From NCBI GenBank assembly GCA_963965975.1, contig OZ014414.1, positions 6,547,501 to 6,611,500 of the forward strand: DNA of 64,000 nucleotides. Reading direction: 5' to 3'. Shown piece by piece: positions 1-64,000 of this stretch. Under the pieces are notes generated by a model. The model saw nothing but the letters and a program-made list of their open reading frames with translations. It had not been told where the DNA came from and made no database searches. The DNA is from Xestospongia bergquistia (lineage: Eukaryota; Porifera; Demospongiae; Haplosclerida; Petrosiidae). Numbering within the stretch: the first letter of the stretch is position 1; each line of letters begins with the position of its first letter. Made by a program: the position numbers and the translations under genes.

Positions 1-1345
1 GTCCATTCATCTTGAAGGACACTACTGAGAGTAGCAAAACGACCACCTACTTTAGTTAAACTTGATATGAATTTAATTAAATATTCCTGTAATTCACTGA
101 GACTTCTCTTAAAACTCATTCCTGCTTCAAATTCTTTAATGATATTATTAAAGGTACCTAGGTACCTTTAGTATTCCAATAGTAAATTTACTAGGAGAAT
201 ATAATTCAGCAGCTACTTCTTCAAAGCAAGTTTTTGGCAGATTGATTAAAGGAACATAAAGTTTATTGAGAATTCTCATAATTAGTATCTTCATTTCACT
301 GATTTCAATATCTGAAATGTACAAATAATTATAAATAATATTAATAATGTGTATATTAAAGTATCTAGATGCTAACAGGAAGCTCATTCTTTGCATGTTA
401 AAATTATCTATACAATGAATTTCTTGCTAGACCTCTAGACACATGGTAATTAGCTACATTTTATATAACAGGATCTGAAGAGGATTGGTCTTGAAAGCTT
501 TGGTCTTGTTGTACTTGAACAGGAACTAAAATAACATTATGTAGTTTTATTACATATTAGGATACTGTATAGGATACTGTACTAGATTATTTAACAAAAA
601 GTATTTTAATATCATACCTGACATTACATGTTTCTTTACTAGTTTATGATAAATTTTTATTGTCCTATGAGGATATATGCCTTCCAATGAGATAGGATAG
701 ATCAAATGTTCAGCAGTCCCTGGTTCATTTTGAATACATACAATGGAGACATGGTTCAGATATAGTATGTTGTGTTGAGCCAAACTTATCAATATCAGTT
801 TGCCATAACTATAATTATTGTGATAATTACAATGTTTAATAAACTTAATATTTACATACCTTGCATGGTTCAACCATTGGTGTAATAATCCATCCTTGAG
901 ATGGTGTTTCCTTGAAAACAAGCTCAACAAATCCATTTGGGCTGATAAAGTTAAAATGGATAGGTTCATCTTGATCTGCATGTTGATATACTTTTTTTAA
1001 ACACTAGAATATAGATACAAGAGTAAAGAATGTAATAATCCACAAAGTGAGTGACATTATAAAGTTCATTGTTTATATATAATTACCTCTAAATGAGCAT
1101 TAAGATCTTTTACAACAGCAAACCTCACTATCCAATGTCCATCATTTGCCTCATAATAAGTCATCCCAGTGTACTTGAATGATAATAATTTTGCTCCTTA
1201 ATTTATAATATGATGTGTGATTACATTAGTATTATAAAAATACCTTCACTTTCAGGCTGGGTACTAGTATCAGTATGAGTTGATGAGAACTCATGTTGTC
1301 CAGAACTTGATGAAAATTGTGGACTGTCAGCATTTACAGTGATCT
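1..1345 (-). pseudogene. Gene A C-terminal exons
   Basis: Several short exons read on the minus strand: about 1235-1345 (Ser/Thr-rich linker), about 1089-1195 (contains YTGMTYYEANDGHW), about 850-990 (contains FNFISPNGFVELVF), about 620-770 (contains IQNEPGTAEHLIYPISLEG), about 185-330 and 1-130 (helical, contains GGRFATLSSVLQDEW). GT donors and AG acceptors can be placed at several borders. A diverged copy of 1-760 lies at 24940-25470, and its 3' neighbour (24750-24935) probably shows what follows beyond the left edge: a basic, Lys/Arg/Gln-rich tail. I do not recognise a named domain here; its position after ZU5 suggests a conserved tail of this protein family. Confidence 0.6.
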
Positions 1346-1379
1346 CTAAGAAACAAAATAGATATGATTAGATTTAATG

Positions 1380-2068
1380 TTAGTTATGTTTTATTTTACC
1401 TGACATAACTGTGGGAACAACTATTTGAAGGTGATCCACTGTCTTTGAATAGTTCTCCACAAGATTGAGTTTTTCAGTATCACTAGTTACCACATTAGTC
1501 TCCTCACAAATAGCAATTTCTTCTTCATTTTCATCAATATTTAATTCATTATACTCATTACCTTTACTCCTTCATTTTCTAACTCTCCATGTGGTTCCAT
1601 TGGTATTATACCTATAGCATGAAAATGATCACATTTGATAGATCCATAACGATTCCTTGGATAGAACTCCCCTCCATCAACTAGTGTGAACTCATAAGGT
1701 AATGTAGAAGTAAGAGGAGCTCTAATAAAGTAAAGACGGTTAGCCTGAGCCTGTGTTTGTATGTTGACACAATGTTGTATCTCTAATGTTAGAGGTTTGA
1801 GAAGTGGTTTGGTGACAGAGACAATATAAAGAGCACTCGCTAACATAGTTTCTTTAGGGAACTTAAAATGACCTCCAACAAGTACATTTATAGCTACTTC
1901 ACATCTATCAGTTGAATAAATGGTGTTTTGAGATGAATGAAGTCTCAAACCATATTCTTCCCAATAAAAAGACTGAGCTTCATTACCTTGAATGTAGAAG
2001 AGCTTTTTCTTTGCTACAAGAACACCATATAGATGATCTGAAAGCAGAAGATTATTAATTAGTATCAT
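1380..2068 (-). pseudogene. Gene A ZU5-like domain and acidic linker
   Basis: The frame ending at 1541 encodes a beta-rich segment with the ZU5 signature: a YGLRL start motif, VGGHFKFPKETMLASALY in the middle and KPLTLEIQHCVNI, followed by the YEFTLVDGGEF stretch typical of the second half. ZU5 is found in ankyrins, UNC5 and PIDD and mediates intramolecular packing or spectrin binding. After the domain the frame closes at 1541, but the next frame continues as an acidic linker (ENEEEIAICEE) to a GT donor near 1398, so a 1-nt shift is likely near 1560. The domain sits directly downstream of the COR segment, as expected for the family. Confidence 0.65.
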
Positions 2069-2425
2069 TTTTTTTATTCATTCAAGTATAGTACTAGTCC
2101 TAGATTAACTTTGGTCAAAAGTCAATTCTAATATAGCACTAGTTCTAGCTCTTAGTCAAATGTTAATTATCATAGTATGTTCAAGTACTGTGATGTTATC
2201 AGAGTGCTTGTGATGTCATACAACAAATAGGCTATAGCCTTATATATACAGTATGATAAAATGTTTAGTCGCAAAATATTATATGTACACTTTATAGCCA
2301 TTGTGGTTGGGCCATCATAAGCTTAACTAATCCAATATTACTACAGTATAACTAGTCCCTTCACTCTCTTGAGATTGAGTACATAGTACTTTACTTGATA
2401 CACTAGCAGTAGTGAGCTCTGATAT

Positions 2426-3325
2426 CTAGTAAGTGTTACATAATATGTAATGAATGCAAGGGAAGAGACAATATATCTTTGTTGACCACAGCAGGTGTCT
2501 TCTCTCTTGTGAAAACATAACATCATCAGTTAAGACATATCTTGTTTGCATTCCTTTTTTGTCAACCACAGTAGGATGAGGAGGAAGTGAGTGACACTCA
2601 CAACAACTACAAGGAAAGCCAAAGAAGTGATGAGATCTGTAAGTGTAGTGTAATGATCGTGTGACTGTCTTTAGACCTCTATGTAGTGTGGAGATAATTT
2701 GTTTACAGAGGTCATCTAAGGATAGCTTTGGGGTCATTTGGTCAACCCATACTTCAAGATAAGTAGCTCGACTTATAAGAGTGATAAGATCATGATATTC
2801 ACCAATGATAAAAGTAATCTTGTTGTGATGATGGACAACTTTATCACGTAATTTCCACTCTAGCTCTAATTTAGATGTTTGACTGAGGAGATAAACTACT
2901 AGACAACAGAACACACCCACAGGAATGTACCCACACTCAAAATAGATTGTCAAAGGAGCAGGACAAATTAACTGATTTCTTTGTTTTTTTCAACTGGAGC
3001 AGGTTTTAAAGCACAAGGCATAAAGTAATACTCCTTGGTATTATGACCAACTTTGATCTCCAAAGGACCAGCTACGATATGTAGATGCTTTAACAGTGAT
3101 ACTAGTCTGGTGGGTGTAAGTGGATCTCCTTTCCTGGACGATAAATGTTTTAAATGTGACTCACAAAATCGGCCAATATCACGAAACTCTTTTTCAGATG
3201 AAGCACTTCTAACTGGTTAAATGTAAAACATGATGTGATGAGTTGTGTAATTCTGTCAAATACAAGTTGGAGGTCAGTGATGACAATATTTCCTAGTCAC
3301 TCTACCTCTGGATAATGCATAATAA
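2426..3325 (-). pseudogene. Gene A COR-domain segment, 3' of the Gypsy insertion
   Basis: Minus-strand coding continues from the 8329 side of the retrotransposon. Readable blocks in order are VIMHYPEVE, then an in-frame TGA, NIVITDLQLVFDRITQLI, then a frame change near 3220, then FRDIGRFCESHLKHLSS and LVSLLKHLHIVAG, another frame change near 2985, then IPVGVFCCLVVYLLSQ and YLEVWVDQM. These match the COR region (C-terminal of Roc) of ROCO-type proteins, which dimerises the GTPase. One nonsense codon and two frameshifts show it is no longer functional. The 5-bp CACCC at 3326-3330 is one half of the Gypsy target duplication. Confidence 0.65.
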
Positions 3326-3330
3326 CACCC
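3326..3330. repeat. Left target-site duplication of the Gypsy element (CACCC)
   Basis: CACCC immediately precedes the left LTR and is repeated at 8324-8328 after the right LTR. A 5-bp duplication is usual for Ty3/Gypsy integration. Confidence 0.85.
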
Positions 3331-3530
3331 TGAGGTAACCTGAGGACCACGCTAACGTTTGACCGAGATTAGAGAAGATTGACAACAACTTATATTTTTT
3401 AAGAACAGCAATGACTAACGTGACATACACACAGACTACGCATGCTCACAAAAACAAAACAAACATTACATCATCATTACACAATCATTACTTAATTAGT
3501 AACAAGTAATTAAACACACAAATTATTACA
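3331..3530 (-). repeat. Left (3') LTR of the Gypsy element
   Basis: 200 bp starting TGAGGTAACCTGAGG and ending AATTATTACA. It matches 7550-7649 plus 8224-8323 with one visible difference (gaccGagatt versus gaccAagatt). Confidence 0.92.
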
Positions 3531-3550
3531 CTTCCCCCCAACCAGGGTGG
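3531..3550 (-). promoter_or_regulatory. Polypurine tract of the Gypsy element
   Basis: Next to the 3' LTR the minus strand reads a G-rich purine run (GGTTGGGGGGAAG). This is the expected plus-strand primer site of an LTR retrotransposon. Confidence 0.75.
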
Positions 3551-3620
3551 AATTGTCCAATAACTACACAAATCATAAGAGTAAATATTAACTCACAAAA
3601 CAATATACAAGTTACAGTAG

Positions 3621-6600
3621 TTACTGGAAACTTGGGTCCCATCTATTGGGTGCTGTACAGTGACGAGTAGAACGACGAACTGTCGTACCACCGGATGTTG
3701 CTGGATCATTTGATGTAGGTGGGCCAGTGAGTGTAGAGGTACCACCTAAGTCCACAGACTGTGAATCAACTGGTATTGGTATAGGAACACTAGATGTCCA
3801 ATCTTCAGTATTACTATCAACAGACGTTACTGGTGAATAGTCTTGTTCTGGTACTTGACACTTTCGTAGATGATCAAAATGACGTCTATGAAATTCTCCA
3901 TTCAACAACTTGACTCGAGCTGACACCGGACCCAACAATTCTACTATCTTTCCAGGCAGCCAATGCTTACTGCCAGGATGGAAGTCCTTAATAAAAACTG
4001 AGTCACCTATAGCAAACTCACGAGTAGCACTATGAACATCATGACTTTTCTTCTGATTGTCCTGACGTCGTTCAACCACTTGCTCAACACTTGGAACCAG
4101 GATATCTAATCTGGACCGTGGGCGACGTTTAAGTAACAACTCAGCTGGAGACTGTGACGTGGTAGCATGAGGAGTGAGGCGGTAAGTAAATAAGAACCGT
4201 GACAACTTGGACTCTATGGATCCACTGGTAAACTTCCTCATAGACTGCTTAAAACTCTGGACTGCCCTCTCTGCCAACCCATTAGAGGCTGGATGGAAAG
4301 GGAGCTAGTAGAATGAGCAATACCATTTGCTTCTAAGAATTCCTTAAACTCCTCACTAGTGAACACGCTACCATTATCCGTTACCACTCTCTCTGGAAGA
4401 CCATGTGTGGCAAATATTGACTGAAGACATACTATGGTGGCTTTTGATGTTGCTGCAGGTACTGTCTTGACTTCTAGCCACTTTGAGTGGGCGTCCACAA
4501 CAACTAAAAACATCTTCCCCATGAATGGTCCCACATAGTCCAATTGTAACCTGCACCAAGGACGTTGTGGCCACTCCCATGGGTGTAGTGGGACAATAGC
4601 AGGTGCATTGAGCAAACTTTGACAAGGTATGCAAGTCCTGACCATTGTTTCAATATCTTTATTAAGTGAAGGCCACCAGACATAACTACGAGAGAGAGAC
4701 TTCATTCTTGATATACCAATATGCGTATCATGAAGCTCTTTTAACACTGAATCTCGAATTTGTGGAGGTATAACAACCCTTGAGCCCCACAATAAACAAT
4801 TATCACTCACAGTCAGTTCTAGACGTCTACACCAATATGGCTGTAAACCTTGATTGTCCACTTTGGTAGGCCAACCTTGGAGAGTAAACCTAACCACTGC
4901 TGATAAGACCGGATCACGAACAAAAATACTTCCTCTTCTTGTGCTTTAACTGTGGAGGGTGTTGGGACATCTAGTGGTAACCTACTCAGTGCATCTGCCT
5001 GAGGTATTTGACTACCCGGTTTGTATGACACGGTGTAACTATATGAACTCAAAATCAGTGCCCAGCGTTGAATATGAGCAGATGCTAGTGTTGGCACTGC
5101 TTTATTCTCTCCAAAGAGATACCTTAGCGGTTGATGGTCAGAGCGAATGGTGAAATGTCTCCCAAACAGATACGAGTGAAAACGTCGAACACCAAATATG
5201 ATGGCTAACCCTTCCTTCTCTATATGAGCATAGTTACGCTCTGCCTGTGACAATGTCCTAGAGACAAAAGAAATTGGGCGTTCTGTGCCATCATTCATGA
5301 GATGAGATAGGACCGCCCCCACTCCATATGGTGAGGCATCACAGGTCACAATAATCTTCTTGTTTGGGTCAAAATGAACTAACAACAGATCTGAAGACAA
5401 TCCAGACTTGACAGCTTGAAATGCATTCTCTTGAGCTTTAGTCCAACACCACCGACTGTTCTTCCTGAGCAACAAATAGAGTGGTGACAACCTAGAAGAC
5501 AAATGAGGTAAAAATTTGCAATAATAATTTACCAAACCGAGAAATGCCTTGAGCTGAGTCTTGTTAGTTGGAGCTGGAGCTTTCTGGATTGCTTCTACCT
5601 TTCCAGCTGTTGGGTGTAATCCTTCTTGGTCAATACGATGGCCAAGGTACTCTACGTGAGACACCATAAACTGACATTTACTTCTCTTTAGCCGCAAACC
5701 AACATCCTCTAATTTCTGCAACACTAATTTCAAGTGCTCCAAGTGCTCCTTTTCTGATGCTCCTGTGACTAGAATGTCGTCCAAGTATACACATACACCT
5801 GGAAGGCCTTGTAACACTGTTTCCATAGTCCTTTGGAAAATTGCTGGTACAGAAGCTATCCCGAAGGGTAGCCGTGTATATTGGAACAACCCCCTGTGTG
5901 TGTTTATTGTTACCAGTTCTTGACTCTTCTCATCTAACAACAGCTGTTGGTACGCATTCTGCAAATCCAACTTTGTAAAAGTTTTACCACCTGAAAGTGA
6001 TGCAAATATTTCCTCTATACGAGGTAGAGGGTAAGTTTCTGTGTTACTAACTTGATTAATAGTCAGCTTGTAATCTCCACACACTCTAATTGAATGATCT
6101 CTCTTAACCACAGGTACTATTGGTGCTGCCCAGTCTGATGTAGCAACTGGCTTGATTACTCCAAGACTCTGTAGTCTTTCCAACTCTTTCTCAACTCCTT
6201 CTCTAAGTGCAAATGGCACCGGACGAGGTTTGTGGAATTTGGGGACACTATCTGGATGAACATGTAACTTGACAGTGACATCTTTAAGTAAACCTAGTTC
6301 TTCATGGAATAGTGCAGCATGCTTGTCCAGTAACTTGTCTAAAGCAGGGAAGGGGCTTGATAATAGATTTATTTGAGCCCAATTCAATTTGATCGACTGG
6401 AGCCAGTCTCTGCCTAATAAACTAGGTCCATCCCCCTTTACAACATGTAGTTGCACCACTTGGTTTTGACCCTCGTAACTAGCTTGAACATTTAGTACAC
6501 CAACAACTTCTACCATACTTCCTGTATATGTCTTTAAACGAACTTTTGATGGCTTGAGTGTTGGTCGGCTATTTGAATTCCACAACTTGAAGTATGCTGA

Positions 6601-7521
6601 CTCACTTATAAGTGATACAGACGCACCCGTGTCGAGTTCCATGTCCAAGTTTTGACCATTAATCACAACTGACACCCGAATTGGCTTCACAGATGTCGTT
6701 TTCACTGGGTACATAGTGAGAACCTCAGTTTCTGGCTCACCATCATCAACAGTGAGTGTTTTGGTCTCTAGATCATGTTGCTGTCCTTTTTGTGAACGCT
6801 GTTGTTGTGTCTTTCTATGACCATTCTTCTTTTTATGACACACCTTCTGCAAGTGTCCTGTTTTACCACAATAATGGCATTGGTAGTCCTTAAATCGACA
6901 ACCTGTAGGAGGGTGTTGACCTCCACAACGATAACAATTAGTTCCTTGCATTTTATCTTGTACTTGGTGAATGGAAACATCTCTAACTGAGGGCTGAGCT
7001 TGTGACGGTTGTATGTCTAAAAGATCCTTGCTGGCTGTTTCTAAGGCTTGTGCTAAATCAAATGATGACGTCAAAGTTAATTTCGGTTCTGCCAGAAGTC
7101 TTTTTTGTATCTTTGGCTCGTTAACACCACAAACTAATCGGTCACGGAGCATATCATCCAAAGCATCGTTAAACTCACAATGCTTGGCTATGTTGCGTAA
7201 GTCAGCAACAAAATTCGCTATCGATTCACCTTGATTCCGTACTCGTGTATGAAACTTGTAGTGCTGAACGATAATGGACGGGGTGGGGGAGTAATGTTTC
7301 TTGATAAGTGCCACGAGGTCATCATACGATTTATCACCCGGCTTGTCTGGTGCTACCAGGTTACAAGCTAACGAATATACCTCTGCTGTCAACAGGGTAG
7401 ATCGACGCTTGGCTTCCGTTGTTATGTCATTTGCGATAAAGTAATGTTCTAACCTCTCAACATTAGTAGACCAATTGTCGGTTGCTGGATCAAAACACTC
7501 GACTCTTCCGTGAACAGGCAT
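3621..7521 (-). pseudogene. gag-pol of the Gypsy element, two frameshifts
   Basis: Start chosen at the ATG at 7519-7521, not the earlier GTG inside the LTR. Frame 1 (7521-4819): capsid-like region, two zinc knuckles (CYRCGG... and CHYCGKTGHLQKVC), protease DTGAS, reverse transcriptase with the YLDD catalytic motif, RNase H with TCDAS and SDHQPL. A 1-nt slip in a T-run near 4922 moves the frame into integrase (4897-4290): an HHCC finger with CIPCQ, first Asp in QLDYVGPF, second in VTDNGSVF. A second slip near 4305-4312 separates the catalytic Glu (NGLAERAV) into the frame 4300-3621, which ends with a basic integrase C-terminus. There is no envelope gene. Confidence 0.9.
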
Positions 7522-7527
7522 TGAATA

Positions 7528-7549
7528 GGTTTTTACCCTCGTCGCCAAA
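7528..7549 (-). promoter_or_regulatory. Primer-binding site of the Gypsy element
   Basis: Two bases inside the 5' LTR boundary the minus strand reads TGGCGACGAGGGT, starting with the TGG that pairs with a tRNA CCA end. The tRNA species was not identified. Confidence 0.6.
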
Positions 7550-8323
7550 TGAGGTAACCTGAGGACCACGCTAACGTTTGACCAAGATTAGAGAAGATTG
7601 ACAACAACTTATATTTTTTAAGAACAGCAATGACTAACGTGACATACACCAGGGCCTCCAACCTCAAAATTTGATTTTCCCCTAGGGGAACTAAAATTTT
7701 TCCCTTTATTTCCCTAAATACAAAATTAGTAACCCCCTAAACCCCCCCTTAAGTTTTACAATATTTCCTTGAATTTTCCCTAGAAAAACCAATAGTTATC
7801 TTATACTTAAACCAATACTTAGTCATTGTCAGAGTCAGAACTTTCATCACTATCATACATTTCTAAGTCGACACATTTGCACATGGAACTGTCAGGTTTA
7901 AATTCCACACAAGTGCAAGGCAAGCTTCGTTTAGTCAAAATAATAGCATCTAAAGTTTTTGTTTTCATACTATTTCTTGTCTTGTTTTGTTGTATGCCTG
8001 CTAATCAGTGAATGTTACATGTATGTAATCATGCATGTTTATCAAAAATAGATTTTAAACAGGCTATGAATTTATTATTAGTTATAAATATTATTAAAAG
8101 GTTTGAAATTATAAAATCCCTAAATTCCTTAATTTTTAAAAATTCCTCCCCTGGACCCTAAGTTAATCAATTATTCCCCAGTTTTAGGGAAATTTCCCTA
8201 ACATTGGAGGCCCTGACATACACACAGACTACGCATGCTCACAAAAACAAAACAAACATTACATCATCATTACACAATCATTACTTAATTAGTAACAAGT
8301 AATTAAACACACAAATTATTACA
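7550..8323 (-). repeat. Right (5') LTR of the Gypsy element, split by a hAT-type insertion
   Basis: LTR sequence runs 7550-7649 and resumes at 8224-8323. Between them lie the 566-bp inserted element and its second 8-bp target copy. Removing these leaves 200 bp, the same length as the left LTR. Confidence 0.92.
7650..8215. mobile_element. Nonautonomous hAT-type element nested in the LTR
   Basis: 566 bp with perfect 12-bp terminal inverted repeats (CAGGGCCTCCAA / TTGGAGGCCCTG) and an 8-bp target duplication ACATACAC at 7642-7649 and 8216-8223. An 8-bp duplication with CAGGG ends is characteristic of hAT transposons. No transposase is encoded; the interior is AT-rich with phased poly-T and poly-A. 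It inserted after the Gypsy element, because it splits the LTR. Confidence 0.85.
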
Positions 8324-8328
8324 CACCC
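8324..8328. repeat. Right target-site duplication of the Gypsy element (CACCC)
   Basis: Matches 3326-3330. Gene A coding sequence resumes at 8329. Confidence 0.85.
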
Positions 8329-8562
8329 ACTCTGTGATGTAAAAACCAGAGAACTGACTTGAAGACTTCTCTACCTTTGATTCCACAATCCTGAGCCATT
8401 TCATAACATTTATCTAGTAGATGAATAGGCCTTTTAATCCTTCGTAATTTTAGACTAAAGGCACACCAAGAAGCAGGAACAGGTAACTCATGAAACCTCT
8501 TAGAAATTACTCTTTGGAGTAAAGAACATAATTATCTCTTTTATTTCTTTGTGATCATTTTG
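8329..8562 (-). pseudogene. Gene A COR-domain segment, 5' of the Gypsy insertion
   Basis: Minus-strand frame reads HELPVPASWCAFSLKLRR, LDKCYEMAQDCGIKG and KSVLWFLHHRVG, ending exactly at the Gypsy target site; the next residues (VIMHYPEVE) are on the other side of the element at 3300-3325. An in-frame TGA and a frame change (about 8520-8566) separate it from the GTPase frame, so the gene was damaged by more than the insertion. Confidence 0.65.
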
Positions 8563-9624
8563 TCAAGAGGAAAATTTTAGAAGATCTTCTCTAAATAGTT
8601 CATCACTGGCCTGTATCTTCAGTGTAAGATGATTGTTCACTGAATTCACTTTATCTTGAGCTTCAGTTTCATTTGGAAAACAGTCTCTATGAGTAGCTAT
8701 GAAGAATGCAGCAGGTTCTGACTCATCCTTCAGTGGTACTTCATCAAAACTCCATCCAATAGTACTTTCTCCTAAACAAGCTATACTAGCTAGAGAACGA
8801 AAGATGGCCTCTTCATGAGTGAGGGACTTTTGGTAAGGTTTTGAATCACCACTAGATGATTGATATGTAATTTTATAACGACTTGTCAAGTCTATTGTTA
8901 GATCAAAAACAAGTAGATTGATAGCTGGACCAGTGATAAGAGCTGGTAACATTTCATAGAACTCAGGCTGTCCTCCAGTATCAATGATGTGTAACATGGC
9001 ATGACTGTCTTTGGTAGTTTGTTGAGATATCTGTTCATAAATCTTTCTTTTGGTGACTGGAATTTTTTCTACAAATTTTGAGAGAGAATGGATGCCTAAC
9101 TTGATATGTTCTTTTCCAGTGTTTTCATTGTTTTCATTAAGTTCCTCATTCTTTTCTACTATTCCTTTTTCTTCCATTTCTTCTACTAAATTTCTCGCTT
9201 CTTCTATTTTCTCTTGTCGTTTTGTTGTGTTCACTTCAATATCACTATAACTACCATTATTATCCTCTTCTAATTCACATGTATAATCACATTTGATGTC
9301 ATTTTCATTGCTTGCTCTAACTGATGTCACAGTACTCAAAGATGCACTGTTGTTGAACTGAGTGATTTCACTGTTATTAGTAGTCGGACAATCACTTCTT
9401 GACTTGCTAGTTAGAATATTCTCATATATTAAAACAGCTTCTTCATTTACATCTTGTGTCCTCCATTCTGTAGTAACTACTGTATTGTGTTGTTGTAGTT
9501 TACTAAATAAGTTAACTTGTATGGCTGCATCAACCACACCAGTACTAAAAGAAGGTTCTGTAAGGGGCTCATTGAGTAATGTCTTCTTCAAAGTACTCTT
9601 ACCAGCACTTGGTGTTCCTTTTCA
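8563..9624 (-). pseudogene. Gene A Roc-like GTPase domain
   Basis: The P-loop GTPSAGKST lies at 9595-9618, directly after an in-frame TGA (9622-9624). Downstream in the same frame come a Ser/Asn/Glu-rich insert, a Lys/Glu-rich coiled stretch (EEMEEKGIVEKNEE), then the G3-like motif IDTGGQPEFYEMLP, and LLVFDLTIDL. IATHRDCF near the end fits the position of the guanine-specificity motif (usually N/TKxD, here degenerate). This is a Ras-of-complex GTPase of the ROCO/ankyrin type. The P-loop end of this domain lies within the triplicated 2519-bp unit; the rest is unique to copy 1. Confidence 0.75.
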
Positions 9625-11066
9625 GATACATTTCACAGCACATAACATTGCTTTGCCATTAGTGTGAAGTGCTTGATGACATTTGATAAATGAATGGATT
9701 TCATTTTTCTTTCTTGCACCTGAATGTAATGTAGTATTAAATCCTACAATACTGCAGCCTTTATTAACAAGATGTCTCACAATATACACGTGTTCAGATT
9801 GATATGTGACATGGAGCGGTCTTTGATGGTCAGCATTCACAGCATCTATATTGCACTGAGGGTGATTTGTTAGAGTTTTGACAATTTCAAAATGACCCTC
9901 TCGACATGCATAATGCAATGCAGTATTACTGTAGTAATCTTTAGCAGTAACAACACAGCTTTTCTCTACCACTACATGTCGTACAATGTCAACATTTCCA
10001 TGAATACATGATTTATGGAGAGGTCTCAAATGCCATCCATTCTCAGCTTCCAAATTAAATTGCAGACAATCAGTTAAAAGTTTGACAATTTCTAAGAGAC
10101 CTTTATCATTACTACATGCAATGAAGTGTTGTAATTAGTATGACAGTTTTTAGAGTTGACATCAAATACTTCTATACTAACCAAATACTTGGTAACATCT
10201 ACACAACCCAATTCTACAGCCTTATGTAATGGATACATTGCTGCAATGATATCTTTTAGAACAGTGTCTTTAGTAATAAAAGTTGGTTGATCTTCCTTGA
10301 GTCTCCTTGTTAAATATTTATTGATGCCAAAACTTCTAACTAATGCTTCAATCATTGATCCTGATACTTTATATTCTAATGCTGACTTGATGTAGTGATG
10401 TATGCAATCGACACTAACTTTCTGACTCAAGAACGTAACTACTACTTTATGTCCCTGACAAAGTGCATAATGAAGTGGTTGCTGTCCTGTATTGTCTAAT
10501 ACGTCAATATTACATTGTGGTTTAGAAGCAAGATATTCCACTACTGCTAAATGACCATTATTGCATGCGTTATGTATTGGAGTGTATCCTCTGTCATCTG
10601 ATACATGGATATCACGACCTCTTTCATCAAGAGCTATGACAATAACCAAGTTCAGCAGCATGATGTAATGGATATATTCTACTACTATTACTTCTAGTCT
10701 CACAGTTACATTGAGGTAGACAGAGGAGATATTGAACTATTGGTTGACGACCATACTCAATAGCTCTACGTAATGGAGTGTATGCTGCATTATCTAAAGC
10801 ATTTACTTCACACCCTACCTCATCAACAAGGTACTGTATTATACCTAAATCAGCTGATATAGTAACTTGATGAAGGGGTGGATAACTACAGTCTTTCTAT
10901 TAGATTTAATTTTTTTTTTCGCTAATACACGTGGTTTTCTTGACGTACTCTAGTCATAAAATCTTTAAATGATATCACTCTCAATAATATTGTCATTATA
11001 TCGCAATTTGGTGCCTTTTTAATACACTGATATATATCCTCAGCATTTAATATATAGTCAGGATTA
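9625..11066 (-). pseudogene. Gene A ankyrin block, copy 1
   Basis: Minus-strand ankyrin repeats in at least two frames: block 10703-10092 (for example GYTPIHNACNNGHLAVVEYL and GQQPLHYALCQGHKVVVTFL) and block 10053-9625 (NTALHYACREGHFEIVKTL, RPLHVTYQSEHVYIVRHL). Upstream at about 10860-10720 a further repeat reads TPLRRAIEYGRQPIVQYL. Ankyrin repeats are 33-residue protein-binding modules. Frameshifts near 10070-10130 and 10700 and a stop near 10915 break the frame. This copy connects to the rest of the GTPase domain. Confidence 0.7.
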
Positions 11067-11809
11067 AAGTCTATTCGCGTTCACCTGCCAGTGGAAGTAG
11101 TTACGCAATAAAAATTATAAGTAATAAACCACAAATGAAAATATTTTTGGTTTTAAAAAAATGTACAAATTAACCGCGAACCTCGTGAACGCACGTGGAA
11201 CTTCATGTTCGATGATCATTACGAGCAGAAACCAACCAAAGTTAGGTAAAAAAACAGCCAAAGGCAGAAGAATATCTTCACAATCTAAATACATTGTTGA
11301 GAATGTGAGAGCATTTTTTGAGAAGGAGAGGTTGAAGTGAACTTTAATAATAAGAGACTGTCAGTTGTCAAAAGGACAGCAGTGGTCTGTTATTAAAAAC
11401 CATCAATCGAATTCACCAGGAGTACGTAAGTCATGGTGGTCAGTTTCTGACACCAGTTAAAAGATATGGTGTTTCACGAATAAGAATCAACCCCGATTCG
11501 TTTGACAGAGAAATAATTTGTAGAACCATTCATAACGTTTACTGTAGAAAGGAATAGGAATATCCTACTCTCTGTAGTGTTTTGGATAAAATTAAGAAAG
11601 AGTTTGGTTTCCCAGGCGGCAGATTTTGTTTATGGAGAGTTCTAAAAGAGATGGGATATTCATATAAAAAGAAGGACAATAAACAATTTTTATACGAACA
11701 ACGAAATATACTGGAACAAAGAGACACATACCTACGACAAATAAGACAACTAAGACAACAGAATGTAAACTTTGTTTACACAGACGAAACATGGGTCAAT
11801 GCACATCAC
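11067..11809 (+). mobile_element. Truncated mariner-IS630 element, copy 1 of the triplication
   Basis: First 743 bp of the element seen complete at 16105-18180: left inverted repeat (AAGTCTATTCGCGTTCACC), degenerate helix-turn-helix region and transposase up to YTDETWVNAHH, where the duplication junction cuts it. It contains the first catalytic Asp only. Confidence 0.85.
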
Positions 11810-12143
11810 ATTTGATGTCATTTTCATTGCTTGCTCTAACTGATGTCACAGTACTCAAAGATGCACTGTTGTTGAACTGAGTGATTTCACTGTTATTAGT
11901 AGTCGGACAATCACTTCTTGACTTGCTAGTTAGAATATTCTCATATATTAAAACAGCTTCTTCATTTACATCTTGTGTCCTCCATTCTGTAGTAACTACT
12001 GTATTGTGTTGTTGTAGTTTACTAAATAAGTTAACTTGTATGGCTGCATCAACCACACCAGTACTAAAAGAAGGTTCTGTAAGGGGCTCATTGAGTAATG
12101 TCTTCTTCAAAGTACTCTTACCAGCACTTGGTGTTCCTTTTCA
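11810..12143 (-). pseudogene. GTPase-domain stub with P-loop, copy 2
   Basis: Duplicate of the N-terminal part of the Roc-like domain (P-loop at 12114-12137) cut at 11810 by the duplication junction and followed by transposon sequence. It cannot encode a complete GTPase. Confidence 0.8.
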
Positions 12144-13585
12144 GATACATTTCACAGCACATAACATTGCTTTGCCATTAGTGTGAAGTGCTTGATGACA
12201 TTTGATAAATGAATGGATTTCATTTTTCTTTCTTGCACCTGAATGTAATGTAGTATTAAATCCTACAATACTGCAGCCTTTATTAACAAGATGTCTCACA
12301 ATATACACGTGTTCAGATTGATATGTGACATGGAGCGGTCTTTGATGGTCAGCATTCACAGCATCTATATTGCACTGAGGGTGATTTGTTAGAGTTTTGA
12401 CAATTTCAAAATGACCCTCTCGACATGCATAATGCAATGCAGTATTACTGTAGTAATCTTTAGCAGTAACAACACAGCTTTTCTCTACCACTACATGTCG
12501 TACAATGTCAACATTTCCATGAATACATGATTTATGGAGAGGTCTCAAATGCCATCCATTCTCAGCTTCCAAATTAAATTGCAGACAATCAGTTAAAAGT
12601 TTGACAATTTCTAAGAGACCTTTATCATTACTACATGCAATGAAGTGTTGTAATTAGTATGACAGTTTTTAGAGTTGACATCAAATACTTCTATACTAAC
12701 CAAATACTTGGTAACATCTACACAACCCAATTCTACAGCCTTATGTAATGGATACATTGCTGCAATGATATCTTTTAGAACAGTGTCTTTAGTAATAAAA
12801 GTTGGTTGATCTTTCTTGAGTCTCCTTGTTAAATATTTATTGATGCCAAAACTTCTAACTAATGCTTCAATCATTGATCCTGATACTTTATATTCTAATG
12901 CTGACTTGATGTAGTGATGTATGCAATCGACACTAACTTTCTGACTCAAGAACGTAACTACTACTTTATGTCCCTGACAAAGTGCATAATGAAGTGGTTG
13001 CTGTCCTGTATTGTCTAATACGTCAATATTACATTGTGGTTTAGAAGCAAGATATTCCACTACTGCTAAATGACCATTATTGCATGCGTTATGTATTGGA
13101 GTGTATCCTCTGTCATCTGATACATGGATATCACGACCTCTTTCATCAAGAGCTATGACAATAACCAAGTTCAGCAGCATGATGTAATGGATATATTCTA
13201 CTACTATTACTTCTAGTCTCACAGTTACATTGAGGTAGACAGAGGAGATATTGAACTATTGGTTGACGACCATACTCAATAGCTCTACGTAATGGAGTGT
13301 ATGCTGCATTATCTAAAGCATTTACTTCACACCCTACCTCATCAACAAGGTACTGTATTATACCTAAATCAGCTGATATAGTAACTTGATGAAGGGGTGG
13401 ATAACTACAGTCTTTCTATTAGATTTAATTTTTTTTTTCGCTAATACACGTGGTTTTCTTGACGTACTCTAGTCATAAAATCTTTAAATGATATCACTCT
13501 CAATAATATTGTCATTATATCGCAATTTGGTGCCTTTTTAATACACTGATATATATCCTCAGCATTTAATATATAGTCAGGATTA
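12144..13585 (-). pseudogene. Gene A ankyrin block, copy 2
   Basis: Same reading-frame pattern and lesions as copy 1. It carries the single difference that turns Glu into Lys in RRLKKDQ, shared with copy 3. Confidence 0.75.
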
Positions 13586-14328
13586 AAGTCTATTCGCGTT
13601 CACCTGCCAGTGGAAGTAGTTACGCAATAAAAATTATAAGTAATAAACCACAAATGAAAATATTTTTGGTTTTAAAAAAATGTACAAATTAACCGCGAAC
13701 CTCGTGAACGCACGTGGAACTTCATGTTCGATGATCATTACGAGCAGAAACCAACCAAAGTTAGGTAAAAAAACAGCCAAAGGCAGAAGAATATCTTCAC
13801 AATCTAAATACATTGTTGAGAATGTGAGAGCATTTTTTGAGAAGGAGAGGTTGAAGTGAACTTTAATAATAAGAGACTGTCAGTTGTCAAAAGGACAGCA
13901 GTGGTCTGTTATTAAAAACCATCAATCGAATTCACCAGGAGTACGTAAGTCATGGTGGTCAGTTTCTGACACCAGTTAAAAGATATGGTGTTTCACGAAT
14001 AAGAATCAACCCCGATTCGTTTGACAGAGAAATAATTTGTAGAACCATTCATAACGTTTACTGTAGAAAGGAATAGGAATATCCTACTCTCTGTAGTGTT
14101 TTGGATAAAATTAAGAAAGAGTTTGGTTTCCCAGGCGGCAGATTTTGTTTATGGAGAGTTCTAAAAGAGATGGGATATTCATATAAAAAGAAGGACAATA
14201 AACAATTTTTATACGAACAACGAAATATACTGGAACAAAGAGACACATACCTACGACAAATAAGACAACTAAGACAACAGAATGTAAACTTTGTTTACAC
14301 AGACGAAACATGGGTCAATGCACATCAC
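13586..14328 (+). mobile_element. Truncated mariner-IS630 element, copy 2 of the triplication
   Basis: Identical in layout to 11067-11809: left terminal repeat to the DETW motif, then the junction into the next unit. Confidence 0.85.
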
Positions 14329-14662
14329 ATTTGATGTCATTTTCATTGCTTGCTCTAACTGATGTCACAGTACTCAAAGATGCACTGTTGTTGAACTGAG
14401 TGATTTCACTGTTATTAGTAGTCGGACAATCACTTCTTGACTTGCTAGTTAGAATATTCTCATATATTAAAACAGCTTCTTCATTTACATCTTGTGTCCT
14501 CCATTCTGTAGTAACTACTGTATTGTGTTGTTGTAGTTTACTAAATAAGTTAACTTGTATGGCTGCATCAACCACACCAGTACTAAAAGAAGGTTCTGTA
14601 AGGGGCTCATTGAGTAATGTCTTCTTCAAAGTACTCTTACCAGCACTTGGTGTTCCTTTTCA
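14329..14662 (-). pseudogene. GTPase-domain stub with P-loop, copy 3
   Basis: P-loop at 14633-14656, otherwise as copy 2. Cut at 14329 by the duplication junction. Confidence 0.8.
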
Positions 14663-16104
14663 GATACATTTCACAGCACATAACATTGCTTTGCCATTAG
14701 TGTGAAGTGCTTGATGACATTTGATAAATGAATGGATTTCATTTTTCTTTCTTGCACCTGAATGTAATGTAGTATTAAATCCTACAATACTGCAGCCTTT
14801 ATTAACAAGATGTCTCACAATATACACGTGTTCAGATTGATATGTGACATGGAGCGGTCTTTGATGGTCAGCATTCACAGCATCTATATTGCACTGAGGG
14901 TGATTTGTTAGAGTTTTGACAATTTCAAAATGACCCTCTCGACATGCATAATGCAATGCAGTATTACTGTAGTAATCTTTAGCAGTAACAACACAGCTTT
15001 TCTCTACCACTACATGTCGTACAATGTCAACATTTCCATGAATACATGATTTATGGAGAGGTCTCAAATGCCATCCATTCTCAGCTTCCAAATTAAATTG
15101 CAGACAATCAGTTAAAAGTTTGACAATTTCTAAGAGACCTTTATCATTACTACATGCAATGAAGTGTTGTAATTAGTATGACAGTTTTTAGAGTTGACAT
15201 CAAATACTTCTATACTAACCAAATACTTGGTAACATCTACACAACCCAATTCTACAGCCTTATGTAATGGATACATTGCTGCAATGATATCTTTTAGAAC
15301 AGTGTCTTTAGTAATAAAAGTTGGTTGATCTTTCTTGAGTCTCCTTGTTAAATATTTATTGATGCCAAAACTTCTAACTAATGCTTCAATCATTGATCCT
15401 GATACTTTATATTCTAATGCTGACTTGATGTAGTGATGTATGCAATCGACACTAACTTTCTGACTCAAGAACGTAACTACTACTTTATGTCCCTGACAAA
15501 GTGCATAATGAAGTGGTTGCTGTCCTGTATTGTCTAATACGTCAATATTACATTGTGGTTTAGAAGCAAGATATTCCACTACTGCTAAATGACCATTATT
15601 GCATGCGTTATGTATTGGAGTGTATCCTCTGTCATCTGATACATGGATATCACGACCTCTTTCATCAAGAGCTATGACAATAACCAAGTTCAGCAGCATG
15701 ATGTAATGGATATATTCTACTACTATTACTTCTAGTCTCACAGTTACATTGAGGTAGACAGAGGAGATATTGAACTATTGGTTGACGACCATACTCAATA
15801 GCTCTACGTAATGGAGTGTATGCTGCATTATCTAAAGCATTTACTTCACACCCTACCTCATCAACAAGGTACTGTATTATACCTAAATCAGCTGATATAG
15901 TAACTTGATGAAGGGGTGGATAACTACAGTCTTTCTATTAGATTTAATTTTTTTTTTCGCTAATACACGTGGTTTTCTTGACGTACTCTAGTCATAAAAT
16001 CTTTAAATGATATCACTCTCAATAATATTGTCATTATATCGCAATTTGGTGCCTTTTTAATACACTGATATATATCCTCAGCATTTAATATATAGTCAGG
16101 ATTA
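14663..16104 (-). pseudogene. Gene A ankyrin block, copy 3
   Basis: This copy adjoins the complete mariner-type element and thus the real N-terminus of gene A. Between 16104 and about 15960 the minus strand reads NPDYILNAEDIYQCIKKAPN, which continues directly from the ankyrin frame on the far side of the transposon, then reaches a stop (TAG) near 15961. The following ankyrin repeats are as in copies 1 and 2. Confidence 0.72.
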
Positions 16105-16269
16105 AAGTCTATTCGCGTTCACCTGCCAGTGGAAGTAGTTACGCAATAAAAATTATAAGTAATAAACCACAAATGAAAATATTTTTGGTTTTAAAAAAAT
16201 GTACAAATTAACCGCGAACCTCGTGAACGCACGTGGAACTTCATGTTCGATGATCATTACGAGCAGAAA

Positions 16270-17765
16270 CCAACCAAAGTTAGGTAAAAAAACAGCCAAA
16301 GGCAGAAGAATATCTTCACAATCTAAATACATTGTTGAGAATGTGAGAGCATTTTTTGAGAAGGAGAGGTTGAAGTGAACTTTAATAATAAGAGACTGTC
16401 AGTTGTCAAAAGGACAGCAGTGGTCTGTTATTAAAAACCATCAATCGAATTCACCAGGAGTACGTAAGTCATGGTGGTCAGTTTCTGACACCAGTTAAAA
16501 GATATGGTGTTTCACGAATAAGAATCAACCCCGATTCGTTTGACAGAGAAATAATTTGTAGAACCATTCATAACGTTTACTGTAGAAAGGAATAGGAATA
16601 TCCTACTCTCTGTAGTGTTTTGGATAAAATTAAGAAAGAGTTTGGTTTCCCAGGCGGCAGATTTTGTTTATGGAGAGTTCTAAAAGAGATGGGATATTCA
16701 TATAAAAAGAAGGACAATAAACAATTTTTATACGAACAACGAAATATACTGGAACAAAGAGACACATACCTACGACAAATAAGACAACTAAGACAACAGA
16801 ATGTAAACTTTGTTTACACAGACGAAACATGGGTCAATGCACATCACAGTAATGATTATGTATGGGTTGACAGTGATGGGAAAGGTGGATGGAAGGTTCC
16901 AAGTGGTAAAGGTGAAAGATTAATTGTATTACATGCAGGAGGAGTCAATGGATGGGTGGAAGAAGCAGAACTGGTGTTTAAATCCAAGACAAATTCAGCT
17001 GACTATCATGACGAAATGAACAGTGAACACTTTCTTTAATGGATGACAGAAAAACTATTACCAACACTTGATGAACCGTCAGTCATAATTTTAGACAATG
17101 CAAGTTATCACAACAAACAGCGAGACAAACCTCCAACAACACAAAACAAAAAAAGTGAGATTCAGGAATGGCTGGATGAACATAACATCACTTACGAACC
17201 TACAGATATTAAAAAGACATTACTAGATAAGGTGAAATAACACAGACCAAAACCTATATATCTGAACGATGAACTTGCTAATGAGTATGGACATAACATT
17301 CTTCGACTTCCTGTTGGGCATTGTGAACTTAATCCAATTGAGTTGGCATGGGCTTCAGTAAAACATTACATAGCAAAACACAACACACACTACAACCTGA
17401 CACATGTTCAACAGTTAATACCAGAAGGATTTAAACACACAACAGTAGATATGTGGAAAAACTTCTGTAGACATGTTGAGGAAGTAGAAAAGAATTACAT
17501 TGAAAAAGATGGAATTGTGGAAGACACCTTGGACGAAATGGTTATTACTATTGGTGAAGAAGAGAGTGATGATGAAGATGACGATGATGATGAGTTCATT
17601 GATGACGCAGACAGACAACTTATTGACAGAGCTTTATGTGAACAATCTACAACAAGTGCAAGCACAAGTGACATTTGCACTGACTCCAGACAAGAATTAG
17701 ACAGTGACTTCCTTAGCAGCTTTGACCCAATTTTCCTACAAAATGTTTTTCCTTTAACTGACTGA
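16270..17765 (+). pseudogene. Transposase of the mariner-IS630 element
   Basis: Helix-turn-helix region at about 16280-16560, with frame changes and stops, then one long frame from about 16590 to the stop at 17763-17765, broken by two TAA codons (17037-17039, 17238-17240). Catalytic triad: Asp in YTDETWVNAHH, Asp in VIILDNASYHN, Glu in HCELNPIELAW. About 81 residues separate the second Asp and the Glu, counting the stop position, close to the DD82E spacing reported for the Sailor group (from memory, not searched). The C-terminus is highly acidic (EEESDDEDDDDDEFIDD). It is inactive because of the stops. Confidence 0.82.
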
Positions 17766-17926
17766 CTGTACTTATATTTAACATTTTAATAATATTATAG
17801 CTATCATATAACGTATAAATTAGCCTTCAAAACTAGCTACTTACGGTAAAATCTTCTCTTTTATGTCTGCGATAAAACTTCAATCCTAGCGCCATTTTGA
17901 TCATTGACCACACCCAAAATACGTGC

Positions 17927-17965
17927 GACAAAATTCCAGTGGTCACTGACCACTGGAATTTTGTC
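17927..17965. repeat. Perfect 19-bp subterminal hairpin in the mariner-type element
   Basis: GACAAAATTCCAGTGGTCA, one base, then the exact reverse complement. Part of the arm (ACTGGAATTTTGTC) is repeated again directly after. It may be a transposase-binding or foldback site. Confidence 0.8.
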
Positions 17966-18182
17966 ACTGGAATTTTGTCGAACTGGTCAGTGGTATGCTT
18001 ATACTTCATTTATGGACAATACAGCTAACTTCCAAAGTATACATCACAGGTGATTTTTGAAATTATCAGTAGATACGCAAGTTAAAAGGGATCAATACGG
18101 TACTCGAAATTTTGAAATCTGACAAGTAATAAGGAAGTTACACTGAAAAAACGAAATGCCAGGCGAACGTGAATGGACTTTA

Positions 18183-18561
18183 GTAGATATCAATGATACA
18201 ATGTTATTGTGACCATTTCTACTAGCGAGATAAAGAGGGGTTTCTCTTTGATAATCGTAGAGGGCAAAATCAAAATTATTATGATGTATTAAAAATTCAA
18301 CAAATTCTTCTTTTCCAGCACCACATGACAAATAAAGTGGTGTGAAACCCTCTTAATTAACTAAATACCAAAACTCACAATTTGAGAAGTGGGAATGAGA
18401 TACTGTAATACATCTAACCCACAGTGGTGAGAATTACAACACAAGTGAAGGAGTGTGTTGCCTTGATCTTTGCATATCCAAGGAGATATATCACGTGTGA
18501 TAAGTCTCTTAACAAGAGCTAGATCACCTTTACAACAGGCATCACGAATTTCGACCTCCAT
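18183..18561 (-). pseudogene. Gene A N-terminal ankyrin segment
   Basis: Starts MEVEIRDACCKGDLALVKRL, then NTLLHLCCNSHHCGLDVLQYL, then after a frame break near 18355 STPLYLSCGAGKEEF-like sequence and ETPLYLASRNGHNNI, ending at the TA target of the mariner element. These are two to three ankyrin repeats at the extreme N-terminus. A diverged copy at 20511-20880 keeps the open frame across the break (GDLVNEQGSTPLHLSCGAG), so a small indel occurred here. Confidence 0.7.
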
Positions 18562-18810
18562 TATCTTTAGTATCCTGCTAGATATATCTTCTTGTATAGC
18601 ATATTTCTGTTGACCTACTGCACAGATTGTAGTTTCACATGCTTACTGAGATTATCTTCCCGTTTATAGCCGCATATGTAGAATATCCAAACCTCTCCCG
18701 CCCGTTTTACGTAATACAGTAAACAATGATTTGATTATGGCTATGTCAAAAGTTTAGGACAAATAAATGGGTGTGTCATAGAATGCAAACAAACGAAGGT
18801 GTGGCTAATA

Positions 18811-18999
18811 ATGGTAGAAAGTTGGATTGAATTTATTGCTGAGGTTTCTTATTTTCTAAAAGAAGCAAAACTAAAGAACAGTACAACTTCTGTCAGACTA
18901 TTCGAATGTGTATCTGAAAAACTGGAGCACTGCATAAGAAATATAACAAAGACAGATGGTACATGTGATGAACTAGAAATTTGTTGTTTATCACAGTAA
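18811..18999 (+). CDS. Small ORF divergent from gene A, unknown function
   Basis: 62 codons from ATG 18811 to TAA 18999, starting MVESWIEFIAEVSYFLKEAK and rich in Cys near the end (CDELEICCLSQ). It is predicted mainly helical. It lies about 250 bp upstream of gene A in divergent orientation. In the duplicate at 21301-21470 the fourth codon pair is changed (TGG to TGA) and about 11 bp are missing, so that copy is broken. It could be a first coding exon or chance; I do not recognise it. Confidence 0.3.
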   Translation: MVESWIEFIAEVSYFLKEAKLKNSTTSVRLFECVSEKLEHCIRNITKTDGTCDELEICCLSQ

Positions 19000-19019
19000 A
19001 CACATATATTGTTATTTGT

Positions 19020-19880
19020 TTATTTATTGTAGTAATCTCTGTATACACATATATTGTTATCTGCTAGATCCTTATCACATGTATAATTCTAGAACCTTCT
19101 ATGTCACATGTTGTGTAATGTATAAAAGAAACATAATTTTTTGGTAAGAACAGAGTTCCTCAAATTCTCTCATAAATTTAACATACCCAGTCTGGAAATC
19201 TTTCACATATGATGGTAGCAGTGGGATCAATCATAGTAGAAGTGACGAGAACCCTAAATGTAGGAGCAACTAAGTTTGTGTTGTATGACTACTTGTTCAG
19301 AAAGGAGATACCAGAAGCTTGACCTTAAAATAGAAGTCATGTCAGTGGATCTTAGTCAAGTGTTGCAGGCACTTATTGAAGACAGGCAGGCTCATGAAAG
19401 GGACCTGGCTGAGGAACATGAGAGAAGAGAGGAAGAACAATGAAGGAAGGAAGTACAGTTACAAATGGAATGAAAAAGGCGAGAAGAAGAGACTAGACAG
19501 TGAATGGAACTATTAGTAAAGCTGGTGGAAGGAATTCGAGGAAATAGAGGAGGTGGTCTAGACACAGGTTGGTCAAGGGCTCTAGTGCATCGAAAGGTAG
19601 TACCTAAAGAAGAGTTCCTTGAAGAAAGAGCTACTATGGTGCGTTGTGCACATCGAGACACAGTGTTGTACCCCTTGGCAAAGGTGCGCATGGAACCAGA
19701 GAAGGCCATGATAATAATGACAAAAGCCACAGTACGGAAACAGAAGGAAGAGAAGGCTAAGGAGAAACAATTAGAGGAGAAATGTGGAGTGACATCAAAC
19801 CCATTAATGAAGAAGGAGGAGAGAATTGAAGCGAAGGGCAACGATCGTGATAATGAGGAAGAAGACAAGAGTGAAAGTTT
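19020..19880 (+). mobile_element. Fragment of a second Gypsy-type element: LTR-like leader and gag
   Basis: A TATA box (TATAAAAG, 19121-19128) is followed about 90 bp later by ATGGTAGCAGTGGGATC, a primer-binding-site-like sequence (in the second copy TGGTGGCAGCAGTG). Then comes a gag-like frame on the plus strand: MSVDLSQVLQALIEDRQAHE, a Glu/Arg-rich coiled stretch, MELLVKLVEGIRGNRGGG, broken by several stops. The right end runs into ankyrin fragments at about 19875. The LTR start could not be fixed because no second LTR was found. Confidence 0.5.
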
Positions 19881-20510
19881 GACAATTTCTAAGAGACCTT
19901 TATCACATGCTACATGCAATGGAGTGTTGTCATTAGTATGACAGTTTTTAGAGTTGACATCAAATATTTCTATACTAACCAAATACTTGTTAAATTGCAG
20001 ACAATCAGTTAACCAAATACTTGTTGTTTTTAGAGTTGACATCAAATACTTCTATACTAACCAAATACTTGTTAAATTGCAGACAATCAGTTAACCAAAT
20101 ACTTGTTGAATTGCAGACAATCAGTTAAAAGTTTGACAATTTCTAAGAGACCTTTATCACATGCTACATGCGATGGAGTGTTGTCATTAGTGACAGTTTT
20201 TAAAAGTTTAGATCAAATACTTCTATACTAACCAAATACTTGGTAACATCCTACACAACCCAATTCTACAGCCTGATGTAATGGATACATTGCTGCAATG
20301 ATATCTTTTAGAACAGTGTCGTTAGTAATAAAAGTTGGTTGATCTTCCTTGAGTCTCCTTGTTAAATTTTTGTTGATACTTATCTTCTAATGCTGACTGG
20401 ATGCAGTGATGTATGCCATCGACACTAACTTTCTGACTCAATAATGTAACTACTACTTTATGTCCCTGACAAAAGTGCATAATGAACTGGCTTCAATATT
20501 ACATTGTGGT
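19875..20510 (-). pseudogene. Scrambled ankyrin fragments of a gene A paralogue
   Basis: Minus-strand pieces match gene A 10060-10470 at the DNA level, but rearranged. Between about 19940 and 20130 short direct repeats alternate (TTGCAGACAATCAGTTAA, CCAAATACTTGTT, AGAGTTGACATCAAATA). From 20150 to 20510 the order follows gene A again, with small deletions. No open frame survives. Confidence 0.6.
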
Positions 20511-20880
20511 TTAGTAGATATCACTGTGACCATTTCTACTAGCGAGATAAAAAGGGGTTTCCCTTTGATAATTGTAGAGGGCAAAATCAAAATTATTATG
20601 ATGTATTAAAAATTCAACAAATTCTTCTTTTCCAGCACCACACGACAAGTGAAGTGGTGTGGAACCCTGTTCATTAACTAAATCACCAAAACTCACAATT
20701 TGAGAAGTGGCAATGAGATACTGTAATACATCTAACCCACAGTGGTGAGAATTGCAACACAAGTGAATGAGTGTGTTGCCTTGATCATTGCATCTCCAAG
20801 GAGATATACTATGTGTGATAAGTCTCTTAACAAGAGCTAGATCACTATTTCAACAGGCATCACAAATCTTGACCTTCATT
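20511..20880 (-). pseudogene. N-terminal ankyrin segment of a gene A paralogue
   Basis: Diverged copy of 18183-18561. ATG at 20878-20880; the ninth codon is TGA (Cys in gene A), after which the ankyrin frame is open to 20511: NTLIHLCCNSHHCGLDVLQYL, GSTPLHLSCGAGKEEFVEFL, ETPFYLASRNGHSDIY. Confidence 0.65.
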
Positions 20881-21235
20881 ATCTTTAGTATCCTGCTGAT
20901 ATATCTTTTTGCATAGCATATTTCTGTTGACGGCATCACAAATCTTGACCTTCATTATCTTTAGTATCCTGCTGATATATCTTTTTGCATAGCATATTTC
21001 TGTTGACCTACTGCACAGATTGTAGTTTCACATGCTCACAATTATCTTTAGTATCCTGCTGATATATCTTTTTGCATAGCATATTTCTGTTGACCTACTC
21101 ACAGAGATTATCTTCCTGTTTATAGCCGCATATGTAGAATATCCAAACCTCCCGTTTTACGTAATACAGTAAAGAATGATTTGATTATGTCCCGTTTTAC
21201 GTAATACAGTAAAGAATGATTTGATTATGGCTATG
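20870..21235. repeat. Short tandem repeats upstream of the paralogue
   Basis: A segment of roughly 60-75 bp (TTATCTTTAGTATCCTGCTG... to TTTCTGTTGAC) occurs three times between 20878 and 21095. A 38-bp segment starting CCCGTTTTACGTAATACAG occurs twice between 21151 and 21228. The equivalent region of gene A (18555-18740) has each once. Confidence 0.75.
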
Positions 21236-21479
21236 TCAAAAGTTTAGGACAAATAAATGGGTGTGTCATAGAATGCAAACAAACGAAGGTGTGGCTAATA
21301 ATGGTAGAAAGCTGAATTGAATTTATTGCTGAGGTTTCTTATTTTCTAAAAGAAGCAAAACTAAAGAACAGTACAACTTCTGTCAGACTATTTGAATGTG
21401 TATCTGAAAAACTGGAGCACTGCATAAGACAGATGGTACGTGTGATGAACTAGAAATTTGTTGTTTATCACAGTAAACA

Positions 21480-22978
21480 CATATATTGTTATTGTTATAT
21501 TTGTTTATTTATTGTAGTAATCTCTGTATACACATATATTGTTATCTGCTAGATCCTTATGACATGTATAATTCTAGAACCTTCATGTCACATGTTGTGT
21601 AATGTATAAAAGAAACATGATTTTTTGGTAAGAACAGAGTTCCTCAAATTCTCTCATAAATTTAACATAACTAGTCAGGAAATCTTTCACATATGGTGGC
21701 AGCAGTGTGATCGATCGTAGCAGAAGTGACAAGAACCCAGAAGTGACGAGAACCCTAAATGTAGGAGCAACTAAGTCTTTGTGTTGTATGACTACTCGTT
21801 CTAGAAGGAGATACCAGAAGCTTGACCTTAAAATAGAAGTCATGTCAGTGGATCTTAGTCAAGTGTTTCAGGCACTTATTGAAGACAGGCAGGCTCATGA
21901 AAGGGACCTGGTTGAGGAACATGAGAGAAGAGAGGAAGAACAATGAAGGAAAGAAGTACAGTTACAAATGGAATGAAAAAGGCGAGAAGAGACTAGACAG
22001 TGAATGGAATTATTAATAAAGCTGGTGGAAAGAGTTCAAGGAAATAGAGGAGGTGGTCTAGACACAGGTTGCTCAAGGACTCTAGTCCATCGGAAGGTAG
22101 TACCTGAAGAAGAGTTCCTTGAAGAAAGAGCTACTGTGGTGCGTTGTGCACATGCGTGTCGTACCCTTTGGCAAAGGTGCACATGGAAGTCGAGGGAAAC
22201 CAACAGAAGTTGAGGCTGCTTTGTCAGATCGCTTACCTGTGGAGTATTGTTGGGTACGGATGTGTCCCAACTGCCTGAGCTATTAACCCAAAAGAACTCT
22301 GGAGTAGGCTTACTTGTGGAAGTATTGTTGGGTACAGATGTGTCCCAACTGCCCAAGCTATTAACCCAACAGAACTCTGAGATGGGGAACCAGAGAAGGC
22401 CATGATAAACCCAACAGAACTCTGGAGTAGGAGAACCAGAGAAGGCCATGATAATAATGACAAAAGCTGCAGTACGGAAACAGAAGGAAGAGAAGTCTAA
22501 GGAGAAACAATTAGAGGAGAAATATGGAGTGACATCAAACCCATCAATGAAGAAGGAGCAGAGAACTGAAGCGAAGGGTAATTTATTGTGATAAAGAGGA
22601 AGAAGACAAGAGTGAAGAGACAGATTGGATGATGACGATAGATGATGACTTGTTTGGGAAATCTCGAGAAGAATGAGCAGAAACATGAAGAGAGCAGACA
22701 AAATACAGCACAACAGAAGTGGAGGATCAGGTGACAACCATATTCGAAGGATTGACTCCAAAAGATTGAAGATGCTTTAGAAGACTGACCCATCATTGGA
22801 ATCAGTCAGGAATAAAGCTTATGCCAATCATACAACTGATAATGAAACACAGTTCTACTGGAGAGATTGTCTACTGTGCAGATATTGGATGCCACCTGGT
22901 AGAGATGGTGAAGACATGGCTGTAGAACAACTCGTGCTTCCGAAGGAATGTTGTGACACAGTTCTAAGTCTGGTATGA
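21480..22978 (+). mobile_element. Second copy of the Gypsy-type fragment with a pol remnant
   Basis: Diverged duplicate of 19020-19880: TATA at about 21605, TGGTGGCAGCAGTG primer-site-like sequence at 21694, gag frame with MSVDLSQVFQALIEDRQAHE. It continues past internal direct repeats (22230-22480) into a pol remnant ending at 22978 (YWRDCLLCRYWMPPGRDGED, VEQLVLPKECCDTVLSL), which corresponds to the stretch just before the integrase zinc finger of Gypsy pol. Reverse transcriptase and RNase H are missing, so a large internal deletion occurred. Confidence 0.6.
22230..22480. repeat. Internal direct repeats in the Gypsy fragment
   Basis: A block containing GTATTGTTGGGTAC, GTGTCCCAACTGCC and CTATTAACCCAA occurs twice (22240-22310, 22320-22375), and GGAGTAGG / AACCAGAGAAGGCCATGATAA occurs twice just after. 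The first Gypsy copy lacks this insert. Confidence 0.7.
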
Positions 22979-23560
22979 TTATGACATTGACTATAATGGT
23001 CCACTACCTACTTGCACTAGCAGTACCAATCACAAATAATTCCTAATTTTGAAATGGCCTTAAAGAAGTTGGTATTCAACAGCTTAGACTAATTAATGTA
23101 TTACATGACTCAGATGATATATATGGATGCAGCTATTTTTCTTGAAGTACTAAATATCATTAAAAAACTCAAAATATAAGATTATAAATGAGTATAAATA
23201 TAATCTAATGTAATGTGAGATGTTATTTTAAATTGACATTTATCCTTTTTTCTGTACTCCAATAAGATCTAATAATGTGTACTTTCAAGTGCTATGTGTA
23301 TTTTTAATTACAAATGCTTAAAGTTTATTTCACAATGACAACAAGAGCTTATGACATTCATAGTCATCTAGCTAAAAAGCTAATAACCTGTACTTTACAA
23401 TGAAAGCTTTCATATTCATATTTTTTGGTAACAATATTAATTCATTCTCTGGTAATGATTTATATAATAATTGAATACTATTAAAATACAATGAACATTA
23501 TTACCAGAAATTGAATATAATTAGCCTTTTTATATAATTACCTTAAAGTTGGATAACCAA
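22979..23560. other. AT-rich stretch, nothing recognised
   Basis: No open frame, repeat boundary or motif that I can support. Confidence 0.5.
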
Positions 23561-24160
23561 CAACACCCATTATTATAATGATTGCCAAGAGAGAAATAAC
23601 TTCATTTCTTTCCATAGGATTTCTTCTCCACTCATTACCACGTACATGACAATACTTATCCAGGTATTCCTCAGATGATACAACCTCTTGTTCAGCAAAT
23701 CGGACTGTCTCAGTATAAATGAGGTCTTTACCTTCAGAAGTAAAAAATGATTGAAAAACTCCAATGTTGTGCTCATTGTGCTATCAGTGATGCCTGGTAC
23801 AGCAGTAAATGCATGTACTATAAAAGATTATTATTATTTACAATTTATGTGTAATAACCATGTATTATATAAGTATCTACCAGATTTAGAAGTAGGAGGT
23901 ATTTGGTCTCATTGTCAATGACAAGGATTGATAGGACCTATAAGTAGATGTTCAGTACTGATAGGTGTTGAGAACATTAGAGCTAAAGTAGGTGATGAGA
24001 TAGACACATGGAATGGGGGGAGCTGGTGTTGCCTGAATATTACCATCACGTATAGGAGTATCAGTAAAATTGTGGCTGATGGGATGCTGAAAACAATTAT
24101 CATCAAGGTCATTATCTGAATTGGGAGGGGAGGGGGGGGGGCTAGTGCTTGCAAGATAGT
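23560..24160 (-). mobile_element. piggyBac-type transposase fragment
   Basis: On the minus strand, in the frame beside the longest ORF, 23790-23555 reads YTETVRFAEQEVVSSEEYL and then WRRNPMERNEVISLLAIIII followed by MGVVGYPTLR. The pattern (W..., then a hydrophobic helix, then MG-x2-x-P-x-L) resembles the N-terminal part of piggyBac (DDE_Tnp_1_7) transposases. Upstream, 24154-23915 is Pro-rich (ALAPPPPLPIQ) as in their N-termini. The catalytic part and ends are not visible, so this is a remnant. Confidence 0.4.
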
Positions 24161-24244
24161 ATCATCAGGTACAGGGCTATGGTTAGTACAGTAGTTCTAA
24201 AAAGATCTGGTTGATTTTAATCATTTTACCTCGAACTCCTTTCT

Positions 24245-24480
24245 CATTATATAGACTGTTTCAGTCCATTTTTGTCCAGTACTTTTGTCTTGTTATTTGT
24301 ATAAATTTGCAATGTTTGTTTAATTAGAATTACGGTATCCCTGGGCAAAACCGTACTTTTGTGTTAAAATTAGAGTAGGCGAACTCGTACTAACTCAAGT
24401 ATTTATGATATGTGGTATGTATACTACTTACACCCACTACTAATTCAGGCGGCAAGGTGAACTCGAACAGACTATATAGT
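24245..24480. repeat. Possible small inverted-repeat element
   Basis: TATATAGACTGTTTCAG at about 24249 and GAACAGACTATATAG at about 24465 form imperfect inverted repeats about 230 bp apart, with no coding between them. No clear target duplication was seen. Confidence 0.3.
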
Positions 24481-24699
24481 AAACAATAAGTATCATTATT
24501 TTTTGATAGAAGATATGAGAACAAGAGTGTATGACTAATTAAGAACAGTTAACACAATTATTAATAGTAATGATAGGAGGTATACATAATTATTATGAAA
24601 AACAGCAATGGTACATTTACATAAAACACTTGATGGATCAGTTTACTACTACCATCTTTACTATTGAAATCTATATTATTCATTGTCTGATCTCACTTT

Positions 24700-25470
24700 T
24701 CTTTTACAAGGTCTCTTCTGTAGATTCTTTAACATGTGGTTTAGTTGATTGATCATTTAAGTTTACTTCAATGTCATGTGACCTTGAATGTTGTTGTTTG
24801 ATATTACTAGTTGTAGTATTATCATCATAATCACAGTCGTCATCTCTTTGTCTCTTGTGTTGTCTTCTCTTTTCACTTTTTGATGTTAGATAATAAAGAT
24901 CCAGTTCAACTTTAAGTTATCTTCTTATTATATTAGTCCATTCATCTTGAAGGACACTACTGAGAGCAGCAAAACAACCACCTATTTTGTTTAAACTTGT
25001 TATGAATTTAATTAAATATTCCTGTAATATTAATAATGTGTATATTAAAGTATCTAGATGCTAACAGGAAGCTCATACTTTGCTTTGTCAATTGTTAAAA
25101 TTATCTATACAATGAATTTCTTGCTAGACCTCTAGACACATGGTAATTAGCTACATTGTATATACCAGGATCTGAAGAGGATTGGTCTTGAATGCTCTGG
25201 TCTTGTGCACATGAACAGGAACTAAAATAACATTATGTAGTTTTATTATATATTAGGATACTGTATAGGATACTGTATTAGATTATTTAACAAGAAGTAT
25301 TTTAATATCATACCTGACACTAGATGTTTCTTTACAAGTTTACAATAAATTTTCATTGTTCTATGAAGATATATGCCTTCCAATGAGATAGGATAGATCA
25401 AATGTTCAGTTGTCCCTGGTTCATTTTGAACACATACAATGAACCGACATGGTTCAGGTATAGTATGAGA
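24700..25470 (-). pseudogene. C-terminal region of a gene A paralogue
   Basis: 24940-25470 matches gene A 1-760 at the DNA level, with a deletion of the part corresponding to about 100-325 and a frameshift near 25440. Further 3', minus-strand 24935-24700 reads VELDLYYLTSKSEKRRQHKR and a basic/acidic Gln-Asn-rich tail. This shows what probably lies beyond the left window edge in gene A. It is cut at 25468 by the Penelope-like element. Confidence 0.6.
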
Positions 25471-27000
25471 AAAAAACCTTGGTGTTTGGGTAGATTAGTG
25501 TTTTCAATATTCATTTTATTTCACCAAACAAAAAATGTTTTAACACCAAACGTTTCAATAGTCAGAGTGACTATCTTCGTCAGTGGCTTAAATAATGAAA
25601 ATGTAAAAGCTTCTATTTATACTACATACTAAGGTACAAAGCTCAACAATACAATAAACAATCTTCATTCCTGTCTGGCAGACATGTTCAGACACAGCAC
25701 TAGAAAAAATGTCCAGTTTTCGTACTGCTCTCTTATGGCCAGTGATGCGTTGTGATAGATTTCTGCCAGTTTGTCCAATGTAACTAGCCTCACAGTCTTG
25801 GCAAGAAATCTGATAAACGACACCCGACTTCTTTGTGATGGGTATTGTGTCTGTAGGCCTGGAAAAGATTTTTCTTAAGGTGTTTTGTGGTCTAAAGGTG
25901 GTTTCTATGCCAAGAGGGGAGAGAATCCTTGTTATAGATTCTGATTGACCTTGTACATAAGGAATGGTGATTCTAGTTTTTTTTTTGGTCACTAGTGTTA
26001 GGTGGTTTTGTTTTTAGGGTAGATTGTCTTTGGCATCTCTTGATAAAATTTATTGCATACCCATTCTTTTGTAGAGCCTGAAAAATAACAAATTCTTCCT
26101 CCACCTGTTGTACAAGGGAGGATAAGTGTGTTAAGGCCCTGGATAATAAAGAGCGACAAACATAGCTTGTGAGAGGAAGGGTGGTGGGATGAGAACTAAA
26201 GATACTGGTCAGTATGGGTCTGTTTCCGATAAACTGCAGTAGATAGTGACCCATCACTATCTCTAGTGATGAGGATGTCCGAAAAGGGCAAACAGCCATT
26301 GCTTTCCATCTCTACTGTAAACTGGATTGAAGGTTCAATGGAGTTGAGATGTTGATGGAAACTCTCAACCATTGAAGGTAGTAGGGCGACACAGGTGTCA
26401 TCTACATACCTTTTCCAGAAAAGGAGGGTGTGAAAAGGAGGTTAAGGCCCTTTGTTCTATATTCTCCATCACCATATCTGCTACAATCACGGACAGAGGG
26501 TAACCCATACCAGTTCCAAAAATTTATTAATAAAACTGTCCTTTAAATGAAAAGTAAGTGGCTTTGGGACAGAACTCAAGAAGCTGTATGATGTCATTAA
26601 TGGATAGGGCAGTTCTGTCCTCTAAGGTGTTGTCTTCTTGTAGATGTTCAGTTGCGACATAAATTGCTAACTCAATTGGTAGTTTAGTGAAGAAAGAGAC
26701 TACATCAAAAGACACAAAGATTTCTTCTCCTAAATGCTGTGTGTTGATGAAGGTAGAGAACTCACTAGAATTCCTGATATGGGTGGGAGTGTTCCCAACC
26801 AAAGGTGAAAGTAGACGGCATAAATATTTCGACAGTTGGTAAGATTGTGAGAAATAAAAAGATACAATAGGTCTGAGGGGGACATCTGGTTTATGAAATT
26901 TCGGAAGCCCATACATTTGTGGAGTGATTCCATTGGAGCTATGTAGGAGAGAATAAGGTTTAGGTTGACAAACCATTTTTTGGATTTAGATAGTTTTTCT
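25468..27000 (-). mobile_element. Penelope-like retroelement, degenerate
   Basis: Minus strand: reverse-transcriptase block 26976-26527 (YGLPKFHKPDVPLRPIVS, FVSFDVVSFF), then after a frame change the catalytic YVDD at 26398-26409 (WKRYVDDTCVALLPS), a connecting part with frame changes, and a GIY-YIG nuclease at 25850-25690 (GVVYQISCQDCEASYIGQTG). Reverse transcriptase followed by GIY-YIG is diagnostic for Penelope-like elements. Its 3' end (25590-25468) finishes in an A-rich stretch at the junction with the gene A paralogue. At least three frame breaks; the 5' limit is uncertain. Confidence 0.85.
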
Positions 27001-28490
27001 TGTTTATAATTATTTTGTGTATATTTCCTAAGTTCTATATCCTAACTGAAACATAATTGATAAGATTGCAATCACTCTTCACTTTCAATAAGCAAGTCAT
27101 GGTAGCACATTTATGATATGAGGCTAGGGCACTATTCTTCAAATACCTGAATTAAAGGCTGATTGAGTAATATTATCATATGTGAATTTTTATTGTTCAA
27201 AATAAACCACTGTTTCTTATTTTCTTGTAAAGTTTGGAACTTGTTATTATTAAGTGTTATGGATCTGTCTATGTGTGAGTTGTGAATGCTCGACATTAAT
27301 TTTTGAGCTGTCTTTGAGTTCATACATGAAAACTCTTCAAAAAGTTGATTTAATTAAAGGATCTACAGTCCAGTATATCTATTCACCAGCAATGTTTGGT
27401 TGTTAACACTTTGAAGCAAGTAGTGGTATAAACAGAATCTACATAGAGCATTTTCCAACTATTTCTATGTCTTAAATAGAATGGGAAAATTGGAACATTT
27501 TTTTAAAAGAAAAATGTAGATGCAGTGTATATGTAGTCTATAAATATAACACAACTTGAAAAAAAATAAATAGGTTTCTTCTTTTATAGGAAACACAACG
27601 AAACATTTTAGTTCAGCCAAGCAGCTATAAAGAGCTCCTTATTCACATAGTCTATTGGTTAGATAAAGAACCAGTTAATATAAAGTATTTGCCTACCAAC
27701 ACCTAACAAATTAGACATTAAGTTAATGGTCAAGAGTCAAATCTATCTATGTGGGAGATCTTTGTGTCACAATACAGAAGTTACAGAAGGTAATTGTTCA
27801 GGATGTCCTTTATGAAATATTCATTAATTTAGAGCTGTCCCTTTGTACATGTGTATTCCACATGGCATTATCAAGACATGTTTCTGGCATTTCCTAATTA
27901 TACCATAATGATCCCAAAGCAATCAAAAGATTGGAAGGTCAAGTCTATGCCTGCCTAAGGAATGCACTTAGTTACCAGCTACACAAAAGTGTTATAGTGA
28001 AAGTATTATAATTTAATGTAAAGCCATATTACTACAGTACTATGTTATTCATAAAGTCAGAAGCACTCATAACAATGACAAGGATACATAACTCACTCTG
28101 TTGCATTAACAGGCCTAGGGAAGCCTACACATTGAAAATAAATACATACAATTACATTGTACATGCTTTCACTGTAGTTTACCTGAGTGATAAGAAGGTA
28201 TCAGTTGTGTTTAGAGATCTGTTTTACTCTTCTTTTTCTCAGGAGATAGAAGTGATATTGCATCACTTATTTCCTCCTTCTTTTATAAGATGGATCTGTA
28301 TGAGTGAGAATGACTGATCTGACTAAGTACTAAGGTAAATCTTATTTGTAACAATGTCTACAAGAAATACTAAGATTATTTAAACAATGAGTGTTACAAG
28401 TCAAGCTAGGCAAGCAAAGCAGAAAGGTCTGTTACAGTCAGCATTACTACTATATTGTTACCTTTAGATTCAGTCATATTTAGGTTGTCA
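27001..28490. other. AT-rich stretch, nothing recognised
   Basis: Short ORFs at 27132-27323 (minus) and 28042-28317 (plus) have no recognisable motif and look like chance frames. The first might be the eroded N-terminus of the neighbouring Penelope-like element, but the sequence does not show it. Confidence 0.4.
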
Positions 28491-28498
28491 TCATGAAA

Positions 28499-30854
28499 TT
28501 AAATTGGATTTAACTTTGATGTAGTGATAATTGTTGCCTCCATCTCTTCAGAAGTGGAAGTAGAAGGCAACTTTATAGCAGGGATAGAAAGATCAGAAAT
28601 AGGAGTACAAGAAGGTGAAGGCCTTATATGTAATCCTTTTCTAATGAGAATAAAAAACACAAATAAAATAGTCAAATAAAAAAAAAGATATGTACAGTAA
28701 TGATATATCAACCACATTATCATTATGCTAGATCACACAATTTTAATGTTTTAAAGTATGTATTGCAATCTACTGTTAGCAAACAAGGTGATATCAAGTA
28801 GTCTGACATATTACACAGGCAAGTCCAGTGAGTGCTGGCATAGAGTATACTACCTATATATAGTATATAGTCTGGAGCATCTACAACGATAGTTGACAAT
28901 ATTAAATTACTATGTATGGTACGTTTGGTTTTGTTACACAATAAACCTTGCCAATTCTTTTTCTAAAAAATATTTCTTATGCTTCTTATGCTTACGATGA
29001 TCTCTTAACTTTATTCTCATATTCTATCTTTACACCCTCTGACCAGACCTCTCTGATACATTCTGAACTGACAGATCTGTTCTGAGTCAGATGTCTCAGT
29101 TGCACTGGAGAGCTTGATGACCTTCTTGGTTGATCTGATATTACAGGAGTGGGTAAGTGGTTATGATGATCATGACTCATTTGAACTGAATCAACCTGCA
29201 TGGTCACTAGGTATACCAGTAGTTCTTGTATTTTCAGTGATGGAGGTTGCTGCATCAACAAATTCAGATGAGTTACTGACACTAGATGGGCCACAGTAGT
29301 CAGTCTCTTCTTCGCTAAGATATGAAATGAACACAGCAATGTTATTATCAGCTTGAAGTCTGCATCTCTTCCAACATTTCAGAGCTTTTTGGATAAGTGC
29401 TGTTACAACGTCCTTAGGTTGATGGTAAATATGTGAATCATCTTCGTACTCATCAACAAATGAGACCACCTCAGAGGGTGTCGTGACATTCCAAAGACTG
29501 TTACTAGCAATAATAATGAATTTTTGAACTGACAAGTCAAAAGGAAAGGCATAGACATAGAGTACTGGAGAGACAGTGTAATTTCCTGTCCTTGAGTTAT
29601 ATGAACAGCAGTCACCAATTGATCAAGCGACACTCAAAAAGGGAATCATATTAATTTCCTTTCCCATCAGATTTAACCATTTGCCTCTCCCACACAACTC
29701 TTAATGTTCCTTTCATACTATATGCCAGGTCACCACCTATTGGTATAACAAATAGTCAACAGTATATAGAAAACTAACATTCACTATAGTAGTATACATC
29801 AAAGGCTTAAGAAGCCTTAAGAACACTTAAAACGGTCTTTTCAGTTAGTACTGTATGTACCCAACAATTGTTTAATCCTTAAATCTTCATATTATAACAT
29901 ATGAGCCAAGACTAAGCTTATGTCTCAAAAGAAACATCTAGCATGACAGCATACAAACAAACCTAAACACTATTTTAAGGTAGTAGATGACACTCATAAC
30001 AGAACACATGTACACAACACAAAATAATACAAGTGCAAGACATACATAGTACAGAAAGCACATGTAGTAGTACAAATACACAAAGCATTAATATGACTCA
30101 TCATAATTAGATCATTATGGTGACCTTTATTGCTCTTCTTACCCAAACTTCTAATTTGCTCTTGTTCACTAGAATCATCAAGCTTATGATCTTTCATCGA
30201 TATTTGAGCAACTACTTGTGGTTGTCCAGGATCACTAAATTGAGGATTTTTGACTCCCATAATAGCTGTTGAATCTCCAACATTAGCTACAAAAATGTGA
30301 GTATCTCTAAAGATAACAGTTGAAACAGTTGTTCCAGCTGTAGTTAGATTTCCTATCCAATGTGGTTTCCATTATGCTAGAGAATGAAATGAAGAGAGAA
30401 TGTAACACTTCCTCAAGTAACTCATTAACATGGGATTGCCCTTACCTCGGCTGGCTAGCATGGTTTTGTGTAGCTCAAGATAAGCGTCTGAGATTGCCTC
30501 CTTTACGCTGTCGACATCACGTGTTTGAAATTTGGGTTGCTTTTGGATCGTCTCCCAAAGATTTTCACAAACGTATTTAGCAGCATCCTTGACGCCATGA
30601 CCATCGAACACTCCAATATACGTCTGTTCCTTCATTTCTGGTATCTTTTACAGTGTCTCATTGGGGCTCAGATTGACAGCAATGTAGTCCTCCATATGTT
30701 TTCGACCACCAGCATTGGTCTCTGCAGTGACAGATATTGTCACTCCATTCGAAAGGCATTCTCTCGATTTCGTAGCCTTGTTCTTCGAATAATTAAGATA
30801 TGATGCTCTCTTCTGATATATTATTTTCAAATCTCTCCAAGTGATGCTTGTCAT
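28499..30854 (-). pseudogene. PPM1D (Wip1)-like PP2C serine/threonine phosphatase, probably dead
   Basis: Exons placed at 30446-30854, 30143-30376, 29196-29736, 28996-29134 and 28499-28640, with GT-AG borders and agreeing phases at the last two introns (61 bp and about 355 bp). Motifs: GGRKHMED, YIGVFDGHG, AGTTVSTVIF, VANVGDSTAIMG, RVVWERQ, IPFLSVA, ADNNIAVFI; the order and the RVVW/IPFL block point to PPM1D rather than PPM1A. Lesions: TAA in exon 1 (about 30645), TAA at the start of exon 2, a frameshift near 29660, TGA where Arg is expected after FLSVA, and ASNSLWN in place of the DGLWN-type motif, removing the metal-binding Asp. PPM1D normally dampens p53/DNA-damage signalling in the nucleus. 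Confidence 0.7.
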
Positions 30855-33330
30855 AGCGTAGTCCAGTTTGTTCAGTAGGCAAAATTAATTATTTCAAAAC
30901 TTCTGAGTGGAAGAACATTACAAATTCTTTAGACATCCTATAACTTTCATGAATTTTTAACTGCTAAAAAGAGTTACCAGCATTACTGGTTGCTTCATAC
31001 TATATCTTCAACATACGATACCTCCACTTACCTCCACACCCTTCTTTTTAAAATTTGTACAGGTTTATATTTTTAATTTGCCATATATATATAATGGAAA
31101 ATTGCCTACATCTGTTGCACAATAAGATCTGCTATGATTAAAATAAAATGGTGAATATCATTGGAAAACTTGACTTAGTTGTTTTGCTTTAATGTTGATT
31201 ACCTATAAGTATATATGTCTAGAGAGAGTTATTCAAGAAACAGCCAATATCTTATTACACACATTACAAGAGGTCCACCCATTTGCGTGGGTGGGCCCAC
31301 ACTGTTTATCAAAGAGGTTGCTTGGTATTTGCTTTTATTTAAATATAGGATGAGATGTAGTTACTGAAGAGGTCATGGCTATCTAATTTCCAAAAATTGC
31401 ATGGGGTTATATAAGTAGGCAACATTCACTTGATTGGAAAGTTTGCAACAGCTCTTAACATGTTTGCTTTATCAATATTTAAAATTAATTGTTAGTGCCC
31501 TGGCTACTAAAACACAGTCAGGGATAAATATAAAAAAAAATTCAAAATCATATTATAAGTGATTAGCAGCCAAATACTACTAACAAGATTTTTTCTTAAA
31601 TAAACCATGGCTACTCTCTTACTTAGGGGTCAGAGAGCTTCACTATAGTATTCATGGTTCTAATTGCTATCAATATAGTATATTGTAATTAGGTTTTAAC
31701 ACTTATTTTATAGATGACTGTACGTACCTTGTCCATTAGTTCTATAACTCAAAAGATGCTGCAAACTTAAGTCAATGAGACCAACTTAACATAGATAACA
31801 CATCAAACTATCTAAAAGAACAAAAAGATAATATACTCAGTACAATGTTAGAACAACATCTTCTAAATAACACTTCATGTGACCGAGGTATTAAAAGTAA
31901 TTTTGTTAGACAATAGTATGCAAATAGTTCTTGTCTAAGAAAATTTAGCAAAAATTTGTAATGTAATAATAATGTCATGTAATCTTCATACAAGGTTTTT
32001 CTATATCTGCATTAAACCCATAAAGAAGACGATCCAATCTAAAGTCATAATTATTAAATTTCATTATAATACTTATTATTTGCTATATATAGTAACAACA
32101 TTCAAATAAGCTATAGAAGAAAATGTCTTACAATATGATGCTGTTTGATTTGTGTTATTTTACTGTTAATGGTTTATTATTAATAATCTGTATCCTTGTG
32201 ATGGTTTATATAGCTTTGTTTTTCATTAGCCATTATTAGCTTGTCAATGTTGTCAAGTATTCTTTATTAATTATTATTATGACTTTCATTATCGCATAAA
32301 ATTTTCATCAACAACAAGGCAATTTTAAAAGAAGTCTCAACAACAAAATGAGCCTATATAGAAGAAAGATTGAGATCTACAGGTTGATCCAAAATCTGTC
32401 GACATCTTTAAGTTAACAAACACCATCAAGGTTACATAGCTTATGTGGGACTTACATGTAGATATTTAGTATAAAAATATACTTACTGTTCACAGAACAA
32501 AAAACTTTGTTGTCTTTTAGGGAAACCAAGCTTCTTCTATCATCAAAGTGAGAGAGGGGAGACTCAGGGATATACTTCCAATTTAATTCAAATTCCTATC
32601 CTAAGTTTATGCAAATGCAATAAATATCTACTTCGTCAGTCGACTTGACTTTTCTAGTAACACGTCTGAGCCTTAAATATGGGAAACATGGACATCGAAC
32701 GAGATTCCTAACACTGAATGAGGTGAGATCACATTTCTCTTTGTTGAAACATGAATTCTCCAGGTTGTCTCCCAAAGATCAATACAGTTGCAAAAGCAAT
32801 GGAAAAGAGCCCTCAATCTGAAAAGCCAGACTGCATTTGAACATCTTTGAATGAAATTGTTATGGTTGGTTTGTCAGAATAAAGTATATTTGAGATTTGC
32901 ACGTGTGAAGGATGTTAATATTCACGAGTCACGACGTGGGTGCGGTCAAGTTACACTGTTACACCCACTGGGGGGAAGAAACCACGTGGACCATAGTGTT
33001 TAGTGTAGAGAAAAGCAGTTGTAGATTTCTAATAATATTATGTCCAAGAAGGGGTTCCCATTTTACTTGCTGTGCATGATAGAGACTAGTCCAGCTAACA
33101 AACACTAAAGACCATATTTACTCGTTAGTTTATGTTTGCTACCATAGTAACCTGACCACACCTCTTTTAGAACCAGTCACTGCACCTGTTAAAAAGTGAA
33201 TTTTCTTACCAAGAGAAAGAATTACCATGCAATAACAGCATACAAAATAAAGTGAGTTAAACAGGTTTGTAAATCCTTTTTAATTTGTCTGATAGGTTTT
33301 TAGTTGATTTAAATTATAGTTCAGAGTTAA
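30855..33330. other. AT-rich intergenic region, no gene supported
   Basis: No coding frame or repeat boundary found. A small GC-richer stretch at about 32900-33010 (with CACGTG and CGTGGG motifs) could be a promoter remnant between the two flanking pseudogenes. Confidence 0.4.
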
Positions 33331-33339
33331 CTCAAAATG

Positions 33340-35134
33340 TGGCTTTGCAGGACCTCATCATCAATACAAGGTTAGTGTTACATGTCAATATGTACATGTT
33401 TACACATTTTCTTTGTTGTTTACATGTTTTGTTTGTTGACAGGTTTTTTTTCAGTTGAACAGACTCATCCTAATGTGTTTATAGGAGGAAATAAAAATGT
33501 GAGTTGTATAATTATATAAATTATTACAGGGTTCATCTCATTGTGATTAGTTGAGATATATAGATACAGTGTTCATAGACAAGAGGTTAGTACTTCAGAC
33601 ACCATCCCTCAATAATTAACATTTTATTTATAGCATGGAATAAGTATAAAGAGTGTACCCCTATCATTAGTTCCACTTGATTCTGAAGACAAGTCATATG
33701 TTATCAAGTTACATGATAGTCCAGGTCAGTAATAAAGGTAGGTGTGGTTATTTTTATAGTATGATGTCATTGTTAATATAGTGCTTTCTGACTATGTGAT
33801 AACTGACAATTAATGTTAATATTAATATCATCAGATTAATTTGTATTTGCATGTGACAGTCACCTGATGAACATGTTATTAATGTAATAGTCACATGATT
33901 TGTCATTTATAGGTCATGTGAACTTTTCTGATGAGGTGAAGCAGCTTATCATCTCTACATTGTGTGATGATAATAGTAGATACATCATAACGAGTCAGTC
34001 ACTCCTACTAATATACTCTAATAATATTGTCAGGTTATGATGAATATAGAGAGATTATTAAAACATGTTGTACAAGAGATGTTAGCTATTACAATACGTA
34101 TCAATAAAAAGGTATGTATATGTGAAGGAGCCTACTTTGTGTGTCTTTAAGTTCCTAATATATTATACACGGTTGTGTAGACTGATATTCAGACTTAAAT
34201 TACCTCCTCTTAATGCTTTGAATGAAATAACTTTAATGATTTAAGTTAGTTAATTTATGTGATGATTCCTGTTATTAATATATTTTATTAGCTTGTACTC
34301 GTCAGGTCTAGTCATCTCTCCACTGTTAGGCTACGTCTGTTTTCACACTTGAATGTTTTGCTAAACTTTATTTTGATATGTAAAATAAGGGAGAGAGTGT
34401 GGTTTATAGGACATGTATGTATAGGTGGAGGCTTCTTAGTGGAATTTGCTTAGAGACTCCATAGATTAAAATTTTATAAGGTGAAGTTATTTATTATAAC
34501 AAAATATCATATTATGTGTGTATTATATTTTTAGGTATACTTTTATAAGAAACAACCTTTAACTGAATCATGAAGCATTTGTTGAATTTATCTTGGAATG
34601 TATGTAATTCATTATTATGTGACCTCATGTAGATACATGATATTTGCTTAGACAGTAAGTGATGTTGATACAATTTTACCTCAAGATGAACTTGGTAAGG
34701 AAACTATTGATCATTTTATTCTAATTTAACAGGTATGGTCTTATATAGGTATATATTTGATTAAAAAGGCAGTATGGACGAATATTGTGCCATTATTTTG
34801 TTTGATATGTCAATGATACTTTGGTAAAAGAGATATGTTATTATAAAATAGATTATATTTGTAATATAATAATTATCATGTTATTAGATCTAATTATCAT
34901 TTTTATTAATGTACCCTTACACTTGTTTATGTAACTAAGTCAAAAGTGTCCATCCATTATATTATTGTGTGTCTAAATTCCTTTTTTATGTATCCATTGT
35001 ACTTTTTGTGTCCATTTATTATTAATAAAGTACACATATTCAGTTTTTATGATAAGGAGTTAGGGCAAGCATTTTTATCACATGATCACATTGGACCTTT
35101 TATGGTATATATCACTAAAGTATGTCCAACAGAA
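33340..35134 (+). pseudogene. EFTUD2/Snu114-like U5 snRNP GTPase, eroded
   Basis: Plus-strand fragments keep the order of the EF-G-like spliceosomal GTPase: VEQTHPN (33455), GISIKSVPLSLVPLDSEDKS (33636), then KLHDSPG and GHVNFSDEV around an intron (33705-33940, the DxPGHxxF G3 region), NIERLLKHVVQEMLAITIRI (34043), FRLKLPPLNA (34183), SGLVISPLLGYVCF (34305), FVEFILE (34580), VSDVDTILPQDELG (34656), HIGPFMVYITK (35088). The N-K-x-D motif is degraded to INKKV, and stops and intervening AT-rich sequence break the frame everywhere. Retained intron positions indicate a decayed genomic duplicate rather than a processed copy. The functional gene acts in spliceosome activation. Confidence 0.72.
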
Positions 35135-35143
35135 ACATGTGAG

Positions 35144-35302
35144 GGGTCCTTGGTGTAACTTCTATGATGATGACATCACTACGTGTCATAAGGTTTTGGT
35201 TTAGGGTTTAGGGTGATTTAGATGATGTCATCATATATGATGACATCACTACGTGTCTTTTAATGATGATGTCATCAGAGTGAAGTTACACCAAGAACCA
35301 CC
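35144..35302. mobile_element. 159-bp MITE with 9-bp target duplication
   Basis: Terminal inverted repeats (left GGTCCTTGGTGTAACTTC, right GAAGTTACACCAAGAACC) flanked by ACATGTGAG at 35135-35143 and 35303-35311. Internally, ATGATGACATCACTACGTGT occurs twice and TGATGTCATCA forms further inverted copies. A 9-bp target duplication fits Mutator-like elements. It splits the last EFTUD2-like fragment. Confidence 0.8.
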
Positions 35303-35311
35303 ACATGTGAG

Positions 35312-37050
35312 TAATCATGTGACTAATATATGCTAAGTATACACTGGACAACTACTTATGGTGTTAGGTGAGAAGTATACAATAGATAAAGAATACTAAA
35401 TAGTGTGTTCTGTGGGACATCTTTGGGTTAGTGTGGTGAGGTGGGTGGAGCTGTTTAATTGATAATTTTTATTATTGACAGATATTCTAATGAAATCAAT
35501 TAAGCTCCAACTGATAATTTTATTCTAATCAAATTAGTTGATGCTGCAATTAATAAGACAGCAACAATCAAGCAAATTAGTAGTTGCAGTGAGGTCAGAG
35601 TTTAAAGGTTGTGTTGTACTATTATCAATTTTATTACAATAGGCTAAAATATTTCATCGACTCAAATTAGATACTTAGTCAATTATTAAAATAAATGTTG
35701 AACCAGGAAAATAAGCATGAGCTATCCTTTACTTGTTAAAATGTCAGTAACTAATATTATTATGATAACAAAGCATGTGTGTGTGTTTAGGTGGAGGAAA
35801 GTGATTTAATTGTGTTAAAACTGCTAAAAATGGACTTTTATAAAATATGAACATAATAATTGCTATAGCTGTGAATACATATAAATCATCGATTTGTTTA
35901 GCCAACATAATATCTGCTAGTCATGAATGGACACTATAATTGTAATAGCAGCTGATATGTGAGTTAAAATATAATAAGATACAGATCAACACTTAACAGT
36001 AGGGTAGTGTATCCTCTTTCATAGATTAGAGTATTTGTTTAAATCTAATAAAGTGGTGCTGTTTTTGTATATACAATACAGCAATCTACTGAAGCTTATG
36101 TAAGTCTAATAACATGCTTTTACACTGTTATATGCAAGTATATATAAAAAGGATTGTACACAAGTCACAGCTTTACTTTCCTTGGTATCATAATTTCACT
36201 CATAGAAATTTATTGGTACTACAGCAAATAGCCACATTATTAAATAATCAATTATTGATGCATTTATGATTTTTAATAATTTAAATTGAATTTACACTGA
36301 TGTTTCAACAAATTTACATAGGTTTAGATTTTGTTATGTAATATCAAGGCATCTCCTGAATTATGATGACACTAGTGTGATCATGGATCTCAAATCTACA
36401 ACTATTGTGAATTGAAATGCATCAGTACAAAATATTTTCCTCATTTTATAGTTAGTTTAAACCAAACACAGTATATTGGATAGGAATTAAGAAGTCACAA
36501 TACATCTTTAGAAAATTGATGGTAGCCTACATCCAATATAGTAGCACACCAAGCTAAAATATTATACATCTTCTAGTAATAATGATCAACAAATATAATA
36601 GATACAAAAAATGGTATGTAATCAATCATATAATAATATCACTACACAAATATATGTGATGATGACAAGAGACTACCAAATATGGTAGAATTTATATTAA
36701 TGAGCTAATATGCGTAAGTCATAAACCACTTCATGTAGTGGAGATATCCACATATCTAAGAAACCTAACTTTTTGCTAATTCTGTATGACAAATAAAATG
36801 CTTCTTCTTTAATATGACATACAATGATCAGTCCTAGTTTATCAGGTGTCAAGGTTCACTAGATAATTTTGATAGTTTTTTTGCATGTCTTCTACTGATA
36901 TGCACTATTTTAGGTAGACATTGTAACATGGATATTGTTATGCAATATAATTATAATCACTATAAATTTGCTATTAAATTATCATTGTATTATACTAATG
37001 ATATCATTATGCTATTTCTATCAGTATTGTGGACTTTCTCTTATAAAGAA
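35312..37050. other. AT-rich intergenic region, no gene supported
   Basis: No frame or repeat structure found that I can defend. Confidence 0.45.
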
Positions 37051-37055
37051 TCTGC

Positions 37056-39553
37056 TCAATCATTTGTACGAGGCTTAAGAGAAGGTTCAGTTATTATAGA
37101 AATAATCAAGTTAGTAAAGGCTATATGATTCCCTCTACACATAATGTCTGGCTGTCTTATATTAATAGTTGTATTTGGTAGACAGTATCCAGGAGGACAG
37201 TGTTTAGTGTAACCAACACTACTTCCATTGTCCATTAGTCCTAGCCATGATTGTCGTGAAGTAACAATTGTTTTGAAATCAATGTTACATTGTGTGATCC
37301 CAAACTTTTTAAGAAATGGACTACATACACATGCTTTGGTCTTACCGCTGTGTATAAATCCTGGTGGACAGCTTTGAGGAATAAGTTCAACTGAAGTTGT
37401 AGAAAAATAACTCAATACCTCAACATGTAAATATATGAAATTGTCTCCAATAAATAAATAGTAAAATTTTAAAATGTACAATTATTACTGTATACACTTT
37501 GAATTTGTTGCTCAATATGTAACAGATGTGTGATGTCAATGATGTCTGTACAATAATGTTTCTTAGACTGATGCATCTCAAGTGTTGTCAGTCTGGCAAG
37601 AATTTGTGCATAAGTCAGATTACCATTCAGGTCAAATGCTCTTAGGCCAATTCTAATATTTTCACCAGGATAAACTTTGATCTGCTTCTTATTAATTGTG
37701 TAATTGCCAATGCAACAAAAATTGGTTCTCACAGCTACTGACAATATCTCTCCAATATGGTTGTCTTCATAACAATAAAATATTTTGTTATATATATCAC
37801 TTAAATTGACTTCATTTAATTGTGTTTGTTTACAGTCATACAATGGAAAAAAAAAATAGAATTGCTAGCTAATTTAGTAGTGTTCTTCATAAATGTCAAT
37901 TTGGCATTAGAATTGGAAATATTTTGAGTTATTATTTGAATAGCACATAGTGGGTTGGTTGTAGGAAGATTTCTATCCTTATGTGAGAAAATAACACCAC
38001 CATAAAAAGAAGCATGGTTGTTAACAAAAGATGCAATACACGATTCATGAATAAAGAGACGTGCTAAAGAATCGAGTCGAATAGCATCTCCGTGACTGGC
38101 TTTGTTGTTTTTAAAAACTAGTGTACCATTTAAGTGAATGTCACTGTTATATGCTTGTATTACTGAACCTGTTATATTCATGAAAATGTTACTTTCTCCA
38201 CTGATGTAAACAGATTTTGTATTGACAAAAACCATTTTGCCAGAACTAAGGGATGTGTTTAAAGAATCACAAACTGTTTGATTCAATTTTACAGATTCTA
38301 AAATGAAATGTAAATTTTTGTGTACCTTTGTTGTTTCTGAGAGAATTAATGGTTGCCTATTCCAATATAGGTTTGAATATAATTGATATTATTGAGATGA
38401 ATTGTGAGTTTGTTAGCCACATTAGATGATGTTATAATGTGAAACATTGAGTTATTATATTGATTTGAAATCCTGTAATAGTTGAAGTCTATATTAATAT
38501 ATATTGCTTCATGCATCATGTATTAAACTATCTGAAATACTAATGATATTCCATTGTGCGTTGAGTATTTTTTTATCAAATGAACTCGTAGTAATCATAC
38601 AACCTAGTTTAAATTTGTCAAATCCTGAACCCAAAATGTTGTGGTTAAATTCAGAATTAGTAACTGTAATGGAAGTACTTCCAACTGGCGCATCACTAAA
38701 GATAAATGCTATATCATTAAACAGACCACCACTATTGAAGTTCCAATGGCCATGTGACATAAGTACATTAACCGTGTAGTTCCCTTCACTAAATAAAACT
38801 GTCATACCAGCTACAAATGAACTGATTGCTTTAGATCTTTTATCATCGACATTAGCTGCATTTGAAATATCACTATATTCTACAATGTTCAAATTGCCTT
38901 CTATAAATGTGTTGTTTAGGATAACACTAGCTTGTAATACTTTATGACTTTGATACATGTTACTAAAGTACAATATAAGTTCTCATCCACCACAAGATGT
39001 ACTCCAATTACCAGAACACTGAGGAGTAGATGTGATAGTGACATTATTAAGGGTACCATTGTTGCTTGGATTAATTAGAAGAATAGCAAAATCATAATAG
39101 TTGTTAATAGCAACTCCAAACAATTTGATGTCATAACAATAACTGACAAACAATGTGACTGATTAAGATAGAAAGTAGTATCATTAGGATAGGGTATGTT
39201 AGTTGATGGCATAGTCCCCCACACTTTGTTACAAGTACATTTTTAATGAAAAGTGCACTAATATTATAGAACCCAAAACCATTTAATGGATAACTGTTAC
39301 TTTGTTGACTGCAAGTGATAGTTGCAGGTGTTTCTGATATGCTACTTAAGGTGATATTTGATGTGTTACTAACCAGACAGAAAGAATTTGAGGACAGGAT
39401 ATGCTTTACATCAGAGGAGAGAATTATCTCTGTGTCTGGTAGAAGGAGATGAGTTGACTCACAAAGATATTTATTCAGATTATCAGGTTTTGTTAATACA
39501 AGACAACTAGACAAAGAGGACAGTGACAGTAGCAACCATAGTACTGGATCCAT
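37056..39553 (-). pseudogene. Secreted Asn/Cys-rich sponge-type protein, decayed
   Basis: ATG at 39551-39553 followed by a signal peptide (MDPVLWLLLSLSSLSSCLVL). Downstream on the minus strand lies a long Asn/Ser-rich region with many NxS/T sites (38973-37816) of the type that folds as a right-handed beta-helix, then a YDC...CCIGNYTINKKQIKVYPGE block (37843-37469) and a Cys-rich block QSCPPGFIHSGKTKACVC and TKHCPPGYC (37400-37180). Related sponge and cnidarian proteins continue into further Cys-rich and membrane segments, which I cannot find here. Lesions: frame change near 39190, TGA near 38985, slip in the A-run near 37848, stop and shift near 37450-37480. Probably an extracellular receptor-like protein originally. 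Confidence 0.6.
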
Positions 39554-39559
39554 ATTGCT

Positions 39560-42299
39560 TGAATGCTGTAGATTTTTGACTGATTTCTAAAAGACTCACT
39601 TTCTGTCAACTTTCTAAGCAATAATATGAGGACACATAGATTACTACAAAAATCTTGTAATGGAATCATGAAATTATTTTCATTTCTAACAAATGTTTAG
39701 GTAATCACTATTGCTGTTTTATACAAAAATATAAACTTTGACGTCAACAAAAACATTATACTTGTTACAATGACAACATTTTATTTAATAACATTTCCAA
39801 ATACAAGACAAAAGTGAAGAAAATGTGCTACTTCTAGTTTTTAAACAAATACAATTACAAAGTTGTTTCATGATAATGCACTCGTAATTTTACCATTTCT
39901 TAATTCTTCTATATTATTATTTGACCTCTAGCTTCAACTTTAGGTTTAGAATCTATAAATATTCAGGTTATTGTAGCAATTTTGTATATACAGTCATAAC
40001 ATAACAAAATAACATTATTTTGTTAAACAAATGTAACCATTTACAGGTGTCCATATATTACGTCATAATAATAATGCTTTGTTATTTGTATTTTCTTATT
40101 ATAAGTGACTCAATAATGCAAAGAATGTAAACAGTGAAAGTTGTCAAAAGTTCATCTTTGTTGTTGTTTGAACCATTAACGTTTTGGAAGAGAGCAAGAT
40201 TAGTCACGTTATATTCATAATTACTGCCATTGGTAGGATATCCTTTGTACCATGTAATCTCTCTTTCCCGCTGTGTGTGTAATATATAAAACTATATTTT
40301 TAGTAAGTTTTAAAATAATATGATCAAACATAACCAGCATACCTATACATGATCCTGTTAAAACGTGTAGACATTTGTACATGTTTAAGCTTGAGGTTTA
40401 TAAAATAAACAAGTATTAAATCAAAAACAAGACTTGGGTGCATGTCCACACAAAACTTTGAAAACGAAACTTTTTTTTTTACAAATAAGAAAATTGACAT
40501 GGCTTATGCATGATATTATTGAATGGAGTGGATATAAGAGGGATAAGAAATTCATATGAAAATAAGAATAAGTTAATCACATCTTTGGAGTTGTATTTGA
40601 TTGTTTAAGTATTAGTATGGCTATACCAACAGCCATAGTAAATATGGTATTTCATCAAGTATAATTATTGCATTCTTCTATGATGTATGTGAGTTAGTAA
40701 TTAATGTGTTGTGTTGCTTGTTCAGTTGTAAAGTTGGTCTAGTTCGTATATATTGGCAGTAGTAATTTTCTGACACGATCCTTCTTTGTGTTTTTTTGAA
40801 ATTGAATTAGTTAAGAGGATCATTTGTAAATAATCTATGATACCACAGTAAAGTGAAAATACTGAGTAGACGTAAGTTTTTACAATCAATGTGGCAGATG
40901 AGATGAAGCTTCTAGAATGTTACAGAACTCTAGACTTTTTTTGTTTTTTCTACTCAATCTTTTATATATATGCACTTTGAATTATTAAGTTTAATTGTGT
41001 ATGTTAGATTTAACTGCATATATATAATGTGCATTCCATAGCCATATATCACATACAATTCTATACTATTCCATTATCAATAAACAATATGTATCTACTG
41101 TTTTTGTACGTTTCTACACAAATTTCTCTAATGATGTTCTACTATATGTAAGGCTGCCCCCTTCACAAACTATTAATGCTTACAAGATATCAGGTCTGCA
41201 GTTATTTCTCCATAATGGACATCTGCATTAAGTACAAGGTTCCTTTTTTAATATTGGGATATTTTTGACCATCATTCTTAAATGTTACAAAATATCTGTT
41301 GTAACAATAAGTCATCTTTTTACATTTTAGCTCTAGTCAGTGTTTTACTGTGAAGTCAATATCTTCCAATTGAAAAGAATTATACGATGATAATTCCCAA
41401 TTATAGTCTTGTTATTTCCTTGATTTATGAATATTTTCTCCTTATCTTTTATAAATTATGTTAATATTAATATTTATCCACCTCCTTTAAAATAGGCATA
41501 TCTGAATGTAGCATGGACATGCTATTTAATTAACAAGACTGTGAATGCCATGTTCAGAGAGACAAAGTACATGTGCAGTACTTTATCTTATATCCAATCA
41601 GGTTATTTATAGAGAAAGGTCTATTTTTATTTTTAGGCAATTCTTATTTAGTCATGTGTTAAAGATGTACAGTTCAATTAAATTAATTAATTAATTAATT
41701 GTGGTATAAAAGATAACTTGGTATTCAGTCTTGTCATTTATTGTTTCACATCATTGCTTTTCTAAATTTAAGGTCAGATCCTTGCAATGATTCATATTAC
41801 TGAAAGCAACAAATGGGTTGAAACACTATTCTTTCATGTGACAACACTGAAGTAAAAACTGGAAACGTGCAGTAGAGTACTAGTCTAGTACATATCCTAG
41901 CTCAACATGTCACAAAGCATTTCCAAATCAGTAGATATTAAATCAAATTTGCTGTAACAGTTGCTGAGATAACTTTGGTCTGGCTATTAATATATATAAA
42001 ATGCAAGATGGCTGAGCTTGACTAATATTTGGCTAAAATTGTCATTGGAAGAAATAACAGAGGCTCCTTTTCCTCTTGAACATTCACAAAGCCATTGTAT
42101 AAGCCTATATATATGCAGTAATCATGATACAGGCACTGACAGCTAAATTAAGAAGAGCTGGTAGTCCAACTTTAGTTGTATGTACTTTACCAAGTCTAAA
42201 ATCTTATATGACCTGTACTATCATCAATAAAGTAAATGACATATTGTTCAGAAAGTGATGGTAAATTTTAAAGCATTACTCAATGTCTTTGATTGACTA
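39560..42299. other. AT-rich intergenic region
   Basis: No coding potential recognised. It contains an (AATT)n tract at about 41680-41700 and stops at the left inverted repeat of the 7.3-kb element. Confidence 0.5.
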
Positions 42300-42620
42300 A
42301 CATAGTACATCCTCCAGACATTCTTTTACTATTTCCAGGTAGAACTGAAAGAAGCAATATAGTATCCACGATATTGAAATGAAATAGCTCTGGGTGCCAG
42401 AGATAAACGCTTTCAAACCCTAATTTTCGGACTGCCCCTTGTTCGGACAAAAATTCCAAATGACGGACATGGACTTTCCTCTCGCAAGGAAAGAAACAAC
42501 TGCACGGTTGCTACCATCATCAGGTAGGAATGTCATTGCACTATAATAACAGCAAACAATAATAACTCCCTTTCACTCTGTTTCTGCAAAATTAGCACTA
42601 CTTTGGAGGCATCTACCGTG
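42300..42620. repeat. Left terminal inverted repeat, 321 bp
   Basis: Reverse complement of 49297-49617. It includes a GC-richer stretch with CGGACTGCCCCTTGTTCGG and GACGGACATGGAC motifs, unlike the AT-rich surroundings. Confidence 0.88.
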
Positions 42621-42882
42621 GCCAATATTCAGACACCCGATGTACGGACGGAAAACGCTTTCTTTTTTTTGCTGTCAATACCACTAGGAATTTCAACACA
42701 AAGACGTTACAACTATAGTGGTAGGTATTATATAAACAAACACTCAAATACCAAGCATAGCCTGATTTTAATTATAGCTCCACCTTTATTCTAATATAGT
42801 TGTTTATTTTCCTCAAAAGAAATATTAATATGTAACATTAGATAGTCATACTCTTAAACATCATAGTAATTGAGCTAATACA

Positions 42883-43020
42883 TCATTCACATTTCTTACA
42901 AATAAAAACAAAACTCTTAGACTTGGCTTTCTGTTGTGGTATAGACACACAAATGCAATGCATTCATTCGTGGCAAAGTGAACACATAATCCAAGTACTA
43001 GCACAAGGATAAGCACAATT
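42883..43020 (-). pseudogene. Cys/His-rich (PHD-like) finger remnant downstream of the array
   Basis: The minus-strand frame reads NCAYPCASTWIMCSLCHE, an in-frame TGA, then MHCICV and after a Lys-rich stretch FICKKCE with a stop. The spacing Cys-x3-Cys, Cys-x2-Cys, His, Cys, Cys-x2-Cys resembles the PHD-like finger that closes many Tigger/pogo-type transposases. The frame does not join simply to the last mini-exon (phase 1), and the TGA replaces an expected Trp, so this C-terminus is probably damaged. Confidence 0.4.
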
Positions 43021-43079
43021 ACCACTAAGACAAGTATTTAACACATTAAAAATAGTATGAAGTTACTAAAAGTTATTAC

Positions 43080-46000
43080 CAGTATCACTAGTATCTCTAC
43101 AAGTTCCAGTTCCATTACTTCTTACAGTAGTATCAGTAGCACCTAATGTTACAGTTATATATACAATATTAGTATCTAGTTATTAAAAGTTATAACCTGT
43201 CTCAGTAATACTTCTTTGTCCTCTACGAGTTCCAGTTCCATTACTTCTTACAATAGTATCAGTAGCACCTAATGTTACAGTTATATATACAATATTAGTA
43301 TCTAGTTATTAAAAGTTATAACCTGTCTCAGTAATACTTCTTTGTCCTCTACGAGTTCCAGTTCCATTACTTCTTACAGTAGTATCAGTAGCTCCTAATG
43401 TTACAGTTTTATATACAATATTAGTATCTAGTTATTAAAAGTTATAACCTATCTCAGTAATACTCCTTTGTCCTCTATGAGTTGGAGTTCCATTACTTCT
43501 TACAGTAGTATCAGTAGCTCCTAATGTTACAGTTATATATACAATACTAGCATCTAGTTATTAAAAGTTATAACCTGTCTCAGTATTACACCTTTGTCCT
43601 CTATGAGTTCCAGTTCCATTACTTCTTACAGTAGTATCAGTAGCACCTAATGTTACAGTTATATATACAATATTAGTATCTAGTTATTAAAAGTTATAAC
43701 CTGTCTCAGTATTACTTCTCTGTCCTCTACGAGTTGCAGTTCTTACAGTAGTATCAGTAGCACCTAATGTTACAGTTATATATACAATATTAGTATCTAG
43801 TTATTAAAAGTTATAACCTGTCTCAGTATTACTTCTCTGTCCTCTACGAGTTGCAGTTCCATTACTTCTTACAGTAGTATCAGTAGCACCTAATGTTAAA
43901 GTTATATATACAAGATTAGTATCTAGTTATTAAAAGTTATAACCTGTCTCAGTATTACTTCTCTGTCCTCTACGAGTTGCAGTTCCATTACTTCTTACAA
44001 TAGAATCAGTAGCACCTAATGTTACAGTTATATATACAATATTAGTATCTAGTTATTAAAAGTTATAACCTGTCTCAGTAATACTTCTTTGTCCTCTACG
44101 AGTTCCAGTTCCATTACTTCTTACAGTAGTATCAGTAGCTCCTAATGTTACAGTTATATATACAATATTAGTATCTAGTTATTAAAAGTTATAACCTATC
44201 TCAGTAATACTCCTTTGTCCTCTATGAGTTGGAGTTCCATTACTTCTTACAGTAGTATCAGTAGCTCCTAATGTTACAGTTATATATACAATATTAGCAT
44301 CTAGTTATTAAAAGTTATAACCTGTCTCAGTATTACACCATTGTCCTCTATGAGTTCCAGTTCCATTACTTCTTACAGTAGTATCAGTAGCACCTAATGT
44401 TACAGTTATATATACAATATTAGTATCTAGTTATTAAAAGTTATAACCTGTCTCAGTATTACTTCTCTGTCCTCTACGAGTTGCAGTTCTTACAGTAGTA
44501 TCAGTAGCACCTAATGTTACAGTTATATATACAATATTAGTATCTAGTTATTAAAAGTTATAACCTGTCTCAGTATTACTTCTCTGTCCTCTACGAGTTG
44601 CAGTTCCATTACTTCTTACAGTAGTATCAGTAGCACCTAATGTTACAGTTATATATACAATATTAATATCTAGTTATTAAAAGTTATAACCTGTCTCAGT
44701 ATTACTTCTCTGTCCTCTACGAGTTGCAGTTCCATTACTTCTTACAGTAGTATCAGTAGCACCTAATGTTACAGTTATATATACAATATTAGTATCTAGT
44801 TATTAAAAGTTATAACCTGTCTCAGTATTACTCCTTTGTCCTCTACGAGTTGCAGTTCCATTACTTCTTACAGTAGTATCAGTAGCACCTAATGTTACAG
44901 TTATATATACAATATTAGTATCTAGTTATTAAAAGTTATAACCTGTCTCAGTATTAGTCCTTTGTCCTCTATGAGTTGCAGTTCCATTACTTCTTACAGT
45001 AGTATTAGTAGCTCCTAATGTTACAGTTATATGTACAATATTAGCATCTAGCTATTAAAAGTTATAACCTGTCTCAGTAATACTCCTTTGTCCTCTACGA
45101 GTTCCAGTTCCATTACTTCTTACAATAGTATCAGTAGCACCTAATGTTACAGTTATATATACAATATTAGTATCTAGTTATTAAAAGTTATAACCTGTCT
45201 CAGTATTACTTCTCTGTCCTCTACGAGTTGCAGTTCCATTACTTCTTACAGTAGTATCAGTAGCACCTAATGTTAAAGTTATATATACAAGATTAGTATC
45301 TAGTTATTAAAAGTTATAACCTGTCTCAGTATTACTTCTCTGTCCTCTACGAGTTGCAGTTCCATTACTTCTTACAATAGTATCAGTAGCACCTAATGTT
45401 ACAGTTATATATACAATATTAGTATCTAGTTATTAAAAGTTATAACCTGTCTCAGTAATACTTCTTTGTCCTCTACGAGTTCCAGTTCCATTACTTCTTA
45501 CAGTAGTATCAGTAGCTCCTAATGTTACAGTTATATATACAATATTAGTATCTAGTTATTAAAAGTTATAACCTATCTCAGTAATACTCCTTTGTCCTCT
45601 ATGAGTTGGAGTTCCATTACTTCTTACAGTAGTATCAGTAGCTCCTAATGTTACAGTTATATATACAATATTAGCATCTAGTTATTAAAAGTTATAACCT
45701 GTCTCAGTATTACACCTTTGTCCTCTATGAGTTCCAGTTCCATTACTTCTTACAGTAGTATCAGTAGCACCTAATGTTACAGTTATATATACAATATTAG
45801 TATCTAGTTATTAAAAGTTATAACCTGTCTCAGTATTACTTCTCTGTCCTCTACGAGTTGCAGTTCTTACAGTAGTATCAGTAGCACCTAATGTTACAGT
45901 TATATATACAATATTAGTATCTAGTTATTAAAAGTTATAACCTGTCTCAGTATTACTTCTCTGTCCTCTACGAGTTGCAGTTCCATTACTTCTTACAGTA

Positions 46001-47948
46001 GTATCAGTAGCACCTAATGTTACAGTTATATATACAATATTAATATCTAGTTATTAAAAGTTATAACCTGTCTCAGTATTACTTCTCTGTCCTCTACGAG
46101 TTGCAGTTCCATTACTTCTTACAGTAGTATCAGTAGCACCTAATGTTACAGTTATATATACAATATTAGTATCTAGTTATTAAAAGTTATAACCTGTCTC
46201 AGTATTACTCCTTTGTCTTCTACGAGTTGCAGTTCCATTACTTCTTACAGTAGTATCAGTAGCACCTAATGTTACAGTTATATATACAATATTAATATCT
46301 AGTTATTAAAAGTTATAACCTGTCTCAGTATTAGTCCTTTGTCCTCTATGAGTTGCAGTTCCATTACTTCTTACAGTAGTATTAGTAGCTCCTAATGTTA
46401 CAGTTATATGTACAATATTAGCATCTAGCTATTAAAAGTTATAACCTGTCTCAGTAATACTCCTTTGTCCTCTACGAGTTCCAGTTCCATTACTTCTTAC
46501 AATAGTATCAGTAGCACCTAATGTTACAGTTATATATACAATATTAGTATCTAGTTATTAAAAGTTATAACCTGTCTCAGTATTACTTCTCTGTCCTCTA
46601 CGAGTTGCAGTTCCATTACTTCTTACAGTAGTATCAGTAGCACCTAATGTTAAAGTTATATATACAAGATTAGTATCTAGTTATTAAAAGTTATAACCTG
46701 TCTCAGTATTACTTCTCTGTCCTCTACGAGTTGCAGTTCCATTACTTCTTACAATAGTATCAGTAGCACCTAATGTTACAGTTATATATACAATATTAGT
46801 ATCTAGTTATTAAAAGTTATAACCTGTCTCAGTAATACTTCTTTGTCCTCTACGAGTTCCAGTTCCATTACTTCTTACAGTAGTATCAGTAGCTCCTAAT
46901 GTTACAGTTATATATACAATATTAGTATCTAGTTATTAAAAGTTATAACCTATCTCAGTAATACTCCTTTGTCCTCTATGAGTTGGAGTTCCATTACTTC
47001 TTACAGTAGTATCAGTAGCTCCTAATGTTACAGTTATATATACAATATTAGCATCTAGTTATTAAAAGTTATAACCTGTCTCAGTATTACACCTTTGTCC
47101 TCTATGAGTTCCAGTTCCATTACTTCTTACAGTAGTATCAGTAGCACCTAATGTTACAGTTATATATACAATATTAGTATCTAGTTATTAAAAGTTATAA
47201 CCTGTCTCAGTATTACTTCTCTGTCCTCTACGAGTTGCAGTTCTTACAGTAGTATCAGTAGCACCTAATGTTACAGTTATATATACAATATTAGTATCTA
47301 GTTATTAAAAGTTATAACCTGTCTCAGTATTACTTCTCTGTCCTCTACGAGTTGCAGTTCCATTACTTCTTACAGTAGTATCAGTAGCACCTAATGTTAC
47401 AGTTATATATACAATATTAGTATCTAGTTATTAAAAGTTATAACCTGTCTCAGTATTACTCCTTTGTCCTCTACGAGTTGCAGTTCCATTACTTCTTACA
47501 GTAGTATCAGTAGCACCTAATGTTACAGTTATATATACAATATTAGTATCTAGTTATTAAAAGTTATAACCTGTCTCAGTATTAGTCCTTTGTCCTCTAT
47601 GAGTTGCAGTTCCATTACTTCTTACAGTAGTATTAGTAGCTCCTAATGTTACAGTTATATGTACAATATTAGCATCTAGCTATTAAAAGTTATAACCTGT
47701 CTCAGTAATACTCCTTTGTCCTCTACGAGTTCCAGTTCCATTACTTCTTACAATAGTATCAGTAGCACCTAATGTTACAGTTATATATACAATATTAGTA
47801 TCTAGTTATTAAAAGTTATAACCTGTCTCAGTATTACTTCTTTGTCCTCTAAGAGTTGCAGTTCCATTACTTCTTACAGTAGTATCAGTAACTCCTAATG
47901 TTACAGTTATATATGCAATATTAGTATCTAGTTATTGAAAGTTATTAC
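43080..47948. repeat. 126-bp tandem array with 1377-bp higher-order repeat
   Basis: Donor-side marks fall at 126-bp steps from 43196 to 47948, with four 117-bp units. A distinctive unit (cctatctcag... tatgagttggag) recurs at 43448, 44195, 45572 and 46949. The last two intervals are exactly 1377 bp, that is ten 126-bp units plus one 117-bp unit; the first is 747 bp (five plus one). The array thus grew by copying of 6- and 11-unit blocks. Confidence 0.92.
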
Positions 47949-47976
47949 CTGTCTCAGTATTACTCTTTTGTCCTCT
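43080..47976 (-). CDS. Mini-exon array: 39 phase-1 mini-exons encoding a 24-residue repeat
   Basis: Each 126-bp unit, read on the minus strand, is a 72-nt exon (consensus ATDTTVRSNGTATRRGQR plus SNTETG) followed by a 54-bp intron starting GTTATAAC, with a TACTAAT branch-site-like motif and ending ACATTAG. All 39 units keep GT and AG; exon frames contain no stop. Exons are symmetric (phase 1-1). Five exons are 63 nt: four lack three codons (SNG) and the last (43080-43142) ends CRDTSDTG. The first partial exon (47949-47976, RGQKSNTETG) joins in frame to the coiled-coil exon ending at 48039. The spliced array is about 2.8 kb, predicting a polar, Arg/Ser/Thr-rich, probably disordered tail. Expression and splicing are inferred; a non-coding satellite is the alternative. 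Confidence 0.6.
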
Positions 47977-48038
47977 CTGACTCATAGTAGTACAAAATAA
48001 AGGTATTGAAATGTAAAAATAAAGGATTATTTTCTTAC

Positions 48039-48706
48039 TTTTATGTCTTTTTTCAGCTTTTCTTCTAAAATCTTTCGTTTCTCCTCTTGTTTACGCTGAT
48101 GCTCAATTTTTCTCTCTTCTTTCTGCTTCAAGGCTTCTGCTTTTTTCCTTTCTTTCTCATTTATTTCCTTTCTACATTCTTCACTGGTCAACACACTTGC
48201 ACTTGACTTTGCTGTAAATTTTGGAATTACTCTTTCAGGAGGCATTGCAGCAATTAGCTTAGAAACTACTGAATGAGATGAAGGTTGTAGAACTGCTGTA
48301 GGAGATGAAGGTGCAGGTTCTGTTGCTCCATTCTGAAGTGACACCCAATAATTGTATCTGGGATCAGTTTTGATGTTATATCTTCTGCCTTACGTCGAGA
48401 GAATCTCACTATCTCATCATGAGTAAAGGGTTGGTGTACAGTGTCAGAAGACTGTCAGAAGACTGTTGATGACAACTAGAGTTGTGGTATAGTAATGACT
48501 CTTCAAGCACTGTATAATCATTTTCTGACTCAACAGACATTGACTCATCACTTTGAACATTATCATAAGGAGTTGAGACAGGAGTAATACCAGTAGCTGC
48601 TGATTGCACTGAATGGCGAAGAGGAATGAACAGTGGAATAAACTTCAGACCAGTTCGTTCACACATGGTGGGGTGCTTGGGTGGACTCTTTGTTAATACT
48701 TTGAAC
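48039..48706 (-). pseudogene. Transposase-associated linker and coiled-coil exon
   Basis: Begins after a 41-bp intron (48707-48747), joining PID-R to FKVLTKSPPKHPTM in phase. It continues with a Ser-rich acidic part (NVQSDESMSVESENDYTVLE), then the pattern FTHDEIVRFSRRKAE, and after a frame change TDPRYNYWVSLQNGA, which matches the EGYDL-DPRYxxWL signature after DDE_1 domains. An 11-bp direct duplication near 48448-48468 and a 1-nt shift near 48385 break the frame. The 3' half (48344-48039) is open and forms a Lys/Glu coiled coil (KERKKAEALKQKEERKIEHQ). The donor at 48038 is GTAAGA. Confidence 0.65.
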
Positions 48707-48747
48707 CTAATGAAAAGAAAATAATAATAAAAGTTTAATTTGCACAC

Positions 48748-49288
48748 CTGTCAATTGGGTAAATACCAGTAACCCTAAAACCAGATATGATATTGTGTGG
48801 AGTCATTGCTTTCATCCGAGCACAGTTAAACAACAGAGAGAATTGATATCGAGTCACAACTTTGCCAGGATTATTAACCATGTATGAATGACACTCCTCT
48901 CTCCATGCTTTCTTCAGCGGACCGAATACACCTTTATCTAAAGGTTGAGTCTTGTGTGTACTATGTGGAGGAAGACAAAAGACAATAACTTGCTCTTCTG
49001 CTGCTTTGTTGACAAATACTGGTGAAAAGTGACTAGAGTGTCCATCCATGAGAAGAAGCAGTGGTCGAGCAGGAGGAGCATAAACCAAAAAGTGGCTAGT
49101 AAACCACCACTCAAAAATTTCTGCATCCATCCACCCACTATCACTAAGACCATACATGGTGCCGGGGACCTCTCCATGTGTCAAGTCAAGTTTCAACGTC
49201 TTTCTATCAAAAATGACAAGTGGTGGTAAAGCGTATCCACCTGCATTACAGCAGGATAATACAGTTATTTGACTTCTCTCAGAACTAG
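48748..49288 (-). pseudogene. DDE_1 (pogo/Tigger-type) transposase, N-terminus missing
   Basis: The frame opens after a TGA at the inner edge of the right inverted repeat with TVTSSERSQITVLSC, then PPLVIFDRKTL, MYGLSDSGWMDAEIFEWWF, the second catalytic Asp in LLLLMDGHSSHF, and the third in THKTQPLDKGVFGPLKKAW, then SGFRVTGIYPID before a GTGTGC donor. The CENP-B/HTH DNA-binding region and the first catalytic Asp, normally a little upstream of TSSERSQ, are absent because the terminal repeat begins there. The protein cannot be catalytically active as it stands. Confidence 0.8.
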
Positions 49289-49296
49289 TGACAGTT

Positions 49297-49617
49297 CACG
49301 GTAGATGCCTCCAAATTAGTGCTAATTTTGCAGAAACAGAGTGAAAGGGAGTTATTATTGTTTGCTGTTATTATAGTGCAATGACATTCCTACCTGCTGA
49401 TGGTAGCAACCGTGCAGTTGTTTCTTTCCTTGCGAGAGGAAAGTCCATGTCCGTCATTTCGAATTTTTGTCCGAACAAGGGGCAGTCCGAAAATTAGGGT
49501 TTGAAAGCGTTTATATCTGGCACTCAGAGCTATTTCATTTCAATATCGTGGATACTATATTGCTTCTTTAAGTTGTACCTGGCAATAGTAAAAGAATGTC
49601 TGAAAGATGTACTATGT
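49297..49617. repeat. Right terminal inverted repeat, 321 bp
   Basis: Inverted copy of 42300-42620; its inner edge replaces the N-terminal half of the transposase gene. Confidence 0.88.
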
Positions 49618-52600
49618 TAATGCTAGCGCGTCCGATTGATGGGCGTGTCCGATAATTGGCCGTTTACTCTATATACACATATGCACAACCATCTACTATC
49701 TGTCTATCCACCCATCCATCCATCCATCCATCTATTTATTGGTTTTTGTTGAGTATTTCTGTCAATGCCATATTCTATAAGAAACCAATACTGTTATATT
49801 CAACTTATAGTTGTCGCACTCCTTTTCATGTTTCTCTTGATATTTCAAAAGTTTCTAATTACTAGACCAGACTGGACTACAAGGTATGGATTAGTCCTAT
49901 ATAATTATAATGAAGACAAAATAAAAAAATTAGGAATATTAATACTATGTAAATTTATTTGAATCAGTTGCGATATTGACCAAAGTGTATTACATAAAGT
50001 GATTGCATATCATGAATAACTGTATGACATAAATTGGGCTCCAATAATACTAACTACTCTGGAAAGTAGCCAAAATTTATCTAGGTCTGTCAACATTTAA
50101 AGGTTAACTTTTCAACCCACCTAACATTGACAGAGCTTATTAAGTCTAATTTAATTGCTGTAAAAACCAATACTCAATATTTTCTTTAATATGTACCAAT
50201 CAATGACAGCGACATTTAATTCATCAATGAAACAAGTTACTTTGTGACCATGTATTCTTTCTTATTGTCAACTAAATATATATATATATATATGTATATA
50301 GGTTTGCTTGATCAGTTCTGTCATTTACTTTAAAAGAGTGTATATGTTTATTGATATGTAGTAGAACATATATTACTGTAATATTAATAGCTATTTAAAA
50401 TAATCCTATTGGATTATAAGTAACTGAGTTTTAAGTTTAGTTTCTAATCAAACTGTAATCGTGCAATCTGTAATTGTGCAATCCAACAATTTTTAATGAT
50501 CTCCCTCATTTTAAAAATAGAACTAAAGTTAGTTATAGTCCACCATGTCATTTGCAATTATAGAATGTGTGATGATGTAGATGTAAATATATATCTCCAC
50601 AACAAAGGACTTTGTTAATTGTGAATAGTAGTACTGTGTTGATAGCAATGTCAAATTGCTGATTTTCGTCATTAGTTCAAAAACTATTCATGAAAAATGC
50701 ATATATTGTTGCTTTTCCTTGATGCTAGCTACATTTTTAGCAAGTTGTCTACAGACTTTCAACTTCTATTTACAATTTTTAAACTTGTACTATCTTTACT
50801 TGAATCCTGGCCATCCCTACATAAGTGCTCCAAGTGATTAAAGAACCTTGATAATGACTTCTTTTTGAGATATAATAACTAGAAACATTGAATAGTTATA
50901 TAGCTATCATATGATCTGATATCCTGACCTTACTTTATTGTACCCACTGACTTGTATCTACTACTTTTACATATTCTTTATTGCCTTACAATATAATATC
51001 TCAGCAATGTCTTGTACTAGTAGTACTGCTAGTGGATCTCTTAAACATCTAAATAGTATATTATTGATAGGATTTCATATGACTGTCTTTACACTTAAGT
51101 TATTTTAAGTTTTAGGATGAAATTTAATTTCTATACAGATCACTGACATTCATTTCATTCATAAAAAGCTATAGTTTGAACAAACTCAGACAAGTTAGAA
51201 ATGAACTATAATTGCTAGTACTATGTAGTGTATGTCACTTCACTAGTGTGACCAATCTGATATGCAGTGTTATCAAAGATAATGTGGGTTATGTAAATCA
51301 AGAAATCAATTTAATAACTAAATAAAAACAGGTAGGTCTAAAAGTCATGTTAAAGACTTGTTAAAAGATGAACTAACAGCAAGTGAACATCTCAATGATT
51401 ACAGATGCTCTGCTGATATGTAGGCTCAAGAAATAAAGGAGAATTTCGTCCTGAGAAACAGAGCACTCATTTTCATCCTCTCTTCCATTGGTGACATGAC
51501 AAAGTGGTTAGACCATTTTACAAATTAATTACCTTATAGGTAAAGAAAGACCTGATTTTGCTAGTGCCTTATTCATTGTGGTAGTAGGTGGTAAATTCAT
51601 GTAAATAAAATAATAGACAGAGCTCACTGTGGTACTCGCTATCATTTATTGTTTATTGTCCAATAAGTTTGCATATTTCCCTTTCAATGGTGATCTTGTC
51701 AGAAGACTATAAAAAACAATTAGGATCAATTATAAATACATAGCATTTTATTACAAACTGTTTTATGCCTTGTTTATAATTTTAACACAGCCAAGCATTT
51801 AAATTGTGAAAACTGGCACTGTAGAGTACAGATATTATGTCATCTTCCTTAAATTTTAGCTGCTAAATAATAACTTTTCTATAAATTCGTATAATTTCTT
51901 TACCATGTTATTGAATTATCAATGACGTTTTTTAGTTAGAATGTATGAACATGGTATTTTTGTAAGAGAAAACGTTTCGACATCATTCCTACATAATAGC
52001 ACAACAAGCAGTCAAAGGATGTCAACCACTTATTACCATGATCTAAAAATACTAACATTAAGTGTGGTAGCTATAAACCTCTGAGTCGAAACATTTTCTC
52101 TTTACTAAAATATCATGTTCATTAAGCTCAACTAAAAGACTTCATTGATAATAACTTTTGTATTTGTTGTTATTTCAGGATTGTTTATATAAGAACTTAT
52201 CAGATGTGACTAAACACAAATAACTATATATTCCTCAAAAGTAATCAAACCCCATAACCCTACAGCTTTTCATGTTATTGAATAATGAAGAGTAATTATG
52301 AATTATATTATATACAAGAATTATTATTTTGGTGCAAATAGCTAAAGTATTTACGGTTGTTACAACCAAAATTGAGCTGAAATATGATTAATAAATTGCT
52401 TTATTTGTACTGATTTACAATAATTAATTACATACATTTCCTGTTATATTATGTTCTCTAAGATTAATGTCCTTCATTACTTGCATAAACAGAATTAATT
52501 ATGCCATTGTGCTCATATTAAATCAATAATGGGTATATAGGTCACATGTATTTATTTGATGTATTGCACATCCAATCTTCGTAATATATTTTCATTGATT

Positions 52601-54904
52601 GAAGTCTAGCAGTGACAGATAAGCTCTTACAACAGCATCAGTAATTTTAATAGAATGAGACAGCAGCTACTTTGATGTATTTAGTTTGAAGCCATCATTT
52701 CATTCGACCTTTATATGTAGTTTAGTTAATTCATTAATATTTATAGTTTAAAGCTATTGTACTAAAGTAAATGGGATTTCACAATTGAGTATATTATAAT
52801 GTACATGACTAACATGAATAAAATGAAACTGTTTTTGTTATGCAGTGTTTCAAATGACTTATCAATTTCCTCTGTAGCTTATTTCCAATGGCTATGGTGA
52901 GATTATCAAAAAAACACAAGCAAATTCAATCTAGAATATTAATTACATCTCCCATGTAGAACTGCATTGAGAAAATCCACTTTTTTATATATACAAAGGC
53001 AAACTAACATAATAATGGTATTTAAAAAAATTCAAGAATATCATTCATATTATAAGCTTATTATGGAACATGATTTAATGCAATATTAATTATGATAGGG
53101 TCATAGCAGACAGGATTATCAAGGAGTATACCAGACATTATTAACAGTGTAACTTCTGAATGGTAAGTTAGTTAACTTTTCATAAACTAGCACAATATTA
53201 AAAATTACCTCTTATTGAACAAGGAGAAAAGCTCTGAACACACATGGTGGAGAATTTGATACTGCTAAGGTAAGAAGTGTGTATGTATCTCTCCACATCT
53301 CTGTCTCTGTATGTGTATGCATTGTGTGTGTCTCTCTCTTTTTGTGTGAAAATTGGAGCTGTCATAGAGTCTCTTATTCATATGGATATTAAATATTATT
53401 AATATTACAACTAATGCTGGATGTACATGTAAAATAGAATACAATATGTAGATAAAGAAGAAAATTTACATGTAAATAATATGTACTGCTACAGTAATTG
53501 AAATTGTATGATATTAACTATACTATATTTGATATCTTAATAATATGTAGGTATTACTAATACAAGTTATTAAAATGATTTATGTAAAATTGTAAATATT
53601 GATTGTATTTTGTAAGTCAGAGGTAGCTTACATTGTCTTAGCAAATAATAATCTTTTTTTTAAATGGAGTTCTATTTTCAGAGACACAACTAATGTTATA
53701 GATGCAATTATTATCTTTTATTTTCTCTTTATTTTACACTAACTTTAATGAAATCACACGAAGGACATGTAAAAATTATTACAGGTACATCTTTGTATCA
53801 TTATCACTATGACAACAGATAGATAACTGTTATCAGTTGTAGTTTGGTTAGTCCTTGTTACCAAAGTAATTTTTTAATAGATTGCACATAATTTTCTTCA
53901 TTATGTATTTATACATAATATATTGCATACATATATAATAGTACCTGATACTTCGTCTTCTATAGAGTATGTCCAATATAGGTCAGTTATCATTTACTGT
54001 ATTTGTATATTTTTCTAATTTGGTGTTGTCACTCATCTCAAATGTAAACACATGTACAATAAAAATATATTCATATGGTACTTGGCCATAAATAATAATT
54101 ATTGGAGTAATTCTTGTTATTATTATAATTGCTATACTTTTTTATTATATTTGCCATGTACAGTTCTGTTCTGGTGTGTAATTTTATTATAATAAAAATA
54201 GTTAATAGAATTTTAAAAATCTTTGTATTTATTATATTTCATTTAGAAAAAAGTAGTTCAGTAGCTGTTTTAGAAGGAAATAATCTACAATAAGAGGATA
54301 TAATACGTTAAAAAGAGATTGCTCAAGATTCTTTGTGGTTATTTATAAAACACTTTACTAAGAAGTGGCATATAATGTTATCAATTCATATATAACTTCA
54401 CAGTCATGTCCTTTCACATCACATACTATAGTTATGGATCAGTCAGATTAATCGTTTATTAGACCACACAAAGTAACTCAATTCAGTGTGATAGATTTTA
54501 AAAGTAGTCTTTTTAAAGCATACTTTCAACACAGTTAGAATCATAATATTTTATCTTTATCTGTGTTTGTTCTTTAATTTGGTGACATCACTCTACATTA
54601 AAAAACAAGTTAAATGTGTCGTGAAACACGCCGTTGTATATGAACTGCAAAAATAATAGGAACCCAATGATATCAATTTTGAATTGTATACGTGTAGCAA
54701 GTGGTATAACCAAGTTATGGTCACTTTGTGGTGTAACTAAATAGAGTTTATTGAATGCTCATTTAAAATAACATTATTTTAGGAAAAACCAAATCAGCAG
54801 TTCAAAATAGCATATCTATATATCTAAAAGTTACAATGATATTTAAGAAAACTAAAAGGTACAGATAAAAGTTCAGCAATTTATTATGTTTTCTCAATTC
54901 AGCG
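49618..54904. other. AT-rich region without a supported gene
   Basis: Contains a (CATC)n microsatellite at about 49708-49732, a (TA)n tract at about 50276-50292 and a TC/TG-rich stretch at 53280-53345. No gene recognised, apart from a weak coding-like stretch at 51332-51530 listed separately. Confidence 0.5.
51332..51530 (+). other. Coding-like relic, unknown
   Basis: After an AG (AAAAACAG) the plus strand reads SHVKDLLKDELTASEHLNDY, a TAG, then IKENFVLRNRALIFILSSIG and DMTKWLDHFTN before a stop. Composition is protein-like and helical in an otherwise non-coding region. I do not recognise the family. Confidence 0.2.
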
Positions 54905-57192
54905 TTATTTTTTAACCCAGTTCAGACCAGTCAAGTGTGCACGAATGTCTGAAGGTAGTTTCATGAAAGCATTCTCTGTAGCTTTAAGTACTCTACTGAC
55001 AGCATTCATCAGATTCTCAGCATTGTCTGTCACCAATCTAGTGAATTGTTCAGGATCTGTGAAGTGAAGAAAGCACAAACAAGGCAGAGAAGGTACATAT
55101 ATAATACTACATTTAAAATACATATATGCATAATATAATGTATACATGCTTATAATTTGAGGATAAAATGTATATTATACCAAAATAATTAAAAAATGCT
55201 ATCAAGGAGCTTTTAATCATAGGAATACCAACTGACTGTGTGGAATATAGCTAATCTTCTAAGACACAAAGTACCAAATAACTCAATATAATCAAATCAT
55301 ACAATTTACTTTCACATTTGTAGGATGAGTTGTATACTGTATGCATTTTAGACCAAGTGTTGGTCTAAAATGCATATAGTCAAACCTTACAAACTATTTT
55401 CTTATTACTAGTTACTTTTATTGTCTTTTAAGTTAACTAATAGTTAAGGGGAAATAGTATCTTGGTTAAATAAGTTATATATACTTCTGTTCTTGATTTA
55501 TAGCAATGGTTGACTACTAGTACCACTCAGTTCACAACTTACCATCTTCTAGTTTTCCAAAGACTCGGCTATTAATTTCGAATAGTGTCTCAAAACTTTG
55601 AACTTCATCAAGAACTCGTGATAGAGTCTGTAAAGAATATATAGCACTTTGTTAATATAAAGAAAAAAGCTTGCTAATAACAAACTAATGTGTGAAAAAA
55701 TCACAAATTAATTCATGTGAGAAGTCTTAACAAGTTGAATACATAACGAACACTTGTGAGTCAGTTTGCTTTGCAATTGCTATATTGGTACTGCATAAGA
55801 ACTTGTTAATTACCTATAATAATATAGGCAACAGAATTGTATGAATACGTCTTTATTTCATGCAAATGATGCATGATAAATGACGGTAAATGTGTTAAAC
55901 TAAAGGCGCACCAAGACCATATGATGGGTGTGGCAGTGACAGTAACAGTCAAGTGCAGTTTTGTAAGATTTTGTTTCTCTGTAACTTGTGTATTTGTAGA
56001 TTTAGTGTAACTTTCGTAAATTTATTATATCAATAGTCTTATGATAACTAGATCTCCTTCTAGATATATGTACTTATTGCTACAACTGTTAGCAAAGAAA
56101 GCTGAGAAGGTAAGTAAAATTCACCATAACCACAAAATGAAACATGAAAATTCTGACAGTAAAATTGTGGACAATTGACTTTGTTCCCATAGTAGTTTTA
56201 TTGGGGCAAACATTTGTGCCATCTAACTTGTACTTTTTCGAAAATTCTTTCATACTTCAAGTTTTGTCATCTATCATACAGACAGGCGTCAACAGACATG
56301 AAAGTACGGTAACACTCCGTATGCAGTGTGCAGTAAGGGTTAAATATAATCTTAATTACTATAGATACATAGGTAGTCTGTGTATGGATATTTTTGTTAT
56401 CAAAGTCTCTGTGACTCACACTTTTCAGTTGTATATCTGTACAGAGTTCAAAAGCTTTTGTAGCTATTTTAACAACTTCCTTATTGTCTTTGACAATAGA
56501 ATTAGCTGTTTGGATAAATGTTTCAGAATTGAAGTCACTCTTTTCACCTCTATAAAAGAAAGAATATTATAATTACTGTCAAACTGAATGTAATTCATTA
56601 ATACATTACTCAGAGTATATTTTCTAGTTTCAATGCTAAATTATAGACCCTTAACTATAGGTATAAATATTTATATTAATGATATTTAATTCCATAAACA
56701 TGAAATAAACTAGAAATTGAAGTATATATTTCACTTAATAACACTTACTGGGCAAGCTTTGACATATCCATCATCAGTCTGGCCATACGTTTAGTAGCTA
56801 CTATCATATCATTATCTTTCTCCTCCCAGTGTTCAGCTTGTTTATAAAGATGATGAGCAGCAAACTAAAAGAGATACTTTTGTCATATTCTTACACACAT
56901 CCTCATATATTATTGTATACAGTATAGCAACTTTCCAGAATAGACCATTAATTGGTTCAATATGATCAGCCCATATTTTGCAAAGTAGATTTTTTAAAAT
57001 GTTGAGAAAAAATTTGTATTATAATTATTATTTCATTGTCAGTAGACTAAGCCAAAAATAATTAGTCTGTTATGTTATTTTTATTTTTATCATCAGCAAT
57101 CATTATAGTAACAAATGAACTTACTCCAATAAGATAGAATGACTGTTTTGATGGAACTGGAGGTGGAGAATCAAAAGTGGTAATCACTTTAC
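54905..57192 (-). other. Vinculin/alpha-catenin tail domain (five exons)
   Basis: About 183 residues: linker FDSPPPVPSKQSFYLIG, then helices with DNDMIVATKRMARLMMDMSK (compare the conserved AAKRMALLMAEMSRL of vinculin), IVKDNKEVVKIATKAFELCT, LDEVQSFETLFEINSRV, and VTDNAENLMNAVSRVLKATE, ending LNWVKK. This covers the five-helix bundle that binds F-actin and PIP2. The vinculin head is absent: no coding lies between the Pro-rich exon and the Death exon. The Pro-rich exon resembles the vinculin neck and starts with a splice acceptor, so an upstream exon is required; the Death exon is the only candidate on this strand. Confidence 0.75.
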
Positions 57193-60100
57193 CTAGAGTG
57201 ACACAGGACTAATCAATAAATATAATTTATCATTATTTTTACTGCCAATATGCACAACTTGCCAGGTGATCCTATAATTATTATGGACAATATAGTATAT
57301 GTACATAATTATGCCCATTAGCTTCATTTTATTATAGACTTGCTATTCATGACAATTAAAAGTGATCTTTGCTTTAACTACCAATTAATACAGCAACCTA
57401 TGAATTTTAGTTAACCCTAACTATGAGTGCTACAATGATGAGTATGTCTGATAAAATTCAGTAGTTTGCTTCTCTGCCTATATTTATAGTATTCTATAGC
57501 TATAGTCTTCCACAGACACTGCTGTTAATAATACAATCTGTAGAGTTCTAATCAGTGTTTTACTGTAAGATCAGGATCTTCCAAAACACTCTAGGATGAC
57601 TTTATCAATCATAATCATTTAATTTTACCAGGTTGATTAGAAGGAAGATATTCATTCATGATCTCAGGTCTTGCTAAAAATTCACATATCTCATCAGCTA
57701 GTCTAGTATTTTCAACTGGACAATTTTTTACAACAGAGATAATCTTTTCCCAAGATACTTCACAAGTTTTCTTATCTATCCAAACTTGAAGGATTTCAGA
57801 CAATTTTATGGTATCACTATATTGCACATCATATTGGACAGACTTTATAGCACCAAAATCCACATCAAGTTGTTCACCGATAACATTCCACTGATACTTT
57901 ATTGGGTGAAGTGTTTGTATCAGGTGTTTTTTCTTAGGCTCTTTACCTAAAAAAGAAAGAAAAGTTGTTATTATAATATCTAAAAAAATGTTAACTTACA
58001 TAACAAATCCAAAATTTTTTTTCGAGACAAAGTCTCTACTTCTTTAGTGTCAGAAGGAGCAGTGCACTCAATAATTTTATCTATATGATAGAAAAATAAA
58101 TTCAAGTACTTTTATGTACCATACCTGAGTTGCTTTGCATTGATTGTAGTTGATGACTAGTAATAGTTAAAGTCTTTTCATCTCTTATTCCTTTAAAAGT
58201 GAGCTCTAAATCTGTGAGCTCCTTCTGCTCAGCTTTAAGTGTAGCCTCAAAACTTAAGCTAAGTAGAGTAGTGTCAGGACTACTATTATCAACATCTTCT
58301 TTTGTAACCTTGTCAAAATTATTAATTGTAGTGATACAGCAAAATTTTATGAATTTACTTCATGGGGCCTTCTCAGTGGCTTGATGTTATAGCAGTCATC
58401 ATCTAGTAAAATTGTCACTTTATTGATGTTTGGATCAAAGTGGAAAGAGAATTGTTGTAACTGACTCCAATTTTCAAAACCTTTCTCTGTGTTCACTCTC
58501 TAGAACAGAATAACAGTATAAAATATATACTACGAGATAAAAATTGTGTAATGACAGTACAATTTTTGTTAGCATTTTCAAAATTTTGCATAATTGCACC
58601 TTAAAAATGGGTCCAAGGCTTTTTGTGATCACCGCTTGAATTGCCCAACTGGACTTTAATATGTGCTTATAGAACACTGTGATGGCATAGCTAGAAGACA
58701 GTTGCTGACAGAGAGCACTTTCTAATTTTTGCTTAACTGCACCAACTACAATAAAATCAGAAACTTTTATAACACCAGAAATCTTGTTAGGTTTGAACTC
58801 TCGATTGATATCAAGTTCAAACTTATATGGTGGTGGCCCTTCAGCTGTTATAAAAGCAAGCTCTTGACTTTCTTCCTGTGACCTTATTTTAATGTTATGT
58901 TGGAGATGAAGCTCAATAGATTTGGAGAATTTTCCCTTTGTTTCAATCTTATATAAACAACTAATAAGCTCAACATCTGGAGGGAGGATGATCTCTGACT
59001 CCTCTGGTGCAACTAATTTGACATTAGTTATGACTTCTTGTCCTACTTCCACTGATGATGGTGGAATGATAAACTTGACTCCATAGTCTGGTTTCTCAAA
59101 AATCTGCTCTTCATTGAGGTATTCAATATGCCATTCAGACACATCTTGCAACACTAAATAATAACAAATCAAACAAGTAGGACACTACATACTTGTTGTT
59201 TATTAACTCACCTCGTTTTGGATTGTACTTAGAGAAAAGACTAATAATATTATATTTGTTTGTGTCACAACATTCATCTAATGGAGTCCTACTCTCAATA
59301 TTTTTAATAGTCATATCTGCTCCTTGAGACAGCAACAATTGTATAACATTTACATGACCTTTTTTGCAGGCAATATGCAATGCAGTATTACCATCCTGTG
59401 TAATAGTAGATTATCACTTAAAGACGTTATAGACAAACCTTGTCACAAATGTTAGGATCTGCTTGGTAAAGTAAGAGTAACTGGACTATCTCAGAGTGAC
59501 CTTTACTTGAGGCAAAATGTAGAGCTGTCCATTGTCTCTAGACAAATTAATTGACATTAATACAGGGAATAGTATAACATTAAGATTATTTATATTACTA
59601 TCTCACACTATACACTATATATCCTCTACAATGATAGATATATAAACATGACACTATACAATGTATTGCCTATGCATGATGGCCTGGATTGTTCATTAAA
59701 AAGAATTGACAGACAAAAGTAAATATCTCACTCAAATAGATCAATATCTTTCATTTTCTAAGCAACACAGACATAATTGTTCAAACATTGGATTTGTTGA
59801 TTGTTCTGCCTCCTCTGTATCTGCTTTATAATTCCCAAAAACTCAATATAAATAAACAGTTTGGACATCAAATTCAAGAGGTAACATGCTCAATTATGAT
59901 GTATGACCTTTTTAGGTCTCGTTGAAAGTTTAGAAACAAAACTAGTGGTTTCTGCAGTTCACCACCAAGAGCTAGTCTTTGGAAACCATTTTATGTATAA
60001 TTATTTATATTTACAGCAAGAAATTGATGCAAAGAAAGAATACTATTTCCATTGTACCTAAAGTAGAGCATATTTTTCTACTTTATGCAGTAAGTATAGA

Positions 60101-63100
60101 TTATTTTCTGGATTTTATGCTCAGCTTAATTAAAGAAGTCCAGAATCGTTATTCTATGATGAGTATCTAAAATTAGAAATAATGTAAATTAAGATTACAA
60201 ATGAAAACATGAGTTTACATTTATTAAAGTGCAGCAAATGAGCTGTCAGGACAAATATGTTTTTACTTCCATATTAGGAAGTGATTGGTCCTAATATAGT
60301 ATGTACATGTACAAAGAAGAAAGCTATCAGAATTTAATACTCAAATTCTGTTTCTGCTAGAGTCGTCAAATATCCAAATGAAAGTCTAAACAAAGCAATA
60401 TTGTTGATGTACAAATGAATAGAGTAAAACAAACGTAAAAAGTATTTTGATCTTCTAGAATACACTTTGACACAGAAATATTTATAGAATAATCTAGGAA
60501 GAATATACAAAGTTGTTGAAACAGGGATGCCACTAAATCTTAGCTCTCCTAATCTATTAAAAGTGAATGGTATTAAAATGTTTGTATTAGTACATCTGGG
60601 GAAAAGGGCTGAGTTACAGTTTTAGGTTATTATATGAAAATACAGCTAGGATATTTCCACCAATGGTTATATGATATTTGATATTAAAATCTTGACTTCA
60701 TGTTGATAGCAAACAATATTCTTTGTACTAAATATGGTTTGAATGAAAAAGGGTGGATAAGAACTGGATAATTTCAATGAAGATTTTGTAAAATATGCAG
60801 TTCTTCAACAACATTTCTTTTTGATCAGTAGATATACACTACCAATCAGAAATAGAATGGGACAATAATACTATTGTCTGCCTTCTCCAAGTCTCATTTA
60901 TTTTCAGGTAACAAGCAAGTACCTTGTAGCTTTGCACAGCCAGCCTCTCTCCCTATTTCACATCATGCAGACTGTTTCCTAGTGAGACTTCAGTAATAAA
61001 AACACAGCACAATCCAGAGATTGAGTCCATGTGTCTTATTTACACTGATGACAAATTAGGACTTCAATCTATCTTTGAGAAAGAATTTGTGGACTTATAG
61101 ATGTACACTTAGCTACAATAGAAGGACCACAATTGCCATTGCAATTATCTGTGAAGAGATATTATCATCAGCTTGTTACAACTCTGGATGATTAATCTTA
61201 AGTCACTGAACATAAATTGAGGATAAGCCATTACTTATAGTACAGAGAGCTCAGCATAGAATAACAAAGTAAAAATTGCTACAAATCACAGCTCAAAGTT
61301 GCTACATTAGAGACAAAGAATGTCATATATATCATAAACAACGTCAAATCATTGTAAAGTGCTAAAGGGAAGGCCAGTGGCAGTACATCAAATGTGAGAT
61401 TCAGAAATCTTGTACACAGGCACACCATGTAGAGGATTGAAATACAACATCAGAGGAAGAAGAATGTTTATATTGACTAATGACACTAACTAATAGCAGA
61501 GCTAAGCCTATTGAGATTATGATAGGCATTAAAAAAGTACAATACAGTGAAAATAGATAAACAAAATGACTAATGTCATATTCAGGTCATGAAATTAACT
61601 ATGTACAGTGAGTAATGAAGGAGGTGTAAGAGTATTATTATGCAAGTTTTTGAAGGTATTTTAGAGGTATTATTGGTAGAATGGGCTGATGTATTTTAGA
61701 TTGAGCTGGAAGTGTTTTCATCAAGTGAAATCTGGTATTGAAGAAGGTCTTGGGAGCCTCAGTGAAGCTATCACAAAAATTAAAACAGAGCCCCTAACTT
61801 ATCCTTTTTGCAAAGCCCACCCTGACTTTTAATGCTTTTTTCACTGTATCCATTTGTACATCAACAATATTGCTTTTATTTAGACTATCATTTGGGTATT
61901 TGACAATTATAGCCTCTGTATGTAATCAGATCGAAAGTTGAAGCAGATTTGTGAAAAAGTTCAATTTTCAAAGTAAACCTTGTTCATAGTATAAGTCATG
62001 AAACCAGACAAAAAAGTTGGTATTTGTGAACATTATAAATAACAATCAACATAGCATATAAACTATATACCTGTTACCCAAAATCCTGGATCTTCTTTAA
62101 ATATAAACTCTTAGTACTTTGAAGTAAAAAGGAGATTTTTATAATAACCCAATTAAACTCAAAATGATGAAGCTCTGGAGTTATAATATAACATATGCAC
62201 ATAAACACTTACTGCATCAACAAGATCTAGATTGGCTCCTCTCTCTATTAAAATCCAAATCACATCTTTGTGGCCATTTCCTGCAGCTAACATAACTGGA
62301 GTCATTCCCTCTTAAATATATTACAATAATCCCATTAATGTAAACTAACAGAATATATTACAACAATTGTAAATGATCGCCACAGCCTTTGACAAAAGTT
62401 TATAATAACTTAAACAGTATATACTAACAGAGTTGAAAAATTTATTTATCTCATTGGTCAATTAGCGTATACCATGATAAATATGTAGTTATTATCTCTT
62501 CACCACAGTTTAAAGATTACAGGTAAAGCACACTCATTCACATGATCTGAATTACCTTTGTAATAATGTCGATATCAGCATTATGGTTAAGTAATATTTC
62601 AACAACATTAATATGTCCATTAATACTTGCATAATGAAGAGCCACCCCTCCATTCTATTGTAATAAAAGACAAATATTGACTATAAACTTAGACAACTAA
62701 CACACTAAATAATTAGTAAAATCATCCATTGTCCTGATAAAAATATGAAGCCTACAAGTATACATTGATTAGTCAAGACTGCATAATTGTTATCACCTTA
62801 ACAATAACATGGTTAAATTTCAATAGCTCTTAGTATTTTGAAGTAAAAAGGAGATTTTTATAATAACCCAATTAAACTCAAAATGATGAAGCTCTGGAGT
62901 TATAATATAACATATGCATTTAAACACTTACTGCATCAACAAGATCTAGATTGGCTCCTCTCTCAATTAAAATCCAAATCACATCTTTGTGGCCATTTCT
63001 TGCAGCTAACATAACTGGAGTCAGTCCCTCCTAAATATATTACAATAATCCCATTAATGTCAACCAACAGAATATATTATAACAATTCTAAATGATCTCT

Positions 63101-63928
63101 ACTAACACTATTGTAAATGTAAGACATGAGTACACTTTGAGTTACATCTTTGAGATACATAAGCTGCTAAATTATTATTACAAATTGTAAAATGATTGTA
63201 ATAAAAAATAAATTGACTTCTAAAAAATTTTAAAAATAATGCAGCAGTTTTAGCAAAATTTATTTGCTATAACCTTAGAAACCACAACCTTAGACAAAAG
63301 TTTAAAATAACATAAACAGTATATACTAACAGAGGTAAAAAAATTATTTATCTCATTGGTCAATTAACGAATACCATGATAAATATGTAGTTATTATCTC
63401 TTTACCACAGTTTAAATATTACATTTAAAGCACATTCATTCTCATGATCTGAATTACCTTTGTAACAATGTCGATATCAGCATTATGGTTAAGTAATATT
63501 TCAACAACATTACTATGTCCATTAATACTTGCATAATGAAGAGCCACCCATCCATCCTATTGTAAGACAAATATTTGACTGTCAAATTAGACCACTAACA
63601 CACTAAATAAATAGTAAAATCATCCACTGTCCTGATAAAAATATGAAGCCTACAAGTATATATTGATTAGTCAAGACTAGATAATTGTTATCACCTTAAC
63701 AATAACATGGTTAAATTTCAACAGCTCTTAGTATTTTCAAGTAAAAAGGAGATTTTTATAATAACCCAATTAAACTGAAAATGATGAAGCTCTGGAGTTA
63801 TTATATGACATATGCACATAAACATTTACTGCATCAACAAGATCTAGATTGGCTTCTCTCTCTATTAAAATCCAAATCACATCTTTGTGGCCATTTCTTG
63901 CAGCTAACATAACTTGAGGCAGTTCCTC
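54905..63928 (-). CDS. Ankyrin-ZU5-Death-vinculin-tail fusion protein (5' end beyond the window)
   Basis: Exons, 5' to 3': 63830-63928, 63458-63556, 62932-63030, 62556-62654, 62213-62311, 59439-59537, 59212-59395 (ankyrin); 58600-59153 (ZU5); 58359-58499, 58125-58308, 58000-58080 (linker); 57629-57946 (Death); 57125-57192 (Pro-rich); 56749-56864, 56420-56549, 55543-55627, 54905-55056 (vinculin tail, stop TAA). All borders are GT-AG except the acceptor of 62213-62311, and phases agree at every junction I could test: 0 for ankyrin exons, then 1, 0, 0, 1, 1, 1, 0, 2, 0, 1. No stop occurs. It probably links a death-fold or ankyrin signalling module to actin or membrane adhesion. Alternative: the Death exon reads through to a TGA at 57615 and the vinculin exons form a separate remnant. 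Confidence 0.65.
55341..55375. repeat. Perfect 15-bp stem-loop in a vinculin-tail intron
   Basis: ATGCATTTTAGACCA, loop AGTGT, then the exact reverse complement. It lies between the last two exons. It may be a structured intron element or foldback remnant. Confidence 0.8.
57629..57946 (-). other. Death domain exon
   Basis: 105 codons, phase 1 at both ends. After a basic start the frame reads YQWNVIGEQLDVDFGAIKSV, KLSEILQVWIDKKTCEVSW, EKIISVVKNCPVENTRLADE and IC. The W-x2-IG-x2-L, L-x2-W and W-x2-I...LA-x2-I pattern is that of the six-helix Death domain, which mediates homotypic signalling contacts. ZU5 followed by Death is known from UNC5, PIDD and ankyrins. Confidence 0.75.
58600..59153 (-). 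other. ZU5 domain exon
   Basis: 184 codons. The frame has YGVKFIIPPSSVEVGQEVIT, a proline-rich ILPPDVELISCLY core, FSKSIELHLQHNIKI, and PPPYKFELDINREF. This is the ZU5 beta-sandwich pattern (GVKFxIPPxSV near the start). The following exons (58359-58499 and 58125-58308) contain WSQLQQFSFHFDPNINKVTI and an acidic linker, in the position where a UPA-like domain often follows, but I cannot confirm UPA. Confidence 0.7.
59212..59537 (-). other. Two ankyrin-repeat exons before ZU5
   Basis: 59439-59537 (33 codons, QWTALHFASSKGHSEIVQLL) and 59212-59395 (GNTALHIACKKGHVNVIQLL, then TPLDECCDTNKYNIISLF). Both start in phase 0; the second ends in phase 1 for ZU5. Confidence 0.8.
59538..62212 (-). other. 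Long intron of the fusion gene
   Basis: About 2.7 kb without an ankyrin exon, much longer than the other introns. No transposon ends or coding frame were recognised; the plus-strand stretch 60900-61130 has weak coding-like composition only. Confidence 0.5.
62213..63928 (-). repeat. Tandem duplication of ankyrin exon pairs
   Basis: Two alternating 99-bp exon types, each one 33-residue repeat in phase 0: type 1 (MTPVMLAAGNGHKDVIWILI at 62213, near copies at 62932 and 63830) and type 2 (VALHYASINGHINVVEILLN at 62556, copy at 63458). Introns are duplicated with them: the distances between type 1 exons are 719 and 898 bp. Confidence 0.85.
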
Positions 63929-64000
63929 CTAAATACATCACAATAATCCCATTACTGTGAACCAACAAAATATATTAGCTGCTGAATTATTGTTACAATT

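Follow-up and report, generated by a model that had tools for sequence, protein, structure and literature searches.

The locus raises the question of whether a satellite can at the same time be a row of spliced mini-exons belonging to a transposon gene. It lies in the window, i.e. the whole 64,000-nucleotide stretch of Xestospongia bergquistia contig OZ014414.1 that was analysed.

The 39-unit array and its element

The array (43080..47948, minus strand) is a head-to-tail tandem repeat of 126 bp x 39 copies with 94% matches, that is, a satellite, in which each unit reads as a 54-nt GT-AG intron and a phase-1 exon of 72 or 63 nt. A recount confirmed this core description by the first-pass annotation: the first block measured 54 bp and ran from GT to AG in 39/39 units, each with a stop-free phase-1 exon block. 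The start proposed there, 43080, is correct, but the proposed end, 47976, falls within a lead exon, as the array stops at 47948. The exon blocks (GATDTTVRSNGTATRRGQRSNTET) are 72 nt long in 34/39 units and 63 nt in 5/39. Four of these five share an internal 9-nt deletion; the remaining one is a distinct terminal exon.

The 39 units comprise 19 distinct sequences (15 distinct exons and 8 distinct introns) and include a higher-order repeat of 11 units, 1377 bp, whose copies show 2-5 differences per 1377 bases over the core; they are therefore not 39 independent observations. The 39-unit state reflects a late amplification of the 11-unit block, and the amplified array is probably without function. 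The absence of in-frame stops (0/39 exon blocks) stands as a count but not as the evidence for coding that it had been taken for, since only 6 of the 216 single changes of the consensus make a stop and the exons present 17 alleles (14 non-synonymous, 3 synonymous). The suggested comparison of substitutions between exon and intron blocks revealed no extra exon constraint, with 0.24 vs 0.20 alleles per site; thus neither stop avoidance nor substitution density separates coding from non-coding in this array. When the window unit was shuffled 1000 times with its dinucleotides preserved, 35% of the shuffled sequences also admitted a phase-1 AG/GT split, so the window array alone is weak evidence. 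The case for a predicted exon-intron array rests on the comparison with relatives.

The surrounding element is a dead, decayed relic of a transposon gene. On the minus strand, its 5′ terminal inverted repeat (49296..49669), where the element ends TA|GAGTAAACGGCC with the flanking TA at 49670-49671, is followed by a transposase fragment (48735..49292), identified through the intact relative L038 as a C-terminal portion of the DDE domain. At this place copies B, G and H have about 1.13 kb of transposase sequence that the window copy lacks. A 41-nt putative intron (GTGTGC..TTAG, 48707..48747) would connect the DDE exon to the coiled-coil exon (48039..48706), whose frame is discontinuous. Comparison among copies places an ancestral 42-nt intron (47997..48038) between the coiled-coil exon and the array; its acceptor is AT in the window copy and AG in B, C, G, H, E and L036, copy E having lost the donor. 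The non-repeated lead exon of 48 nt (ICTTMSQRGQKSNTET, 47949..47996) ends in phase 1. The in-frame join of the array to the coiled-coil exon, proposed earlier, is not supported in this copy, where that acceptor AG is lost and the coiled-coil frame broken.

At the other end of the array, the ancestral 42-nt last intron (43038..43079, also recognised by comparison among copies) finishes in GTGTTAA instead of the GTGTTAG of B, C, E, G, H and L036, and the PHD-finger exon relic (42883..43037) contains one in-frame stop, its 51 residues being intact in B and H. The phase-1 last acceptor is kept in six of the seven copies with a checked 3′ end, those just named with GTGTTAG, and lost in A, the window copy. 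Because this conserved acceptor yields the PHD finger, a membrane tail encoded by the hydrophobic frame that follows the last intron (VVIVLILVLVLG..) was rejected. The 3′ terminal inverted repeat (42298..42620, plus strand) is 96.9% identical to the 5′ repeat over 323 bases and lacks its terminal ~50 bp (GAGTAAAC..). The termini are TA-flanked inverted repeats: TA adjoins GAGTAAAC in copies B, G, H and E and at the 5′ end of the window copy. With a truncated terminal repeat, a transposase gap, a frameshift, two lost acceptors and a stop in the finger exon, the window copy is very unlikely to produce the tail of about 930 residues predicted by the first-pass annotation, because its 5′ transposase, repeat end, coiled-coil frame, acceptors and finger exon are all damaged. 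Neither the terminal PHD-like finger exon nor the recurrence of such arrays in several subfamilies appeared in that annotation.

Arrays and fingers in related copies

Within the window's subfamily, GT-AG was kept in 77/77 units of the in-element arrays (A, B, E, G, H) and in 159/209 units of arrays that are displaced or have escaped (C1, C2, D, F); loci C, D and F thus carry the window's unit in arrays that are not part of a complete element. The escaped arrays are also somewhat more diverged than the in-element ones. Of the 77 exons lying within elements, five, in copies B and G, carry a frameshift. The exon alleles of the subfamily were 30 non-synonymous to 7 synonymous, for possible changes of 154:55, and no significant stop avoidance was found in its repeats, in which selection is not visible. 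The transposase is broken in 6/6 subfamily copies read (A, B, G, H, L035 and L036).

Relatives were drawn from the same 146-Mb genome, the sample being nine diverged relatives outside A from six further subfamilies. All nine present other exon-intron arrays at the same place in the gene, with mini-exons of 42-99 nt and units of 102-248 bp, different in each subfamily. Since most of these unit lengths are not multiples of three, the arrays cannot be read unspliced; a read-through frame was rejected for this reason and because translation running into the A intron would meet a stop within 4 codons. The intact relative L038 reads as a gene of 19 exons encoding 1,098 residues with no internal stop, GT-AG in 18/18 introns and a length multiple of three in 17/17 mini-exons. 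Its Pfam matches, all above the curated cut-offs, are DDE_1 (2.5e-25), HTH_psq (2.8e-07) and HTH_Tnp_Tc5 (2e-05), the predicted domains of a pogo-like DNA transposon.

Exon lengths were multiples of three in 86/86 scored exons of the non-A relatives, with the donor of one group shifted by one base; one exon of the L048 array contains a stop. Length changes were multiples of three in 9/9 cases in exons and 1/7 in introns (p 0.0009, from few changes read by eye). In four young L038-type copies (16, 19, 19 and 12 scored units) and ten young L044-type copies (9-12 scored units), 172/172 exons were multiples of three and stop-free and 172/172 introns were GT-AG, the predicted introns being of 43/45 nt and 49 nt, respectively. 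Young copies that are otherwise nearly identical vary in their number of complete exon-intron units, always in frame. The arrays thus combine exon changes in threes, introns free to vary and intact splice dinucleotides in young copies.

The finger exon can be joined in phase 1 in 7/7 subfamilies compared. Against the PHD model (PF00628, Cys4-His-Cys3, Pfam cut-off 24 bits), three of the seven scored above the cut-off (the A subfamily 27.0, L045 25.3 and L044 24.4) and L048 (21.1), L038 (18.9) and L037 (11.8 bits) under it. In the L038 finger an Asp replaces the PHD His. The finger exons of L039 and L040 end early; a stop cuts short the L039 piece, which gave no Pfam PHD match. The L044 and A fingers matched the PDB sequences of BPTF, KDM5A/B and DIDO1.

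A proposed variable linker and competing explanations

Judged by these relatives, the feature is very probably the mini-exon tail of a pogo-like transposase gene, with units gained and lost whole, for which we propose a role as a variable-length linker or tether. The idea of a transposon gene grown by whole exon-intron units had come from the window, whose evidence was insufficient alone; the relatives support it. The gene would encode a psq/Tc5 helix-turn-helix, a DDE domain, a coiled coil, the phase-1 mini-exon array and a PHD-like finger, the symmetric mini-exons being separated by introns of ~40-57 nt that are predicted to be spliced out. Recombination or slippage would add or remove exon-intron units and, because each unit comprises a complete exon and a complete intron and begins and ends in one phase, the frame would be kept even when the unit is not a multiple of three. 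The product would be a Ser/Thr/Arg/Gly-rich linker of variable length, probably disordered, placed between the catalytic and coiled-coil part and a putative chromatin-binding finger, presumably recognising histones, and could act as a length-variable flexible tether.

It is possible, although we judge it the less probable course, that the arrays are spliced yet functionless, growing and shrinking neutrally in a permissive linker, and that only frame-keeping copies stay mobile. The repeat sequences do differ between subfamilies, amino-acid constraint is absent in the window's subfamily, and the related database proteins P0027, P0057 and P0058 have other in-frame repeats in nearby linkers; but some array-free copies would then be expected, and all nine non-A relatives examined in this genome sample carry arrays. 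We consider improbable a splicing attenuator, in which retention of a short intron ends translation early and the number of units sets the amount of full-length transposase. One retained intron leads to a stop within 4-21 codons in 6/7 tested intron types from groups other than L045, and a study of the sponge Amphimedon (PMC4432959) reports that its introns are small and that retained introns are pervasive in its alternatively spliced transcripts. However, in the intact L038 family retention of the common 45-nt intron leaves the frame open, and the Ser/Thr/basic make-up common to unrelated repeats is left unexplained. A shade less likely still is a non-coding satellite within one long intron, with the coiled-coil exon spliced straight to the finger and the GT/AG incidental: chance phase-1 splits in 35-79% of shuffles of six units, the lack of amino-acid-level constraint in the window's subfamily and the arrays at loci C, D and F speak for it, but phase 1 fits 6/6 units from different subfamilies (product of the chance fractions 0.023), length changes come in threes in exons (9/9) and seldom in introns (1/7), all 172 scored young-copy units are intact, and in-element and escaped arrays decay differently, even if the latter are somewhat more diverged.

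If the mini-exon tail is real, it would be a natural case in which splicing protects the reading frame of a tandem repeat in coding sequence, with units of 102, 103, 106, 110, 115 or 124 bp gained or lost, each as a whole phase-1 exon plus intron. The young copies, with 9-19 scored units, offer a series for the study of repeat expansion, tiny introns and linker length against splicing and transposition, and the arrays suggest how a coding exon might give rise to satellite DNA. We hold the chances to be evenly balanced for the broader proposal of a pogo clade with a spliced exon satellite, a variable-number tandem repeat whose unit, one complete symmetric exon with its intron, differs among seven or more subfamilies, and which would tune the tether linking the transposase to a chromatin-reading finger and sometimes seed free satellite DNA.

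Comparison with known systems

In the literature covered, i.e. titles and the first lines of abstracts with most subscription journals outside it, neither a transposon with an exon-intron array nor a pogo element with a PHD finger in sponges was found. The element resembles pogo/Tigger-like transposons in its DDE_1 and HTH domains, terminal inverted repeats and TA insertion site, and differs from them in the mini-exon array that precedes a PHD-like finger. By eye, the database relatives P0011, P0049, P0055 and P0057 are single proteins in which a coiled coil leads to an end resembling a finger, with no array; the ends of P0011 and P0055 fall below the Pfam PHD cut-offs. A relative in Amphimedon queenslandica, a predicted isoform X7, has a tandem repeat of 16 residues at its end. 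P0026 finds at best a 45% identical match in this genome, so its gene is absent here; a search with its tail returned P0026 alone, and a protein search with the typed A-subfamily tail and finger gave no match.

Tandemly repeated symmetric exons of the same phase are known in host structural genes, such as nebulin and the collagens with their 54-bp exons, whereas here the gene is mobile and the unit number varies among near-identical copies. The micro-exon genes of Schistosoma (PMC8293314) have numerous short symmetric exons whose omission leaves the frame intact, a property shared with the present arrays. Their exons of <=36 bp and host-exposed proteins set them apart from the near-identical tandem copies of 42-99 nt in a transposase gene, which do not belong to that class. 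Tetris of Drosophila virilis (PMC4079207) is an example of transposon-derived satellite DNA, in which repeats of a transposon also occur as satellite outside it, as at loci C, D and F here; the difference is that the unit in the present case would be a coding exon plus its intron.

Anatomy of the window array and its host element

The mini-exon array occupies positions 43080-47948 of the window on the minus strand and, as the first-pass annotation had accurately described, comprises 39 units, in each of which a 54-nt GT..AG block precedes a phase-1 open block of 72 or 63 nt. The surrounding element is a DNA transposon with TIRs of ~370 bp and TA at the intact end, whose transposase is of the DDE_1 class, the domain being assigned on an intact relative. 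An exon judged by eye to encode a coiled coil lies upstream of the array, and a PHD-finger exon, missed by the annotation, lies downstream. Seven copies that have a 3′ end were checked for the phase-1 acceptor of this finger exon: six (B, C, E, G, H and L036) retain it, and the window copy (A) has lost it.

By itself, the array proves little about exon status, because 35% of 1000 shuffled versions of the 126-bp unit also permit a phase-1 exon/intron split. The annotation had argued from stop avoidance, but zero stops in the exon blocks is close to chance expectation, and the check it proposed, exon against intron substitution density, gave about equal allele densities, with exon alleles mostly non-synonymous (14 vs 3 synonymous in A; 30 vs 7 over five element arrays). 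The 39 units represent 19 distinct sequences and contain an 11-unit higher-order repeat with a core in which copies differ at 2-5 positions per 1377 bp, compared with a divergence of roughly 3-5% between element copies, which places the origin of this repeat later than that of the element copies.

In the window copy, by comparison with others, one TIR has lost its outer ~50 bp, about 1.13 kb of 5′ transposase is missing and the coiled-coil exon frame is broken. The introns flanking the array have lost AG on both sides, and the finger exon contains a stop. Given this decay and the younger higher-order repeat, the tail of ~930 residues predicted earlier would not be expected from this copy. The transposase is also broken in the five other A-subfamily copies in which it was read (B, G, H, L035 and L036).

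Arrays in elements, at displaced or putatively escaped loci and in diverged relatives

Elsewhere in the A subfamily, the array lies between the coiled-coil and finger exons with 4 (H), 12 (G), 14 (B) or 8 (E) units, the E array being split by a second element copy. GT-AG is retained in 77/77 introns of the in-element arrays (A, B, E, G, H) and 72/77 units are fully intact, whereas the displaced or escaped arrays (C1, C2, D, F) retain GT-AG in 159/209 and have 130/205 fully intact units. For GT-AG, this contrast gives a Fisher p of 3e-8 over all units, which are non-independent, and 4e-4 over distinct introns. Intron divergence is greater in escaped arrays (4.1% vs 3.1% in-element). At C9:4325563-4330406 (L018, L019), another element of the family lies in inverted orientation inside the array of the first and divides it, having apparently entered at a TA in one of the array's introns.

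The loci examined are a sample from 150 transposase matches in the genome, and include nine relatives outside the A subfamily, 60-73% identical to the transposase query, in six groups (L038; L039; L037/L040/L046; L044/L047; L045; L048). All nine carry, at the equivalent gene position, a tandem array with a different unit. Exon length is a multiple of 3 in 86/86 scored exons (78 in eight loci and 8 in L045), a count that requires a one-base shift of the printed donor in the L037/L040/L046 group; one of these exons, in L048, contains a stop. Read by eye, the exon-length changes (57/81, 60/69, 57/48, 57/63, 54/60, 66/84, 51/42, 90/87, 90/99) are multiples of 3 in 9/9 cases, against 1/7 intron-length changes (43/45; 49/48; 55/57; and, in the L037/L040/L046 group, 47/46, 47/48, 47/49 and one 3-nt insertion), with p 0.0009 over few independent changes; leaving out L045, the contrast is 6/6 against 1/6 (p 0.015).

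L038 and its neighbour L041 read as one gene of 1,098 residues without internal stop, in which 17 mini-exons (57 or 81 nt) stand between a transposase exon and a finger exon, and its 18 introns, 39-46 nt long, are all GT-AG. Near-identical copies differ by whole units, with 16, 19, 19 and 12 scored units in the L038 type and 9-12 in each of ten copies of the L044 type. Throughout these young copies, 172/172 exons are stop-free multiples of 3 and 172/172 introns are GT-AG. Over the aligned bases their finger exons show 99-100% identity, with L062 as the exception (95.5%, one gap), the comparison being partial for L052 (122/257 bases), L053 (146/257) and L057 (182/223). From the contrast between in-element and escaped arrays, the diverged relatives, the intact L038/L041 gene and the unit differences between young copies, we infer that the window-type array is a real exon array despite the relic state of the window copy.

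The finger exon and possible roles of the array

The A-subfamily finger scores 27.0 bits against a Pfam PHD cut-off of 24, which is also exceeded by L045 (25.3) and L044 (24.4), i.e. in 3/7 subfamilies. Scores are weaker for L048 (21.1), for the intact L038 (18.9), in which Asp replaces the zinc-binding His, and for L037 (11.8), and the L039 finger piece, cut by a stop, gave no Pfam PHD match. Based on position and cysteine pattern, the fingers of all subfamilies can be called PHD-like. The best solved-structure sequence matches of the A-subfamily finger include the PHD fingers of KDM5A/B, PHF8 and BPTF; fingers like these bind methylated H3K4.

As each unit would be a complete symmetric exon plus intron, the frame would survive gain or loss of units by unequal exchange or repair slippage inside the array. 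The encoded repeats contain 20-50% Ser/Thr and 11-25% basic residues (one representative repeat per family) and differ in sequence between families, as would be expected for a disordered linker. We propose that the array acts as a tether of variable length, linking a putative chromatin-binding finger to the catalytic and coiled-coil part. That it is spliced yet functionless is a possibility to which we attach appreciable but minority weight. A role as splicing attenuator is less probable, since in the intact L038 family the 45-nt introns would leave the reading frame open on retention.

Probable escaped satellite, other repeats and database relatives

The arrays at loci C (C3:3951861-3966991, 101 scored units), D (C3:4934273-4941682, 56) and F (C9:4527275-4533930, 48), which all lie outside complete elements, correspond to L011-L017 and L020-L022. 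No transposon parts were found at D and F, and a rearranged element piece is present in C. D and F have both flanks, of non-element sequence, in common (88% and 97% over 4 kb); at C, the similarity to them covers the upstream flank (89-92%) and, on the downstream side, about 1.9 kb (98%). These shared flanks suggest a single escape followed by segmental duplication, and the 126-bp-unit satellite appears to have left the transposon and been duplicated together with its surroundings.

Five contigs each hold one block in which transposase relics with similar numbers of stops recur, mostly at intervals of 50-220 kb (C5 4.57-5.19 Mb, C6 3.37-4.23 Mb, C13 3.30-4.15 Mb, C15 2.44-3.10 Mb and C7 4.74-5.18 Mb); they look like large repeated units that may be centromeric. 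Five transposase copies spaced 4.3-5.2 kb at C1:5711746-5730359 are probably a tandemly repeated element. On the minus strand of the window, a coding region which we take to be ankyrin-like is present in three near-identical 2.5-kb copies at 9622-15741, and 3621-7569 holds open frames that presumably resemble a Gypsy-type LTR retrotransposon polyprotein.

The protein search for relatives gave 79 matches, with 7987 candidates scored. In the related database transposases P0027, P0057 and P0058, the stretch from the DDE domain to the coiled coil carries in-frame tandem repeats of other kinds. The Amphimedon queenslandica model P0026, isoform X7 of a predicted gene, has a tail with a 16-residue tandem repeat, and its best match in the present genome is 45% identical. 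Read by eye, P0011, P0049, P0055 and P0057 show the same order of DDE domain, coiled coil and finger-like end, without the array.
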